64,000 bases of DNA from an uncultured Acholeplasmatales bacterium (GTDB lineage Bacteria > Bacillota_I > Bacilli_A > Acholeplasmatales > Anaeroplasmataceae). The notes beneath the pieces are model-generated. The model saw only the letters and a program-made list of their open reading frames with translations. It was not told the origin of the DNA and did not search any database. Every line of letters begins with the position of its first letter. Positions within the stretch are counted from its first letter, which is position 1. Location of the stretch: the NCBI GenBank assembly GCA_944324705.1, contig CALUXI010000003.1:1-64000 (forward strand), in the 5' to 3' direction. The position numbers were made by a program, and so were the translations under genes. Positions 1-64,000 of this stretch are shown one piece after another.

Positions 1-142
1 ACTATAAATTTGGCTCAGTAAACTTTTCTAGAATGAAAAATAGAATAATGTATTTTATATGAAAGAAAAACTAATACTAATAAAGTACAAGAGGAAAATA
101 TAATAAAAAATAACTTATAATTGATTAATAATAATCAAAAAT

Positions 143-169
143 GGTAGTTAGCCTTATGACTAAACTACC
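143..169 (-). terminator. Terminator of the LRR lipoprotein gene
   Basis: An inverted repeat (GGTAGTT at 143-149, AACTACC at 163-169) lies 17 bases beyond the stop at 186. On the minus strand it is followed by ATTTTTG. Bases 1-142 are A+T-rich and I see no convincing gene in them; 121-138 is a second small A+T palindrome. Confidence 0.6.
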
Positions 170-185
170 CTTTTAATCTAAAATA

Positions 186-1499
186 TTACTTATGATTTAG
201 AGGACCATTTTTAATAAAAATCTTATAACTACCTGCTAAATATAAATTATATGGACCTAAATCATCTAAAAAATATTTAGCATAATAATCATCAGCATAT
301 TTAATTTGACACTTTAATTTATTATCTATTACTTCATATTTAACTTTATTATAATTAGATACTAAAACTTCAATAGTAGCATCTTTAGAATAACCATTAT
401 TTAGACAAGGTAAATAAAATTCTTCCTTATCTAAATCATAAGCTACTTGAAAGAACTCATTCATCTCAAGTAAATTATCTATTGGTAAATATAACATATC
501 ACCTCTAGTTGGAAACAATACTGAATTATCATATATTTTTCCAACATTTCTTAAATAAATTGGCCAAGGTTCGGTATAAAATATATGATCATAGTTTTGA
601 TCACTCGTCACCCTATAATCTAGATAATAAAGAGTGTTACCAATCCAAAAGGTATCTCTTGATTCCACGTTTGAAATATTAGGGCAATTATAAAACATTG
701 ACTTTTTAAAACCAAAATAATTACCCGGAATAAAACCAGACTGTACAGGGTAAAGGTAGTCATCACCTACTGTTTTACCTACATACATACCAAGATCTAA
801 GTCAGTTAAGGTAGTAAGTTTAGGTAAATTATATAGTGTGGCGTCACAAAAACCCCTTAATCCTTCTATTTCACTAAGGTTTGAACAATTATTTACTGCC
901 ATTGATAAAGCTAAACTGTTCCCCAAATTAACATATTCTAAATTAGGACAATTTGATATAGCATAAGGACATATAACTGGACGTGGATTAAAATAAGGCT
1001 CTTCACTAGTATCTTCTTTATATAAAGGTAAGATAATACTTTTAATTTTAGCGTTATTAAAACAATTATAACCTAATCCTAAAATCTTAAATTTACCAAT
1101 TTTCCTTAATATTGTAATTTCTCCTTCATATTCTTTATCACAATCAACAGCTAAAAAACCATCCCCATAAACTAATATAGAATGCCCTATAATATTTATA
1201 TAATCATAATTACCATATAAAGGATAAGTTTCATAAAAACTTAAATCATTACTAATTTCTTCTTGGTTAGTATTTGACATGTCAGTGTAATAAATGGAAT
1301 TTAAAGATTCCGGATTATTAAAACTAAAAGGTTTTAAATTAAAAATACTATCATCAGAATAATATCTATAAGTAACATAATCAATAGTTATTTCTTCCCC
1401 ATCTTCATAATTATCTTTAATTGTAATAGTTTTTTCAGCTTCTTTAACACAACCAAGTAATGGTAATATTAGTAAAAGCATTAACAGCATTTTTTTCAT
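186..1499 (-). CDS. Lipoprotein with BspA-like leucine-rich repeats
   Basis: This is a probable surface lipoprotein of about 437 residues. The first 20 residues form a hydrophobic signal ending in a lipobox, LLGC, so the mature Cys would be lipidated. Residues about 190-290 carry irregular leucine-rich repeats of the BspA/LRR_5 type (NCPNLEYVNLG, NCSNLSEIEGL, NLPKLTTL, NCPNISNVE). I chose the ATG at 1499 over an upstream in-frame one at 1514, because GGAG sits 9 bases before it and it makes an ATGA overlap with the upstream gene. That overlap implies translational coupling to the 1496-3805 gene. BspA-type repeats are common in adhesins of host-associated bacteria; binding here is inference. 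The ligand is unknown. Confidence 0.75.
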   Translation of the reverse strand: MKKMLLMLLLILPLLGCVKEAEKTITIKDNYEDGEEITIDYVTYRYYSDDSIFNLKPFSFNNPESLNSIYYTDMSNTNQEEISNDLSFYETYPLYGNYDYINIIGHSILVYGDGFLAVDCDKEYEGEITILRKIGKFKILGLGYNCFNNAKIKSIILPLYKEDTSEEPYFNPRPVICPYAISNCPNLEYVNLGNSLALSMAVNNCSNLSEIEGLRGFCDATLYNLPKLTTLTDLDLGMYVGKTVGDDYLYPVQSGFIPGNYFGFKKSMFYNCPNISNVESRDTFWIGNTLYYLDYRVTSDQNYDHIFYTEPWPIYLRNVGKIYDNSVLFPTRGDMLYLPIDNLLEMNEFFQVAYDLDKEEFYLPCLNNGYSKDATIEVLVSNYNKVKYEVIDNKLKCQIKYADDYYAKYFLDDLGPYNLYLAGSYKIFIKNGPLNHK

Positions 1500-3805
1500 G
1501 ATTGACCACTCCATTTATTAAAATATGAAACATCCACATAATATGAACCAGAACCATGAGTTATTATTTGTGCAATAACTTTCTTATCATTTTTATTGTA
1601 ATAAACTGTATTAAAATTCCAACTATCTTCAGAATTATCAGCTTCTAAAATCAAGTTAGCATTCGAATCATATAGTTTAAAATCAGTATCAAAGTTTTCA
1701 GATGTTGAAAACCTATATAGCCCAATAACTGCTAAGTTTAAATTATAAAATGTTGAATTATTTGCATCACTAGCCGATGCATATAAAGTAGTATTTGATG
1801 AGATATTAGAATATGAATTATTTCTAGCTGTCATACTTACCTGTACACCTTCAATACTTGTCTTTGAATTAATTATAATATAATATTTAGCATTAGGTTC
1901 TAACCTGACAACTCCCTCAACTCCCTTACCATCTGAAAAATCAAATGTTGCTTTAGCATGTCCATAAGCATCGTACACTGTAAGAGTTAAACCATAATAT
2001 GTATAACTAGTACTATATACACTAATGTTGAAAATTTTAGTTTCTCCAGAAAAGGTAGTTTCAAAGTAGATTCCAATATTTTTCTTACATGAATCTGTGT
2101 TAATAGTAAAACTCTTATTAGTATTAATTTCATATGGTAAAGGGTACTTATCTTTTTGAAGAGTTATATCTCCATTGTAATATCCATCACCAAGCAAGCA
2201 AGCTTTCACATTTTCATATGATAATGTAAATGTTTTTGAATCACAAAAACCACCGCTTGAATAATAAAAATTCATATTTCCTACGATATATATGTCATAT
2301 AAATATTTTTCCAAATCTTTTCCATTTTCTAAATAAAATTTCTCCGTGAAATCCAAATCAAATTCATAAGAATAATTTTTTAATAAATCATTTTTAAATA
2401 TTTTTTCAAAATCTATTTCTGTTGTACCATTATTTTCTAACAATGCCGATGTATCTATTGTTATATTGTCAAATAGAAATTTTTTGCCACCATCAGGATC
2501 CGTTTCAACATCTAAAAAATATTCTTTATTTGAATTTTCCAATTCATATAGTTTAGTATTATATTCTGCCTCTTCTTTACTATCTATAAAATTCTTAACT
2601 ACTGATAGCATACTTGATGTTATTTTAGTCTTATCAAATGAATCAGCTAGAGATATAACAGTATCATAGATAAAAGATTTTATTACTCCATCAGACAAAT
2701 AATCATCAAGATTTATATTTTCAAAATTCATTGCGTATTTTATAGAAGATATGCCATAAACATCTAACTTTTTTTCTTCGCCCGAAACCATCACTGTATT
2801 ATTATCATCTATATTATTATTTATAGTAAATGAAACAACATCAGGTGCAATATAAAATACTTCTGGAGCATCAAAATTTAAACAAATAGTGATTTCATCT
2901 TCGCTTACATCATAATTATCATACCATATATCAAGATTAGACATTGTACTTTTTCTAATTGAAGCATATGTATTATGGTATCTAGGAGATATATTAACTT
3001 TTAAATTTTTACTATTTTTGTAAGCTTCATTTTCTAAATAATACTTCCAATCTATATCAATTTTATTTGGTAAAGCTACCTCTATATCAAATATACTTAT
3101 ATTTGTTTTATAATATGGACCGCCAAATCTACTAATTTCATCAATATACAAAGTTTTTTTGACAACAGCATACTCTTGACCAACATAGAAATCATATCCA
3201 GTTGAAAAAAGCCAAGATTCAGGAATAATATTTATAATAGGATCATTATAAGTTATTTTATAACCATGCTCAATAAACATTGGTTTATACCCATCTAAAT
3301 ACATATCGGTTGATGTCATTTCTCCAATCATCCGATTATTTCTTTCCATAGACATAGTACTAATTGAATGCTCTATACTATCGGAATACTGTTTTTCTAA
3401 AAATTGCCAATGATACATCATTAATTCGTTTCCTAATTTTGAGTTTTTATCTACAAATTCACAAAGTGGGTTAATATATCTATATATGTCTTCTCCTACA
3501 TAATCAACCATAGTATAAGATGAATTAATATCAAATAATTCTAAAATATATTTCCCACTAATAATTGTTGTGCCAATATTTAAATAAACACCTCGATCAA
3601 AGTACATAATTGACTCATCAATCAAACTTTCTTCTTTTAGCTTAAACAAATTCGAATTTGTTAATTCTAAGCTATAAGAGTTTTCACCATCAATCAAAAG
3701 ATGGTTATCACTTAACTTAATTCGCACATCATTATTTTGAGTATTAAAACTAACCAAAAAAAATCCTGCCAAAAAAACAATTAATAATAAACTTATTTTT
3801 TTCAT
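1496..3805 (-). CDS. Secreted protein with C-terminal beta-sandwich domains
   Basis: This is an exported protein of 769 residues that I do not recognise as a named family. Residues 1-22 are a signal peptide with a lysine start and a hydrophobic core; there is no lipobox Cys, no LPxTG and no C-terminal membrane helix, so it should be released or held non-covalently. The last 230 residues look like two tandem beta-sandwich modules resembling pre-peptidase C-terminal (PPC) domains: alternating aromatic strands ending in SGSYYVDVSYF. The middle (about 340-480) is Asp/Glu-rich. It has a strong promoter and an AGGAAAG ribosome site, and its stop overlaps the next start (ATGA), so it and the LRR lipoprotein are probably made together. 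Enzymatic function cannot be seen. Confidence 0.7.
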   Translation of the reverse strand: MKKISLLLIVFLAGFFLVSFNTQNNDVRIKLSDNHLLIDGENSYSLELTNSNLFKLKEESLIDESIMYFDRGVYLNIGTTIISGKYILELFDINSSYTMVDYVGEDIYRYINPLCEFVDKNSKLGNELMMYHWQFLEKQYSDSIEHSISTMSMERNNRMIGEMTSTDMYLDGYKPMFIEHGYKITYNDPIINIIPESWLFSTGYDFYVGQEYAVVKKTLYIDEISRFGGPYYKTNISIFDIEVALPNKIDIDWKYYLENEAYKNSKNLKVNISPRYHNTYASIRKSTMSNLDIWYDNYDVSEDEITICLNFDAPEVFYIAPDVVSFTINNNIDDNNTVMVSGEEKKLDVYGISSIKYAMNFENINLDDYLSDGVIKSFIYDTVISLADSFDKTKITSSMLSVVKNFIDSKEEAEYNTKLYELENSNKEYFLDVETDPDGGKKFLFDNITIDTSALLENNGTTEIDFEKIFKNDLLKNYSYEFDLDFTEKFYLENGKDLEKYLYDIYIVGNMNFYYSSGGFCDSKTFTLSYENVKACLLGDGYYNGDITLQKDKYPLPYEINTNKSFTINTDSCKKNIGIYFETTFSGETKIFNISVYSTSYTYYGLTLTVYDAYGHAKATFDFSDGKGVEGVVRLEPNAKYYIIINSKTSIEGVQVSMTARNNSYSNISSNTTLYASASDANNSTFYNLNLAVIGLYRFSTSENFDTDFKLYDSNANLILEADNSEDSWNFNTVYYNKNDKKVIAQIITHGSGSYYVDVSYFNKWSGQS

Positions 3806-3855
3806 TTCTTCTTTCCTTTCTTTAAAATATATCTAACCTCGATTACTTCAATTAC

Positions 3856-3884
3856 ATTTTAAATCTCTTATAGATGTGTGTCAA
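3856..3884 (-). promoter_or_regulatory. Sigma-A-type promoter for the secreted protein operon
   Basis: On the minus strand, TTGACA and TAAAAT are separated by 17 bases, about 50 bases upstream of the start at 3805. The -35 is a perfect consensus match. The rest of 3885-4040 is A+T-rich with no gene. Confidence 0.75.
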
Positions 3885-4040
3885 GCTAATAATGAAATGT
3901 TATTTTTTAATTTACTATATACTTTTGTAAAAATATTTTTAATAATATTGTGATTAAAATATTAGAAAATACCTTAACAACAACATTTTTATTAATTATA
4001 AAATTTAACTTTACCTGAATAATTATGTAAAATAAATTAT

Positions 4041-4066
4041 AAATAAAAAGTCTAGTTTCCTAGACT
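4041..4066 (-). terminator. Terminator of the ABC exporter pair
   Basis: A perfect 7-bp stem (AGTCTAG/CTAGACT, 4049-4066) has a GAAA loop on the transcript and is followed by TTTTATTTAT. The stop codon at 4065-4067 lies inside the stem. Confidence 0.85.
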
Positions 4067-5855
4067 ATTTATAATTTTTAAATTGAGAGTCATACATATC
4101 TTTATATACTTGACATGTTTCATATAAATCTTGATGTTTTCCTTGCCCTACTATTATACCATTATCTAATACTATTATTTCGTCACAATCTTTAATAGTT
4201 GATAACCTATGAGCAATAATAAAGGTTGTTCTATTCTTACAAACGATATCCATTGCATGCTTAATCTTATTTTCCGTTTCCGTATCAATATTAGCCGTAG
4301 CCTCATCTAATACTAATATCTTAGGATTTCTCAATAAAATTCTAGCAAAAGAAATTAATTGTTTTTCACCTAAAGATAAATTTTCACCTCTAAAAGTAAT
4401 AGGGGCATAAATTCCACCTTCAGATTTTTCAAGTAAGTCTTTGCCACCTACTTCAATTAAAACCTGCTTAATTTCTTCATCTGTATAAATGTCTCTTTCC
4501 ATAGTTAAATTAGATTTAATAGTACCAGCAAATAAGGCTGGAGTTTGTAAAACTATACCTAAATTTTTTCTATAACTTTGTTTATTAAATTGTTTTATAT
4601 CTTCACCATCAACTAAAATACTACCTGAATCATAATCATTATAGGCTAAAAGTAAATTCATCAAACTTGATTTACCTGAACCGGTATGACCAACTATTCC
4701 AATATTTTTACCAGCCTCAACTTTTAAATCTATTCCCTTTAAGACCGGTTTTCCCTTAACATAGGCAAACCATACATTTTTAAATTCTACTTCCCCTTTA
4801 ATATTTTCTGGGGCCATCTTACCATCAAGAACTCTAGTATCGTTAGCCTCATCCATAAATAAATAAACTCTATTGGCCCCTACCATGCTATCTTCAAGTT
4901 CATTTAAATTATTAAATATTGCGTTAACCGGGTTAATCATTCTAGTTAAATAATCTGTAAATGTCGTGATTAAACCTACAGTAACTACGGTTCCCCCTAA
5001 ATCTAAATATTTAAAGCCAAAATAAACTAAAATTCCTACTTCAGCTAATCTCTTAATTAACATTAATAATTCCCAACCAAAATAAGCAGCTACCGTGTTA
5101 GCTTTTTTATCATTATAGTTATAACGATTTACTAGTTTTTTATAATCACCTAACATACTCTCTTCTTGATTGAAATCTTGAATAACTAAAGCTCCTGTAA
5201 TAAGTTCATTTAATTTACCTGTAATTCTTGAACCTGTTTCTCTTAAATCTTGATAATAACCATGAACTCTTCTTCTGTAAATTGTTACCCATATTAATAG
5301 TATCGGAACTAATATTAATAAGATAAGACCTAAAGAAGGCATTAAAACAATTATACCAACATAAACAACAATAATATTTACTAAAGCTTGGAAAATCGAA
5401 AACATTGTTTCAAAAAATACTCTAACTCCATTTGAGTCATTAGTTATTTTAGATACTATTTTACCATCTGGTTCTAGAGAATAATAATCAACTGGCAAAT
5501 AATCAATTTTCCTAATCGCATCATTTCTTAATTTAAGTTCAATATTCATACCTGTTAAAGACATAAAATATTGCATAAAATATCTAGCTACTACCATTAC
5601 TAGTGTCAAAACACCATACATAATAAGTAATCTAGCTATAGCCTTATACTTATCAGCAGTTATAACAGCATCATTAGTAATATAATCATCAATAATACTT
5701 TTAGTTAAAAGAGGAGTATATGTTTGCAAAAAAGCTATAACAAAGATTAACAAAGTAGCAATTAAAAATGTCTTCCATTCTTTTTTAATATAAGGTAAAG
5801 TCTTTTTTAAAAGTTCACTTTTACCATAAACTAACTCTTTATTCTTCTTAGCCAT
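4065..5855 (-). CDS. ABC exporter half-transporter, catalytic NBD (YheH/BmrD-like)
   Basis: This is a fused permease-ATPase of 596 residues, the usual size for a type IV (MDR-like) exporter half. Six membrane segments fill residues about 30-330. The nucleotide-binding domain follows, with Walker A GHTGSGKSS (about 388), a variant signature LSLGEKQ (about 494), Walker B VLDEATANID with the catalytic Glu (about 517), and the switch His in IIAHRLS (about 548). It overlaps the upstream half-transporter by 8 bases and shares its promoter. The pair matches Bacillus YheI/YheH (BmrC/BmrD) and other heterodimeric drug or lipid exporters. Substrate cannot be read from the sequence. Confidence 0.9.
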   Translation of the reverse strand: MAKKNKELVYGKSELLKKTLPYIKKEWKTFLIATLLIFVIAFLQTYTPLLTKSIIDDYITNDAVITADKYKAIARLLIMYGVLTLVMVVARYFMQYFMSLTGMNIELKLRNDAIRKIDYLPVDYYSLEPDGKIVSKITNDSNGVRVFFETMFSIFQALVNIIVVYVGIIVLMPSLGLILLILVPILLIWVTIYRRRVHGYYQDLRETGSRITGKLNELITGALVIQDFNQEESMLGDYKKLVNRYNYNDKKANTVAAYFGWELLMLIKRLAEVGILVYFGFKYLDLGGTVVTVGLITTFTDYLTRMINPVNAIFNNLNELEDSMVGANRVYLFMDEANDTRVLDGKMAPENIKGEVEFKNVWFAYVKGKPVLKGIDLKVEAGKNIGIVGHTGSGKSSLMNLLLAYNDYDSGSILVDGEDIKQFNKQSYRKNLGIVLQTPALFAGTIKSNLTMERDIYTDEEIKQVLIEVGGKDLLEKSEGGIYAPITFRGENLSLGEKQLISFARILLRNPKILVLDEATANIDTETENKIKHAMDIVCKNRTTFIIAHRLSTIKDCDEIIVLDNGIIVGQGKHQDLYETCQVYKDMYDSQFKNYK

Positions 5856-7596
5856 TTTGCTTTTCCTCCATTTGTTGTGATAAGTATTGATGATAATACC
5901 AACCCTTAAGAGCCATTAATTCTTGATGGGTTCCCTCCTCTACAATAACACCATCATCTAAAACTATAATATGATCAGCACCCATAACAGCTGAAAGCCT
6001 ATGAGCTACAATAATATTAGTTTTATTTTTTCTATACTCTTTTAAAGAATTAATAATATTCGCTTCTGTTGTACCATCTACAGCACTTAAGCTATCATCT
6101 AATATTAAAATATCACTATTTTTTAAGAAAGCTCGGGCAATAGCTAATCTTTGTTTTTGCCCACCTGATAAAGTAACACCATATTCTCCTACTATAGTAT
6201 CAAGCCCATAAGGTAAGGCATCGATATCTTTAGCAAAATCAGCAAGTTCAATCGCATGTCTTATTTCATCATCTGTTGTAGCATCTGAACGACCCAAAGC
6301 AACATTTTGATATACCGAACGACTAAACAAAACATGTTCTTGAGGAACATAAGAAACCATACTTCTAACACTTTCTTGATTGAAATCTTCAATAAACTTA
6401 CCATTGACAAACAATTCACCTTGACAAATTGGTAACTGTCTTACTAATTGCCTTACTAAAGTAGATTTACCACTACCAGTCCTACCTACGATACCTAATG
6501 TTTCACCTTTTTTAATTGTTAAATTTATATTTTTTAAAACATAAAAATTATCATCTTCATATTTAAAACTAAAGTTTCTAAATTCAACTTGATCAATATG
6601 TTCAATTGGTTTTGCCCCTTCATTATCTTTAACACTAGATTTAGCATCGTAAACTTCATTAATACGATCAGCAGAAATCAAACTTTGATAAAAATTATTT
6701 AATAAATTACCTATATTAGTTAATGGGGAAGCAAACATTGTTAAATAAATACTAAACTGTACAAAATCATCTAATGGCATTCCCTTATTTAACATATAAT
6801 AGCTTCCTACCCCATAAGCAATTATAGTAGCTACAGCTGTAATACTATTAAATACCGGTTGGAATAAAACATTTAATTTTAAATTCCGTCTTTCTATTTT
6901 ATAAACTCTATTAGAATACTCTAAATTTTTTTGATAATTTTCTTCTTCCTTAGAAAAAGCTCTAATTGTTCTTACATTAGTAATACTTTCAAGTACTACA
7001 TTACCCATCTTAGAAGCTTCTTCCCTTACTTCTTTCCAATTTCTCTTAACTTTCTTTTTCAAATAAAAATTAAAAAAGAAAATAATTGGTAGTGGAATAA
7101 TACTAAATAAAGTTAAAGGAACAGATATAAATAGCATAGCTATAAAGGTAACTAAAATCGTAATAAATTCCAAGAATATGTTTAACAATCTATTAGAACC
7201 GCTAAAATTTACTGACTTAACATCACCTAAAGCTCTAGTTAATAAATCACCTGCTTGAAAATGTTCAAAAAAAGTAGCATCTTGAACTAAAATATTTTCC
7301 ATATATCTTACTTGTAAAGCATAATATAGTCTAACTTTTAATCTATTTTGCAAAACTCTTTTTGTCGTTGATACTATATATATTAAAAACATTATTAATA
7401 GATAATATAGCAAAATATTTTTCAATAAAAAATTACTAGTGACACTATCATTATCTATTGAATCTGTTAAACTAGAAATAATCGTTGCCGGTAATAAATT
7501 TGCTAAAGAAATTCCTATTCCTACTATTACAATACTAATATAGAAATACCAATTCTTTTTAATAAACCATAACATACTTTTTACAAAACTAAACAT
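5848..7596 (-). CDS. ABC exporter half-transporter, degenerate NBD (YheI/BmrC-like)
   Basis: This is a permease-ATPase fusion of 582 residues and the first gene of the exporter pair. Six hydrophobic segments cover residues about 15-310. The ATPase part has Walker A GRTGSGKST (about 373), a canonical signature LSGGQKQR (about 480), and Walker B ending LDDSLSAVD. In that last motif the usual catalytic Glu is Asp, the hallmark of the non-hydrolysing site in heterodimeric exporters such as BmrC, LmrC and TM287. The partner has the Glu but a variant signature, so one composite ATP site is active and the other degenerate. It starts at ATG 7596 behind an AGGGAAGTG ribosome site. Confidence 0.9.
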   Translation of the reverse strand: MFSFVKSMLWFIKKNWYFYISIVIVGIGISLANLLPATIISSLTDSIDNDSVTSNFLLKNILLYYLLIMFLIYIVSTTKRVLQNRLKVRLYYALQVRYMENILVQDATFFEHFQAGDLLTRALGDVKSVNFSGSNRLLNIFLEFITILVTFIAMLFISVPLTLFSIIPLPIIFFFNFYLKKKVKRNWKEVREEASKMGNVVLESITNVRTIRAFSKEEENYQKNLEYSNRVYKIERRNLKLNVLFQPVFNSITAVATIIAYGVGSYYMLNKGMPLDDFVQFSIYLTMFASPLTNIGNLLNNFYQSLISADRINEVYDAKSSVKDNEGAKPIEHIDQVEFRNFSFKYEDDNFYVLKNINLTIKKGETLGIVGRTGSGKSTLVRQLVRQLPICQGELFVNGKFIEDFNQESVRSMVSYVPQEHVLFSRSVYQNVALGRSDATTDDEIRHAIELADFAKDIDALPYGLDTIVGEYGVTLSGGQKQRLAIARAFLKNSDILILDDSLSAVDGTTEANIINSLKEYRKNKTNIIVAHRLSAVMGADHIIVLDDGVIVEEGTHQELMALKGWYYHQYLSQQMEEKQNG

Positions 7597-7624
7597 ACAA
7601 TCACTTCCCTACTCTTGATTATTT

Positions 7625-7652
7625 ATTATAATATAATTTTATTATTTGTTAA
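7625..7652 (-). promoter_or_regulatory. Promoter for the ABC exporter pair
   Basis: TTAACA and TATAAT with a 16-base spacer on the minus strand, 29 bases upstream of the start at 7596. Confidence 0.6.
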
Positions 7653-7740
7653 AGGAAAAATTAGCACAAAATAATTAATTAAATTTAATATCAACAAATA
7701 AAAAACAGCTTAACTAAACTATTTCTTAATATAAACAAAA

Positions 7741-8130
7741 TTAACAAACTACAAAAGAAACTAAATATATAGGTATATAAGTAATATAATCACTCACTTC
7801 AATATTATTATAATTATTATCTTTAATTAAATTATTTAAACCCTTATGTTTCTTAAAATCACTACAACTTTTAACTTCAATAGCAAACATCCCCTCATCA
7901 TTTTCAACTAAGAAATCTATTTCATCTATTTTTTAACTCTTATAATAAGTTCTACTCCACAAGCCTTCAATTCTTAAGCTACAAAATTTTCAAATAAAGT
8001 ACTATTATCAACTTATCTTGTTTATATTATATTGGTAATTACTAACTAATAAATCTGCGTCATTTAAAAATAATTTAATAAATTTATTATCTATTAGTTC
8101 ATCTATTTTATTTAAATTTAAATAAAAAAG
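7741..8130 (-). pseudogene. Remnant of an AAA ATPase with DUF4143 C-terminal domain
   Basis: Conceptual translation gives a broken C-terminal end of the AAA_14/DUF4143 ATPase family. Recognisable pieces in order are KFIKLFLNDADLLVSNY (near 8045-8100), NSTLFENFVA-stop-ELKACGVEL (near 7955-8000), and, in a shifted frame, DEIDFLVENDEGMFAIEVKS (near 7880-7925), ending at a stop at 7741. At least two in-frame stops (one where a Gln would stand) and frameshifts interrupt it. The N-terminal ATPase half is absent; the fragment abuts the end of the giant gene. It is a decayed gene, not an expressed one. Members of the family are often mobile or toxin-like accessory ATPases. Confidence 0.7.
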
Positions 8131-8148
8131 AAGAGGCCTAAGCCTCTT
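8120..8148 (-). terminator. Terminator of the giant surface protein gene
   Basis: A perfect 7-bp stem (AAGAGGC/GCCTCTT, 8131-8148) with a 4-base loop is followed on the minus strand by CTTTTTTATTT. Its first arm includes bases of the stop codon at 8147-8149. Confidence 0.85.
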
Positions 8149-11100
8149 ACTTCTTAACTACAAAACCAATATTAATTGGATCTTTAACCCATCTTGCATA
8201 TAAAACTAAATTTTCATTTGGCATAGTCTTCATATTAGCTGGATACTTAAATTCACGATCTAAATACCAACCTACAAACCTATAACCTAAACGTTTTGGT
8301 TTTGGTAATGCAATATATTCATTTTTCTTATATTTTAATTCTTTAACTTTAATATCACCCTTAGTTATAAATCTAATATGATATTTTCTATTCTTAATAA
8401 CAAGAATGATAACGACTTGAATTAATAAGAAACCAACTACACCAAGTAATATCCATAACCAAGTAAGATCTAAGACCTTATCAGTTATAACAATACCATA
8501 ATAACTGAAATGAGTAGTATAGAAACTAATATTATCACCATTTATATCAGCCTTAAATTCTTCATAACCACTAAAGTCATCAGCAACATTGACAATTGTA
8601 TATGTCTTATCAGAAGCTAAAGTTTCGTTTGGTAGGGACAAACTAACTCTTATTTCTGATGTAGGGACTATTTCATTGCCTTTTGAATCTACTAATTTAA
8701 TTTCATATAAACGAGATAAGACACCAAAATCATTTAATAATTGACTTACTATATCTAAATTAGTTTCATTTTCTACAAGCTTAATAATAATATTTGTATC
8801 TGCTTGTAAACCTGTTCCATCAACTGAAGTAACTGTAACTTTAATATCTTCACCATTAATATTAACTGTTATAGATACTTCTCTTATTTTATACATAGCT
8901 ACTAATGTTAAATTATCTGTTATTGGGGTATTGAAATCATAAATTGAACCATCTTTATACCAAGCATCAAAAATATAACCATCTTTAGTAGGGATAAAGG
9001 TAGTAGCCATTGAGCCATAAGGTACATTTGTGATAGTTTTTAATACATTACCATCAGTATCTACATAAGTAACAGTAAAGGTATTAACTTCATATTCAGC
9101 CTTTAATTCAATTACATAATTTGTAGCATTTGTTAAAACATCTTTATTGATTTCTTTAACAATAGTTCCATCTTTTAAAGACCAACCAATAAATTTATAA
9201 CCTATCTTTGTAGCTGGATTTAATATAAATGGTACATCTTCTTTAACACTTATTGTTGTCTTATTATTTTCAGAATTTATACCACCATTAGTATCATAAA
9301 CAACATTATAAATTGCATCTTCTACTTTAGCTGTTAATGTAATATCACTTTCATAATTAAAGATCATATCTTTTGTAATTAAAGTGTCATTATAATACCA
9401 ACCAACAAATTTCAAACCAAATTCTAATTCTAATGGATTTACTAAATCACCAAAAGATGCACCATATTCAATAGTTTTATCTTCAAGAACCATATCTGAA
9501 ATAGTTGTATCATAACTAATAGTATATGACATAACTTCCCATTTAGCTTCAAGTACTAAGTCACCAGTTAGATTAGAAATTGTTTCAATCTTAATATTAC
9601 CCTTATACCAACCAAGGAATTTATAACCAACTCTTGTAGGTTCTCCTAATGTAATACTATCATTTACAGTGTAACTATTAGGGTTACTACTATTATTAGT
9701 TCCACCATTTAAATTATAAATAATATTATATTCTAAGGCTTCTGACCAATGAGCAGTTAATGTTAAATCTTCATAATGACCATTTAAACTTTCAACTTTA
9801 ATAGTTCCCTTCTCTAAATACCAACCAATAAATCTATAACCAGCCTTTGTTGGTGTTGGTAGATTAGGTCTATTTTCAACTGTATAATAAAGCGGTTCAA
9901 TACTATTTCCATCATTTGTATCAAATGTTACAGTATAGGTATTAGCTTCCCATCTAGCATATAATACTAAATCTCCTGTATACTCTTCTGTTGAAGTTAT
10001 TTTTGTATCATCTTTTAAATACCAACCAGTAAATGTATAACCTTCTCTTGTCGGGTCAGCAAAAGTTATAACATCTTTAACTGAATAAGTATTTGGATTA
10101 CTTTGATTATTAGTACCACCATTAAGACTATAAGAAATATTATATTTTTCTAATTCCCAATGAGCTACTAAATCTAAATCTTCATGATAACCATTTAAAC
10201 TTTCAACTTTAGTAGTTCCATTCTCTAAATACCAACCAATAAATCTATAACCATCCTTTATTGGTGTTGGTAGATTAGGTCTATTTTCAACTGTATAATA
10301 AAGCGGTTCAATACTATTTCCATCATTTGTATCAAATGTTACAGTATATGTATTTGCTTCCCATTTAGCATAAAGAACTAAGTTATTTGCTGGCATAGTA
10401 GTATCGATATCAAATTTACTTTCATAATTACTATCTGTATACCAACCAACAAATGTATAGCCTTCTCTTTGAGAAGATTGAGTGAAATGTTCTGATATAT
10501 TTTTGCCATACTCTAAATTAATAGGGGCTATATAACTACCACCAACAGTATTAAATGTTATTGTGTAAGTATTAACTTGCCATACAGCATATAATGTAAT
10601 ACTACCATTATTTTCACTTGTCAAATTAATAACACTTTGACCATCATTATATTTTACTGCACCATTATATGTTGTTGACCAACCTAAGAATGTGTAACCC
10701 TCTCTTGTAAATGTATTTGAAGTTAATGCTTGTTCTTTATCATAAGTGAAGGTTTGACTTGCCATATACCCAGTTCCGTCATTTGCATCGAAGTTAATAG
10801 TATATGTATTTGCTTCCCATTTAGCTGTGATAGTTACATCACCACTTGCTGTAGCAGCATCAGTTAATTTATCACCATTATAATACCAACCTAAGAATGT
10901 GTAACCAATCTTATTTGGCGTTTGCTCTCCGATTAATTCTAATAGCTTATTATGAATACTACTGCCATAACTAATGATACTTGTAATTGGGTCAGAACTA
11001 TCATTAATTAAACCACCATCAAGATTAATTGTAATTGAATATGGTTCTTCTTCAAAACGAGCTACTAAATTAATATTACTAGAATATGTATAAACATTGC

Positions 11101-14100
11101 CATTATTTACTTCTTGACCATTATAATACCAACCAACAAAATAATAATTGTCTTTAGCTGGAATAGGCAAATTCGAAATAGTTCCTAAATAACTAATTTC
11201 TTGTGGCTTAATTTCATTACCTGATGCATCAACAACAGCTGAGCCATTTTCATCAGTAAAGCTTATTGTGTAATTGTTAGCCTTAAGAATAGCATAATAA
11301 ATCTTATTACCAGTATCAGTTGTACTTACATCAGTAACATAATAAATTCCATTTGGAGTAGTTGACCAACCTAAGAAACTGTAGCCAGGATCCAATTCTA
11401 AATCGCTTGCTACTGGTAAAGTTTTTCCTACACCATAAGTATAAGTTTCAAAGTCAGCAATATTATTAACTTCTACGCCTACATAAGTTATTTGATAAGT
11501 ATTAGGTGTAAAGTTAGCTTTTAAAGTTATACTATTATTTCCAGTTTTTAATAAATCTCTAATATGATCTTTAAAGTCATCTAAATTATTATAATTGCTA
11601 CCATTATAAGTATATGACCAATTACTAAAGCTATAACCTTCTAAGGCAAAACCACAAGCAGGTTCCTTAAAGCTATCAATTTTGTCATAAGTTACTATTA
11701 CACTAGGCATATTACCAGTTACTTCTTCATCACTAGCAAATTCAATTGTTAGGTGATTTGACCGGTATAAAGCAGTTAAATTAATAGTAGTAACATTATT
11801 ATCTTCAGCATAGCGGAATAATTCATTTACACTTTGCCCTTCTCTAAATGAAACTATATTCGTGTCATCAATAGCCCAACCTAAGAAAGTAGAACCTTCT
11901 TTTGAGCTTGCCTCAATTGTATCACCACTATCATATGTGACAAAAACCTCTTGATCATCATATTTTACGGTAATTGTTTTAGCCTCATATTTAGCATAAA
12001 GAGTAACACTTTCCGTAATTTCATTACCAAATACATATTTTGTTGTAAATTTTTCGTCACTATACCAACCTTCAAATTCATAACCAAAGAATGATCTTTT
12101 TTCTAATGAATCTTCAGTTAATATTAATTTACCTCCTGTATCTGGTTTTAAATCATAAGTTACTTCTTGTGTAATATTACCATAAACATACTTTAGCTTA
12201 ATAACTATATTATCGGTATCAAATGATAATGTCCATCTTTCTTCTTCGGCTGGTGTAGTAGTATTTTGTAATTGGAAACTATAAAGTACATAAGATACAT
12301 TATTAGATGCGTATCTAATATCTTCAGTAAATAATTTATTTAAAATAGAACGATCAGAATTATACTCGCTAACATATTTGATAGTAACTATATTTCCTTG
12401 ACTAATCTCAACTGAAGTACCTTCACCTAATACTTCTTTAATATTTTCTACAAACTTATTAATATATTCGCTAGGAACATTATTAATTATGATTGTAGTT
12501 ACAATATCTTTAGGTGTGTAGGTAGCATAAAGCTCTAAATCACCAGCATAAGTAGTAGGTAGATTACCATCTTCAGTCATCCAGTTATTACTATTATCAT
12601 AGCCAGTTTTGTTTGGTACAGCTATTAAACTTGGATTTTCTCCATAAATATATGTTTGTTGATCAATAATACTACTCGTTTCACCTATTTTTTCATAATA
12701 AGTAATTGTATAGGTATTAGCTTTCCAAATTGCATATAAGGTATCACTATCAATACTAGTATAAATACTGCCAGGTTGATGAATTTGGTCAGTCATACTT
12801 GGTTCAGTATTCGCATTTGTTGACCAACCAACAAAAGTATAATGTTCTCTTTTAAATAAGCAACTTGGAAGTTGAACAGAAATTTTTCCATCACTAATTA
12901 TATCTTCAATAGAATCCATTGTACCAGTGCCATTATTATTATTATCAAAGCTTAAAACATAACTATAAACAGCTGTAAGTGTAACTGTTTCTTCTATGCT
13001 TAAACCAATAATAGTTTGACCAGCATAATAATTATTTTTACCATCTGTCCAATATAAGAATTTATAAGGTGAGTTAGCACTTAAACTTGGTAATTCATAA
13101 GACTCATTATAAGCTAATGTTACATCATCAATTTCAGCACTACCATAACTCGTTTCTACTTCAAACTCAACCGTATATTCATTAGGTGTATAAACAGCAT
13201 AAACCACAATTTTGTTATCATCGTCAGCAGCCGCAATCAAATCATTGATATTATTAATTCTACCACTATCAGACATCCAATAGGCAAATTGGTAACCATC
13301 TTTATTAGGTTCTTGTAATAATTGATTATAGTCACTATTAACAGTAACATCATCTTTAGTACTTTCAGCATTACCGTTATCGTAATTGATTGTTAAAGTA
13401 TACTGAATTTCTTCAAATTTAGCTTCTAAAATTAAAGTATGATCAGTAGCTGCAGCAAGGTCATCAAAATTAATTTCAGTAATTGTGCGTTCTTGATATT
13501 CCCAACCATTAAACTTATAACCTAACTTAGTAACAGTTGGTAATTGATATTTACCATCTATAAAATCATTAATAGTTAAAGTTATATTACCATGATCATT
13601 GCCAAAATTAATTGTATATTTTATTAATTCCCATTTTGCAACTAAAATTAAAGACTCAGTAATTGGAGTGTCGTCAGCATTATTGGCATACCAACTTAAG
13701 AATTGATAACCTTGTTTACTTGGGTCATTAATTTGAGCATTTTTAATTGCTTCTGCATAAGTTGTACCATATTTAACTGTAACTGACTTAGACGTATTAT
13801 TTAATGCGTCATAGAAAATTACAACTAAATCGATTTTATCACACTTAGCATTTAATTTAATTGTCTTTCCATTAGATTCAGACTCTAATAAATACTCTTT
13901 TAAATTAGATACTTCAATGTAGTTAGTATACAATTCGGTTTCTTTGCCTTCTAAATAGAAACCAACGAACACTTCCCCATCGTTTGGTATTACTTCAGCA
14001 GCTAATTTTGCAAGTGATACAACTGTATCTTCAACTGTAAATGCCTCACTTAATTTATCATTATAACCTACATAATACTTTTTAGCTTCATAGAATACAT

Positions 14101-17100
14101 TTACTTCTCTTGTCGTATTATCTAAATTATCGCCAAATAAAGCTATTAATTGGTCAAATGTATAACTATCTCTAATTGAAATTTTATTATTAGCTAAACC
14201 AAAATCAACAATATCATAATAATCTATCGCAAATTGAGATAAATCAATTGAAATATCTTGATTATTATACATAAACTCTACATTAGATGTGAGATTATTA
14301 GATGTTATTTGTAATGTGAATGTTTTAGGTGTTGTTGCTAAAGTTATAGTTATAATATAAGTATCATTAGTTAAACTTATACCATAGTTTGAACCATCAC
14401 CATAATACTCTACTAGGTTTGGCATTCTATAATTATTATTACTGAATAAGTCAAAATTAGGAGAATAATCTAATTCATAATATTCTGGATGTTCTAAACC
14501 TAAATCTGTTAAACCTGGGTAACTAATAACTGCATTATAAGCATAAGAATGCGATGAAATAGTTTTTTCATTATATTTAAAATCTACTCTATAATTGATT
14601 TGATCGTAAACAGCTACAACAGTTACATTATGAGTAATAGTATCTTCACCAACTTCTGTACCATTTACATATGCCCAATGATTAAAGCTATAACCAGGAG
14701 CAGTCGTATCAACATTTTGTAAAGCCGCTATAATTGTACAACCATTTATACGACCATAATACCCCGTAATTTCAGCCGTTGTACCTTGGTTAATATATGT
14801 GATAGTATACTCTTTTGGCGTTGCAGAAGCTATTAATGTAACTTCTTCTGTAAATTTAATATTTTCAATTTTTTGTTGGTTACTATCTTTATATGTCCAT
14901 AAATTATCAAATGTATAACCTTTAATTGTTATATCTTGATAACCTTGAACGTAATATCCAGATGTGCTATTACCATAAGCTAAATATTGATTTTCAAAGA
15001 CTGTTATTTTATCATCAATACTATCCTTAATTTGAACAGTTATTACAATATATTCTTCAGTAGGAATACTAGCGGTTACTTCTAGATCATTTGCCGGCAT
15101 AGTACCAAAACTATAATTCTTTCCATTTTGGTTAAATACTATTAAACTACCATTTACATCAAGATTATTTAAATCACTTAAATCTGTATTATATGAAATT
15201 GTAAATATATTATCATTTGGCCATTCAGATATCTTTAAAGCCTCCAATATTTGATTTTTTATATCATCAGCGCTATCGCCACTAACATTAATAGTTAAAT
15301 TATATTCTATAGCTTTAAAGACAGCGACAAATTCCATATCACCTTTAACATTTTCATACTCATTAGTATAAAGCTTGTTATCAGTAGAGCCAACTATTTG
15401 CCAGCCACTAAATTCATAACCAGTAACAGGGTCAGGATTTGGTAAAGTTACACTACCACCATAAGGAACGTTAGGTATTGTTTCTGTATGATTACCATTT
15501 ACTAACGTTATATTATAAGTTTCAGCTGAATAAATAGCTTCAAATATTGTATTTTCTTTTAAGGTGTCAGAAATTAAAACATTATCTTGTCCACTATAGC
15601 TAATATATTGATAACCATCTTTAACTGGAGGAGTTGGTAAATTAGTATTAGCTCTAGTGTTGTAATCAACTGAAACAACATAATAACGTAATGTTTTACC
15701 ACTAGCATCACTAGCAGTTGTGATATGAGTACCACCAATATTTTCTAAGTAGTAAGCACCATTAGCTCTATTAACATCGTCCTCACTGAAATTAAAGTGT
15801 CCACCTTCTGTAGCATCAAAAGTTATTTCAATTGTTTTTAATTCCATCATAACTTGTAATGTTATTTCTCTTGTTTCACCTAATTTTTCAACAAAGTCAT
15901 TATTAATAGTTAATGACTCTACATCTGAATTTTCAATAGGATCTTTAATATAATTTAAATTATAGCCTTCGAAATTAAAGAATGTACCATCTAAAATAAT
16001 TACTTCTTCCCCATAAGTAAATGTTATACTATCGTGATTTAATGATGAAGCCCATAACTTATTCGCATTAATATCAAAACTAATTTCATAAGTTGCAGCC
16101 GTATAAGTTGCAGTAAGGCTTATACTATCGCCATCAATATCATTACGATTTGGAATAAAGATTTGACCATTTTCTAGTTCAACATCACCATATTTCCAAC
16201 CACTAAAATCATAACCAGGTTTAGTAGGTTTAGGTAAACTATCATAGTCTACTTCTTGTCCATAAGATAAAGAATAGCCACTTCCCTCTGCTTGTCCCTC
16301 ATCTAAGTTAAATTCAATATTATATTCTTTAGGAGTTAATTGAATTTCAATTCTAGTATAACCATTAACTTCAATTTTATCTTCTTGATTAATAATAATT
16401 TCCGTACCATTTATATAAATTTTAATATCATTATCATTATCATAGCCAGATACACTATAATTTAAATCATTTATATAAGTTTTTAAACTATTTATAATAA
16501 TGCTATTATCTTCTAACCAAGTAATACTTTCATCAACATCATTTGTATAAATAGTATTGCCTATCTTATTACCTAATGAATCATAAATATCAATACCATA
16601 AGAATTAAGAGCCCATGTTAAGGTAATTGTAGCATTTTTCCCTTCAAATCTAATGTTTGAATAATTAAATGGCTTTCCGTCAACAACAGCACTAAAACCA
16701 GTAAAGTTATAAGAACCAGCAGATTCTTTTAATGCATTTACTAAATTATTTAAAATATTAGTTGCATCTGACCCATAAGGAGCTTTCATAATAATAGTAT
16801 TATTACTTACTTCTAAAGTAATATTTGAATCATGTGAAATTTCGTTGATATTATTGATAATTTCAGCAAGATTAATATCAGTAAACATGCTATCTTCGTT
16901 TGTTATATCAACTGTTATTTCATACATTCTAGGCTGATATTCTACATATAGCTGTATACCACCAACAGGCATATTTGTTGGAATAGTTTGTTCTTCTTCG
17001 CTATCAACAATATAAACAAATCTATAAAATGTCATACCTTCAGGAGCTGTAATATTATTTTCATTAATATTATTAACAAATTCTATTGATTCTCTGTAAG

Positions 17101-20100
17101 GTATTGGTTCTTTAGTTTGCCATAAACCTTGATTATTTCTAACATAAGTTATATCTCCAATTTGCACTTCGCCATTTACAGCATCAGTAAAACTACCACC
17201 ATTTAGATATAAAGTTAAATAGTAAGATTCTGGCTTATATTCAGCTATTAGGGTAATATCTTGTAAACCTTCAACACCATAAGTGCTAATTAAATGAGAC
17301 ACTACATTAGCAATTGTCCAATCATCTAGTTCATATTCTTCATTAGCTAATTTTAAAATCCATCTACTAAATGCATAGCCTGGAATATTTGGATTTTTTA
17401 ATGAATCTGGTGAATTTATATTATATTCACTTAGTAAGTCAGTTGGTGCGTTATACTCTGAGCCATCTTCATTATATAAAGTACCATTTCCTTCTGCTAC
17501 AAACTCATAAGTAATTTGATAATTTATTGGTGTACAAATTAAATTGAAATCTAATTGAACTAAATTAGGTAAATTTACTTGTTCAGATGAATTATCATAT
17601 GTAAAAGTAAAGATATAACCACCAGCATTATTAGTACTAATACTAAAACTTGTTACTTTATATGTTTGGTTATCTAAAGTTATTTCCCAATGAGAGAAAG
17701 TATAAGCATTATTACCATTAATCGTTGGAAGAGTAATTGGACTGCCACCTACTTGTTCATAGGTATAATAATTTTGGTAATTAGAACCATAATTTATTTC
17801 AATATCACCATTAGCATAATTTTGTAAACCAGTTAAAACAATATCATATTGGCGATATTCCCATTGTGCATATAGTGTTTCACTAGTTGAAGACACTATA
17901 CCATCAAAGCTTTCTTCACCTTGTCTATCACGAGTCCAACCTGCAAAAACATAGTTTTCTCGACTAATCATTGCGGCTAAAGAACTTAAATCAATATTAG
18001 GTTTGTTAATATAATTAATTGGTTTAGATACTAATTCTTTACCATCATTTGTAATTTCAAATTCTATACCATCTATTGTGATAGAACCAGTTCCTTCAAT
18101 AATGCCACCATTTAAGTTAATTGTAATAACTACTTCATAAGTCGATTCAATCGGTTTGTCTCCTTCATCAGAAAGATACGTAACGACCACTGCATCCTTA
18201 GATAATTCAGCTACACTCTTTTTATCTTCTAATATTATACTTGTTGCCAAAGTATTATTATCTGTAAAACTTGCAAGTTGTGGATAATAATAGTATCCAT
18301 TTTCATCATTTGTGTATGACTTCCATTCCCAACCTGATTGGAAGAATGTTGAATCTAGCCCATTAGGTTTTTCATCATTTGGTTGACAATATAGATTAGA
18401 GGTTGCTAGTTTTAATGCATTTGATTTATTAAGTGGATAACCTAAAACTGATTCTGTGCCATTTTGTGGGTTAGTTTTATTATCACCTATTGCTTGAATA
18501 ATTGAATCAGTTGAACCTGTATAAGTAATATCCCCATCAAAGACAGCGGTACTGTAAATATTTGCGGAAACGCCCATACCTACTAAGCCACCTAGGAAGT
18601 TATAGCTATTACCATTATAAGTTAAGCCACCAAATTCACCGCTACTATTTTTACCATCAGCAGTTAATCTACCAACGTTTATTGCGTAACTTAGTTCTGA
18701 GTAAGCTAAGATACCTGCTATACCACCAATGTGGGTCCAAGCCTTAACTTCACCAGTATTAATAACGTTACTTACGGTTTTATTACCACCAACAAGAGAT
18801 GTCGTATCAATTGAAGTAACCCCTAAGATACCACCAGCTGCCCGGGCACCATATGTTGGATTATTTGTGTTATATTCATATGTATCGCCATTTTTAACAC
18901 CACGCCATGAAGCTGTAACACTACCAATATTCATAGCCGTTCTTAGCGTAGAGGCCCCATACATACGGCCAACAATACCACCAACATACGCATTAAATTG
19001 AGTTACTGTTTCAGTACTATTATTAACACCATAAGTGCTATTAATTGATAGACCAGCTGTGGCTTTTATATCACCACTATTAAAGGCGGTGCTAACTACA
19101 CTATCATCTCTAGTTTGGTCGTTTGTACTAAGCATAGTACCAATTATACCACCAACCCCAAAACGAGCTGTAACATTACCACTATTATAAGCTTCTTCTA
19201 AATCAACATGCCAAGATTGACCAATGATACCACCAGCACGAGAACCTTGATAAGCATATAAGATTTTATCTTCAGCCCAGTCCTCACTCATTTGAACTTC
19301 AGTTGCCTCAGGATCAGTACCTTTTGGAATATAAGTTACACTACCTGTATTAACTACATATCTAATTGAACCAGATGTATATTTTTCAGATTCAATATAG
19401 TAAGTACCAATTACACCACCGGCATTTAAACCATTAAAACTAATATTTGCTTCATTGCGTAAATTATAATAATTACCACCATAAGCTAAACCGATAATAC
19501 CACCAACAGAAATACGACCAGATACACTACCAGTCACTGTTAAATTAGAGATATTAGCATCTTTGACATAACCAAATAATCCTACAAAATCAACATTATT
19601 TGTATCATCAATATTAATATTAATAGTTTTATTATTACCATTAAAAGTACCACTAAACGGAGTTGAACCTTGTAATATTTCTTCAGAAACTATTGGATTT
19701 TGAGCTTCCGGAGAACTAAAGTAATTAGAAGCTAAATCCTTAATATTACCAATTACTAAATCTCCTTCAACTGTAATTGTTTCTTCTATACTATTAGCTA
19801 ATTCAAAGTAATAACCTGCATAAGAATTAGCTTCATATGCTAAGCCATCACCACTAATAGTATTATAATATTCTATATTTTCTAATTCATCACCATTAAC
19901 TGTTGCCGCTAAAACTTTTAGAGCATTAGCATCAGCAATGATAAAGGCTGTATCTTCAGAACGCCCAGTATGAGTTAAATAATCATTACCATCATAATCA
20001 AAAATAGATTTCCATTGAGCCTCTAAAACAAATGATGTAGCACCACTAGCCTGTGTTTGTAAATCAATAATAGCATCACTAGTTAATCCTATTCCATTAT

Positions 20101-23100
20101 TCCAAACTAAATCATTACCATCTGCATCTTGTGCATATAATCCGGCACTCAATCTAATTTTCCAACCAACGAAATAGAAACCGACTGCATAATAATTATT
20201 AATATTAAGTGTATTATTATCACCAATATTTTCATAATCAATTACTTGTGATTGCATATCCCCTTGGGCAGATGATAGACCACCATTATTAAATTCAAAC
20301 GTATATTTTAAAGAGCGCCAATAAACACCTAATTCAATTCGTTCAGCCTCAAAAGCAGAAACATCAATACTACTAGATATACCATAGAAATTATTACTAG
20401 TTTCACCAACACTAGGAACAACAACATAACCACCAACTTCATACCCAACTCGTGAAACAAGCGTTGTTAAAGATGCTAAATCAAGAGATGATTGAGAATT
20501 AATAAAGAAAACTAATTTTCCGTTTTGATATTCAATCGAATATTGAAGATTTAATTTTTCTTTAATTGCTTGTAATTCTTCTAATGAGTCAAACTGGTCT
20601 TCATTAATTACACCATTTTCTAAATAGTCACCTTTATTATATGTATTAGGAGTTGATCCTACTTCCCAAACATTTTTAAAGTCAACTGCTATTTCTAATA
20701 CATTATTCATAACTAAAGCATTATCAACTGATCTATAAGATAATGTATCATTAGAATTGTGCTTTTCTAATAAATTAAAATAGGAATTATATGCATCAGA
20801 ACCCTCTACTCCATTAGCTAATTTAATAATATCTCTATTTCTAATATAGTCATTGTCATTGACAATAATACCAATAGGACTAAAAATATTAGCTAAAGCG
20901 TAAGAGTTAATACTACCATTACCTTGCTTATTAATAGTACCTATTTCAATTGTAGAAGTTTTATTAGCTTCACCTAGCCAAATTTCGCCACCTTCAAGAA
21001 TAATATCAGTTATTGGGTCAGCGGCACTAGAATTATTAATAATCGCACCATCAAGAATATTTAAAGTAGCACCTGAAAAACCTAAATAAATATTACCAAA
21101 AGTAGCATCACCATAGTTTCCACTAATTTCCCCAGCAATATTAGTTTCACTAGCTGTTCTAGCTCCAACCTCTATAACACTAGCAAAACCATCTTTACCT
21201 TTATTATTAATTAATTTTGCTGTACTAGCTAGAGTAAATGTACCATTATTTTGTACCATTAAATGGCCTACCGATTGTGAAGAATTTCCATCAATTACAA
21301 CATTTTCTAAAGTTAGTGATGCGTCTGCTGCTATAGTAAAGAACGTACCACTTTCTCCAATATTAGATGCTAGAGTCAAAGTTTTAATTGTCTCATCAAC
21401 ACCTTTAATTGTTATATTATAACCACTAGGAATAGTTATAAAATCTTCTGTAGTAAACACTTTATTTTTAAGTATTGTGATAGTATAAGTACCTGAGTTT
21501 TTATTAATAGCCTCGCTAAGAGTTTCATATGTAGCACTACCTACTTGAAAATAAGCATTATTTTGTTCAGATTTTTCACTTAAAACTAAATCAGAACCAT
21601 CAACTGTAAGTTCATGCGAAGTTGAATCTAATAAAAATTTATCAATATCAACTGTAGCGCCATCTACAAATCTAACTACAGAATTTCCGTTTGTATAATT
21701 TTCGTTTTGATATCTTATTAAACCAACAATACCATCATCAGTTGTTAAAGTACTACTTACTTGAATTTGTGGATTTCCATTTGCCTTATCAGCACCATTT
21801 ATAACAATATTATTTGAAGAATCAACTCTTATGCCCCCACTTAAATAAATCATAGGGTCAGAGTTAACAGACCATTCGTTAAATGCATCACTATATATAC
21901 CATATCCATATGATGGCTCTAATTCATTATTATTATAGTTATATGCTCTATTATTAATAATAGTGCCGCCCTTTAAACATAATTTGTTCTTGTTTGCCGC
22001 TACAGTAGAATAGTTGGCAATACCACCACCATATTGAGCAGTATTATTACTTATAATAGCATCAATAATGGTAGCTGACTGACTCTTTCTAAAAGCAGCG
22101 CCATTATTATTTCCAATACATAAACCGCCACCATAACCACCAGCACCACTATATACATATGCCGTATTGTTAGAAATTTGGGTAACTGTTCCGGCATTAT
22201 CATCTAACGTTACGTTGGCTCCAGCCCCTCCATTAGCTGATGTGGCAATACCACCACCAAAGGTAGCTCTATTATTGCTAATATTACCACCAGCAATAGT
22301 AACATCTGATAACCATAAACAGATACCACCGCCATAACCGTAGACAAAATTACCAATTACATTACCATTGGTAATATTAATTTCAGAATTAACTCTAGCA
22401 ATTATTCCACCGCCATCAGCATTAGAAGCACTATCACCATGGTTATACCCAATCGTACCGCCTTCCATATTTAAAACACAAGAATCTGTTAAATTAACAC
22501 CAGCACCATCAGCACTATTTGCAGTATCGCTTCTACCACCACCACTCCAAATAGAATTATAGTTAATCTCACCATAATACATGTTAATAGTAGCATTATT
22601 TAAAGCTTGAATTCCGGCACCACCATAGTCGTTATTACCCTGAGCTACGGCATTATAAAGAATTTTAGCGCCATAAATGTTTAATATATTATTAGCAGAA
22701 CTATTATCTCCTAAACCTATACCACCACCAAATGGATTATTTCGATTACCAGCTGTAGCATTAACATTGTTTTGTAAAACTATTCCTCTAAATATATTTA
22801 AAGTAGAGCTTCCTTCAACCCCAATTAATGGAGTAGTTGAAGTGCTTTGATAATGATAAGCTTGTCTACCATAACCTTCACTGCCACTATAATTTGTTTC
22901 ATCAGGTGAATATAATTTATTAACAAAATAAACACTATTTCCACTACCACTAGTAGACCAATTAGCACCACCATCAAAAATTAGTTGATTACTACCAGCT
23001 GAATAATAATTACCTCCATCTATTAAACCGCCAAGGCCAAAATTAGCACCCTTAGAAACAGAAATATGATTATCACCAGTAGCCGTTACCTTTACATCTT

Positions 23101-23986
23101 TAATTGGAAAAATATTAACATTGTTAGTTATATTTAATCTATTAGACATAGTTATACTAGTGGCACTAGGATTTAAAATATAAGAATTGTTACTTAAATT
23201 TCCATTTAAAGCTTCTATAACCGTAGCTTCTTGTGTTTTAAAATTATAATCCTTAGTATATGTTAAATTAGAAGTGTCATTACTATCATATACTAATATA
23301 CCTTCACCACTTAAATAAACATTACTAATAAAACCATCATCTAAAATAATAGCCGCATCTTTATTAACTATTATATTTTTATTTGTTGTATTATCACTAT
23401 CAGTAGATGACAAAGTACCATTTAAAATATTTAAAGAACCATTAATATATAAGCTTTGCATATAAGATACATCAATAGTTCCGTTCAATACTAAACTATC
23501 ATCAATATTTAAAATAGGATAAAAATCGGTTGCTGATAAATTTTCAGTAACCCCTTTTATTTCGTGCTCTTTTTCTAAATTAACATTAGTGGACAAAGTT
23601 AATTCAGCTTGTCTATCGAGTGTAATATCACTACTAATTGTTAAAGTATAACCTAAATCAGTTTGTCCAATTTGAAAATCTTTTTCTTGGGACTTTATTT
23701 CTATATTTTGACCACTGACTAAAGTTACATCTTTAGTTAATTGTTCATCTTTTTTAAGATAAATAGTAGTTAGTGTTTCATAGTCAGCTACCGCATTTTC
23801 TATTGCTTCTTCAACTGAACTTATAACTTGACCACTCTCATTCGTTGTTTCTCCTATAATAATTTCTTCCTTATTTGTAAAATTACTATTATTTTCATCT
23901 TCAGCTTCTACAATTGATTTATTCAAGCCAATTAAACCTACTGTAGTAAGAAATATAGTAAATAAATATATTAGTTTCTTTTTCAT
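8147..23986 (-). CDS. Giant surface protein: beta-helix, GLUG and InlB-B/Listeria-Bacteroides repeats
   Basis: A single uninterrupted frame of about 5,279 residues. The true start is the ATG at 23986: GGAGGT lies 5 bases before it, and the GTG at 23998 only reads through that site. In order: signal peptide (1-33); Gly/Asn-rich right-handed beta-helix of the Pmp/adhesin kind (about 280-1080, repeated GGG..NN..YGGGI); one InlB-B-like unit (about 1215-1330); GLUG motifs (about 1430-1850, repeated GGIIG/GGIAG); then some 30 InlB-B/List_Bact repeats (about 1950-5030, GYxFxGWY...LYAKW); a proximal domain; one membrane helix (about 5180-5205); and a tail of about 78 residues that holds another such repeat. 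No LPxTG is present. Adhesin or surface-layer function is inference. It has its own promoter and terminator. Confidence 0.9.
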   Translation of the reverse strand: MKKKLIYLFTIFLTTVGLIGLNKSIVEAEDENNSNFTNKEEIIIGETTNESGQVISSVEEAIENAVADYETLTTIYLKKDEQLTKDVTLVSGQNIEIKSQEKDFQIGQTDLGYTLTISSDITLDRQAELTLSTNVNLEKEHEIKGVTENLSATDFYPILNIDDSLVLNGTIDVSYMQSLYINGSLNILNGTLSSTDSDNTTNKNIIVNKDAAIILDDGFISNVYLSGEGILVYDSNDTSNLTYTKDYNFKTQEATVIEALNGNLSNNSYILNPSATSITMSNRLNITNNVNIFPIKDVKVTATGDNHISVSKGANFGLGGLIDGGNYYSAGSNQLIFDGGANWSTSGSGNSVYFVNKLYSPDETNYSGSEGYGRQAYHYQSTSTTPLIGVEGSSTLNIFRGIVLQNNVNATAGNRNNPFGGGIGLGDNSSANNILNIYGAKILYNAVAQGNNDYGGAGIQALNNATINMYYGEINYNSIWSGGGRSDTANSADGAGVNLTDSCVLNMEGGTIGYNHGDSASNADGGGIIARVNSEINITNGNVIGNFVYGYGGGICLWLSDVTIAGGNISNNRATFGGGIATSANGGAGANVTLDDNAGTVTQISNNTAYVYSGAGGYGGGLCIGNNNGAAFRKSQSATIIDAIISNNTAQYGGGIANYSTVAANKNKLCLKGGTIINNRAYNYNNNELEPSYGYGIYSDAFNEWSVNSDPMIYLSGGIRVDSSNNIVINGADKANGNPQIQVSSTLTTDDGIVGLIRYQNENYTNGNSVVRFVDGATVDIDKFLLDSTSHELTVDGSDLVLSEKSEQNNAYFQVGSATYETLSEAINKNSGTYTITILKNKVFTTEDFITIPSGYNITIKGVDETIKTLTLASNIGESGTFFTIAADASLTLENVVIDGNSSQSVGHLMVQNNGTFTLASTAKLINNKGKDGFASVIEVGARTASETNIAGEISGNYGDATFGNIYLGFSGATLNILDGAIINNSSAADPITDIILEGGEIWLGEANKTSTIEIGTINKQGNGSINSYALANIFSPIGIIVNDNDYIRNRDIIKLANGVEGSDAYNSYFNLLEKHNSNDTLSYRSVDNALVMNNVLEIAVDFKNVWEVGSTPNTYNKGDYLENGVINEDQFDSLEELQAIKEKLNLQYSIEYQNGKLVFFINSQSSLDLASLTTLVSRVGYEVGGYVVVPSVGETSNNFYGISSSIDVSAFEAERIELGVYWRSLKYTFEFNNGGLSSAQGDMQSQVIDYENIGDNNTLNINNYYAVGFYFVGWKIRLSAGLYAQDADGNDLVWNNGIGLTSDAIIDLQTQASGATSFVLEAQWKSIFDYDGNDYLTHTGRSEDTAFIIADANALKVLAATVNGDELENIEYYNTISGDGLAYEANSYAGYYFELANSIEETITVEGDLVIGNIKDLASNYFSSPEAQNPIVSEEILQGSTPFSGTFNGNNKTININIDDTNNVDFVGLFGYVKDANISNLTVTGSVSGRISVGGIIGLAYGGNYYNLRNEANISFNGLNAGGVIGTYYIESEKYTSGSIRYVVNTGSVTYIPKGTDPEATEVQMSEDWAEDKILYAYQGSRAGGIIGQSWHVDLEEAYNSGNVTARFGVGGIIGTMLSTNDQTRDDSVVSTAFNSGDIKATAGLSINSTYGVNNSTETVTQFNAYVGGIVGRMYGASTLRTAMNIGSVTASWRGVKNGDTYEYNTNNPTYGARAAGGILGVTSIDTTSLVGGNKTVSNVINTGEVKAWTHIGGIAGILAYSELSYAINVGRLTADGKNSSGEFGGLTYNGNSYNFLGGLVGMGVSANIYSTAVFDGDITYTGSTDSIIQAIGDNKTNPQNGTESVLGYPLNKSNALKLATSNLYCQPNDEKPNGLDSTFFQSGWEWKSYTNDENGYYYYPQLASFTDNNTLATSIILEDKKSVAELSKDAVVVTYLSDEGDKPIESTYEVVITINLNGGIIEGTGSITIDGIEFEITNDGKELVSKPINYINKPNIDLSSLAAMISRENYVFAGWTRDRQGEESFDGIVSSTSETLYAQWEYRQYDIVLTGLQNYANGDIEINYGSNYQNYYTYEQVGGSPITLPTINGNNAYTFSHWEITLDNQTYKVTSFSISTNNAGGYIFTFTYDNSSEQVNLPNLVQLDFNLICTPINYQITYEFVAEGNGTLYNEDGSEYNAPTDLLSEYNINSPDSLKNPNIPGYAFSRWILKLANEEYELDDWTIANVVSHLISTYGVEGLQDITLIAEYKPESYYLTLYLNGGSFTDAVNGEVQIGDITYVRNNQGLWQTKEPIPYRESIEFVNNINENNITAPEGMTFYRFVYIVDSEEEQTIPTNMPVGGIQLYVEYQPRMYEITVDITNEDSMFTDINLAEIINNINEISHDSNITLEVSNNTIIMKAPYGSDATNILNNLVNALKESAGSYNFTGFSAVVDGKPFNYSNIRFEGKNATITLTWALNSYGIDIYDSLGNKIGNTIYTNDVDESITWLEDNSIIINSLKTYINDLNYSVSGYDNDNDIKIYINGTEIIINQEDKIEVNGYTRIEIQLTPKEYNIEFNLDEGQAEGSGYSLSYGQEVDYDSLPKPTKPGYDFSGWKYGDVELENGQIFIPNRNDIDGDSISLTATYTAATYEISFDINANKLWASSLNHDSITFTYGEEVIILDGTFFNFEGYNLNYIKDPIENSDVESLTINNDFVEKLGETREITLQVMMELKTIEITFDATEGGHFNFSEDDVNRANGAYYLENIGGTHITTASDASGKTLRYYVVSVDYNTRANTNLPTPPVKDGYQYISYSGQDNVLISDTLKENTIFEAIYSAETYNITLVNGNHTETIPNVPYGGSVTLPNPDPVTGYEFSGWQIVGSTDNKLYTNEYENVKGDMEFVAVFKAIEYNLTINVSGDSADDIKNQILEALKISEWPNDNIFTISYNTDLSDLNNLDVNGSLIVFNQNGKNYSFGTMPANDLEVTASIPTEEYIVITVQIKDSIDDKITVFENQYLAYGNSTSGYYVQGYQDITIKGYTFDNLWTYKDSNQQKIENIKFTEEVTLIASATPKEYTITYINQGTTAEITGYYGRINGCTIIAALQNVDTTAPGYSFNHWAYVNGTEVGEDTITHNVTVVAVYDQINYRVDFKYNEKTISSHSYAYNAVISYPGLTDLGLEHPEYYELDYSPNFDLFSNNNYRMPNLVEYYGDGSNYGISLTNDTYIITITLATTPKTFTLQITSNNLTSNVEFMYNNQDISIDLSQFAIDYYDIVDFGLANNKISIRDSYTFDQLIALFGDNLDNTTREVNVFYEAKKYYVGYNDKLSEAFTVEDTVVSLAKLAAEVIPNDGEVFVGFYLEGKETELYTNYIEVSNLKEYLLESESNGKTIKLNAKCDKIDLVVIFYDALNNTSKSVTVKYGTTYAEAIKNAQINDPSKQGYQFLSWYANNADDTPITESLILVAKWELIKYTINFGNDHGNITLTINDFIDGKYQLPTVTKLGYKFNGWEYQERTITEINFDDLAAATDHTLILEAKFEEIQYTLTINYDNGNAESTKDDVTVNSDYNQLLQEPNKDGYQFAYWMSDSGRINNINDLIAAADDDNKIVVYAVYTPNEYTVEFEVETSYGSAEIDDVTLAYNESYELPSLSANSPYKFLYWTDGKNNYYAGQTIIGLSIEETVTLTAVYSYVLSFDNNNNGTGTMDSIEDIISDGKISVQLPSCLFKREHYTFVGWSTNANTEPSMTDQIHQPGSIYTSIDSDTLYAIWKANTYTITYYEKIGETSSIIDQQTYIYGENPSLIAVPNKTGYDNSNNWMTEDGNLPTTYAGDLELYATYTPKDIVTTIIINNVPSEYINKFVENIKEVLGEGTSVEISQGNIVTIKYVSEYNSDRSILNKLFTEDIRYASNNVSYVLYSFQLQNTTTPAEEERWTLSFDTDNIVIKLKYVYGNITQEVTYDLKPDTGGKLILTEDSLEKRSFFGYEFEGWYSDEKFTTKYVFGNEITESVTLYAKYEAKTITVKYDDQEVFVTYDSGDTIEASSKEGSTFLGWAIDDTNIVSFREGQSVNELFRYAEDNNVTTINLTALYRSNHLTIEFASDEEVTGNMPSVIVTYDKIDSFKEPACGFALEGYSFSNWSYTYNGSNYNNLDDFKDHIRDLLKTGNNSITLKANFTPNTYQITYVGVEVNNIADFETYTYGVGKTLPVASDLELDPGYSFLGWSTTPNGIYYVTDVSTTDTGNKIYYAILKANNYTISFTDENGSAVVDASGNEIKPQEISYLGTISNLPIPAKDNYYFVGWYYNGQEVNNGNVYTYSSNINLVARFEEEPYSITINLDGGLINDSSDPITSIISYGSSIHNKLLELIGEQTPNKIGYTFLGWYYNGDKLTDAATASGDVTITAKWEANTYTINFDANDGTGYMASQTFTYDKEQALTSNTFTREGYTFLGWSTTYNGAVKYNDGQSVINLTSENNGSITLYAVWQVNTYTITFNTVGGSYIAPINLEYGKNISEHFTQSSQREGYTFVGWYTDSNYESKFDIDTTMPANNLVLYAKWEANTYTVTFDTNDGNSIEPLYYTVENRPNLPTPIKDGYRFIGWYLENGTTKVESLNGYHEDLDLVAHWELEKYNISYSLNGGTNNQSNPNTYSVKDVITFADPTREGYTFTGWYLKDDTKITSTEEYTGDLVLYARWEANTYTVTFDTNDGNSIEPLYYTVENRPNLPTPTKAGYRFIGWYLEKGTIKVESLNGHYEDLTLTAHWSEALEYNIIYNLNGGTNNSSNPNSYTVNDSITLGEPTRVGYKFLGWYKGNIKIETISNLTGDLVLEAKWEVMSYTISYDTTISDMVLEDKTIEYGASFGDLVNPLELEFGLKFVGWYYNDTLITKDMIFNYESDITLTAKVEDAIYNVVYDTNGGINSENNKTTISVKEDVPFILNPATKIGYKFIGWSLKDGTIVKEINKDVLTNATNYVIELKAEYEVNTFTVTYVDTDGNVLKTITNVPYGSMATTFIPTKDGYIFDAWYKDGSIYDFNTPITDNLTLVAMYKIREVSITVNINGEDIKVTVTSVDGTGLQADTNIIIKLVENETNLDIVSQLLNDFGVLSRLYEIKLVDSKGNEIVPTSEIRVSLSLPNETLASDKTYTIVNVADDFSGYEEFKADINGDNISFYTTHFSYYGIVITDKVLDLTWLWILLGVVGFLLIQVVIILVIKNRKYHIRFITKGDIKVKELKYKKNEYIALPKPKRLGYRFVGWYLDREFKYPANMKTMPNENLVLYARWVKDPINIGFVVKK
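9850..10348 (-). repeat. Recent tandem duplication inside the giant gene
   Basis: Bases 9850-9937 and 10261-10348 are identical over 88 bases, offset by 411 bases (137 codons, in frame). The proteins around them (units with YTVTFDTNDGNSIEPLYYTV) are nearly identical, so this is a fresh in-frame repeat duplication. Confidence 0.85.
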
Positions 23987-24055
23987 ACGAACCTCCACTT
24001 AAGCACAAAAAAACAAAAACAATTGACGTATTTTTTTGCACAGTAATCTACTTTT

Positions 24056-24084
24056 ATTTTATAAGAAATACTGTAGTTATACAA
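24056..24084 (-). promoter_or_regulatory. Promoter for the giant surface protein
   Basis: TTGTAT and TAAAAT with a 17-base spacer on the minus strand, about 70 bases before the start at 23986. The 313-base gap between this gene and rpoC otherwise holds only the rpoC terminator and poly-A/T tracts. Confidence 0.5.
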
Positions 24085-24272
24085 TAAAATGGGTCTGCAT
24101 TTTGCCTTATTTTTCATTTTTATTGTTTTTTTCTTTTTTTATTTTACAAATTAACCTAATTTTTTTAAAAAAATATCGTATTAATGATATATTTTAAATT
24201 TAATAAAAAATTGAACTAAATAATAAAAATAATTATTTCTTTACCTATAACAGTTAAAAATTTAAAACAAAA

Positions 24273-24302
24273 AAAGCGAATCAAACTTAATTAATTCGCT
24301 TT
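24273..24302 (-). terminator. Terminator of the rpoBC operon
   Basis: AAGCGAAT and ATTCGCTT arms (8 bp) with a 12-base A+T loop lie just beyond the rpoC stop at 24312 and are followed on the minus strand by TTTTTGTTTTAA. Confidence 0.75.
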
Positions 24303-24311
24303 AATTTATTA

Positions 24312-27300
24312 TTATAATTCATCATCGTCATCAAAAGATAATTCGTCATTAAATGCTTCATCTTCAGATACAATACTTGCATCTTCATCAGAACTATCTT
24401 CTTCCATATCATCATTGTTGTCGTCTTCTTCATAATCTGTTTCTAGTTCATCTTCTTCAAATTCTTCTTCATTTGGAGCATGTTGACATTCAAATGAAGT
24501 TTCTTGTAATAAACCAGTACCAGCAGGAATTAGACCACCAATAATAACATTTTCTTTTAAGCCTTTTAATTCATCTTTCTTAGATGCAATCGCCGCACTT
24601 GTTAAGATTCTTGTTGTTTCTTGGAATGAACAAGCTGATAGGAAAGAATTAGATGCTAGGGCAGCTTTAGTAATACCAAGTAAAATTTGTTTTGCTTTTG
24701 GTAAATCACCACCAATTGCTAGAGAAGCTTTAACTGCTTCTTTAAATTCTTCAATAGATACATCACGACCAGGTAATAAATCTGAAGAACCTTCATGATT
24801 AACATGTAATTTACGTAACATTTGTCTTACAATTAATTCGATATGCTTATCAGAAATTTCAACACCTTGAGAACGATATACCTTTTGAACTTCTTCTACT
24901 AAATATTTTTGAACTGCTTCAGTACCTTTAATACGTAATAGTTCTTTCGGATGAATAGGACCTTTAATTAATCTATCACCACGATTTACGTGATCTCCTA
25001 CTTTAACTTTTACTTCTGAAGTAACTTCAACTACTTCTTTTTCTTCCTCAAAATCAGGATTATCAGGTTTAATAACAATTTCTAAACCTGATTTAGTTTT
25101 TTCTATACTTAAAATAGTACCATCATTTTCAGCTAAAGTAGCTTTACCTTTAGGCTTACGAGCTTCAAATAATTCTTGTACTCTTGGTAAACCTTGAGTG
25201 ATATCGGCAGTTGAAGCAACACCACCAGTATGGAATGTACGCATTGTAAGCTGAGTACCAGGCTCACCAATTGATTGAGCAGCTACGATACCAACAGCTT
25301 CCCCAACTTCAACTAATTTATTAGTAGCTAGGTTCCTACCATAACATTTCATACATACGCCATTTGTACAATTACATGTTAAGTTAGTACGCATATAAAC
25401 TTTATTGATGCCACAATCTTTAATTATAGAAGCTATTTCTTCATTAACCATTTCATTGCGTTTACAAATAACTTCACCTGTATTAGGGTTTACAATATCT
25501 CTAGCAGCAAAACGACCAATTGCTCTTTCATAAGCTGGGTAAATTACTTTACCATCATCACCTACTACATCTTCAAGCCAGAAACCTTTTTCAGTTCCAC
25601 AATCTTCACAAGAAATAATAACATCTTGTGATACGTCTACTAAACGTCTTGTTAAATAACCTGATTCAGCAGTTTTTAAAGCTGTATCTGTTGAACCTTT
25701 ACGTGAACCGTGAGTTGAAATGAAAAATTCTGATACTGATAAACCTTCACGGAAGTTAGCCTTAACCGGAACCTCAATAGATTCACCAGCTGTATTAGCC
25801 ATTAAACCACGCATACCTGCAAGTTGGGCGAAGTTAGATGAAGAACCACGTGAACCTGAGTCAGCCATCATGAAAATGGCGTTATCTTCATATTTTTGTA
25901 GTTCTTCCCATACACCACTTTCAATATCAGAACGGGCTTTATTCCATTCAGCTTTAACTTGATTCTTTCTTTCTTGTTCAGTTAATAAACCTAAGTCATA
26001 AGCTTCTTGGATTTGATCTACTCTACGATCAGCTTCAGCAATTCTTTCATCTTTGCCTTTATATAATAAGACGTCAGACATAGAAATAGTAATACCAGAT
26101 TTAGTAGAATAATGGAAACCTAAATCTTTAAGTCTATCAACCATGGCTGAAGTTTCAGTTGTTTGATGACGTTTAAATACTTCCGCAATAATAGAAGCTA
26201 AGAATTTCTTCTTAAATGGTTTTACTTCTGGATGAGCTAACATATCAGCAACTTTATCAGTCTTTGGTGAGAATAAATATTGACTAGGTAAACCTAAAGT
26301 TAAGTTTTCTGTTGTTGCTTCATTTAAGTATGGGAAATCGTTAGGTATAATGGTATTAAAAATCATTTTACCAATAGTAGTAAATAAATATTTGCCTTTA
26401 ACATCAACATTTGTAAAACGTGTAGCTGGTAAATATGAAGGATCAACAAAAATACGAGTATGAAGAGTAATTTCACCATTTTTATACGCTAAATATGCTT
26501 CATTATAATCACGATAGAAATGAGCTTCATTCTTTTCATTTAATCTTTCAATTGTTAAATAGTAATTACCTAAAACCATATCTTGGCTTGGTGTAACAAC
26601 TGGTTTACCATCTTTAGGGTTTAAAATATTATTAGAAGCTAACATTAAAAGACGTGCTTCAGCTTGAGCTTCTAATGATAAAGGTACGTGAACAGCCATT
26701 TGGTCACCATCAAAGTCCGCATTGAAAGCTGTACATACAAGTGGATGAAGTCTAATAGCTTTACCTTCAATTAAAACCGGCTCGAAAGCTTGAATACCAA
26801 GTCTATGAAGTGTAGGGGCACGGTTAAGTAAAACTGGATGTTCTACTACAACTCTTTCAAGTAATGGCCATACACATTCTTCTTGTCTTTCACATTTTTT
26901 CTTAGCTGATGGAATAGATAATGTCTTATCAGCAGCTATTAATTCCCTAATAACATATGGTTTAAATAATGTTAAAGCCATTTCACGTGGAATACCACAT
27001 TGATACATTTTTAAACTTGGACCTACAACGATAACTGAACGTCCTGAGTAGTCAACACGTTTACCTAGTAAGTTTTGTCTAAAACGACCTTGTTTACCAC
27101 GTAACATATCTGATAAAGATTTTAAATGATGAGCTTTATCATTATTATTTTTACGTTTAGAATTATCAATTAAAGCATCAACTGCTTCTTGCAACATTCT
27201 CTTTTCATTTTTAGTAATAAGGTGAGGAGCACCTTGTTCAATTTGTTTCTTTAGACGATTGTTACGATTTATAATTCTTCTATATAAATCATTTAAATCT

Positions 27301-28049
27301 GTAGTTGCAAATCTACCACCATCAAGTTGAACCATAGGTCTTAAATCAGGTGGAATAACCGGAAGAATAGTTAGAACCATCCATTCTGGTTTGTTTGTAG
27401 AATGTAAGAATGATTCAACTATTTCTAATCTCTTAATAACACTATCTCTTTTTTGTTTAGAACGTGTTTTAAGTAAACGACGTAGATTTTGTTCTTCTTT
27501 TTGTAAATCTAAGTCTTGTAATAATTTTTTAACAGCTTCTGCCCCTGTTAATGCAACAAAGGCATTACCATATTTTTCATACATTTCTGAATATTTAGCT
27601 TCATCTAAAATTTCTCTTTTTTGTAAAGATGTTTTACCTGGATCAATTACAATATATGAAGCAAAATAAACAATACTTTCTAAATCTTTATTTTTAATAT
27701 CTAAAAGAATAGCTAGTGGGCTTGGTGAGTTTTTTAAGAACCAAGTATGAACGACAGGACTTGCTAAAACAATATGTCCCATTCTTTCTCTTCTTACTTT
27801 TGATTCGGTTAATTCAACACCACATTTTTCACAAACTTTTCCTTTATCAGCACTTCTTTTTGACTTGCCGCAATAACATTGATAATCCTTAGTTGGTCCA
27901 AAGATTTTTTCACAGAATAAACCATCTGGTTCTGGTTTTAAAGTACGATAGTTAATTGTTTCATGCTTTTTAACCTCACCATGTGACCAAGAAAGTATTT
28001 CTGACGGAGAAGCCAATCCTATTTTAATATATTTATAATGTTTTGCCAT
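24312..28049 (-). CDS. rpoC: RNA polymerase beta' subunit
   Basis: This is the catalytic beta' subunit, 1,245 residues against about 1,200 in Bacillus. The N-terminal zinc site (CYCGK ... CEKCG, about 58-78), the active-site [12 protein letters not shown] (about 440) and the trigger-loop region [18 protein letters not shown] are intact, as is the second zinc region (CEDCG ... [13 protein letters not shown]). There is no Gram-negative type insertion. The start at 28049 follows AGGAGG, 9 bases after rpoB, so the two are cotranscribed. The odd part is the end: roughly the last 55 residues (from about 1190) are almost wholly Asp/Glu/Ser, a tail that other Firmicute beta' subunits generally lack. 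The next gene is the giant surface protein, not the str operon. Confidence 0.97.
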
Positions 28050-28058
28050 GTGACCCTC

Positions 28059-31000
28059 CTACATATGATATTTAGAAATAACATCATCAATACCTAAATC
28101 AACAATAGATTGATTTGCCTCATCTTCGCCATCTTCATTAATTAATTCTACATGAATTGCTAAAGATTGTAATTCACGAGTTAATACCCTAAATGATTCT
28201 GGAATAGCTGATTCAGGAATCTCTTTACCATCAGTAATCGCACTAAATACTTTATTACGTCCAACAATATCATCAGATTTAACAGTTAACATTTCTTGTA
28301 AAGTATGAGAAGCACCATAAGCTTCAAGAGCCCAAACTTCCATTTCACCAAAACGTTGACCACCATTTTGAGCTTTACCACCCATTGGTTGTTGAGTTAC
28401 TAATGTATATGGACCTACAGATCTAGCATGTAATTTGTCATCAACCATGTGACTTAATTTTACGAAGTACATAATACCTACGTTAACTTTATTTTCAAAT
28501 GGTTCACCAGTTCTACCATCATATAAAACTTGTTTACCATCAATAGGTAAGTTAGCTTCTCTCATAATATCTTCGATATCTTCAATTGAAGCACCATCAA
28601 ATACTGGGGTAGCTACTTTGCAACCTAATTTTTGAGCAGCTATACCTAAATGAAGTTCAAGAACTTGACCAATATTCATACGAGAAGGAACACCTTGTGG
28701 ATTTAACATAATATCAATAGGACGACCATCAGCTGAATATGGCATATCTTCAAGTGGTAAAATGTTAGAAATAACGCCTTTATTACCATGACGACCAGCC
28801 ATCTTATCGCCGACTTTAATCTTACGTTTTTGAACTATATAAACTCTTACAACTTCATTAACACCAGGATTTAATTCATCACCATTAGACTTCTTATAAT
28901 GCATGATAGATTGAACAATACCGCCGCCACCATGAGGAACTCTTAAACTACTATCTCTAACTTCTCTTGATTTTTCACCAAAGATAGCATATAAAAGTTT
29001 TTCTTCTGGAGTTGGATCAGTTTGACCTTTAGGTGTAATCTTACCAACTAAAATATCTCCTTCCTTAACTTCAGTACCAGGAATAACAATACCATTATTA
29101 TCTAAATGGCTTAACATTTCTTGACTGACATTAGGAATTTCTGTTGTAAATTCTTCTTTACCAAGTTTAGTATCACGTGCTTCTATTGAATATTCATCAA
29201 TATGAATTGAAGTATAAACATCATCATATACCATTTTTTCAGACATGATAACAGCATCTTCATAGTTATAACCATCCCATGTCATGAAGGCAACTCTAAC
29301 GTTTCTACCTAAAGCCAACTCACCATTTTTCATAGATTGACCATCAGCAATAATATCGCCACGATCTACTTCTTCACCAACTGTAACAATTGGTCTTTGC
29401 ATAATAGCTGTAGCTGAGTTAGAACGTAAGAATTGATATAATTTATATTCATGTAAATTACCGTTATCTTCTCTAACTTTAATAACTTTAGCATCTACAT
29501 ATTCAACAAAACCATGTAATTGGCAAATTAAAGCACTACCACTATCTTTAGCAGCACGATATTCCATACCTGTACCTACAATCGGGCTCTCAGGATTAAT
29601 AATTGGAACAGCTTGACGTTGCATGTTCGCACCCATTAAAGCACGAGTAGCATCATCGTGTTCAAGGAAAGGAACACAAGCAGCCGCAACTGAAACGATT
29701 TGTTTAGGAGATATATCCATAAAGTCTACTTCTTCCTTAGCACAAATTTCTGTTTCACCATTACGACGAGCAATAACTTTATCATCTATAATATGATAAT
29801 TATCATCTAATTTAGTAGAAGCTGAAGCAATAATAACTCCATTTTCTTCATCAGCTGATAAGTATCTAATATCATTAACATCAACATATTTTTGGCCATC
29901 TTCACCCATTTTTAAAGCAAAATAAGGTGATTCAATGAAACCAAAATCATTAACTTTAGCATAAGTAGCTAAAGACGTAATAAGACCAATTGATGGACCT
30001 TCAGGAGTTTCAATCGGACACATTCTACCATAGTGAGAATTGTGAACATCACGAACCTCAACACCAGCACGATCACGAGCAATACCACCTGTACCTAAAG
30101 CTGAAATACGACGTTTTTGCGTAATTTCGGCAAGTGGGTTAATTTGATCCATAAATTGTGATAATTGGCTTGAACCAAAGAATTCTTTTAATGATGAAGT
30201 AAGTGGTTTAATATTAATTAAAGACTCAGGAGTTGCTTCAGCTATATCGACAATACTCATTCTATCTTGAATATTTTTCTCTAACTTAGCAAAACCAATT
30301 CTAAATTGATTCTTTAATAATTCGCCAATTAATCTTAAACGACGATTACCTAAATGATCGATATCATCTAAAGTACCGATACCTTTATATAAATTGAAGT
30401 AATAAGATAATGATGCAATAATATCTGACATAGTAATATGTAATTTATCTTCTGTATGTAAGTTACCGATTACCTTAACTACTTCTTCAGTTTTTGGTGA
30501 GTAAACATATAATATTTCACAAATAGGGTCATCACATAATGTATTACCTAAATCAACAACTTCTCTAATTGCATCTCTAGTATTTTCTAATTTAGCTAAA
30601 ACATCGCCTTCAATTAAACTACCTTTAGTAGCAATTACTGTACCAGCAGGAATCATTTCCCCTGTCAAATCATCAGCAATATCTTCTTTAGCTACAACAT
30701 CACGAGCTAATATTAAACCTTTAGCTCTTTGGAAAACATCAAGTTTAACATTATATTTATAACGACCAACTTTTTGTAAGTCATAACGTCTAGCATCAAA
30801 GAAACGTTCTCTAATTAAACGTCTTGCACCATCAGTAGGGACATTTTCTTCCCCAACTCTTAATTTAGAATATACTAATCTGACTGCATCTTCACTATTA
30901 GTTGAATCATCTTTTTCAAATGTAGCGGTGAAATGTTCATCTTCACCAAATAAATTAGTAATCTTTTCATTAGTATCTAAACCAAAAGCTCTTAAAATAG

Positions 31001-31583
31001 TCGTTAAAGGGATCTTCTTAGAACGATCTAATTCACCATACCAAACATCACGACTACCCATTTCATAATTAATCCAAGCACCACGAGTCGGTATGATTTG
31101 CCCAGCATATTTTACTTCCCCAGTCTTTTTATCTACTTCTTTAGAATAATAAGCTCCTGAAGAACGGACAATTTGTGAAATAATAACTCTTTCTGCCCCA
31201 TTTATAATAAAAGTACCCACTGGTGTCATATAAGGGATATCACCCATAAATAATTCTTTTTCAGTTTGTTCACCAGTCGTTGTTTTTTCTAAACGTACTT
31301 TTACCTTTAATGGACGTGCATAATTGACATCGCGAAGTTTAGATTGAACAATATCATATTTAGGATCTTCAAAATGATAATCATCAAAATAAATCTTTAA
31401 AGCTCCATTAAAAGATTCAATAGGAGATATATCTTCAAGTAATTCCTTTAATCCAACATTAACAAATTGATCAAAAGACTTAGTTTGAATCTCTACTAAA
31501 TCAGGAATTTGTACATCTGTTCTAATCTTAGAATAATTTCTACGTTCTGATTTTTTACCGTATTTAACGATTTTATAATTCAT
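28059..31583 (-). CDS. rpoB: RNA polymerase beta subunit
   Basis: The beta subunit, 1,174 residues, close to the 1,193 of Bacillus. The rifampicin region reads [30 protein letters not shown]: the residue matching E. coli His526 is Gln (local Gln489, codon 30117-30119), and the one matching Pro535 is Thr (local Thr498). The downstream [19 protein letters not shown] block and the C-terminal [18 protein letters not shown] and [17 protein letters not shown] clamp region are normal. It begins with ATG at 31583 behind AGGGGTG and is driven by its own strong promoter, separate from rplJL. The Gln predicts low rifampicin sensitivity, since changes at 526 are classic resistance mutations; that is inference. 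Confidence 0.97.
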   Translation of the reverse strand: [1174 protein letters not shown]

Positions 31584-31606
31584 AAATACACCCCTTTAAG
31601 TATTAA

Positions 31607-31640
31607 AAATGGCTGTCAAGGCGCACTAACCCCACCATTT
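31607..31640 (-). promoter_or_regulatory. Stem-loop in the rpoB leader
   Basis: The rpoB transcript leader (about 70 bases) contains complementary arms AAATGG and CCATTT (31635-31640 and 31607-31612) around a G/C-richer 22-base loop. No T-tract follows, so it is not a terminator. Function is unknown. Confidence 0.4.
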
Positions 31641-31652
31641 ATGCATTTTAAA

Positions 31653-31681
31653 ATTATACTTCACAATTGCAAATTAGTCAA
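31653..31681 (-). promoter_or_regulatory. rpoB: Strong rpoB promoter
   Basis: TTGACT and a perfect TATAAT with a 17-base spacer on the minus strand, immediately after the ybxB terminator. It makes rpoBC transcription independent of the ribosomal protein genes. Confidence 0.85.
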
Positions 31682-31699
31682 TATTATCACAATAAAAAG

Positions 31700-31743
31700 A
31701 TATAAAAAAGGTTATTTTATAGCTTGAATTATAAAATAACCTT
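31700..31743 (-). terminator. Terminator of ybxB, inside its last codons
   Basis: A perfect 14-bp stem (arms 31708-31721 and 31730-31743, 8-base loop) is followed on the minus strand by TTTTTTATA. The gene's last ten codons and stop (31712) form the stem. Confidence 0.85.
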
Positions 31744-32302
31744 TATCTTTATTTAGAATATTAACTTCTTTAAATAATTCTTTTAAATACTTTAGTGTAC
31801 TATCTTTACCTTGTTTCTTTTGAATAACTATATCTAATTCACCATTTACTATTAAATAATCATAAGATTCTTTATATAAATTAAATACCACTTCCTTACC
31901 GGCTCTAATCGGTGGATTTAGTATAATTTGACTAAAAGATATATTAGGAACATTTTCAAACATATCTCCGCTATAAATATTTAAACTTACATTATTTAAT
32001 TTAGCATTTTCTTTAGTTAAAGATACAGCTCTTTCATTAATATCGGTAGCATAAACTTCTTTATTAGTTAAACTTTTAATAACAATACCTACTACACCAT
32101 AACCACAACATAAATCTAAAATAGGATAATTAAGTTCATTAATTTTAATACTTTTTAATAATAAGTTAGTACCAAAATCTACATAATCGCGAGAAAATAC
32201 CCCGTGATCCGTTTTAAATCTAAATATTTTATTATTAAAATTATATTTAATTTCTTTAGGTTCAGATAATACATCCGGATTTTTACTATAATAATGTGAC
32301 AT
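31712..32302 (-). CDS. ybxB: RsmC-like class I SAM-dependent methyltransferase (YbxB)
   Basis: A 196-residue single-domain methyltransferase of the RsmC/methyltransferase-small family. The SAM-binding loop is LDLCCGYGVVGI (about 62-73), and the catalytic-type motif is NPPIRAGK (about 128-135), typical of enzymes that methylate exocyclic amino groups in rRNA. Its place between rplL and rpoB is that of Bacillus ybxB, supporting a ribosomal target. The start at 32302 sits just after the rplL terminator and has no clear Shine-Dalgarno, so it may depend on read-through and be weakly translated. The C-terminal codons double as a terminator stem. The exact rRNA base is unknown. Confidence 0.88.
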   Translation of the reverse strand: MSHYYSKNPDVLSEPKEIKYNFNNKIFRFKTDHGVFSRDYVDFGTNLLLKSIKINELNYPILDLCCGYGVVGIVIKSLTNKEVYATDINERAVSLTKENAKLNNVSLNIYSGDMFENVPNISFSQIILNPPIRAGKEVVFNLYKESYDYLIVNGELDIVIQKKQGKDSTLKYLKELFKEVNILNKDKGYFIIQAIK

Positions 32303-32312
32303 AATTACGAAA

Positions 32313-32336
32313 GAAAAAGCCTAGTTTCCTAGGCTT
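32313..32336 (-). terminator. Terminator/attenuator between rplL and ybxB
   Basis: An 8-bp perfect stem (AAGCCTAG/CTAGGCTT, 32317-32336) with a GAAA loop on the transcript and a TTTCTTTC tail. Its core CTAGGAAACTAG is the same as in the terminator at 4049-4066. Confidence 0.85.
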
Positions 32337-32340
32337 ATAA

Positions 32341-32712
32341 TTACTTAACTTCTACTTCAGCGCCAGCTGCAACTAATTTTTCTTTAATTTCATCAGCTTC
32401 AGCTTTAGAAACTTTTTCTTTAATTGGTTTTGGTGCATTATCAACTAAATCTTTAGATTCTTTTAAACCTAAACCAGTGATTTCTTTAACAACTTTAATT
32501 ACACCTAATTTAGAAGCACCAGCAGCTTTTAAAATTACATCAAATTCAGTTTGTTCAGCAGCACCAGCAGCACCAGCAACAGGAGCAGCAGCAGCAACTG
32601 CACTTGGATCAATACCAAATTCTTCTTTCATAGCATCAACTAATTCTTTTACTTCAAGAATAGTCATTTCTTTTAATGATTCAATAAATGTTTCTTTTGT
32701 TAACTTAGCCAT
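32341..32712 (-). CDS. rplL: Ribosomal protein L7/L12
   Basis: The multimeric stalk protein of the 50S subunit, 123 residues, which recruits and stimulates the translation GTPases. Layout is standard: N-terminal dimerisation helices (1-35), an Ala/Pro/Gly hinge (about 37-52) and a C-terminal factor-binding domain with [18 protein letters not shown]. It starts at ATG 32712 behind AGGAGG, 24 bases after rplJ, and ends at a strong terminator. It is therefore the last main gene of the rplKAJL unit. Confidence 0.97.
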
Positions 32713-32736
32713 TGTAAATTTCCTCCTATATTATAA

Positions 32737-33237
32737 TTAATTTGCGGCTTGTTCATGTTCTTCCACATATAAATTCAATGCAACTGCTAAATTTCTTACA
32801 GTACCTAACATACCAGCAGCTAATTGAGTTAATAATGTTTCGTATGATGGAAGTTTTGATAATTCTTCTAATTGTTCTACGCTATAAATAGCGCCATCAA
32901 CTACACCTGAAACAACTTCAACACATTTGTTTTCTTTAGCAAAATCATAAATTTGTTTTGCTGGTGCAACCATATCCTCAGCAGCAAAAGCAATAGCAAT
33001 TGGGCCTGACATAGCATCAGCGAAATCGTTATAGCCTAATTCACTAGCAGCTCTACGAGTGATGTTGTTTTTAATGATAGCAACTTCACAACCATTAGAA
33101 CGCATATTTCTTCTTAATTGTTGGAATTTTTCAACTGTTAAGCCTTGATATTTAAAAGCCACAACAGCTTTAGAACCCTTCATTTTTTCAACTAAGTCAG
33201 CTACTAAGGCTTTCTTTTGTTCAATTGAACTGTTCAT
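32737..33237 (-). CDS. rplJ: Ribosomal protein L10
   Basis: The stalk base protein of 166 residues that binds 23S rRNA and carries L7/L12 dimers. The N-terminal RNA-binding domain (KGSKAVVAFKYQGLTVEKFQ) and the C-terminal helix for L7/L12 are present. It starts at ATG 33237 with an ACGGAGGTG ribosome site. Its own leader carries an L10-binding element (see 33238-33352), so the rplJL pair is likely autoregulated by L10(L12)4 as in other bacteria. Confidence 0.96.
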   Translation of the reverse strand: MNSSIEQKKALVADLVEKMKGSKAVVAFKYQGLTVEKFQQLRRNMRSNGCEVAIIKNNITRRAASELGYNDFADAMSGPIAIAFAAEDMVAPAKQIYDFAKENKCVEVVSGVVDGAIYSVEQLEELSKLPSYETLLTQLAAGMLGTVRNLAVALNLYVEEHEQAAN

Positions 33238-33352
33238 TTTACACCTCCGTAAAAATTTAAAAAATCTTCTCTACCGCATAGTAAAGAAGATTTAATCTTT
33301 AACTACCTCGGTAGAAATTAAGTGCTTAAGCACACCTACTGTCTTAGGTTAA
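33238..33352 (-). promoter_or_regulatory. L10 (rplJ) leader with attenuator hairpin
   Basis: The 115-base rplA-rplJ gap reads, on the minus strand, AGACAGTAGGTG ... TTAATTTCTACCGAGGTAG, which matches the conserved ribosomal protein L10 leader. After it, AAATCTTCT (33285-33293) can pair with AGAAGATTT (33262-33270), followed by TTTAAATTTTTA, an intrinsic-terminator-like arm just before the ribosome site. L10 binding would favour stopping. That mechanism is known for the family; here it is inferred from the pattern. Confidence 0.8.
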
Positions 33353-34054
33353 TTATTTACCTGTAGATGCAATAGTATCTGGGTTAACTTTAACACCAGG
33401 ACCCATTGTAGAAGCTACAGAAACATTTTTAATGTATGCACCCTTTACAGTTGAAGGGCGAACTCTCATTAAAGTATCATAAACAGCTCTTAAGTTTTGA
33501 GCTAACTTTTCAGCACCAAATGATACTTTACCGATAGTCATTTGAATATTACCTACTTTATCAGGACGATATTCAACTTTACCGTTTTTAATCTCTTTGA
33601 TAGCTTTAGCTACATCCATAGTAACTGTACCAGTTTTAGGGTTTGGCATTAAACCTTTAGGACCTAAAATACGACCTAAACGACCTAATTCACCCATCAT
33701 ATCTGGTGTAGCAACAATAATATCAAAATCAAACCAACCTTGTTGAATCTTTTGGATGTATTCTGAATCGCCAACATAATCAGCGCCAGCATCCTTAGCT
33801 TCTTGTTGTTTTGCACCACGGCATAATACTAAAACACGACGAGTTTTACCTGTACCATTAGGTAACACGATAGCACCACGGATGTTTTGTTCAGCTTTAC
33901 GTGGATCAAGATTTAAACGGAATGCTACATCAACAGAAGCGTCAAATTTGACGATTGATGTTTTGCAAGCTAAATCTAAAGCTTCTAAGGCGTTATAAGC
34001 TTTATTTACATCAATTAACTTAACGGCTTCTTGGTATTTCTTTCCTCTCTTCAT
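33353..34054 (-). CDS. rplA: Ribosomal protein L1
   Basis: L1, 233 residues, the full normal length, forms the mobile L1 stalk on 23S rRNA and represses its own mRNA. Conserved blocks are [40 protein letters not shown] and the ending [18 protein letters not shown]. It starts with ATG at 34054 after TAGGAGG. It is separated from rplK by 71 bases that contain a copy of the 23S L1-binding sequence, so L1 probably controls both genes. Confidence 0.97.
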
Positions 34055-34070
34055 ATTTTTCCTCCTAAAA

Positions 34071-34097
34071 TGTGGTTAAGCGGGAATTTCCTCCCAC
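34071..34097 (-). promoter_or_regulatory. 23S-like L1-binding site before rplA
   Basis: The transcript contains GTGGGAGGAAATTCCCGC then TTAACCACA. GTGGGAGG is the core of the 23S rRNA L1-binding helix, and it pairs here with the CCAC downstream. It lies 17-43 bases before rplA. Confidence 0.65.
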
Positions 34098-34125
34098 AAA
34101 TTTAGGCTGTATAAACAACCTTTAA

Positions 34126-34551
34126 TTAATCTTCAACTGTGATGCCCATGTTACGAGCAGTACCAGCGATGATCTTAGTTGCCGCTTCGATGTCATTAGC
34201 ATTTAAGTCAGGCATTTTCATTTTTGCAATTTCTTCTGCTTTAGCTTTAGAAATTTTTGCAACAATGTTCTTCTTAGCGTTGCTTGAACCCTTATCAATA
34301 CCAGCTGCTTTCTTTAATAAATCAGAAGCTGGTGGAGTTTTAACAACAAATGTGAAAGAACGGTCTTCATATACAGAAATTACTACTGGTAGAACATATC
34401 CCATTTTGTCTTTAGTTTGATCATTGAATTGTGAACAAAAGCCTGGGATATTAACGCCTGCCTGTCCTAATGCTGGACCGACTGGAGGCGCTGGATTAGC
34501 TTTACCGGCTTGAATCTGTAATTTAACTACTTTAACTACTTTCTTAGCCAT
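34126..34551 (-). CDS. rplK: Ribosomal protein L11
   Basis: L11, the GTPase-centre protein of the large subunit. The start is ATG 34551, not the in-frame ATG at 34572: AAGGAGG lies 7 bases before it and it gives 141 residues, the family norm. The N-terminal [22 protein letters not shown] linker with the proline helix and the C-terminal rRNA-binding domain ending [10 protein letters not shown] are intact. It is first of the rplK-rplA-rplJ-rplL unit, behind a strong promoter and an L1-type leader. Confidence 0.97.
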
Positions 34552-34572
34552 TTTATTTCCTCCTTCTTTCAA

Positions 34573-34606
34573 TGATGTGGTTAAACGGTATTAACCTCCC
34601 ACTGAC
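34573..34606 (-). promoter_or_regulatory. 23S-like L1-binding site before rplK
   Basis: The leader transcript holds GTGGGAGGTTAATACCG and then TTAACCACATCA, the same layout as the site before rplA. It lies within the 5' leader of rplK, downstream of its promoter. Confidence 0.65.
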
Positions 34607-34627
34607 ACTTTAAATACGTGCTATGAA

Positions 34628-34656
34628 ATTATAGCAAACAAATAATCCATATGCAA
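34628..34656 (-). promoter_or_regulatory. Promoter of rplK-rplA-rplJ-rplL
   Basis: TTGCAT and a perfect TATAAT separated by 17 bases on the minus strand, preceded by the terminator of the upstream small gene. Confidence 0.82.
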
Positions 34657-34675
34657 GTAATTTTTTATCTTTTTT

Positions 34676-34703
34676 TAATAAAAAAATCCTACATAAAGTA
34701 GGA
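34676..34703 (-). terminator. Terminator of the BofA-like gene
   Basis: Arms TCCTAC (34687-34692) and GTAGGA (34698-34703) with a 5-base loop, followed on the minus strand by TTTTTTTATT. Confidence 0.8.
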
Positions 34704-34709
34704 CTAAAA

Positions 34710-34967
34710 TTAAATTATAAAACTAACGATTAACATTATAATTACACCTGGTATACCAAAGATACCAACTATTAAACCGCTCCACCATTCTAATGGTATT
34801 TCAACTCCTGGAATAAGGTTTAATAAATATATAACTATAATACCAACAACAATATTAATAATTAACTTTAATAAAGTTTTTAAACTGAATTTTAAAATTT
34901 TAAATAAAATAAACAAAACCAAAATAATGATAAGCCCAAAAATTAAGGGACTAAATTGACCAAACAC
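34710..34967 (-). CDS. BofA-family small membrane protein
   Basis: A small integral membrane protein with at least two hydrophobic stretches and a conserved end, WSGLIVGIFGIPGVIIML, that matches the pro-sigma-K processing inhibitor BofA family. I chose GTG 34967 (85 residues) over GTG 34976: AGGGG is 8 bases before the former and abuts the latter. In Bacillus, BofA restrains the SpoIVFB protease in sporulation; nothing else here suggests sporulation, and BofA-like proteins occur in non-sporing Bacilli, so its role is open. It stands between the nusG and rplK units. A TATAAT lies near 34990 without a good -35. Confidence 0.7.
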   Translation of the reverse strand: MFGQFSPLIFGLIIILVLFILFKILKFSLKTLLKLIINIVVGIIVIYLLNLIPGVEIPLEWWSGLIVGIFGIPGVIIMLIVSFII

Positions 34968-35005
34968 GTTAAACACCCCTCTTTTATATTATACTCATTA
35001 AAAAG

Positions 35006-35032
35006 AGAAAAAGCCAGCCCCTAAAGCTGACT
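35006..35032 (-). terminator. Terminator of the rlmB-nusG operon
   Basis: GCCAGC (35013-35018) and GCTGAC (35026-35031) pair with one G-U, followed on the minus strand by TTTTTCTCTTTTT. The stop codon at 35021 lies in the loop. Confidence 0.75.
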
Positions 35033-35263
35033 ATTGTTTTTCTTAAAGAAATTTAAACAAAAATATAATATCAATACTATTAAAGCATATATTAATGATA
35101 AATGTAAAACTACCTTATCATTAATAATTGAATAGACAATATCAAAACGTTCATAGTTATAAGCATTACTTTCAATAAGAGGTCTAATTATTTGACATAT
35201 ATCACTGACAACAAGAGCGAAAAACACCAAAATAACTATTCTTTTTCTAATTGCACTAAGCAA
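35021..35263 (-). CDS. Small two-helix membrane protein of unknown function
   Basis: An 80-residue protein with two hydrophobic helices (about 8-26 and 53-72), a short loop between them and a basic end (FFKKNNSQL). I do not recognise it. Its start overlaps the last 8 bases of nusG, which argues for translational coupling and a real gene, and a terminator follows directly. It is the last gene of the rlmB-sigma-rpmG-secE-nusG unit. A link to SecE/Sec translocation is possible by position only. Confidence 0.55.
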   Translation of the reverse strand: MLSAIRKRIVILVFFALVVSDICQIIRPLIESNAYNYERFDIVYSIINDKVVLHLSLIYALIVLILYFCLNFFKKNNSQL

Positions 35264-35825
35264 GCTTTCTCACCTGTTCAAAACGTAATTCATTTGGTGT
35301 AGCACGACCAAATAATTCAATCATAACTACAACTTCTTCTTTTTCTTCATTAATTGAAGCTACAACTCCTGTTTGACCAATAAATGGACCACCTACAACT
35401 TCAACTTGATCGCCAACATTAATATCAAATACTGGTTTTTCAATTAATCCAATCTTTTGTAAGATTCTATTCATTTCATCTTGAGGAATAGGTACTGGTT
35501 TTGTACCATGACCAGATGAACCTAAGAAACCTGTAACTTTAGGTGTATTACGAATAATAAACCAAGTATTATCATCAATTTCTTTTTCTACTTCCATTTC
35601 TAAGAAAATATAACCAGGATAAACTTTGGTAACTTTAACTTTTTTGTTGCCTTTCTTATCATAAGCCGGTTTACCATTCTTATCTAAAACTTCTTCAGTT
35701 TGATCTGGTGCTAGGATTTGATATATTTTATTAGCTAAGCCCATTGAATCTTTACGAGAAATTAAATCATCAACCACACTATTTTCATAACCAGAATAAG
35801 TTTGTACTACATACCATCGTTTCAT
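35256..35825 (-). CDS. nusG: Transcription elongation/termination factor NusG
   Basis: NusG, 189 residues. The NGN domain (MKRWYVVQTYSGYEN, VYPGYIFLEM, WFIIRNTPKVTGFLGS) binds RNA polymerase, and the C-terminal KOW domain (VGDQVEVVGGPFIGQTGVV) contacts Rho or ribosomal protein S10. About 20 extra basic residues (near 48-66, NGKPAYDKKGNKKVK) sit in the NGN loop. It lies 7 bases after secE, as in nearly all bacteria. Confidence 0.97.
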   Translation of the reverse strand: MKRWYVVQTYSGYENSVVDDLISRKDSMGLANKIYQILAPDQTEEVLDKNGKPAYDKKGNKKVKVTKVYPGYIFLEMEVEKEIDDNTWFIIRNTPKVTGFLGSSGHGTKPVPIPQDEMNRILQKIGLIEKPVFDINVGDQVEVVGGPFIGQTGVVASINEEKEEVVVMIELFGRATPNELRFEQVRKLA

Positions 35826-35832
35826 ATTCTAA

Positions 35833-36243
35833 TTACCCCATTATACTCTCTAATACTACCGTAATAAACATATCATATAATAAGAATAATAATGCTAAAA
35901 CAATGATGAAAATAAATACTCTTACTACATTACCAAAATATTTACGACCTTTTAACCAAGTAACTTTCTTAATTTCTGGTACTGCAGGTTTAAAGAACGG
36001 ATAAACTGCATAAATTAAAGCTAAAGCACCAAATGCTACCATAATCCAAGCAAAAATATTAGAAATAGGGCCAATTAAGAATGCATCTTCAGATATTGTA
36101 ATTGTATTAGTAAGAATTAAAACCCCTAACATTAATACAACTAAAGAAATAAAGAAGAAAACATAACTTTCCCACTTATAATCTTTACTTAAAATTTCTA
36201 ATAATTTTGATTTCTTTTCAACTTGTTTTTCTTTAATAGCCAT
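35833..36243 (-). CDS. secE: Preprotein translocase subunit SecE, three-helix form
   Basis: SecE clamps SecY in the translocase. The essential C-terminal part is typical: PEIKKVTWLKGRKYFGNVVR and then a membrane helix. At 136 residues it is about twice the usual Firmicute length (about 60): residues about 25-90 add two more hydrophobic helices, a layout known from enterobacterial SecE. Located between rpmG and nusG, which confirms the assignment. Confidence 0.92.
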   Translation of the reverse strand: MAIKEKQVEKKSKLLEILSKDYKWESYVFFFISLVVLMLGVLILTNTITISEDAFLIGPISNIFAWIMVAFGALALIYAVYPFFKPAVPEIKKVTWLKGRKYFGNVVRVFIFIIVLALLFLLYDMFITVVLESIMG

Positions 36244-36255
36244 ATAATCACCCTT

Positions 36256-36405
36256 TTATTTAGTTTCTTTATGTATTGTATACTTATTGCACTTAGGACA
36301 AAATTTTTTAATCTCCAAACGTTCATTTTCTTTTTGTGGACTTTTTGTAGTCGTATAATTTCGACTTAAACATTCTTCACAAATTAAAATAACTTTTTTT
36401 CTCAT
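36256..36405 (-). CDS. rpmG: Ribosomal protein L33, zinc form
   Basis: A 49-residue L33 that is easily missed for its size. It starts with [17 protein letters not shown] and has paired CxxC motifs (CEEC near 9-12, CPKC near 36-39), the zinc-binding C+ form. ATG 36405 follows AAAGGTGG. It is 12 bases before secE and 50 bases after the sigma factor gene, the position of rpmGB in Bacillus. Confidence 0.93.
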
Positions 36406-36454
36406 AATAAAAAACCACCTTTATAGTGTCTTATTAATTCTACACATTTTTAAG

Positions 36455-36970
36455 CTATAAGTCAAACTGTAATCTTAATATTTCTTTTATTTTTTTTAAA
36501 TCTGCATATATTTTAGCCGGTTTAACTTCTAACATCCTAGCTAAATCATTAACTGAAGTTCTATAAAAGAAAATTTCTTCATAAATTTTTTGTAAATATG
36601 AATCCTTTAATATAGTACCATATTCTTTAATTTTTTCTTTAAATCTATTTTGATCTACTAAATCTAAATCATCCATAATGACTTCATCAGTTTGAATTTG
36701 CTTATGATAGCGCCATAACCTTCTTTCTAATATTAAATTGAAAAAAGACCAAAAACTTTTATTATATTTACTATCATAAACCATTAAAGCTTTAGTAAGT
36801 AATAATAAACCTTCTTGAACACAATCATCAATAAAATAACTCTTAAATCCTAACTTATGAGCTTTAATTCTTATAAAATTACTATATTTGCGATACATAA
36901 GGTTTAAGGCTAGTTCATTACCTTCTTTAATCAAATAAATTAATTCGTAATCATTCCAGCCTAAATACAT
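36455..36970 (-). CDS. Sigma-70 family factor in the sigH position
   Basis: A 171-residue sigma factor. Region 2 is clear (DDCVQEGLLLLTKALMVYDS, FWSFFNLILERRL), followed by a short linker and a divergent region-4 helix-turn-helix (SVNDLARMLEVKPAKIYADLKKI). It is shorter than Bacillus SigH (218) but holds the sigH place between rlmB and rpmG. The yacP gene that normally stands between rlmB and sigH is absent. A role in an alternative regulon is likely; which one cannot be told. Start ATG 36970 follows AAGGGTGG. Confidence 0.82.
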   Translation of the reverse strand: MYLGWNDYELIYLIKEGNELALNLMYRKYSNFIRIKAHKLGFKSYFIDDCVQEGLLLLTKALMVYDSKYNKSFWSFFNLILERRLWRYHKQIQTDEVIMDDLDLVDQNRFKEKIKEYGTILKDSYLQKIYEEIFFYRTSVNDLARMLEVKPAKIYADLKKIKEILRLQFDL

Positions 36971-36980
36971 TCTTCCACCC

Positions 36981-37667
36981 TTATTTAAATTTTTCCATTA
37001 AAATACCAGCACTAACTGAAGCATTTAAACTATTGACATGGCCTTGCATTGCAATACTAACAACATAATCTGATTCTTTAATGATTGTTTTACTTATTCC
37101 AAAACCTTCACTACCAATAACTAAAGCTATATTTCTATCCTTAGATATATCTTCAACTTTAGCATTGCCGTATGCTTCTGCACTAACAATCCAATAATTA
37201 TTTTCTTTTAATAATCTAATTGCATTATTTAAACTATTAACATAACAAATTGGCACAAACTCTAATGCCCCTGTCGAAACATGAGCTACTACAGGACTAA
37301 TAGGTACACTTCTATTTTTCCCTAAAATAATCCCCTTAAAACCAAAGGCATCTGCTGATCTAATAATAGCCCCAAAATTTTGAGGATCATTAATTCCATC
37401 TAAAATTAAAACTCTTTTATTTTCTTCTTCATTAAAGAAATATGTTAAATCATAAGTTTTATAATCTTCTCTAATAGCTCCAATACCTTGGTGATTTAGC
37501 CCAAACATTCTTTCTAAATTACTTTTATCAGTTATATGATATTTTAAATTATTTTCTTCTAATATTTGTTTTAATTTATAGTCACTACCATCAAAATATA
37601 TTTCTTTTAATGGTGATTTATTTAAAATTGCTGCCCTAACACAGTTTTTACCATATATTTTAATCAT
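36981..37667 (-). CDS. rlmB: 23S rRNA (guanosine-2'-O-)-methyltransferase RlmB/TrmH family
   Basis: A SPOUT-fold 2'-O-methyltransferase of 228 residues; RlmB modifies a peptidyl-transferase-loop guanosine in 23S rRNA. The three TrmH motifs are present: NFGAIIRSADAFG, LVIGSEGFGIS and HVNSLNASVSAGIL. The N-terminal substrate-binding domain (IYGKNCVRAAI) is also there. It heads the rlmB-sigma-rpmG-secE-nusG unit with its own promoter; GAGG precedes the ATG. Confidence 0.92.
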   Translation of the reverse strand: MIKIYGKNCVRAAILNKSPLKEIYFDGSDYKLKQILEENNLKYHITDKSNLERMFGLNHQGIGAIREDYKTYDLTYFFNEEENKRVLILDGINDPQNFGAIIRSADAFGFKGIILGKNRSVPISPVVAHVSTGALEFVPICYVNSLNNAIRLLKENNYWIVSAEAYGNAKVEDISKDRNIALVIGSEGFGISKTIIKESDYVVSIAMQGHVNSLNASVSAGILMEKFK

Positions 37668-37693
37668 TTTATGCCTCGCTTTTTTCCAAATTG

Positions 37694-37722
37694 ATTATAA
37701 CAAAATCAATACTATTTAACAA
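37694..37722 (-). promoter_or_regulatory. Promoter of the rlmB-nusG operon
   Basis: TTGTTA and a perfect TATAAT with a 17-base spacer on the minus strand, 27 bases before the rlmB start. Confidence 0.75.
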
Positions 37723-37746
37723 CAAAAAAAGCCAAAAAGGCTTTTT
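37720..37746 (-). terminator. Terminator of the P-type ATPase gene
   Basis: AAAAAGCC and GGCTTTTT arms (37726-37746) with a 5-base A/T loop and a long T run on the minus strand. Confidence 0.8.
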
Positions 37747-40700
37747 AAAATTTTGATAATACACTTTGTATATATTTAATAGTTCTCTTTAACCAAGGTA
37801 CAAAACCAGTTAATAAACGCATTAATGGTGCTGAGGCCAAACATAGAGAAACTAAAATTAAGATAGCTGGAATTGATAGATGTAAAACAGTACCACCAGT
37901 TTGAATACTATAATCAGCTTTATAATCAGTTTTCAAATCATTAATTGTTAAATAACCATCTTCACTTACATTAACTTGGGTAGTAGAATCCCCACCAATA
38001 TTAGTTGCTATATATTCAGTATATCTACCATCGATAATATAATGATTAGCTGCAGTTATTTCAATACTTGGTTTAACAATATTAATATTAGTGTAATAAA
38101 TTTGAGTTCCACTTTCTGTATTTAATGTAATATTATAATTAGCCCCACTAGCTCTAATTAATCTATCACTATAAACTTCTTGTTCATTTTCTGAATCAAT
38201 TAAATCTTTTAAACTAGCAAAATCACCCAAATCAGATAACTTTATATTAATTGGATTAGATAAATTACCTTCAAATTTATAGCAAGCAATTTTAGTTGCA
38301 TTTAATATCAATTTATCATCGCTATCATAAGTTATACTAGGTTCTGCTAAAGTATAACCACAAGGAACACCATCTTTTGTTCCAAAGATTTCTTCATCAT
38401 TGACTAAAACTTTTAAAGTTTCAAGATCTAATTTAACTGACTCAATTTTTTCAAAATTAGGAACAATATCAGTTTGAGTACCATCAATATAAATAAAACC
38501 ATTATGAATAGAAATAGTTGGTAATATTGAATAATCAATAGGTGCATATTCCTTATCAGGACTGCTAGATGAATAAATCTTAACATTACCATCTTCATCA
38601 TATTTTAATTCAATTTGTGTTACATCATTAGTAAATTTATTAATATCTGTGTTATAACCACCAGCGTATAAATAACTATCTTCATCCATACTCAAATTAG
38701 GGGTAGGGATATACCAATATTCACCATTTAATGTTACTGGTTGAGCCCCTTGACCAGAATCAATGATTAAGGCTCCATTATTATTAGCTATAGCTGTAGG
38801 TAGACTTGTCATACCTGGATAAGCCTTAGTATCATAAACTACCCCATCTATAACAAAATTATAATCCTCTGATATAGCAATTGATGGGATACTATCAAGA
38901 CGTTTAATTTCTACACTATCAGAATTATATTCCATAAATTTAAAGATTGGTCTTATCTCAAATAAACTAGGTAAGAAAATAATACATAAGACAAATAAAC
39001 TATAAGAAAGCGTACAAATTAATTTTCTTAACTTATTAAATGGTCGACATACTTTAAATAAAACCATTAAACAAGTATTAGTAGCAACAATAATAATAAT
39101 CGTTGAAGAGGTCAGGAAATCATAATTTAAATATTCAACCAATTTAAAAGTAATCATCGAACATATTAAAATTGTAATAGCGCCCGGCAGTGCTCCCTTT
39201 AAAATATTTGGTAGGAACCGCGAATCAACTTCATTATTATTCGGCTCTAAGACTAAGAAGAATGATGGAATACCTACAACAAAGAAATCAATAATTGATA
39301 ATTGAACAGTACTAATAGGATAAATACCACCACTATTTAAAGCTTGAATAGCTAATAAAAAACTAAATATTGTTTTAGTTAAAAATAAACAAGCAACCCT
39401 AGATACATTATTAATAACTCTTCTACCTTCAGCTACAACTTTAGGCATAGATGAGAAATTAGAATCAATTAAAACTAAGTGACTTGCATTACGGGCTGCT
39501 TCACTACCTGAAGCCATAGCTATTGAACAATCAGCTTCTCTTAAAGCTAAAATATCATTAACACCATCACCTGTCATAGCTACAGTCTTACCAGCTTCTT
39601 TTAAAGCTTTAACTAAAATACGCTTTTGATCAGGTGATACACGACCAAATACTGTATATCTAGTAGCCGCTCTCGCAACATCTTCATCAGACATTCCATC
39701 TAAAGAAATACACTCATTAGCATTGTTAATACCAGCTCTTTCACTAATTTTAGAAACTGTCAACGGATTATCACCAGAGATAACTTTTACTTCTACACCA
39801 CTTTCTTTAAAGTAGTTAATAGTTTCAATAGCATCAGGCCTAATATTATCTTCAATTAAAATTAGAGATACAAGTTTAACCGGACTATCTGGTAAAGTTT
39901 CATTTTCAATAAAGCCATCACGATGAGCTAAGGCTAAAACACGATAACCTTGCTTAGAATAACCATCTATATCTGTTTTAAAATTATTAAATTCACTTCT
40001 TAAAACAAACTCAGGTGCCCCCATAATAAAGGTTCCATAACGTTCAAAACTTACAGCATTAAATTTCCTTTGACTTGAAAAATGAATTAAACCATTAGAT
40101 TTTATTCGCTTATTTGAGCCAAATTTTTCTTCTAAAGCTCTTTGAGTTAAATTATTTTCTTTTAATGTATTTAACATACCATTGATTACAGCTTTAGTTG
40201 AAATGCCAAAATTATTTTCATAATCTATCGAATCTTTAACGGACATTGTACCATCTGTAATAGTACCTGTCTTATCAAGGCACAAAACATTAACTCTAGC
40301 AAGCATTTCAATACAATATAATTCTTGAACCATGACTTTATTTTGGGCAAGTCTAATTACCCCAACTGCCAAAGCTACACTCGATAACAACATTAATCCA
40401 GATGGTATCATTCCAACCATCGCTCCAGCTGTCTTTCTAATAGCTGTTACATAGTCAACCCCATTAACCATATATTGCATATAAAATAATGTTAAACCAA
40501 TTGGAATAATGATGATTGCCATTATAATGATAATATAATTTAAAGAACGCAATAAATCAGATTTCGGTTTCTTATATAATTTGGCTTCCCCAGTTAATCG
40601 AGAAATATAATTATCCTTACCAACTTTATTAACTCGAGCTCTACAATTGCCACTAACTACAAATGAACCAGAATATAAAGTATCCCCTGCTTTTTTTAAG

Positions 40701-41548
40701 ATAGCATCACTTTCACCAGTTAATAGACTTTCATTAACTTCAACACTGCCATCAATTAAAATAGAGTCAGATGGAATTTGCTTACCGGCTTCAAGAACTA
40801 AAATATCATCTAACACTACCTCAGATACTGCAATCTCACTTTTTTTCTTATCTCTTATTACAAAAGCCGTCGGTGCTTGCATCAAAGATAACTTATCAAT
40901 AATATTTTTAGCTTTTATTTCTTGAATGATACCAATAATAATATTTGCTGTAACAATAACCACAAAGAATAAATCTGTAAATGCTCTAACAGATATAATA
41001 AATCCAGCAATTGTAAATGTTAAAATATTAAAGAAAGTTAAAACGTTAGATAAAATAATTTTCTTAATTGATTTAGTAGAACCAGTTTTAGTGGTATTTA
41101 CTAAACCAGCACTTTCACGTTTGTCAACTAACTCTGAAGTTAAACCTTCATCAGGATTAACCTCATAACGAGTAATTACTTTTTCATCTTTTTTCTCTTT
41201 TTTAGCTATTTTTTTCTTTTTCTTTTCTGTTATTTCTTTTTTCTTGTTTAAAAACTTTTCAATTTTAGAAGATAATTCAATTGAAAAATGATTTTCAGAG
41301 TCTTCTTTAGATTCTTCCTTCTTAGGAGTTTCTTTAACTTCTTCTTTTTTCAAAGGTTCTTTAATCTCTACTTTTGGTTCTTCTTTTTTAACCTCTTCTT
41401 TTACCGCATCTTTATTATCTTCAGAAACTGTAAAAAGATTTACAGTTTCTTCTTTTTTTTCACTATTTTCTATAACTTTAGAAGTCGCCGACTTTTTTCT
41501 TTTTCTAACTGGTTCTTTACTAACCTCTACTTTATCGTCTTGACTCAT
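37745..41548 (-). CDS. P-type cation ATPase with N-terminal charged arm and extracellular M9-M10 insertion
   Basis: A P-type ATPase of 1,267 residues against about 780-900 for relatives. The core has LLTGES (about 278), the phosphorylation site DKTGTITDG (about 424), KVISGDNPLT and GDGVND (about 662). The M4 motif is IPSGL rather than IPEGL, as in CtpE-like calcium or cation pumps. Two additions stand out. Residues about 1-150 are Lys/Glu-rich and lack membrane segments. Residues about 870-1215 form a soluble region between the ninth and tenth helices, which should face outside; it repeats patterns like IDG-x-Y and PSI-x-I. It overlaps mrnC by 17 bases. Ion and ectodomain ligand are unknown. 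Confidence 0.85.
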   Translation of the reverse strand: MSQDDKVEVSKEPVRKRKKSATSKVIENSEKKEETVNLFTVSEDNKDAVKEEVKKEEPKVEIKEPLKKEEVKETPKKEESKEDSENHFSIELSSKIEKFLNKKKEITEKKKKKIAKKEKKDEKVITRYEVNPDEGLTSELVDKRESAGLVNTTKTGSTKSIKKIILSNVLTFFNILTFTIAGFIISVRAFTDLFFVVIVTANIIIGIIQEIKAKNIIDKLSLMQAPTAFVIRDKKKSEIAVSEVVLDDILVLEAGKQIPSDSILIDGSVEVNESLLTGESDAILKKAGDTLYSGSFVVSGNCRARVNKVGKDNYISRLTGEAKLYKKPKSDLLRSLNYIIIIMAIIIIPIGLTLFYMQYMVNGVDYVTAIRKTAGAMVGMIPSGLMLLSSVALAVGVIRLAQNKVMVQELYCIEMLARVNVLCLDKTGTITDGTMSVKDSIDYENNFGISTKAVINGMLNTLKENNLTQRALEEKFGSNKRIKSNGLIHFSSQRKFNAVSFERYGTFIMGAPEFVLRSEFNNFKTDIDGYSKQGYRVLALAHRDGFIENETLPDSPVKLVSLILIEDNIRPDAIETINYFKESGVEVKVISGDNPLTVSKISERAGINNANECISLDGMSDEDVARAATRYTVFGRVSPDQKRILVKALKEAGKTVAMTGDGVNDILALREADCSIAMASGSEAARNASHLVLIDSNFSSMPKVVAEGRRVINNVSRVACLFLTKTIFSFLLAIQALNSGGIYPISTVQLSIIDFFVVGIPSFFLVLEPNNNEVDSRFLPNILKGALPGAITILICSMITFKLVEYLNYDFLTSSTIIIIVATNTCLMVLFKVCRPFNKLRKLICTLSYSLFVLCIIFLPSLFEIRPIFKFMEYNSDSVEIKRLDSIPSIAISEDYNFVIDGVVYDTKAYPGMTSLPTAIANNNGALIIDSGQGAQPVTLNGEYWYIPTPNLSMDEDSYLYAGGYNTDINKFTNDVTQIELKYDEDGNVKIYSSSSPDKEYAPIDYSILPTISIHNGFIYIDGTQTDIVPNFEKIESVKLDLETLKVLVNDEEIFGTKDGVPCGYTLAEPSITYDSDDKLILNATKIACYKFEGNLSNPINIKLSDLGDFASLKDLIDSENEQEVYSDRLIRASGANYNITLNTESGTQIYYTNINIVKPSIEITAANHYIIDGRYTEYIATNIGGDSTTQVNVSEDGYLTINDLKTDYKADYSIQTGGTVLHLSIPAILILVSLCLASAPLMRLLTGFVPWLKRTIKYIQSVLSKF

Positions 41549-41918
41549 CTTCTAACTCCTTTACTATCTTGATCAATTCAGCTAAACGACCAGTTTGTTT
41601 ATCTAAATATAAATAACCAATCAAAGCCTCAAAACCTGTACCTTTATGATAGGTAGCTAAATCCTTATGAACAGTATGTATTTTAGCGTTTCTTCCTTTT
41701 AAATAATACTTAATTTCCTCTTCTGTTAATAAGTTGTTTCCTAATAGGTAATCTATATAATACGCTTGAGCAACACTATTAACTTTACTTGTAACAAATT
41801 TATGTAATTCTTTAGCTTTAACTATTCCTTTGTTTAGAGCTTCTTCCCGAATATATAATTCAAAAACAGCATCACCAATATAGGCTAAAGTTAAACCATT
41901 ATATAAATTTACTTGCAT
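41532..41918 (-). CDS. mrnC: Mini-ribonuclease III
   Basis: A 128-residue RNase III-like catalytic domain without the RNA-binding domain; Mini-III trims 23S rRNA precursor ends in Bacillus. The signature LAYIGDAVFELYIREEAL carries the acidic catalytic residues, and KGTGFEALIGYLYL the second acidic motif. It starts one base into the end of cysS (TAATG) and overlaps the ATPase start, so the three are probably one transcript. The cysS-mrnC pair is standard. Confidence 0.93.
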   Translation of the reverse strand: MQVNLYNGLTLAYIGDAVFELYIREEALNKGIVKAKELHKFVTSKVNSVAQAYYIDYLLGNNLLTEEEIKYYLKGRNAKIHTVHKDLATYHKGTGFEALIGYLYLDKQTGRLAELIKIVKELEDESRR

Positions 41919-43246
41919 TAGAAAATACCTAATTCAATTAACTTTTTACGATAATTATCAGCACTATTAAAATCTTTATTATTTCTAGCAGTTTGCCATG
42001 ATAGATAAATAGATTTAGCTTCATCAGTTAATGGATTTAAATAATAGTTAATACCAAAAATATCTGACATAATTTTAAAGGTATTAAACAAAACACTCAA
42101 TAAATCCGTTTTATTTTGTCTATAAGCTAAATTTATTTGTTTAATTGAATCTTCGAATAAACTTAAAACATTTTGAACATTAAAATCATCATCCATATAC
42201 ATTTTAAATTTATTTATTATCTCTTCATCATAAACATCTACTAGTAAATCATTACTAGCCAAAAAATAATATACTTGTTTATAAGCTCGTTGCCATTTAT
42301 CATAAACATTAGCAAATTGATTAAATAAATCATCTTGATAATTAATATTAGATCTATAAGGACTAAAAGCCAAAATAAGTCTTAAAACCATTATTTCTCT
42401 TTCTGTTTTAAAATCTTTTACAAAAATATAATTACCTAAAGACTTACTCATTTTGACACCCTTTAGATCAACACGGCCAACATGTAAAAAATAATTAGCT
42501 AAATGTGTATTATACATTGCTTCACATTGAGCGATTTCATTTTCGTGATGAGGAAATTTTAAATCCATACCACCACCATGAATATCAATTAAATTGCCAA
42601 ATAATTTATGGTTCATAACGACACATTCTGTATGCCAACCAGGTCGCCCCTCACCAAAAGGGCTAGGCCATTTAATACCTTCATCTGTCTTTTTCCATAA
42701 TGTAAAATCAAGAGGACTTTCTTTAGCTTTATCTACCTCAATACGCGCACCTTCAACCAAAGCTTCTTTAGCTTGATTAGATAAGACTCCATAATCATTT
42801 ATCTTGTTAATTCTAAAATAAACATTACCATCTATTTGGTAAGCAAAGCCCTTATCTATTAAATCACTAATAAAACTAATCATATCTTCAATATAAGATG
42901 TAGCATGTGGTATATAATCAGGCATTAAAGAATTTAATCTTTTAACATCTATGAAATATGCTTCTTCATAAAAAGTAGCTATCTCTTTTTCTGTTTTATT
43001 AGACTCTTTAGCCTTCTTTATTATTTTATCATCAATATCAGTAATATTAGAAGCAAATTTCACATCATATCCACAAAATGATAAATATCGTCTAACTATA
43101 TCATAAAATACAACTGGTCTAGCATTACCTATATGAATATAGTTATAGACAGTCGGCCCACAAACATAGATACTTACTTCCTTATCTTTGTTAGGTTTAA
43201 ATTCTTCAACTTTATTACTTATTGAGTTATAAAAATGTAAACTCAT
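41918..43246 (-). CDS. cysS: Cysteinyl-tRNA synthetase
   Basis: The class I synthetase charging tRNA-Cys, 442 residues, slightly shorter than Bacillus (466). CGPTVYNYIHIGNARP holds the zinc Cys and HIGN motif, VKMSKSLGN the KMSKS loop, and WHTECVVMNHKLFG plus PHHENE the other zinc ligands. The start at 43246 follows AAGGAAGG. Only 20 bases separate that ribosome site from the terminator of the gene before it, so its promoter is unclear. cysE and gltX, often upstream in Bacilli, are not here. Confidence 0.96.
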   Translation of the reverse strand: MSLHFYNSISNKVEEFKPNKDKEVSIYVCGPTVYNYIHIGNARPVVFYDIVRRYLSFCGYDVKFASNITDIDDKIIKKAKESNKTEKEIATFYEEAYFIDVKRLNSLMPDYIPHATSYIEDMISFISDLIDKGFAYQIDGNVYFRINKINDYGVLSNQAKEALVEGARIEVDKAKESPLDFTLWKKTDEGIKWPSPFGEGRPGWHTECVVMNHKLFGNLIDIHGGGMDLKFPHHENEIAQCEAMYNTHLANYFLHVGRVDLKGVKMSKSLGNYIFVKDFKTEREIMVLRLILAFSPYRSNINYQDDLFNQFANVYDKWQRAYKQVYYFLASNDLLVDVYDEEIINKFKMYMDDDFNVQNVLSLFEDSIKQINLAYRQNKTDLLSVLFNTFKIMSDIFGINYYLNPLTDEAKSIYLSWQTARNNKDFNSADNYRKKLIELGIF

Positions 43247-43259
43247 TTTATCCTTCCTT

Positions 43260-43287
43260 TATGATAAAAAGGAGTTAAACTCCTTTT
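43260..43287 (-). terminator. Terminator of the GLUG lipoprotein gene
   Basis: A 9-bp perfect stem (AAAAGGAGT/ACTCCTTTT, 43267-43287) with a 3-base loop and TTTTTATC on the minus strand. Confidence 0.8.
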
Positions 43288-43295
43288 CTTTAATC

Positions 43296-44999
43296 TTATT
43301 CTAAATAACTAGCAATTAATGCAGATTGACCATCATAATAAGTATTATATTTTTCTTTAAATGCATCATCAACCGTAACATAATAAGTTGGAACACTTAC
43401 CCTATAACTTTCTTCTCCAGATAAAGTAGGAGTAATTTGATTTATAGAAGTAATTTGATTTTCTTCTAAATATTCTGTTGTTATTTCTTCACTAGATCTA
43501 ACTGCAAATATTTCACCATATGTTACTTTATATTCAACTTTTTTTGCTGGTTCTTCAGTTGTACCATCTTCACTACCATCAGTAGCTTCTTCAGTAGCTT
43601 CTACTAAAGTCGGACCTGAAATTGTTAACCCATTTAATTTTACTACTGAATCTTTAACTTTAATATAATTACCTAATTCAGCAATTAAACCAGCTACATT
43701 TGTTGTATATACAGGAACTGCTTCAACTTCAATTGAACCAAAGAAACCAACTGTTTCGATTTGTCTAGTTACATTATCATAAGTTGAACCAGCAAAACCA
43801 CCAACATTTAAATTATAAACTTCAAGGCCTTTATCGATTGTAGCAGATTCTGCCTTTTGTGTAGTCACTTTAATATTAGAGCTTGCTACGCAATTAGAAA
43901 TAGCTGAAGCAGATGTGCCAATAAAACCACCAACATTAATATTTACAGGATCAGTAATGGCTGCTTTAATTTGTTGATTTACATTAATAGTTGTTGTAGC
44001 TTCATTACCACTAATTTTATGAGCTCTTCTTACTGAACTAGCAAAACCAGCTTCACCAATCAAACCACCAACATTAGCTTCATGTCTAGCTTCTACATTA
44101 ATTGTTACATTACTAATCTTAGAATTTGTAACTGCAATACCTTCCTTGCTACCACCAACATAACCAACTAAACCACCAACATTTTGTTTATAAGTTAATG
44201 TATAAGCTGTTGAGTTAGCATTAATTGTACCACCAACAATCTCACAATTATCAATGACACCTGTATTATAACCAACTAAAAGGCCACAATTCATTTCACT
44301 TGTTCTTTCAGTAGTTAAAGTTATATTTTCAATTTTCAAATTCTTAATTTCACCATTATTAACTCCAAATAAACCATTGTATTGATTATTTGAACTTAAT
44401 TCAATATTTTTAATAGTGTGGCCTTGACCATCAAATCCACCTTCAAATTGACGGCTTGTTGTAGTAAACATAGGTTCTACTTCTACATCTGTAAAATCTA
44501 AATCTGCATCTAATTTATAAAAGCCTTCCCTATCATTAGCCATGTCTAAGAATTCTTCTGTATTATTAATTAAAATAGGATTTTCCTCTGTACCTACATC
44601 ATTAGTTTCTACTAATTCATCAAATAAAGTATAACTTCTACTATCAATAGTAACTGTAATTCTAACAGTATATTGTGTTTCTTCATCCAAATCAGTAAAT
44701 ACTAATTCATCAGCCACATAATGATTACCACTAGTAGCTTCGTCATCTAAATTAAATGATTGTGAATCTAGTTGACCATTAACTTCGCTACCATCCATAT
44801 CATAAATATATGCATATGGTGTGTAATCACTAAAAATTTTACCTGTTGCATCATCAAATTCAGCTTGTAAAGTTATTTTATTATTACGTGCAACAACATT
44901 AACACTTGTCTTAATATCACTATTGGCATTACAACTACTTAAAGTTACAATTGCTAAAAGAGTTGTAAAAAATATTGCTACCTTTGTAAAAAGTTTCAT
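43296..44999 (-). CDS. Lipoprotein with GLUG-motif domain
   Basis: A lipoprotein of about 567 residues. The start is ATG 44999, with GGAGGT 4 bases before it. The signal ends in LSSC, a lipobox. Residues about 35-130 look like a fibronectin-type beta-sandwich (TQYTVRITVTID). From about 140 a GLUG region runs: ENPILINNTEEFLDMA, FDGQGHTIKNIELS, YNGLFGVNNGEIKNLKI, NVGGLVGYVGGS, NVGGFIGTSAS, NVGGFAGSTYD. The same motif family appears in the giant protein (about 1430-1850). A Thr/Glu-rich stretch precedes the C-terminal 70 residues. GLUG domains occur in adhesins and IgA-peptidase relatives; adhesion here is inference. Confidence 0.82.
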   Translation of the reverse strand: MKLFTKVAIFFTTLLAIVTLSSCNANSDIKTSVNVVARNNKITLQAEFDDATGKIFSDYTPYAYIYDMDGSEVNGQLDSQSFNLDDEATSGNHYVADELVFTDLDEETQYTVRITVTIDSRSYTLFDELVETNDVGTEENPILINNTEEFLDMANDREGFYKLDADLDFTDVEVEPMFTTTSRQFEGGFDGQGHTIKNIELSSNNQYNGLFGVNNGEIKNLKIENITLTTERTSEMNCGLLVGYNTGVIDNCEIVGGTINANSTAYTLTYKQNVGGLVGYVGGSKEGIAVTNSKISNVTINVEARHEANVGGLIGEAGFASSVRRAHKISGNEATTTINVNQQIKAAITDPVNINVGGFIGTSASAISNCVASSNIKVTTQKAESATIDKGLEVYNLNVGGFAGSTYDNVTRQIETVGFFGSIEVEAVPVYTTNVAGLIAELGNYIKVKDSVVKLNGLTISGPTLVEATEEATDGSEDGTTEEPAKKVEYKVTYGEIFAVRSSEEITTEYLEENQITSINQITPTLSGEESYRVSVPTYYVTVDDAFKEKYNTYYDGQSALIASYLE

Positions 45000-45057
45000 T
45001 TTAACCTCCATCTATATATAAAGCAAAATTTTGCTTGCTTTTTCATTGCTGTGTTTT

Positions 45058-45086
45058 ATTATATACTAAAACTAACCTTTAAACAA
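45058..45086 (-). promoter_or_regulatory. Promoter of the GLUG lipoprotein gene
   Basis: TTGTTT and TATAAT with a 17-base spacer on the minus strand. Its leader contains the perfect palindrome AAGCAAAATTTTGCTT (45021-45036). Bases 45087-45288, between this and the divergent promoter, are almost pure A+T with no gene. Confidence 0.72.
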
Positions 45087-45288
45087 CAATTTTATTAGCT
45101 TTTTTATATAAAATTATATCTAAACAAAAGAATATTATTCATTAATCTAATTTTCATTTTAAACATTATAATTTTAAAATTCATTTTACTAATTTAAAAA
45201 ATATTATTAACCTTTTTTCTTGATATATTTTAAATATTATTCTATATTTTATATATAAATTTGTTATACTTTTTTTAAAGCATCAAAA

Positions 45289-45317
45289 TTGACTTATTAT
45301 ACTTTGTATAATATAAT
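45289..45317 (+). promoter_or_regulatory. Promoter of the BcrAD-like operon
   Basis: TTGACT and a perfect TATAAT separated by 17 bases, 35 bases before the start at 45352. Confidence 0.8.
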
Positions 45318-45351
45318 TAGAAAAGTTTTTAAATAAAATGAGAGGGATAAA

Positions 45352-48258
45352 ATGAAGCAAATAGGTTTAGATATAGGTTCAACAACAATAAAATGTATTG
45401 TCTTAGAAGATGATAAAATTATTTATTCTGATTATAAAAGACATTATTCCCATATCAAAGATAATCTAATTGATAAAATAAATTACTTAGTAGTTAACAA
45501 TATTTGTGATATTGAAACTCCAATTGCTATTTCTGGATCAGCCGGCATGGGTTTAGCAGATGGGGTTGGTGTACCATTTATTCAAGAAGTATATGCTACT
45601 AGAGTTGCAGCAAACAAATTAATACCAGGAACTGATTGTATTATTGAACTTGGTGGTGAAGATGCCAAGATTCTTTTCTTAACCAATGGTATGGAAGTTA
45701 GAATGAACGGCTCATGTGCTGGCGGTACCGGGGCTTTCATTGACCAAATGGCTACTCTTTTAAATATTGATGTTACTGAAATTAATGGTATAGCAAAAGG
45801 TCATCAAAAAATTTATTCTATTGCTTCTCGTTGTGGTGTATTTGCTAAAACAGACATTCAACCACTCTTAAATCAAGGAGCTTCAAAATCAGATATTGCT
45901 GCTTCAATATTTCAAGCTGTTGTTAATCAAACAATCGGTGGACTTGCCCAAGGTCGTGAAATAACTGGTCAAATTGCTTATTTAGGTGGCCCCTTAACTT
46001 TCTTATCTGAACTACAAAATGCCTTTGATAATGCCTTACATGTTAAAGGAATATGTCCTGAAAATTCATTATACTATGTAGCAATTGGGGCTGCATTAAT
46101 GGCTAAAGAAAAAGTTAATTTAAATGATTTATTAAACAAAGTAAAAGCTTATGACAATAAAGCAACTTATGCCTTCAATTCGCCATTATTTGCTGATTTA
46201 AAAGAATTAGAAGAATTTAGAGAAAGACATCATAAAGCCTTTGTCCCAACTTTAAGTTTAGATGATTATAAAGGACCTTTATATTTAGGTATAGATAGTG
46301 GTTCTACTACTTTAAAATTTTTATTAATGGATGAAGATTTAAATATTAGATATTCAAAATATTTACCTAATAAAGGTAATCCAATTGAGGTATTAAAAGA
46401 TTTATTCATTGAACTTTATGAAAAACACCCCTACATTAATATTAAGGGTGCTGCCTCAACAGGTTATGGCGAAGAACTAGCTAAAACAGCGTTTAGACTT
46501 GATGGTGGGCTTGTCGAAACTATGGCTCATTTTTATGCTGCTAGAAAATTTATGCCTGATGTCGATTTTATTATTGATATTGGTGGTCAAGACATTAAAT
46601 GTTTTAAGATTGAGCATCAAACTATTTCTAACATTTTCTTAAATGAAGCATGTTCTTCTGGTTGTGGTTCTTTTTTACAAACATTTGCCAATGCTTTAGG
46701 TTATTCAATTGAAGACTTTGCTAAACTTGGTTTAATGGCTAAAAAACCAGTTGATTTAGGTTCTCGTTGCACAGTTTTTATGAATTCAAGTGTTAAACAA
46801 GCTCAAAAAGACGGGGCTACTATTGATAATATTTCCGCTGGTCTATCTATAAGTGTAGTTAAAAATGCTCTTTATAAGGTTATTAGAGCTACTAGTGCTA
46901 GTTCTCTTGGTAAACATATTGTTGTTCAAGGAGGAACTTTCTATAACGAGGCTGTTTTAAGAGCTTTTGAAAAAGAATTAGGTTTCGATGTAGTGTGCCC
47001 AAATATTTCCGGGGTAATGGGAGCTTATGGAGCTGCCTTATATGCTAAAAACTTAAAATTAGAAAAATCTAATCTATTAAGTTATGAAGAAATAAAAAAA
47101 TTTAAACACGAAACTAAAAATTTAAATTGTGGTTTATGTCAAAACCATTGCTTATTAACTGTTAATATTTTCAATAATTCAAGATTAATTAGCGGTAACA
47201 AATGTGAAAAACCACTAACAAAGAAAACTACAAATACTAAAATGAACCTCTATGAAATAACAAGAGAAAAACTAGCTTCATATAAACCTGTTCCAGGTCC
47301 AAGAGGTAAAATTGGTATTCCTTTAGCCTTAAATATGTATGAATTATGGCCGTTTTGGTACACTTTCTTTACTAATTTAGGTTTCGAAGTTCACAACAGT
47401 GGTTTTTCTGATAATAAAACTTACACCTTAGGTCAACATACTATTCCTAGTGATACTGTTTGTTACCCAGCTAAGTTAGTTCACGGTCATATAGAACGTC
47501 TACTTAATGATAATTATCAAACTATCTTCTATCCTTGTATGTCTTATAATATTGATGAACATAAAGGAGATAATCATTTTAATTGTCCAATTGTAGCATA
47601 TTACCCTGAAACTATTTTAAATAATGTTAAAGCTATAAATAATATTAATTTTATTTGTGATTTCATTGGTATTCATGATAAGGATTTATTTTTAAAAAAG
47701 ATACCTAATATCTTAAATAAATATTTTAAAGATATTACAAAAAAAGAAATTAAAAAAGCTAGTGAAGCAGCCTATAAAGAATATAGTGATCATTTAGCTT
47801 ATTTAAGAGAAAAAGGTAATGAAATTATTACTACTGCTAGATTAAATCATAAAAAAGTAATTGTATTAGCCGGAAGACCTTATCATATTGATCCAGAAAT
47901 CAACCACGGAATTGATAAATTAATTTCTACTTTTGATGTTGGAATTGTTACTGAAGAAAGTATCAGTCAATTAGTTGAAAAATCTAAAGTTGATGTCTTA
48001 AATCAATGGACTTATCATGCTAGACTTTATGATGCAGCTAAATATGTAACTAAACAAAAAGATTTTGAATTAATTCAACTTGTAAGTTTTGGTTGTGGTT
48101 TAGATGCTATTACAACTGATGAAGTTAAGTCTATCCTAGAAAGTAAAGATAAAATCTATACTCAACTTAAAATTGATGAAATAACTAATTTAGGAGCAAT
48201 TAAAATAAGATTACGTTCTTTATTTAGTGCTTTAAAAGAAAAGGAGGAAAATAAATAA
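45352..48258 (+). CDS. BadF/BcrA/HgdC-type activase, double ASKHA domains plus DUF2229
   Basis: An iron-sulfur ATPase activator of 968 residues, the large COG1924-type form. Two ASKHA/BcrAD domains follow each other: residues about 1-255 (LDIGSTTIKC, SCAGGTGAF, SRCGVFAKTD) and about 315-570 (LGIDSGSTTLKFL, ACSSGCGSFLQ, SRCTVFMNS). The paired Cys residues are those that hold the bridging 4Fe-4S cluster in HgdC. The C-terminal DUF2229/COG3580 region has a CGLCQNHC cluster. Family members use ATP to push electrons into an iron-sulfur partner, as in 2-hydroxyacyl-CoA dehydratases and double-cubane proteins. The next gene is the likely partner. The substrate is unknown. Confidence 0.88.
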   Translation: MKQIGLDIGSTTIKCIVLEDDKIIYSDYKRHYSHIKDNLIDKINYLVVNNICDIETPIAISGSAGMGLADGVGVPFIQEVYATRVAANKLIPGTDCIIELGGEDAKILFLTNGMEVRMNGSCAGGTGAFIDQMATLLNIDVTEINGIAKGHQKIYSIASRCGVFAKTDIQPLLNQGASKSDIAASIFQAVVNQTIGGLAQGREITGQIAYLGGPLTFLSELQNAFDNALHVKGICPENSLYYVAIGAALMAKEKVNLNDLLNKVKAYDNKATYAFNSPLFADLKELEEFRERHHKAFVPTLSLDDYKGPLYLGIDSGSTTLKFLLMDEDLNIRYSKYLPNKGNPIEVLKDLFIELYEKHPYINIKGAASTGYGEELAKTAFRLDGGLVETMAHFYAARKFMPDVDFIIDIGGQDIKCFKIEHQTISNIFLNEACSSGCGSFLQTFANALGYSIEDFAKLGLMAKKPVDLGSRCTVFMNSSVKQAQKDGATIDNISAGLSISVVKNALYKVIRATSASSLGKHIVVQGGTFYNEAVLRAFEKELGFDVVCPNISGVMGAYGAALYAKNLKLEKSNLLSYEEIKKFKHETKNLNCGLCQNHCLLTVNIFNNSRLISGNKCEKPLTKKTTNTKMNLYEITREKLASYKPVPGPRGKIGIPLALNMYELWPFWYTFFTNLGFEVHNSGFSDNKTYTLGQHTIPSDTVCYPAKLVHGHIERLLNDNYQTIFYPCMSYNIDEHKGDNHFNCPIVAYYPETILNNVKAINNINFICDFIGIHDKDLFLKKIPNILNKYFKDITKKEIKKASEAAYKEYSDHLAYLREKGNEIITTARLNHKKVIVLAGRPYHIDPEINHGIDKLISTFDVGIVTEESISQLVEKSKVDVLNQWTYHARLYDAAKYVTKQKDFELIQLVSFGCGLDAITTDEVKSILESKDKIYTQLKIDEITNLGAIKIRLRSLFSALKEKEENK

Positions 48259-49517
48259 TGGAATATCCTAAGTTTACTAAAGATATGCGCAAAACCCATA
48301 CTATTTTAATTCCTTCTATGCTTGATATTCACATGGCTTTATTTGAAAACGCCCTAAGAGGTTCAGGATATAAAGTTGAAGTGTTAAAAAATGTTGGTCC
48401 TAGCGTTGTAGAAAACGGGCTAAAATATGTACATAACGATACTTGTTACCCAGCTTTATTAGTAATAGGACAATTTATTGATGCCTTAAATAATCGAAAT
48501 GATACTCATAATATAGTTCTTCTCATAACACAAACCGGGGGGGGATGTAGAGCCTCTAACTATATCCACTTACTTCGTAAAGCTTTAATTAAAGCCGGTT
48601 ATGATTATGTACCTGTTGTAAGTTTAAATGCTTCTAATCTAGAAAAAGATAGTGGTCTAGCAATAAACTACTCTTTAATTAAAAAAGTAGCTGCTGCTAT
48701 GACTTATGGAGATTTCTTAATGTATTTAAGAAATAAAGCTAGAAGCTATGAAATAAATAAAGGTGATACTCAAAATTTAACGAATAAATGGGTAGAAAAT
48801 TTATCAAAACAAATAGATAACAATAAAGGATTATCACTAAAAGCTATTAAGAAAAATTTATTTAAAATAGCTAAAGATTATGATGATTTAAAACTAGATT
48901 TAACTCATAAAATACCTCAAGTTGGGGTAGTTGGAGAAATTTATATAAAATATGCTAGTTTAGGTAATAATGGCCTTGAAGATTTCTTAGTAAGTCAAAA
49001 AGCTGAGGCAATGGTCCCAGGCCTTTATGGTTTTATTTATTATTGTTTATATAATCAAATTTATGATTATGAAATATATGGTAGCGGTAAAATTAAAAAA
49101 TATGTTGCTAAATTTATTATTAAATATTTAGAAAGACGTGAAGATTTAATGATAAAAGCTATAAGAACAACTAAATTTACCCCTATGAAATACTTTAAAG
49201 AAACTAAAGAACTTTCTAGTGGCGTCTTATCTCATGGCACTAAGATGGGAGAAGGCTGGTTATTAACAGCTGAAATGATGGAACTTGTAGAAATTGGTTA
49301 TGGCAACATTGTTTGTGCTCAGCCATTTGGTTGTCTACCTAATCATATTTGTGGCAAGGGTGTTATGAAAAAAATCAAAGAAATACATCCTGATGCTAAT
49401 ATTGTAGCTATTGATTATGATCCTTCTGCTACTAGAGTAAATCAAGAAAATAGAATAAAATTAATGCTTGCAATCGCAAAGGAAAAAATCGATCCAAACG
49501 AGCCTGCTAAACTATAA
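48258..49517 (+). CDS. HgdB/COG3581-like iron-sulfur partner of the activase
   Basis: A 419-residue protein of the CoA-dehydratase/double-cubane relatives, often fused to the activase as one very long protein. Conserved Cys positions are visible: NDTCYPALLV (about 60-69), TGGGCRASNY (about 93-102), QPFGCLPNHICGKG (near 355) — plausible cluster ligands. Start and stop overlap the activase gene (TAATG) behind AAGGAGG, so stoichiometric synthesis is expected. Eight G in a row (48537-48544) encode the GGG of the second motif. No dehydratase subunits, CoA ligase or electron-transfer flavoproteins are nearby, so it need not be a fermentation enzyme. Confidence 0.82.
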   Translation: MEYPKFTKDMRKTHTILIPSMLDIHMALFENALRGSGYKVEVLKNVGPSVVENGLKYVHNDTCYPALLVIGQFIDALNNRNDTHNIVLLITQTGGGCRASNYIHLLRKALIKAGYDYVPVVSLNASNLEKDSGLAINYSLIKKVAAAMTYGDFLMYLRNKARSYEINKGDTQNLTNKWVENLSKQIDNNKGLSLKAIKKNLFKIAKDYDDLKLDLTHKIPQVGVVGEIYIKYASLGNNGLEDFLVSQKAEAMVPGLYGFIYYCLYNQIYDYEIYGSGKIKKYVAKFIIKYLERREDLMIKAIRTTKFTPMKYFKETKELSSGVLSHGTKMGEGWLLTAEMMELVEIGYGNIVCAQPFGCLPNHICGKGVMKKIKEIHPDANIVAIDYDPSATRVNQENRIKLMLAIAKEKIDPNEPAKL

Positions 49518-49522
49518 AAAAC

Positions 49523-49550
49523 AGCCTATAGAAGCAAATTTCTATAGGCT
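49523..49550. terminator. Bidirectional terminator between convergent genes
   Basis: An 11-bp perfect stem (AGCCTATAGAA/TTCTATAGGCT) with a 6-base loop. T runs follow on both strands (TTTTAATT on plus, GTTTTTT on minus). It also contains the stop codon of the minus-strand PAP2 gene. Confidence 0.88.
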
Positions 49551-50222
49551 TTTTAATTGGGTTAAATTCTTTACTACTGGTCTTTTTTTGATAAAGGACT
49601 TATAACAAATTACATATATCATTAATAACACTAAACCACACAAATAACCACCAATAACATCGGTAAAATAATGAACACCTAGTACTATTCGTGATAAACC
49701 AATTAGTATTAACAATATAATAAATATTACCGTTAAAATGTTCTTTTTCTTCTCTTTTAAATAATCACTACTTCTAATAAAGTATAATAATAGACCATAA
49801 AAAACTATTGATACCATTGAATGACCTGATGGATATGAAGTTGATAATTCTTGCATCCATCGCAATTCTTCTACTGGTCTCTCTCTTAAAAAGAAAACTT
49901 TTATTAATTCATTAGATAAATAGGTAATAATAGTAGCTCCTGAAAGTGTCCAAAACCTTCTATCAAATCTAGTATATATAGCTACCCCAACAGCAATTAA
50001 AGCTACAATATAGAAAAAACCAAATTCAGTTATTAGTCTAAATATATAAAACCAAAAACCATACTTTTCGCCTCTAAAATTATATATTGCATCTCTAATC
50101 GTTAAATCAATAATATTTAAACTATCTTCCTTATAAATGTACCAAGATGTTAAAACAAAAAGAGCAAAAGAGAAAAATAAAACAATTAACTCATAATAAT
50201 TATTTTTTAAAAAATACTTCAA
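49542..50222 (-). CDS. PAP2-family membrane phosphatase
   Basis: A 226-residue integral membrane lipid phosphatase. The three PAP2 motifs are present in order: KVFFLRERP (about 102), PSGHS (about 133) and SRIVLGVHYFTDVIGG (about 182), giving the catalytic His pair. Six hydrophobic helices surround them. Likely substrates are phosphatidate, phosphatidylglycerol phosphate or undecaprenyl pyrophosphate; which one cannot be told. Its ATG overlaps the stop of the upstream NUDIX gene (ATGA). Confidence 0.88.
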   Translation of the reverse strand: MKYFLKNNYYELIVLFFSFALFVLTSWYIYKEDSLNIIDLTIRDAIYNFRGEKYGFWFYIFRLITEFGFFYIVALIAVGVAIYTRFDRRFWTLSGATIITYLSNELIKVFFLRERPVEELRWMQELSTSYPSGHSMVSIVFYGLLLYFIRSSDYLKEKKKNILTVIFIILLILIGLSRIVLGVHYFTDVIGGYLCGLVLLMIYVICYKSFIKKRPVVKNLTQLKSL

Positions 50223-50746
50223 GCTCTACCTTCTTCCTTTATTAAAACCATAATTTCATCTTTAACATCCAAAATTCTTTCCCCAATATACGAAATAAAT
50301 TGTGGTGTAGTTATAAATTTAAAAAAATCATTTGGTGTTAAAAACTTATAATCAATAACTTCATCAATACCTAACTTTAAAGTATAATCCTTATCTAAAA
50401 AAACAATATATTGATAACAATAAAATATATCATTAATTAAACTTCTTAATTGAATAAATTTTAAACTTTCAGAAAAAATTCCTGTTTCTTCCCTAAGTTC
50501 CCTAATAGCTGCCTCTAATGGTGTTTCATAGGCCTTAATGCCACCACCTGTAACTTCCCACATAAGTCCAGGTGTTTTATTAGGATGTCGTTTAGTTATC
50601 AAAATTTCTCCTTCTTTATTCACAACAATAATTGTGACAATCCCCATATATGAATCTTCTTCTAAATTTGCTCCCCGAGTTAAAACTTTACCTGTTTTAT
50701 GACCAAAGCGGTCTAATACTTCAAACTTTTCTATTTCCTGTTTCAT
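50219..50746 (-). CDS. NUDIX hydrolase
   Basis: A 175-residue NUDIX protein. The box GGGIKAYETPLEAAIRELRE plus ETGI fits GX5EX7REUXEEXGU. The start (FEVLDRFGHKTGKVLTRG) resembles the Idi-like/YfcD subgroup. It hydrolyses nucleoside diphosphate-linked compounds in general; the substrate is unclear. It overlaps its neighbours by a TAATG on one side and an ATGA on the other, so it is firmly within the clc-nudix-PAP2 operon. Confidence 0.87.
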   Translation of the reverse strand: MKQEIEKFEVLDRFGHKTGKVLTRGANLEEDSYMGIVTIIVVNKEGEILITKRHPNKTPGLMWEVTGGGIKAYETPLEAAIRELREETGIFSESLKFIQLRSLINDIFYCYQYIVFLDKDYTLKLGIDEVIDYKFLTPNDFFKFITTPQFISYIGERILDVKDEIMVLIKEEGRA

Positions 50747-51978
50747 TAATTTAGAAGCCTCTTTTCTAATAATTTATAAACGCTCTTTTGTTTAAATAAA
50801 TAACTTAGACTAGTACTTAAAACTAAAGCTATTAATATTGGTAAAACAACAACTAAAGGTTTGCCCATTTTAAGCCCTAAACAAAAGCCAGTTAAAGGAG
50901 TGTTACATACACTACTAAAAACAACTATCATTCCCACTATACAAAATAAACTATTATATAATCTAATATTAGGAATAATATCTTCAAATAAGATAGTTGT
51001 AATACTACCACATATTACCCCTAGTGTCAACATCGGTAAAACAAGTCCCCCAGATACTACTAAACTATTACTAAATGCAGTTCCCAATATTCTATATATT
51101 AAATAAAATATTAATAATATTATACTTGATGTAAATAAAGGATCATTTAATATATCACTTCCCGAACCTATCATGTAAGGATCACGAGTCTTATAGTATA
51201 AAAATAATAAAACAAAAAATGGCGTTAAATAAAGAAAATACTTCATTTTTTTACTTAAATCTTTTACTTTAATTATCATAAATACATATAATCTAGCTAC
51301 AACAAAAGCCATAATAGAAATAACTATAAAAATATAATAATATCTATAATCTATAAAATTTAAAGCTTTTATTGGTAGTAAATTATGAGGATAAACAAAG
51401 TAAGAAACAACAAAAGCAATTAGAATAATTACTAAGCCTTTAAGAAAAAAAGTCCAAGAAAGCATCTTTCTATTTTCTTCAATTAAATGACAAATTCCAG
51501 CTAAAGGAGCTAAAAAAGCGCAAGCAAAACCAGCACTAGCCGCCCCAGCTACTACTTCTTTATCTTCCTCTTTAAATATTTTATTATAAATATGACTAAT
51601 ACTAGCAGCTAATGTTATTGAAGGGCCTTCACCACCAAAAGGAAACCCACAAAAATAAGCATATAAAGATTGAAATAAAACATGTAAAAACATTCTAACT
51701 GGTGATAGATTTAAATTACCTTCATAATAAGCTTCATATTGAGGAATACCACTACCTAAATAACCTTTATCTTTATTATTAATAAATATTAAAATAAAAG
51801 ATATAATAATAGCTATTACTAAAAAAACACCAATTAATAAACTATTATTACTAGTAAATATATATGTACCTAAAGCTGTTACTTCATGGATTAAATATTG
51901 AAATCCTGCAATAAATAAACCTACAATAACGCCTAAAATTACTAATTTAAAACTTAATCTAACTACCTTATTTCTCAT
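50746..51978 (-). CDS. ClC-type chloride channel or antiporter
   Basis: A ClC transporter of about 410 residues, with roughly a dozen hydrophobic segments. Selectivity motifs are GSGIPQ (about 76), GGEGPS (about 118; the family has G-K/R-EGP, and the gating Glu is kept) and GGLVLPM (about 315). The start is ATG 51978, with GAGAG 10 bases upstream; the TTG at 51987 is too close to that site. It begins an operon with the NUDIX and PAP2 genes. Whether it is a channel, a chloride/proton exchanger or a fluoride type is not decided by these motifs. Confidence 0.9.
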   Translation of the reverse strand: MRNKVVRLSFKLVILGVIVGLFIAGFQYLIHEVTALGTYIFTSNNSLLIGVFLVIAIIISFILIFINNKDKGYLGSGIPQYEAYYEGNLNLSPVRMFLHVLFQSLYAYFCGFPFGGEGPSITLAASISHIYNKIFKEEDKEVVAGAASAGFACAFLAPLAGICHLIEENRKMLSWTFFLKGLVIILIAFVVSYFVYPHNLLPIKALNFIDYRYYYIFIVISIMAFVVARLYVFMIIKVKDLSKKMKYFLYLTPFFVLLFLYYKTRDPYMIGSGSDILNDPLFTSSIILLIFYLIYRILGTAFSNSLVVSGGLVLPMLTLGVICGSITTILFEDIIPNIRLYNSLFCIVGMIVVFSSVCNTPLTGFCLGLKMGKPLVVVLPILIALVLSTSLSYLFKQKSVYKLLEKRLLN

Positions 51979-52007
51979 ATTAATCAAACTCTCTTTTTCT
52001 AAACAAA

Positions 52008-52035
52008 ATTATAGCAAATAACTAAACATTTGCAA
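52008..52035 (-). promoter_or_regulatory. Promoter of the clc-nudix-PAP2 operon
   Basis: TTGCAA and a perfect TATAAT with a 16-base spacer on the minus strand. Confidence 0.7.
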
Positions 52036-52054
52036 TAATTAATCTCAAAATAAT

Positions 52055-52079
52055 AAAGAAAACTCCTCATTAGGAGGAG
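52055..52079 (-). terminator. Terminator of the degenerate P-loop gene
   Basis: CTCCTC (52063-52068) and GAGGAG (52074-52079) form a 6-bp stem, followed on the minus strand by TTTTCTTTATTATTTTG. Confidence 0.72.
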
Positions 52080-52083
52080 ACAA

Positions 52084-52578
52084 TTAATTGTTTTCTAATT
52101 CAATAATTTCTTTAATCAAATCATCGTTAACTTTTTTAAATTCTAATGTGTTACCTGATAAAATTTGATACTTATCTAAATCATTATTAACATAATCTAA
52201 AAAATCATAATCAATTAAATTTTTACTTAATAATTTTTCAGTTTCCTTATTAATTAGTTTTTCATCTCTTATTAATATAACCTTGACAATTTTAGCTTTT
52301 AATAACTTAGCTTCTAATTCATCAATTATTTCTTTGTCTGGCATTGAACAACTAATTATTATATTTTGGTAAAAATTAGATTTTAAATAGTTGTTAATAA
52401 TATAACTAGCATTATCAATCAACATATTTTTAGTTTCAGCATTTAAAATAAAAGGATTAGTTTGCCATAAACTATCTAAATTAAGATAAACACTAGCTAT
52501 CAATTTCATTTTCATCATCAAACATACTTCTTCTTTTAACACGCCCACCGGACCATTTAATATATAAACAGTCTTCAT
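52084..52578 (-). CDS. Degenerate P-loop kinase-like protein
   Basis: A 164-residue protein that resembles small P-loop kinases of the AAA_33 type. The start is KTVYILNGPVGVLKEEV, where a normal Walker A would be GPVGVGKS/T: the second Gly is Leu and the Ser/Thr is Glu, though the Lys stays. The middle has a beta strand NIIISCS like a Walker B position, without the usual Asp, and VILIRDE as in the lid region. It is probably non-catalytic or uses another mechanism. The start is the second ATG of a pair (52578), 5 bases after GAGGTG. Partner and role are unknown. Confidence 0.6.
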   Translation of the reverse strand: MKTVYILNGPVGVLKEEVCLMMKMKLIASVYLNLDSLWQTNPFILNAETKNMLIDNASYIINNYLKSNFYQNIIISCSMPDKEIIDELEAKLLKAKIVKVILIRDEKLINKETEKLLSKNLIDYDFLDYVNNDLDKYQILSGNTLEFKKVNDDLIKEIIELENN

Positions 52579-52635
52579 CATATCACCTCACCATAAAAAT
52601 TATATCATATCTTGATTAAAATAGAACTACCTTTA

Positions 52636-53520
52636 TCATTCCTTATATTCTAAAATTATATTATTCAATGCTTCTATAAGTCTATCTAATGTTAAACCTG
52701 CTGCATAATACTTTTCTTCTATTAATTTACCAGCCTGACTAAATAATGCTTCACTTGCCATAATAACATCATCATAAATAAAATTCTTAGTAGCATAGGC
52801 TAAAAAACCAGTTATTAACCCTGCTAAAGCATCACCAGAACCAGCCTTAGCTAAGGAAGGTATTTCAAGATATTGGCTATTATATATTTTACATCTTCTA
52901 GTTATTAAGGTCTTATCATAACTTTTTAACAAAATATTTACTTGATATTTCTTAGTATAATCTAAAGCCAAATCTAAATAAGGTTTTAAATTTCTACCTG
53001 AAACATTAGTCTTAAATAAGTCTTTAGCTTCACCTAAATGTGGGGTTAATAAAATCTCTATTTTGCTATTTTTTTTACTTAAAATATTAGCATCTTCACT
53101 AATTAATCTTAAACCCGTCCCATCAATAACTAAATAACCTGTATAAAACTCTAGTAATTTTTCTAAAAATATTTTATTTTCTTTGCTTAAATTAATACCA
53201 TTACCAAATAAGATAGAATCATATTTATTAATACTATTTTCTACTTCTTTAGTAAAAGTAAAATTATCACTATTACTATAAATTTCGTGAATACTGTTAG
53301 GACTTATCATATTGACAGATGGTAAATATATAGTTTCTGGAACTGCTAAGGCAACATAACCTGGACTTGCAAACTCACAAAGCTTAGTAGCAATAAAAGC
53401 CGCCCCTGGATATTTCTTAGAACCAGCTATAATCAAGGCTTTTCCAAAATCTGATTTAATACTTGTTTTAGACCTATTATAGAATAGTTTTTCTATAAAT
53501 TCTTTTATGTCAAACTCCAC
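52636..53520 (-). CDS. nnrD: ADP-dependent NAD(P)H-hydrate dehydratase
   Basis: A ribokinase-fold repair enzyme of about 294 residues that turns damaged S-NAD(P)H hydrate back to NAD(P)H. Motifs: AGSKKYPGAAFIAT (about 28), LLTPHLGEAKDLF (about 160) and KAGSGDALAGLITG (about 225) with the catalytic Asp. I take GTG 53520, which has AAAGGGG 8 bases before it; the GTG at 53529 overlaps that site. The epimerase partner (NnrE) is not fused and not in view. It is monocistronic with its own promoter. Confidence 0.88.
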   Translation of the reverse strand: MEFDIKEFIEKLFYNRSKTSIKSDFGKALIIAGSKKYPGAAFIATKLCEFASPGYVALAVPETIYLPSVNMISPNSIHEIYSNSDNFTFTKEVENSINKYDSILFGNGINLSKENKIFLEKLLEFYTGYLVIDGTGLRLISEDANILSKKNSKIEILLTPHLGEAKDLFKTNVSGRNLKPYLDLALDYTKKYQVNILLKSYDKTLITRRCKIYNSQYLEIPSLAKAGSGDALAGLITGFLAYATKNFIYDDVIMASEALFSQAGKLIEEKYYAAGLTLDRLIEALNNIILEYKE

Positions 53521-53556
53521 TTTTCTCACCCCTTTAAAACTATTTTATCTAATTAA

Positions 53557-53584
53557 ATTATATTAATATTTAAGATTATTTCAA
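53557..53584 (-). promoter_or_regulatory. Promoter of nnrD
   Basis: TTGAAA and TATAAT with a 16-base spacer on the minus strand. Confidence 0.6.
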
Positions 53585-53593
53585 TATTTCTAA

Positions 53594-53619
53594 ATAAAAA
53601 AACAGGTCATTTAAACCTG
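53594..53619 (-). terminator. Terminator of nrdD-nrdG-dut
   Basis: CAGGT (53603-53607) and ACCTG (53615-53619) arms with a T-rich tail TTTTTTTATT on the minus strand. The dut stop at 53611 lies in the loop. Confidence 0.7.
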
Positions 53620-54099
53620 CTTATTAGTACTACCAAAGCCACCTATACGTTCTTCATTAGTATCATCATCAATAGTAATACCATATTGTAAAAATATACC
53701 TTGAGCAAACCCTTCACCTTGTTTTACTGTTAATTCTTTATTAGAATTATTAGTCATTTTAATAAAAATATGACCTTCATTTAAAGCATTATAATAATCA
53801 GCATCAATAACACCAACTGTATTATCTAAACTTAAACGATATTTAAATCCTAAACTAGAACGAGGTAAGATTAATAAAACATAATTAGATTCCATTTGAC
53901 ATCTAATCCCTGTAGGAATTTTTATTGTTTCACCAGGTTTTAATGTAAAATCATAAGGACTATAAAAATCGTAGCCAGCACTACTTTTAGTAGCTCTCTT
54001 TGGTAATTTTAAATTATTATAAATATTAGTTGCATCCTCAGAAAATGCTTCATTAAATTGTTTTAAACTAACAAAACTGAACTTAGCTATTCTTGCCAT
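53611..54099 (-). CDS. dut: dUTP diphosphatase
   Basis: Trimeric dUTPase, about 162 residues, which makes dUMP and keeps uracil out of DNA. All five motifs are visible: SAGYDFYSP, PRSSLG, GVIDADY, EGFAQGIF and RIGGFGSTN. The start is ATG 54099, after GGAG at 9 bases; the ATG at 54117 is further inside nrdG and lacks a site. It overlaps the end of nrdG by 17 bases. Cotranscription with the anaerobic ribonucleotide reductase is a sensible pairing for dNTP supply. Confidence 0.93.
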   Translation of the reverse strand: MARIAKFSFVSLKQFNEAFSEDATNIYNNLKLPKRATKSSAGYDFYSPYDFTLKPGETIKIPTGIRCQMESNYVLLILPRSSLGFKYRLSLDNTVGVIDADYYNALNEGHIFIKMTNNSNKELTVKQGEGFAQGIFLQYGITIDDDTNEERIGGFGSTNKQV

Positions 54100-54601
54100 T
54101 AGTAATCGCTCCATCATTAAATAATATTACTCTACCTTCATTAATTGTTTTTTTAACATCAATTACTCTTTGATTACTGCTACCTACCCAATGTAATTGC
54201 GGATCAAATTTGTCAATTTCGAAACAACCATCACAAATTACATCTAGCATTGGTATAAAAGGGATACTTGCTATATCTTCATATAAATAACCGGTATATA
54301 ACCATTTGGTTTTATTCGGATATTTAGCATTAATTTCAGCTACTAATTCCCCAATATCATTAACATTTAAAGGATGTAGTGGATCACCACCACTAAAAGT
54401 AATACCATCTACATAATCTTTATCTAGTTCTTTAAATATTTCTTCTTTAGCTGCCTCATCAAAAGGAATACCACCATTAATATCATGCGTAATTGGATTA
54501 TGACAACCTGGACAATGGTGTGTACAACCAGCTACCCACAAAACTACTCGCAAACCATAGCCATTTAGCATATCATCTTTAGTTATATTATGATAGCGCA
54601 T
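54083..54601 (-). CDS. nrdG: Anaerobic ribonucleotide reductase activating enzyme
   Basis: A 172-residue radical SAM protein that generates the glycyl radical on NrdD. The cluster motif is AGCTHHCPGCHNP (Cys-x3-Cys-x2-Cys, about 25-32), with the usual GGDPLHP (SAM-binding) later (about 77). It starts 2 bases after the nrdD stop region and overlaps dut. Presence with NrdD indicates deoxynucleotide synthesis without oxygen. Confidence 0.94.
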   Translation of the reverse strand: MRYHNITKDDMLNGYGLRVVLWVAGCTHHCPGCHNPITHDINGGIPFDEAAKEEIFKELDKDYVDGITFSGGDPLHPLNVNDIGELVAEINAKYPNKTKWLYTGYLYEDIASIPFIPMLDVICDGCFEIDKFDPQLHWVGSSNQRVIDVKKTINEGRVILFNDGAITNGKNS

Positions 54602-54603
54602 AG

Positions 54604-56739
54604 TTACATGCTTTTCCTTTCCTTAATTTCTGCCATTTTGGCTTCATTTAAACGCGTATCGCCAGCAACTCTTGAATAAGATAAATAACCATTCATTCTT
54701 TCAATTTTAGTTAAATTACGAGAACCACAGACAGGACAAACATCCATATTTAATTCTTGGTGACCACAATCTTCACAATAAGCTAAAGATAAGTTAACAC
54801 CTTCATAAAATCCCATTTTCATAGCTCGATGAATTAGTGACTTAATTGCACCTATATTATAATCAATTGGATATTTTACATATTGAATTTTGCCACCATT
54901 TGATAAATCCCAGAATCTTTTTTCTAAATTTTGTTTTTGAATAGGAGTTATATCTTCTGTAACATGACAATGGAATGAATTTGAAACATAAGGTCTATCT
55001 GATACACCTTCAACAATTCCATATTTTTTTCTAAATTGAGTAATTTGTAAACCACATAATGATTCAGCAGGTGTACCATATATTGCATATAGTATGCCAT
55101 CTTCTTTTTTATATTTAGCAATCATTTCATTAATGTGTTCTAATGTCTTAATAGCAAATTCGCCATCTTCAACTAAACTCTTACCATTATACAATTCTTG
55201 TAATTCATTTAAAGCTGTGTAACCAAATGAAGCTGTCATAGGTTTTAAAAGAGGTTTAATTTTATCATTTGGATTTAAATGTCCGCCATAAAAACCGCCT
55301 TGGCAATAACCAAGAGGATTAGTTGAGGCTTTCATTTCTCCTAAATAATTATAAGTTCTAATATGAAGCTTTCTAATTATTTCTAAGTAATAATCTAAAA
55401 CTTCATAAAAATCTCTACTTTCTTGTCTTGATTTAGCTAAAATCATCGGTAAATGTAAACTGATTGCCCCAATATTAAAACGACCAACAAAAATAGGTTT
55501 ATCATCAGCATCAGCAGGTTCCATACCTCCCCTTTCATACCAAGGAGATAGGAAGGCTCTGCAACCCATTGGTGAAACAACTCTACCATATTTTTTATAC
55601 ATTTCAGCAACATAACCTTCACCAGTTAAACTTAACCAATCTGGGTACATTGTTTTAGAAGAACATAAAATACCTTCTTCAAAAACATCTTCATTATACT
55701 TACCTTCACCATGTAATTCTTCATCATATAAGAAAACAATTTTAGGGAATAAAACTGGTCTTTTACGACCCTTTTTACCTTGCCCACCCCTTCTTACTTT
55801 AAAACATTCAATACTTGCCATTTTAGCAAATCTTTCTGTTCCTAAACCAAGTGTTATGGTAATAAAAGGGTAATCTCCTCTTGAAGAACCAATTGTATTA
55901 AACTTGTATTCTAAACCCTGCCAACCTTGTCTAAAATCATTTCTAATATCTTCTAAAGCTTGAGTATCAGCCTTAACTTTACTTAGACCTAAACCAATAT
56001 ATTTAGTGTAATATTTATGATATGATTTTTCAGCATATGGAGCTAATATTTTATCAATTTCTGGAACTGTAAAACCACCATATTGTTGAGCTGCAGTTGA
56101 TAAAACTAAATCCCCAATAACATCAAACGCAACATCTAAGGTAGTGGGTTCATTATACCAAATGTTACCCATTTCAAAGCCACCTTTTAAGACGTTTTCA
56201 ACATCAAATAAACAACAATTCATTGTATCACGTCTTGCTGACATATCATGAATATAAATATAACCATCATTAATAGCTTGTAATTCTTCTACATTTAAGA
56301 AAAATTTCTTATATAATTCTTTGTTCAATTGATTATAAATTAAACTTCTTTTTGTAGAAACTAAAGCACTATCAGTATTACTATTTTCTTTATCACCTAT
56401 ATACATAATAGATTGGCTTTTAGAATAAACTTCATCTAACATGTGAACAAAATCTTGTTTATAATTACGATAGTCACGATAACTCTTAGCTACTACTGGA
56501 AATGTTTCTTCTAATGCACCCTCAACTATATTATGCATTTTAGCAATATTTATTTCTTTTAAATTATTATTTTCAATGGTATTTAAAACAGTATTAATTA
56601 TTTTATTTAAATCATCATTATTAAATTTAACTAGAACTCTACTAGCAGATTTCATAACTGCTACTTTTATTTTTTCTGGATTAAATTTTTGTAAAGTTCC
56701 ATCTTTTTTAATGATTTTTACTTCATTAACATCCATCAT
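54604..56739 (-). CDS. nrdD: Anaerobic (class III) ribonucleoside-triphosphate reductase
   Basis: The large subunit of 711 residues. Residues about 5-95 are an ATP-cone (VKIIKKDGTLQKFNPEKI) for allosteric control. The barrel contains RDTMNCCLFDVENVLKGGFE with active-site Cys residues. Near the end lie a zinc site (CEDCG ... CPVCGS, about 655-672) and the glycyl-radical site in RMNGYLSYSRVAGD (Gly about 682). ATG is preceded by AGGAAGGAGAG. It leads the nrdD-nrdG-dut unit. No oxygen-dependent class I/II enzyme is in view. Confidence 0.96.
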   Translation of the reverse strand: MMDVNEVKIIKKDGTLQKFNPEKIKVAVMKSASRVLVKFNNDDLNKIINTVLNTIENNNLKEINIAKMHNIVEGALEETFPVVAKSYRDYRNYKQDFVHMLDEVYSKSQSIMYIGDKENSNTDSALVSTKRSLIYNQLNKELYKKFFLNVEELQAINDGYIYIHDMSARRDTMNCCLFDVENVLKGGFEMGNIWYNEPTTLDVAFDVIGDLVLSTAAQQYGGFTVPEIDKILAPYAEKSYHKYYTKYIGLGLSKVKADTQALEDIRNDFRQGWQGLEYKFNTIGSSRGDYPFITITLGLGTERFAKMASIECFKVRRGGQGKKGRKRPVLFPKIVFLYDEELHGEGKYNEDVFEEGILCSSKTMYPDWLSLTGEGYVAEMYKKYGRVVSPMGCRAFLSPWYERGGMEPADADDKPIFVGRFNIGAISLHLPMILAKSRQESRDFYEVLDYYLEIIRKLHIRTYNYLGEMKASTNPLGYCQGGFYGGHLNPNDKIKPLLKPMTASFGYTALNELQELYNGKSLVEDGEFAIKTLEHINEMIAKYKKEDGILYAIYGTPAESLCGLQITQFRKKYGIVEGVSDRPYVSNSFHCHVTEDITPIQKQNLEKRFWDLSNGGKIQYVKYPIDYNIGAIKSLIHRAMKMGFYEGVNLSLAYCEDCGHQELNMDVCPVCGSRNLTKIERMNGYLSYSRVAGDTRLNEAKMAEIKERKSM

Positions 56740-56783
56740 TAATCTCTCCTTCCTATCAGCAATGCTTTTTTTAAATTGACACT

Positions 56784-56812
56784 ATAATAACACTAATAGG
56801 ACTTAAAAACAA
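56784..56812 (-). promoter_or_regulatory. Promoter of nrdD-nrdG-dut
   Basis: TTGTTT and TATTAT with a 17-base spacer on the minus strand. The -10 overlaps ACACTATA, a half-site like those of the NrdR repressor, and another ACACTAT lies at 56823. Bases 56830-56975 show only A+T sequence. Confidence 0.5.
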
Positions 56813-56969
56813 GCTAAAAACAACACTATTTTTGTAAAATTAATTTAGATAAAACTACTTGTAAAACAAATAAAAAATTAATTATATTTAAACTTCTAAT
56901 AACCATTATTAAATCTATATTTTTTTATTTTAGCGTATAATTTTATATTAATTTACTTTATAAAAAAAT

Positions 56970-57015
56970 AAATAAAAAAAGAATCATAAATAGAACTACC
57001 TATCTACAATTCTTT
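56970..57015 (-). terminator. Probable terminator of pgi
   Basis: AAAGAAT (56978-56984) and ATTCTTT (57009-57015) with an inner TAGA/TCTA pair and a T-rich minus-strand tail. The stem is weak and the loop long. Confidence 0.45.
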
Positions 57016-57023
57016 AACTGATT

Positions 57024-58355
57024 TTATTTTACTTTTTTCTCTAATTCAGCTTTTAAATCCTCATATCCAGGTTTACCAAGTAAAGCAAACATATTCTTCT
57101 TATAAGCTTCAACACCTGGTTGATTGAACGGATTAACACCTAAAGTATAAGCTGAGACAGCACAAGCATATTCAAAGAAATATACTAAATAACCATAACT
57201 TTTTGGAGTTAATTCTTTTAATTTGATTAAAATATTAGGTACACCACCATCATAATGAGCTATTCTAGTTCCTAAAGTAGCGACGTGATTAACCTCATTC
57301 ATAGTCTTACCAGCTAAGAAATTAAGACCATCTAAATTGTTATCATTAGCTTTAATTGTTACATCTTTATTAACATTTTCAAGTTCTAATACCGTTTCAA
57401 ACATTGTTCTTTCACCATCTTGAATCATTTGACCAAGAGAATGAAGATCAGTAGTGAAATTAGCAGAAGCAGGCCAAATGCCCTTATGATCTTTACCTTC
57501 AGATTCACCAAATAACTGTTTCCACCATTCAGCAAAATATGCAAAACGAGGTTCATAATTAACTAAAATCTCAAACTTTTTACCTTTGCGATATAATAAA
57601 TTTCTTATTAATGCATATTCTAAAGCGATATTAGAAGTAATTGACTTATTACTTGTGAATTCTAAATAAGCCTCTTTAGCACCTTCTAAAATTTTATCAA
57701 CATCAACACCACTAGCCGCAATCGGTAATAAACCAACTGGAGTTAAAACGCTAAAACGACCACCTACATCATCAGGTACAACGAAAGTTTCATACCCTTC
57801 CGCATCAGCTAAAGTCTTTAGTGCCCCTTTTGCTTTATCTGTAGTAGCAAATATACGTTTTTTAGCTTCTTCTTTACCATACTTATTAATTAAGGCTTCT
57901 TCTAAAATTCTAAAAGCAATAGCTGGTTCTGTAGTAGTACCAGATTTAGAAATTACATTAATAGAATAATCTTTATCTTTAATATAATCTAATAATTCAG
58001 CCATATAAGAACCACTAATATGATTACCAACAAATATTACTTCACAACCATTATTTTTAAAATATGGTTTAAATAATTCAATACATGAACGGGCCCCTAA
58101 ATAAGAACCGCCAATACCTACTGCAAGCAAAACACTAGAATGTTCACAAATTCTACCAGCTGCTTGTTTAATACGGCATTTTTCTCTACTATCAAAAGTA
58201 ATAGGTAAATCAAGCCATCCTAAAAAGTCATTACCTAATCCTTTTCTACTTTCTAATACATCCCTTGCTGCCAAGACTTCTTTTTCTACCTCTTTTAATT
58301 CAGCCTCACTAAAAAATGTCTTAGTTAAGCTTGTATCTAAACTTAAATAACTCAT
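57024..58355 (-). CDS. pgi: Glucose-6-phosphate isomerase
   Basis: Glycolytic isomerase, 443 residues, the short bacterial type. Signatures: [17 protein letters not shown] (about 80), [20 protein letters not shown] (about 135, phosphate binding), [14 protein letters not shown] (about 203) and the segment [17 protein letters not shown] (about 285) with the catalytic Glu. It starts at ATG 58355 behind GAGGAGG and is a single-gene unit with a clear promoter. Confidence 0.96.
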
Positions 58356-58382
58356 AAATTTTCCTCCTCAATACTTGTATTT

Positions 58383-58411
58383 ATTATAGCGCTTTCAGCA
58401 TTAAAAAACAA
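58383..58411 (-). promoter_or_regulatory. Promoter of pgi
   Basis: TTGTTT and a perfect TATAAT with a 17-base spacer on the minus strand, 27 bases before the start. Confidence 0.78.
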
Positions 58412-58474
58412 TATAGACAAAATAAAAACCCTATTAATTAGGAAAATTTAAACCTTGTTGTAACAAACAAAACC

Positions 58475-58502
58475 ATAAAAATAAAAACCAGCATTGCTGG
58501 TT
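58475..58502 (-). terminator. Terminator of the yutD-nfu-DUF212 operon
   Basis: A 7-bp perfect stem (AACCAGC/GCTGGTT, 58486-58502) with a 3-base loop and a TTTATTTTTATGG tail. It overlaps the stop codon at 58501. Confidence 0.85.
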
Positions 58503-59022
58503 AACTTAAAACTATAATAAAGCCAATCAAAGAAAATAAGACACCTATAATTATGCCACCTACAACTTCAAAAGCTTTATGACCTAATAACTCTTTTAAT
58601 TTACCTTTTTTCCCAAAACCTAAATCAATTCTTGTTTGTTCATCTTCATCTTTGACTAAATTGTTCAATATTTTAGCATGCTTAGAAGCCTCAAGTCTAA
58701 CTCCCATAGCATCATGAATAACAATACAAGCAAAAACTAAAGCTACAGCAAAGCTATAATCTAAAGTACCATTATCAGCAATTTGAAATATAGCCATTGA
58801 AGCAACTAAAGATACAACTGTAGCTGTATGACTAGATGGCATACCACCTGTTGTAAATAAAGCTTTTAATACAAACTTTTTTTCTCTAATTGAAAAAATA
58901 ATTACTTTTAAAACTTGACAAAAAACCATTGCACAAAGCGAAATAATAATAATTTGAACTGTCCTTGTACTTATTAATTTTCTAGCATCTTGCCATAAAT
59001 TGCCATCAGTATCTAAAAACAT
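58501..59022 (-). CDS. DUF212 divergent PAP2-like membrane protein (YuiD-like)
   Basis: A 173-residue protein of the divergent PAP2/DUF212 family. It has about four hydrophobic helices, the acid-phosphatase-like GGMPSSHTATVVSLV (about 58) and the family block IHDAMGVRLEASKHAKILN (about 99). The phosphatase activity of this family is unproven. It begins 2 bases after the NfuA-like gene and ends at a strong terminator. Confidence 0.88.
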   Translation of the reverse strand: MFLDTDGNLWQDARKLISTRTVQIIIISLCAMVFCQVLKVIIFSIREKKFVLKALFTTGGMPSSHTATVVSLVASMAIFQIADNGTLDYSFAVALVFACIVIHDAMGVRLEASKHAKILNNLVKDEDEQTRIDLGFGKKGKLKELLGHKAFEVVGGIIIGVLFSLIGFIIVLS

Positions 59023-59024
59023 AT

Positions 59025-59288
59025 CTATATTTCTCCTAAATCTTCACTAGTAGAATCATTAACAACTTCTATAACTTCCGGAACCATTTCAACTAGTAAG
59101 GCTTCAATTCCATCTTTTAAGGTGTAATCAATAGCTGAGCAACCCATACAAGCTCCAAGTAACTTAACATGAACAACACCATTGATAAAGCTAACAAATT
59201 CTACATCTCCACCCTCACTGTTTAAATAAGGTCTAATTCTATTTAGTTCTTTTTTGATTTGATTCTCAATATCAGCTAAAGTACGCAT
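59025..59288 (-). CDS. NifU C-terminal domain (Nfu-type) iron-sulfur scaffold
   Basis: An 87-residue stand-alone Nfu domain of the YutI type, a carrier of 4Fe-4S clusters to target proteins. The key block is NSEGGDVEFVSF followed by LLGACMGCSAIDYTL, with the CxxC that binds the cluster at a dimer interface. It overlaps the YutD gene by one base. Clients in this window could include NrdG and the BcrAD pair; that is inference. Confidence 0.92.
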   Translation of the reverse strand: MRTLADIENQIKKELNRIRPYLNSEGGDVEFVSFINGVVHVKLLGACMGCSAIDYTLKDGIEALLVEMVPEVIEVVNDSTSEDLGEI

Positions 59289-59866
59289 TAATTACGCCCC
59301 TTCTTTCTATAATTTTTACGATTATTAAATTCACGTTTTACCGGAACAAATCCTTCACTAGCTACAACAGTCGTAATATTATTATCTATGACTTCATCAT
59401 TTTCTTTTAAATCTAATGGTAATTTACCAAGAGGAACTTCATTAATTCTATTAATATCTAATATTATATTAGGTTTATTTTTCTTTGAACTTTCTAAATT
59501 TAAATTTTCTTTATCAAAATTTTCTTTATCTATAACTAAATGATTAGGAACAGGTACAACATTAATTGGTTTATTTTTTAATTTTTCATATTCAGACTCA
59601 TCTTTAAGTCTTCTTAAAATATAATAAGGAGCCTCAAAAACACAGCTTTTTTCTAAATATGCGGGTATATTTTTATAATAATTCTCTTCTCTACCATCAA
59701 AACTAAAACCTTTAAGGCGCAATAAACCATCAGATAAATCACCAACAATATAAGGATATTTATCTAAACATTCTTCAATATAACATTCCTCAAATTTTTC
59801 TAAATTAAATGCATCCTTAAAAACAGCAACAATTTCATATAATCCTTTACGTGATTTAATAGTCAC
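59288..59866 (-). CDS. YutD family protein with C-terminal extension
   Basis: A 192-residue protein. The first 100 residues match the YutD/DUF1027 family (ALV start SRKGLYEIVAVFKDAFNLEKF, PYIVGDLSDGLLRLKGF). The rest is a charged Asn/Lys-rich extension ending in RNYRKKGRN, probably disordered. The function of YutD is not known. GTG 59866 is used, 6 bases after AGGGGG. It leads an operon with the Nfu protein, as in several Bacilli. Confidence 0.82.
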   Translation of the reverse strand: MTIKSRKGLYEIVAVFKDAFNLEKFEECYIEECLDKYPYIVGDLSDGLLRLKGFSFDGREENYYKNIPAYLEKSCVFEAPYYILRRLKDESEYEKLKNKPINVVPVPNHLVIDKENFDKENLNLESSKKNKPNIILDINRINEVPLGKLPLDLKENDEVIDNNITTVVASEGFVPVKREFNNRKNYRKKGRN

Positions 59867-59911
59867 AAAAATACCCCCTAAACATCATTATTATAACTTT
59901 TTTTGAATAAA

Positions 59912-61264
59912 TTATCTACTAATAACACCTATATTAATATTTTCTTTTCTTTTAAATAAGACATAAAAGCTAATAATTAACATAATTGCGGCCCCAAGCC
60001 AAGCTGATACTTCTGAATAAAATAATCCAGCACTACCAATTGCTAGAGGTATTGTGTAAGCACAAACTACTCTTATAATTAATTCTAAAATACCTGATGC
60101 CATAGGAATTACTGTATTTGATAATCCTTGAATAGCAGAACGATAATTATATAACAAGTATAATGACACTAAGAAATATGCCATAATATTTAAATAATTA
60201 ATACCAGTTTCTAAAACATAATTGTAATCTGTTGCGTCATTTTTTATAAACAACATAACTATATATTTTCCAAATAAAACAATTAATAAAGAAATAACCA
60301 AGGATGTTAAAACAGATAAAACAGCACCTGCATTTGTTCCCTTTAAAATTCGTTTAAAATCACTAGCCCCATAATTTTGACTAACAAATGTTGTTATTGC
60401 AAGACCATAAGATGTAGCGCAAACCTCAAGTAAACCATAAATTTTATTACCAGCTGTAAAACCAGCCACAAAATTAGTACCATATGTGTTAACCTTGCCT
60501 TGAATTGCTAAACCACCAATTGAAATAATTATTCCTTGTAATGCAACAGGTAAAGCTAATAACATTAAATCTTTCATCAAAGCTTTATCTAAAGTGTAAT
60601 TTTTCAAAGAACATAAACGATGTTTAACCACAAAAAATGTTGTAATAAAGGCACTTAATGCTTGGGCAACAATAGTCGCAATAGCCGCTCCAGCAATACC
60701 CCAATTAAATACTATAATAAATAATAAATCTAATCCAACATTAGTTAAAGCTGCCATTACCATTGCTACTAATGGGGACACGCTATCACCATGAGAACGT
60801 AAAATACTTGAAGTCATATGATAGACCATATTAAAAGGAATACCTGCAAAAATAATTCTAATATAAATCTCAGCTAAATCAATAATTTCAGCTGGAGTAT
60901 TTAAAAAAACTAAAAATGGTCTAGCTAAGCTTTGGGCTAAAATCTCTACTATTATTAAAATTATAAGTGACAAAAAGAAACTATTTTGAATAACTAAATT
61001 TACTTTTTTCCTATTATTGTTACCATACTCTTTAGCGATCAAAATACCAAATCCTTGAGGAAACAACATAATAATAGACATAAATAAATAATTTAGCCAA
61101 TCTGTCGTCCCTACTGCTGATAATGCATGAGTCCCAACAAATTGACCTACAATAATACTATCAACAGTGTAATATAATTGATTAAATAGGTTACCTAACA
61201 TCAAAGGTAAAGCAAACAATAATATAATTTTGTATGGATTTCCAGCCGTCATTTGTTTATGCAT
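59912..61264 (-). CDS. MATE family efflux transporter
   Basis: A MATE exporter of 450 residues with twelve predicted helices in two bundles. The start MTAGNPYKIILLFALPLMLG and NQLYYTVDSIIVGQFVG are typical of the DinF/NorM-like bacterial group, and the second bundle repeats the pattern (LPVALQGIIISIGGLAIQG). It exports cationic drugs or metabolites against sodium or protons; substrate unknown. ATG follows GGGAGGAG, and it has its own promoter. Confidence 0.93.
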   Translation of the reverse strand: MHKQMTAGNPYKIILLFALPLMLGNLFNQLYYTVDSIIVGQFVGTHALSAVGTTDWLNYLFMSIIMLFPQGFGILIAKEYGNNNRKKVNLVIQNSFFLSLIILIIVEILAQSLARPFLVFLNTPAEIIDLAEIYIRIIFAGIPFNMVYHMTSSILRSHGDSVSPLVAMVMAALTNVGLDLLFIIVFNWGIAGAAIATIVAQALSAFITTFFVVKHRLCSLKNYTLDKALMKDLMLLALPVALQGIIISIGGLAIQGKVNTYGTNFVAGFTAGNKIYGLLEVCATSYGLAITTFVSQNYGASDFKRILKGTNAGAVLSVLTSLVISLLIVLFGKYIVMLFIKNDATDYNYVLETGINYLNIMAYFLVSLYLLYNYRSAIQGLSNTVIPMASGILELIIRVVCAYTIPLAIGSAGLFYSEVSAWLGAAIMLIISFYVLFKRKENINIGVISR

Positions 61265-61296
61265 ATTAAATCTCCTCCCTCTTTTCGCAATTTTAG

Positions 61297-61325
61297 ATTA
61301 TACCTTAATATCTACTTTTTAGCAA
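61297..61325 (-). promoter_or_regulatory. Promoter of the MATE gene
   Basis: TTGCTA and a perfect TATAAT with a 17-base spacer on the minus strand, 33 bases before the start. Confidence 0.72.
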
Positions 61326-61349
61326 ACAAAAAAAGGAACTAGTCCTTTT
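61326..61349 (-). terminator. Terminator upstream of the MATE promoter
   Basis: AAAAGGA (61331-61337) and TCCTTTT (61343-61349) with a 5-base loop holding a stop codon, and a TTTTTTTGTTTGC tail on the minus strand. It ends the decayed transcript unit from 61416-61641. Confidence 0.7.
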
Positions 61350-61419
61350 TACTTTTTCTATATTTAATAACTATTAGACAAACAGCTATTAATATAATAA
61401 TAACACTTATTAAATTCAA
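61339..61419 (-). CDS. Possible 26-residue single-helix membrane peptide
   Basis: A TTG-started frame of 27 codons reads as MNLISVIIILIAVCLIVIKY and a short basic end, RKSKKD: one hydrophobic helix and a lysine tail. It ends in the loop of a terminator. No good ribosome site precedes the TTG. It could be a true microprotein or the surviving C-terminus of a deleted membrane gene; it lies directly behind a broken ORF, which favours the second. Confidence 0.25.
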   Translation of the reverse strand: MNLISVIIILIAVCLIVIKYRKSKKD

Positions 61420-61641
61420 AATTTTTTATAAGTATCCTCTCTTAATTTAAATGTAATATGATCTGCTAATATTCTATTACATTTGTTACTTATAGTTAAA
61501 ACTACTATTCTTAAAATTAAAAATAATAAAGTACATAAAATAGTATAAATACCATCTATATAATTATTAATAAAATTATAAATTAAATAAATTAAGAAAA
61601 CCTAAGCCTATTATTTCTAATAAAATAAAAGATAAAATCAT
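61416..61641 (-). pseudogene. Broken N-terminal piece of a membrane protein, ABC-exporter-like
   Basis: The minus strand from an ATG at 61641 reads MILSFILLEIIGLGFLNLFNL and then stops. A frame change continues it as IYNFINNYIDGIYTILCTLL and later NRILADHITFKLREDTYKKF before a stop at 61416. The order helix, FINNYIDG, helix, LADHITFKLREDTYKKF resembles the first two helices and coupling segment of an ABC exporter permease. No ribosome site is visible and no ATPase part remains. The identification is tentative; that it is decayed coding sequence is fairly clear. Confidence 0.5.
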
Positions 61642-61681
61642 TACTATTTATAATTGTTTACTAAGAATTGTTATAATTTAA

Positions 61682-61894
61682 AAGTATCTGGCCGCTAAAG
61701 AAAAAATAGGCACTCAATTTATGCATAAATAATTCAGTATATTATTCTGTCTAGCAAAAGAAAAGACTTCTAAAGTTTTTGATGCAAATCAAATTCCTCA
61801 AAAGTCTAAGTCTATATATAGTATCTATTAATAATCTATGGAAATTAAAGACATTTATGAAGTATTTAAACACTATTAGAAATTAATAAAATAA
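61682..61894 (+). pseudogene. Decayed ORF, possibly a transposase C-terminus
   Basis: One plus-strand frame reads protein-like text broken by stops: KYLAAKEKIGTQFMHK-stop, FSILFCLAKEKTSKVFDANQ IPQKSKSIYSIY-two stops, SMEIKDIYEVFKHY-stop, KLIK-stop at 61892. Such a run of plausible sequence in one frame with only nonsense changes marks a recent pseudogene. The style recalls the end of a transposase, but I cannot name the family. With 61416-61641 this explains most of the 670-base gap before the nucleotidyltransferase. Confidence 0.5.
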
Positions 61895-61935
61895 AGCTAA
61901 TATTTAAAATATTCAATATATTTACATTTTTTTAT

Positions 61936-62844
61936 TTATTTCCACAAAATTTCTGGATATATTCCTTCTGCTTTCAATTTTTTAATTGAATTAACTACAT
62001 CTTTTTTATCTTCTTTATAAGTAACGCCAAACCATTTAGCTTTAGTAGATAAAACAGAAACATCACATTTATTATTTTTAATTAAATAATCTATAAATGT
62101 AGGTATATAAAATTCATCATTTAAAATATCTTGAGTATTATTTAAAAAATCTTTAAAACCTTTTTCTAAATAACTAAATATTTCAGGAGTTAAACCCCAA
62201 AAATTCATAGATACTAATGTATCACCTTTGATATCTACCCAATTATTACCATCATAGTAACTACCATTATTACCATTTTTCTTAATATCTTTAGTTTCTT
62301 TTATATCTTGTAAATAGCCACTACTATCGGCAATACAAACACCTCTTGTCACTGTACCATTATCAGTTAAAGTTTTGTTTAATTCATAACCCACCATAGC
62401 AAAATGCATCTTACCAGCACCAAGTTTAACATTCGCCAAAAAATTATGAATTTTGTTATATGCTTCTCTACCATAAAAATCATCTGAATTGATTACACAA
62501 AATGGTTTAGTAATTACATCTTTACAACATAATAAAGCATGCCCAGTTCCCCAAGGTTTTGTTCTATCAGCTACTACTTTGTATCCTTCTGGTAATTTAT
62601 CTAATTCTTGATATACATAATTAACTTTAAAATATTTTTCCACTCTTTTACCAACTTGATTAATAAAGTCCTCAGCTATAGCTTTTTTGATAATAAATAC
62701 AACTTCATCAAAGTCTTCTCTTAAAGCATCATACATTGAAAAATCAATTATCTTATTATTGTATTCATCAATTGAATCCATTTGTTTTAAGCCACCATAA
62801 CGACTTCCCATTCCGGCAGCTAGTATTACTAATGTTGATTTCAT
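61936..62844 (-). CDS. Sugar-phosphate nucleotidyltransferase family protein
   Basis: A 302-residue enzyme of the NTP-transferase fold. The nucleotide-binding start is LVILAAGMGSRYGGLKQMDS (the GxGxR-x-GG loop), followed by TKPWGTGHALLCCKDVI and the metal-binding FCVINSDDFYG. It would couple a nucleoside triphosphate to a sugar phosphate; the exact sugar is unknown. ATG 62844 follows AAGGAG only 3 bases after the GH28 gene, so the two are cotranscribed. A related role in sugar salvage or surface glycan synthesis is inference. Confidence 0.85.
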   Translation of the reverse strand: MKSTLVILAAGMGSRYGGLKQMDSIDEYNNKIIDFSMYDALREDFDEVVFIIKKAIAEDFINQVGKRVEKYFKVNYVYQELDKLPEGYKVVADRTKPWGTGHALLCCKDVITKPFCVINSDDFYGREAYNKIHNFLANVKLGAGKMHFAMVGYELNKTLTDNGTVTRGVCIADSSGYLQDIKETKDIKKNGNNGSYYDGNNWVDIKGDTLVSMNFWGLTPEIFSYLEKGFKDFLNNTQDILNDEFYIPTFIDYLIKNNKCDVSVLSTKAKWFGVTYKEDKKDVVNSIKKLKAEGIYPEILWK

Positions 62845-62847
62845 TTC

Positions 62848-64000
62848 TTACTCCTTATCTATTTTTACATTTTCATATTTAATGTTTAAAACATTTTTTT
62901 CTTCAATACTAGACTTAGCTTTTATTGTTAAATTCTTAAATAAAATATTATTAATCGGTCTAGCTTCTAAACCATTTAAACTAATTGCTTTCTTTGCATT
63001 AGTACAAACTAAATCTTCAATTACAATATTTCTAAATTCAGGTATATCATCTTCTAAAATATTATTAACTACATCTCGTGATTCATTTTCCATTCTAAAC
63101 AATTCATAACCACAAGTCATAATAATAGCTTCATTAATAATATCTACCATATATGTATTTTTAATTTTAATATTTTCTACAACCCCACCTCTACCAATTT
63201 GGGTTTTAAAACGTAGACCAATATCTGTGCCAATAAATGTATTATTTTTAGCTACAACGTCTTTAATACCTCGTGACATTTCACTTCCAAATACAATACC
63301 ACCATGAGCATTAAAAACTTTATTTCCCTCAATGACAACATTTTTTGTAGGTATTGGTGTAAGCCTTGCTTCTCTATTTTTACCAGCTTTTAAACAAATA
63401 CCATCATCACCAACACTAATTACATTATTTTTAATTAAAACTTTTTGACATGATTCAATATCAATTCCATCGCCATTTTGAGCATACGATTCATTATAAA
63501 TATAACATGAATCAATAACTAAATTATTGGTAAATAAAGGGTGAATATTCCAAGCTGGACTATTTCTAAATGTAGTTCCTTTTAATAAAACTTTGTCACA
63601 TTTAACTAATGAAACATTTACAGGTCTAAAATAATCATAATTATCTTGATATTTATCAATATTTTCTAGTGTTGGTTTTGGTTCATCCCCAGCAATAGCT
63701 AATTCATAACTTGATTTAGTAGGATACCAAATGTAACCTTCTTTAGTACTAATTAAAGTGTCATTACTAATTTCTAAACATTTTTTAAAGAATTTCTCTG
63801 TTACTTTAAATTGTTTAAGTGGACGCCAATTAAAACCATCACCATCAAAAACACCCGAACCAATAATACCAATATTTGTAGCTTCATAGGCACTAATTGG
63901 CGAAATGGTTCTAATTCTTTTTACGCCTTCATATTCTGTTAAAATTAAAGGATACCATTCTTTTACTTTTTTAAAAATTACTACTGATCCTTCTTTAGTT
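62848..64000 (-). CDS. Glycoside hydrolase family 28 (polygalacturonase-like), N-terminus beyond window
   Basis: The frame is open from the window end at 64000 to a stop at 62848 (384 codons), so the protein is cut at its N-terminus; an internal ATG at 63279 is not the start. All GH28 catalytic motifs are readable: NGDGIDIESC (for NTD), GDDGICLKAGK (the DD pair), NAHGGIVFGSEMSRG (the His) and GLRFK (the RxK). Upstream, GVFDGDGFNWRP, DYFRPVNVSLVKCDKVLLKG and SPAWNIHPLFTNNLVI follow the beta-helix pattern. It should hydrolyse galacturonan-like or related uronic/rhamnose glycans. The signal peptide region lies outside the window, so export is unknown. Confidence 0.93.
   Translation of the reverse strand, partial: TKEGSVVIFKKVKEWYPLILTEYEGVKRIRTISPISAYEATNIGIIGSGVFDGDGFNWRPLKQFKVTEKFFKKCLEISNDTLISTKEGYIWYPTKSSYELAIAGDEPKPTLENIDKYQDNYDYFRPVNVSLVKCDKVLLKGTTFRNSPAWNIHPLFTNNLVIDSCYIYNESYAQNGDGIDIESCQKVLIKNNVISVGDDGICLKAGKNREARLTPIPTKNVVIEGNKVFNAHGGIVFGSEMSRGIKDVVAKNNTFIGTDIGLRFKTQIGRGGVVENIKIKNTYMVDIINEAIIMTCGYELFRMENESRDVVNNILEDDIPEFRNIVIEDLVCTNAKKAISLNGLEARPINNILFKNLTIKAKSSIEEKNVLNIKYENVKIDKE

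Follow-up and report, generated by a model that had tools for sequence, protein, structure and literature searches.

Why should a cation pump carry a domain of several hundred residues in the loop that joins its last two membrane helices? The question is raised by a 1267-residue open reading frame on the reverse strand of the window (the whole stretch of 64,000 nucleotides that was analysed), in which the original prediction had seen a P-type ATPase with an ectodomain of ~345 residues in its M9–M10 loop. The protein belongs to the P-type ATPases, as it contains the motifs DKTGT425, TGES277, and TGDGVND659 and gives Pfam matches to the E1-E2_ATPase and Hydrolase domains, and no NCBIfam equivalog matched it at cutoff. 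Its hydrophobicity profile has ten peaks (at residues 169, 190, 339, 380, 718, 748, 786, 816, 843, and 1220). The peaks at 843 and 1220 correspond to M9 and M10, respectively, and the insert (residues ~868–1217) is therefore the M9–M10 loop, so that the architecture stands as it was first read. In a ten-helix P-type pump, this loop is located outside the cell.

Table 1. Positions of the pump gene and its parts in the window, and, elsewhere in the window's genome, of an ApbE gene with the same hairpin unit
Feature	Position	Strand	Remark
P6-like (CtpE/family 23) cation-translocating P-type ATPase gene with M9–M10 ectodomain	37745..41548	(-)	1267 aa
Lys/Glu-rich cytoplasmic N-terminal arm, residues 1–115	41204..41548	(-)	poorly conserved
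P-type ATPase core, residues 116–868 (A, P, and N domains, M1–M9)	38945..41203	(-)	
M4 PSGL motif, residues 382–385; S383 at the SERCA E309/CtpE PEGL position	40394..40405	(-)	
DKTGT phosphorylation motif, residues 425–429	40262..40276	(-)	
M5 Lys725, probable built-in counter-ion	39374..39376	(-)	invariant 132/132; PMC10654040
M6 Asp754, acid replacing the M4 acid in this branch	39287..39289	(-)	
M9 helix, residues 843–861	38966..39022	(-)	
Predicted extracellular ectodomain, residues 868–1217, ~nine β-hairpin units and one small helical insert	37898..38947	(-)	
Hairpin unit SIPSIAISEDYNFVIDGVVYDTKAYP	38816..38893	(-)	
Hairpin unit ILPTISIHNGFIYIDGTQTDIVPN	38453..38527	(-)	
Hairpin unit VKPSIEITAANHYIIDGRYTEYIATNI	37997..38077	(-)	
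Hairpin unit STTQVNVSEDGYLTINDLKTDYKADY	37910..37987	(-)	
M10 helix, residues 1220–1238, followed by a basic C-tail	37835..37891	(-)	
ApbE lipoprotein with hairpin unit	G000:C9:61619-62899	(-)	locus L237; relatives L236, L238–L243

Pump class and the position of its membrane acid

Among named organisms, the nearest relatives of the pump are family-23-like proteins from Firmicutes and Actinobacteria, mostly 34–52% identical, and the other P-type pumps of the window's genome are ~28–31% identical to the query pump. CtpE of family 23 is a Ca2+ importer in Mycobacterium (PMC5615198), and its family (TCDB family 23) has been proposed as the P6 ATPases, which have an N-domain without the conserved ATP-site Lys (PMC10654040). 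By identity and in a tree constructed without CtpE itself and without non-P6 outgroups, the pump clusters with family-23 pumps over other P-type classes. It shares with CtpE and the P6 ATPases the core architecture, the M5 Lys, an N-domain lacking the usual Lys of KGAPE (MGAPE in its place, in 'TFIMGAPEFVL'), and an M6 in which Val758 takes the SERCA D800 position, occupied by Asp in Ca2+-efflux pumps (the M4/M6 register was checked by alignment with LMCA1). It differs from them in M4, which has PSGL where CtpE has PEGL, and in the Asp of M6, the whole branch having P[S/A]GL in M4 together with Asp or Glu in M6; the large ectodomain and the N-terminal Lys/Glu arm are further differences. We therefore place the pump in the P6 group as a divergent branch, not among the standard P6 pumps. 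The likeliest candidates for the transported ion are Ca2+, Mn2+, and similar divalent cations. Metal riboswitches (yybP-ykoY and M-box) were not found near the pump gene in the window or at 20 loci, and control by such elements was accordingly rejected. Elsewhere in the window, a ribosomal protein L10 leader (RF00557; 71 bits) is located at 33250–33366 on the reverse strand.

The M5 Lys is kept throughout an alignment of 132 P6-like pumps, and an acidic residue is found either at the M4 PEGL position (53/132) or at the M6 position 754 (74/132), with five pumps having neither and none having both. Seven changes of the acid state are required on the tree of these pumps by parsimony, and the exclusion between M4 and M6 is therefore not one inherited event. 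Lysines of TM5 serve as built-in counter-ions in other P-type classes (PMC10654040), and we infer that the acid of M4 or M6 pairs with the M5 Lys or with the ion. A single membrane acid placed in M4 or M6, opposite to an invariant Lys, bears directly on the mechanism of ion binding and movement in P6 pumps. The M6 acid is present in all of the 32 pumps with a long M9–M10 loop, which may reflect shared ancestry.

The outer loop and its repeat units

Net charge is about −31/−32 for the insert and +5 for the tail after M10, as the positive-inside rule expects of an insert on the outside. AlphaFold predicted hairpin repeats both for residues 110–1267 with 43 aligned sequences (pLDDT, 81.8; pTM, 0.57, at which the placement of the domain relative to the pump is poorly fixed) and for the insert alone with 30 aligned sequences (pLDDT, 87.3; pTM, 0.77). 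The units have the pattern EEE-turn-EEEE-turn-EEEEE and number about nine, with one small helical stretch in addition. Topology, charge, and the AlphaFold models thus agree, and the predicted location of residues ~868–1217 outside the cell, not in the cytoplasm, is confirmed on these three grounds. A structure search with the ectodomain gave only local hairpin similarity to propellers, and no credible match to the whole domain was found in the PDB or viral structure libraries (TM about 0.1); with no whole-domain relative among solved or viral structures, function is not readable from the fold.

Matches of the unit profile A5 to the window arise partly by construction and were used only for the positions of units. 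Against the inserts of the window's family, a profile built solely from units of a second Bacilli family (f19) scored 9.9 bits on average, far above the scores of their shuffled (−3.5 bits) and reversed (−3.8 bits) copies, so that the repeats are not due to chance; with the hairpins of the AlphaFold models, the β-like units of the original prediction are well borne out. Window-family inserts also align to the f19 insert profile (hhalign E, 2.4e-8). The unit motif of the f19 insert, PxIxIxxxGxWxLDGxxTxIxA, is clearly visible, and this insert scores 28.9 bits against DUF4988 (PF16378), 1.1 bits under the gathering cutoff of 30 bits, while Pfam and PHROGs gave no credible match to the window insert, DUF4988 included. 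The insert repeats resemble DUF4988 and are of a related type, but do not count as members, the Pfam cutoff being missed. They share with the DUF4988/'GENGNWYIDGVDTG' lipoprotein surface repeats, also present in the window's own genome, the motif PxIxIxxxGxWxIDGxxTxIxA, an extracellular setting, and the tandem arrangement, but the copies in the pump sit within a loop without collagen-like flanks, and the window-family insert is too diverged for a Pfam match.

The unit is not confined to the pump. In the window's genome, a lipoprotein with Listeria–Bacteroides repeats contains it as 'TPVITIGENGNWYIDGVDTNI'. An ApbE FMN-transferase lipoprotein of the window's genus has a clean, in-place insertion of ~80 residues with a hairpin unit (404–435 aa, versus 319–344 aa in other genera of the family, where it is missing), and units are also found within Amidase_2 domains in genomes of f19 and a further family (f4). 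Because it recurs in the pump, a lipoprotein, ApbE, and amidases, the unit is a general extracytoplasmic surface module that is re-used across proteins.

Several other carriers and large surface proteins were encountered. Three loci (L185, L193, and L212) encode N-acetylmuramoyl-L-alanine amidases with units inside Amidase_2, identified by Pfam for L185 and L212 and by eye for L193. At G018:C4 ~70943–72010 (L189 and L199), hairpin units are located in a leucine-rich-repeat-like surface protein with an open frame of 12480 codons. The window itself contains, at 8147–23998 on the reverse strand, a 5283-residue open reading frame whose start resembles a signal peptide and which has a C-terminal membrane helix and a List-Bact-like ending; it was read as a giant surface protein and adjoins two open reading frames of rpoB/rpoC size.

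The charge and distribution of the loop bear on whether the ectodomain is an antenna or sensor, in which the acidic hairpins would capture the transported cation on the outer side and either gate the pump or supply it. Every insert examined is net negative (−11 to −41), the turns are rich in Asp, Glu, and Asn (such as YDEDGN), and the ectodomain is confined to the branches with the M6 acid. However, the invariant columns of the insert are Tyr, Ser, Pro, Leu, and Thr, with no conserved acidic residue, the same hairpins are found in the non-pumping ApbE, amidases, and lipoproteins, and M9 and M10 lie at the periphery of P-type ATPases. We therefore regard such an ion-binding function as unlikely.

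Distribution, gain, and selection

The ectodomain is carried by 48 of the 55 genomes of the window's family (f1). A query including the insert matched 49, one of them (G013) only at M10 and with a short loop, and several of the six genomes without a match are incomplete or cut by contig ends. Other families of the order have insert-less versions of 743–945 aa, in which the M9–M10 loop has 8–21 residues. The locus cysS-mrnC-[pump]-rlmB-sigH is common to insert-bearing and insert-less genes, from which it follows that the ectodomain was gained in place in the pump gene. Directly upstream of cysS, the window has a gene for a lipoprotein with GLUG motifs (43296–45011, reverse strand). Two further variations were noted among insert-less and related pumps: in family f5, a tandemly duplicated insert-less pump (L047; G055:C32), and an insertion of ~40 residues in the M7–M8 outer loop of the P6-like pump in genus g8 of family f2 (L041–L043).

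The insert-bearing sequences of f1 form one clade (support, 0.998), with loops of about 290–490 residues and a variable number of units. In f19, the genera g102 and g136 and two more genomes have an M9–M10 insert of ~255–275 residues, and a shorter loop, of about 80 residues and comprising two units, is present in a single genome of family f9. Insert presence requires three changes on the tree, apparently implying three separate gains of a loop domain in Bacilli. The search for the same architecture thus recovered nearly all f1 genomes, genomes of f19, and one f9 genome, and the ectodomain pump is a clade-wide variant, not a single oddity. No description of such a pump insert was found in the literature searched, the coverage of which was incomplete.

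A Lys/Glu-rich arm at the N-terminus had also been predicted, as part of a device combined with the ectodomain. The arm exists (about 115 residues in the window pump, 47% Lys plus Glu), and f1 arms are mostly 77–155 residues with 31–49% Lys plus Glu and are poorly conserved. Since insert-less relatives in f2 and f3 also carry it (about 60–107 residues; f5 pumps are mostly without it), arm and ectodomain are not specifically linked, and the arm was ruled out as the partner of the ectodomain.

Within pairs of sequences, dN/dS is 0.12–0.49 for the insert, versus 0.013–0.12 for the core; purifying selection acts on the ectodomain, but its evolution is several-fold faster than that of the core and its constraint far weaker. 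In some pairs, the cores are 94–98% identical and the inserts just 50–63%. These values and the clade-wide retention have been weighed against two readings. A cis-acting chaperone or stability cap resembling a β-subunit, comparable to the subunits of Na,K-ATPase, P4 ATPases, and KdpB, would agree with retention and purifying selection, but the sister pumps and the f1 pump of G013 are without the domain, and such hypervariability is unlike an intimate subunit interface; we consider this role rather improbable. Fast evolution, the variable number of units in the loops, and the insertion of the module elsewhere (ApbE) would suit a near-neutral expansion of surface repeats that is tolerated without serving any specific role; this reading is in turn very unlikely, given a dN/dS well below 1 in all pairs and the presence of the domain in nearly every complete f1 genome, small wall-less ones included. 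As a point against a purely surface-related role, the near-universal retention in f1 and the purifying selection could also indicate a function bound up with the pump.

The pair L015/L017 shows the opposite pattern of identity: a segment covering the insert (~3700–5150 of L015) is 96–100% identical between flanks of 85–94%, and dS is 0.019 in the insert and 0.52 in the core. This block fits an apparent recent recombination of the ectodomain between species, and could also be an assembly effect, being seen in a single pair of metagenome-assembled genomes.

In the window's genus (g1; eight genomes), neither PBP transpeptidases nor FtsW/RodA were matched, whereas both are present in g3, g6, g7, and part of g5. 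The ectodomain is kept in wall-less and walled genera alike, and peptidoglycan as its sole ligand is thereby ruled out. The same survey suggests an apparently repeated loss of the cell wall within f1.

The ectodomain as a probable surface tether or mask

On balance, the ectodomain of this housekeeping pump probably serves as a tether or a mask at the cell surface and takes no working part in transport. The M9–M10 loop has been replaced in place by an acidic chain of ~300–490 residues, made of hairpins from the general surface module. According to this model, the chain would protrude from the membrane and hold the pump to an outside partner (another repeat-bearing surface protein, a glycan, or an exopolymer) or, alternatively, mask the outer face of the pump. 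The chain would play no part in the transport cycle, and its hypervariability would reflect pressure at the cell surface. The original prediction had proposed a pump tied to surface sensing or to an outer partner. The latter half is reasonable, since the repeats belong to a module of surface proteins. No sign was found of sensing coupled to pumping. Pumps that carry the domain and pumps that do not share one core and one locus, and the domain evolves, and has apparently been exchanged, separately from the core.

A broader proposal, which we put forward only tentatively and regard as doubtful, is that the hairpin module repeatedly invades loops of unrelated surface-exposed proteins in these Bacilli (pump, ApbE, amidase, and lipoproteins), and builds up on the pump a hypervariable chain that recombination swaps between species. 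If so, a housekeeping ion pump would double as a diversifying surface structure. One gene at one locus, found both with and without the domain, offers a clean natural comparison for asking what purpose the exterior of a pump serves.

Where a P-type pump has a large extracellular part, this is normally a separate subunit. The β-subunit of Na,K-ATPase, CDC50, and KdpC resemble the ectodomain considered here in that a large extracellular part is attached to a P-type pump. In the pumps described here, the outside part has become an integral piece of the pump, gained in place on what appear to be three occasions in Bacilli, and it varies in the manner of a surface antigen while the core remains steady. 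Unlike the β-subunit, CDC50, and KdpC, the ectodomain is fused into the M9–M10 loop, is repetitive and hypervariable, and is missing in close relatives.
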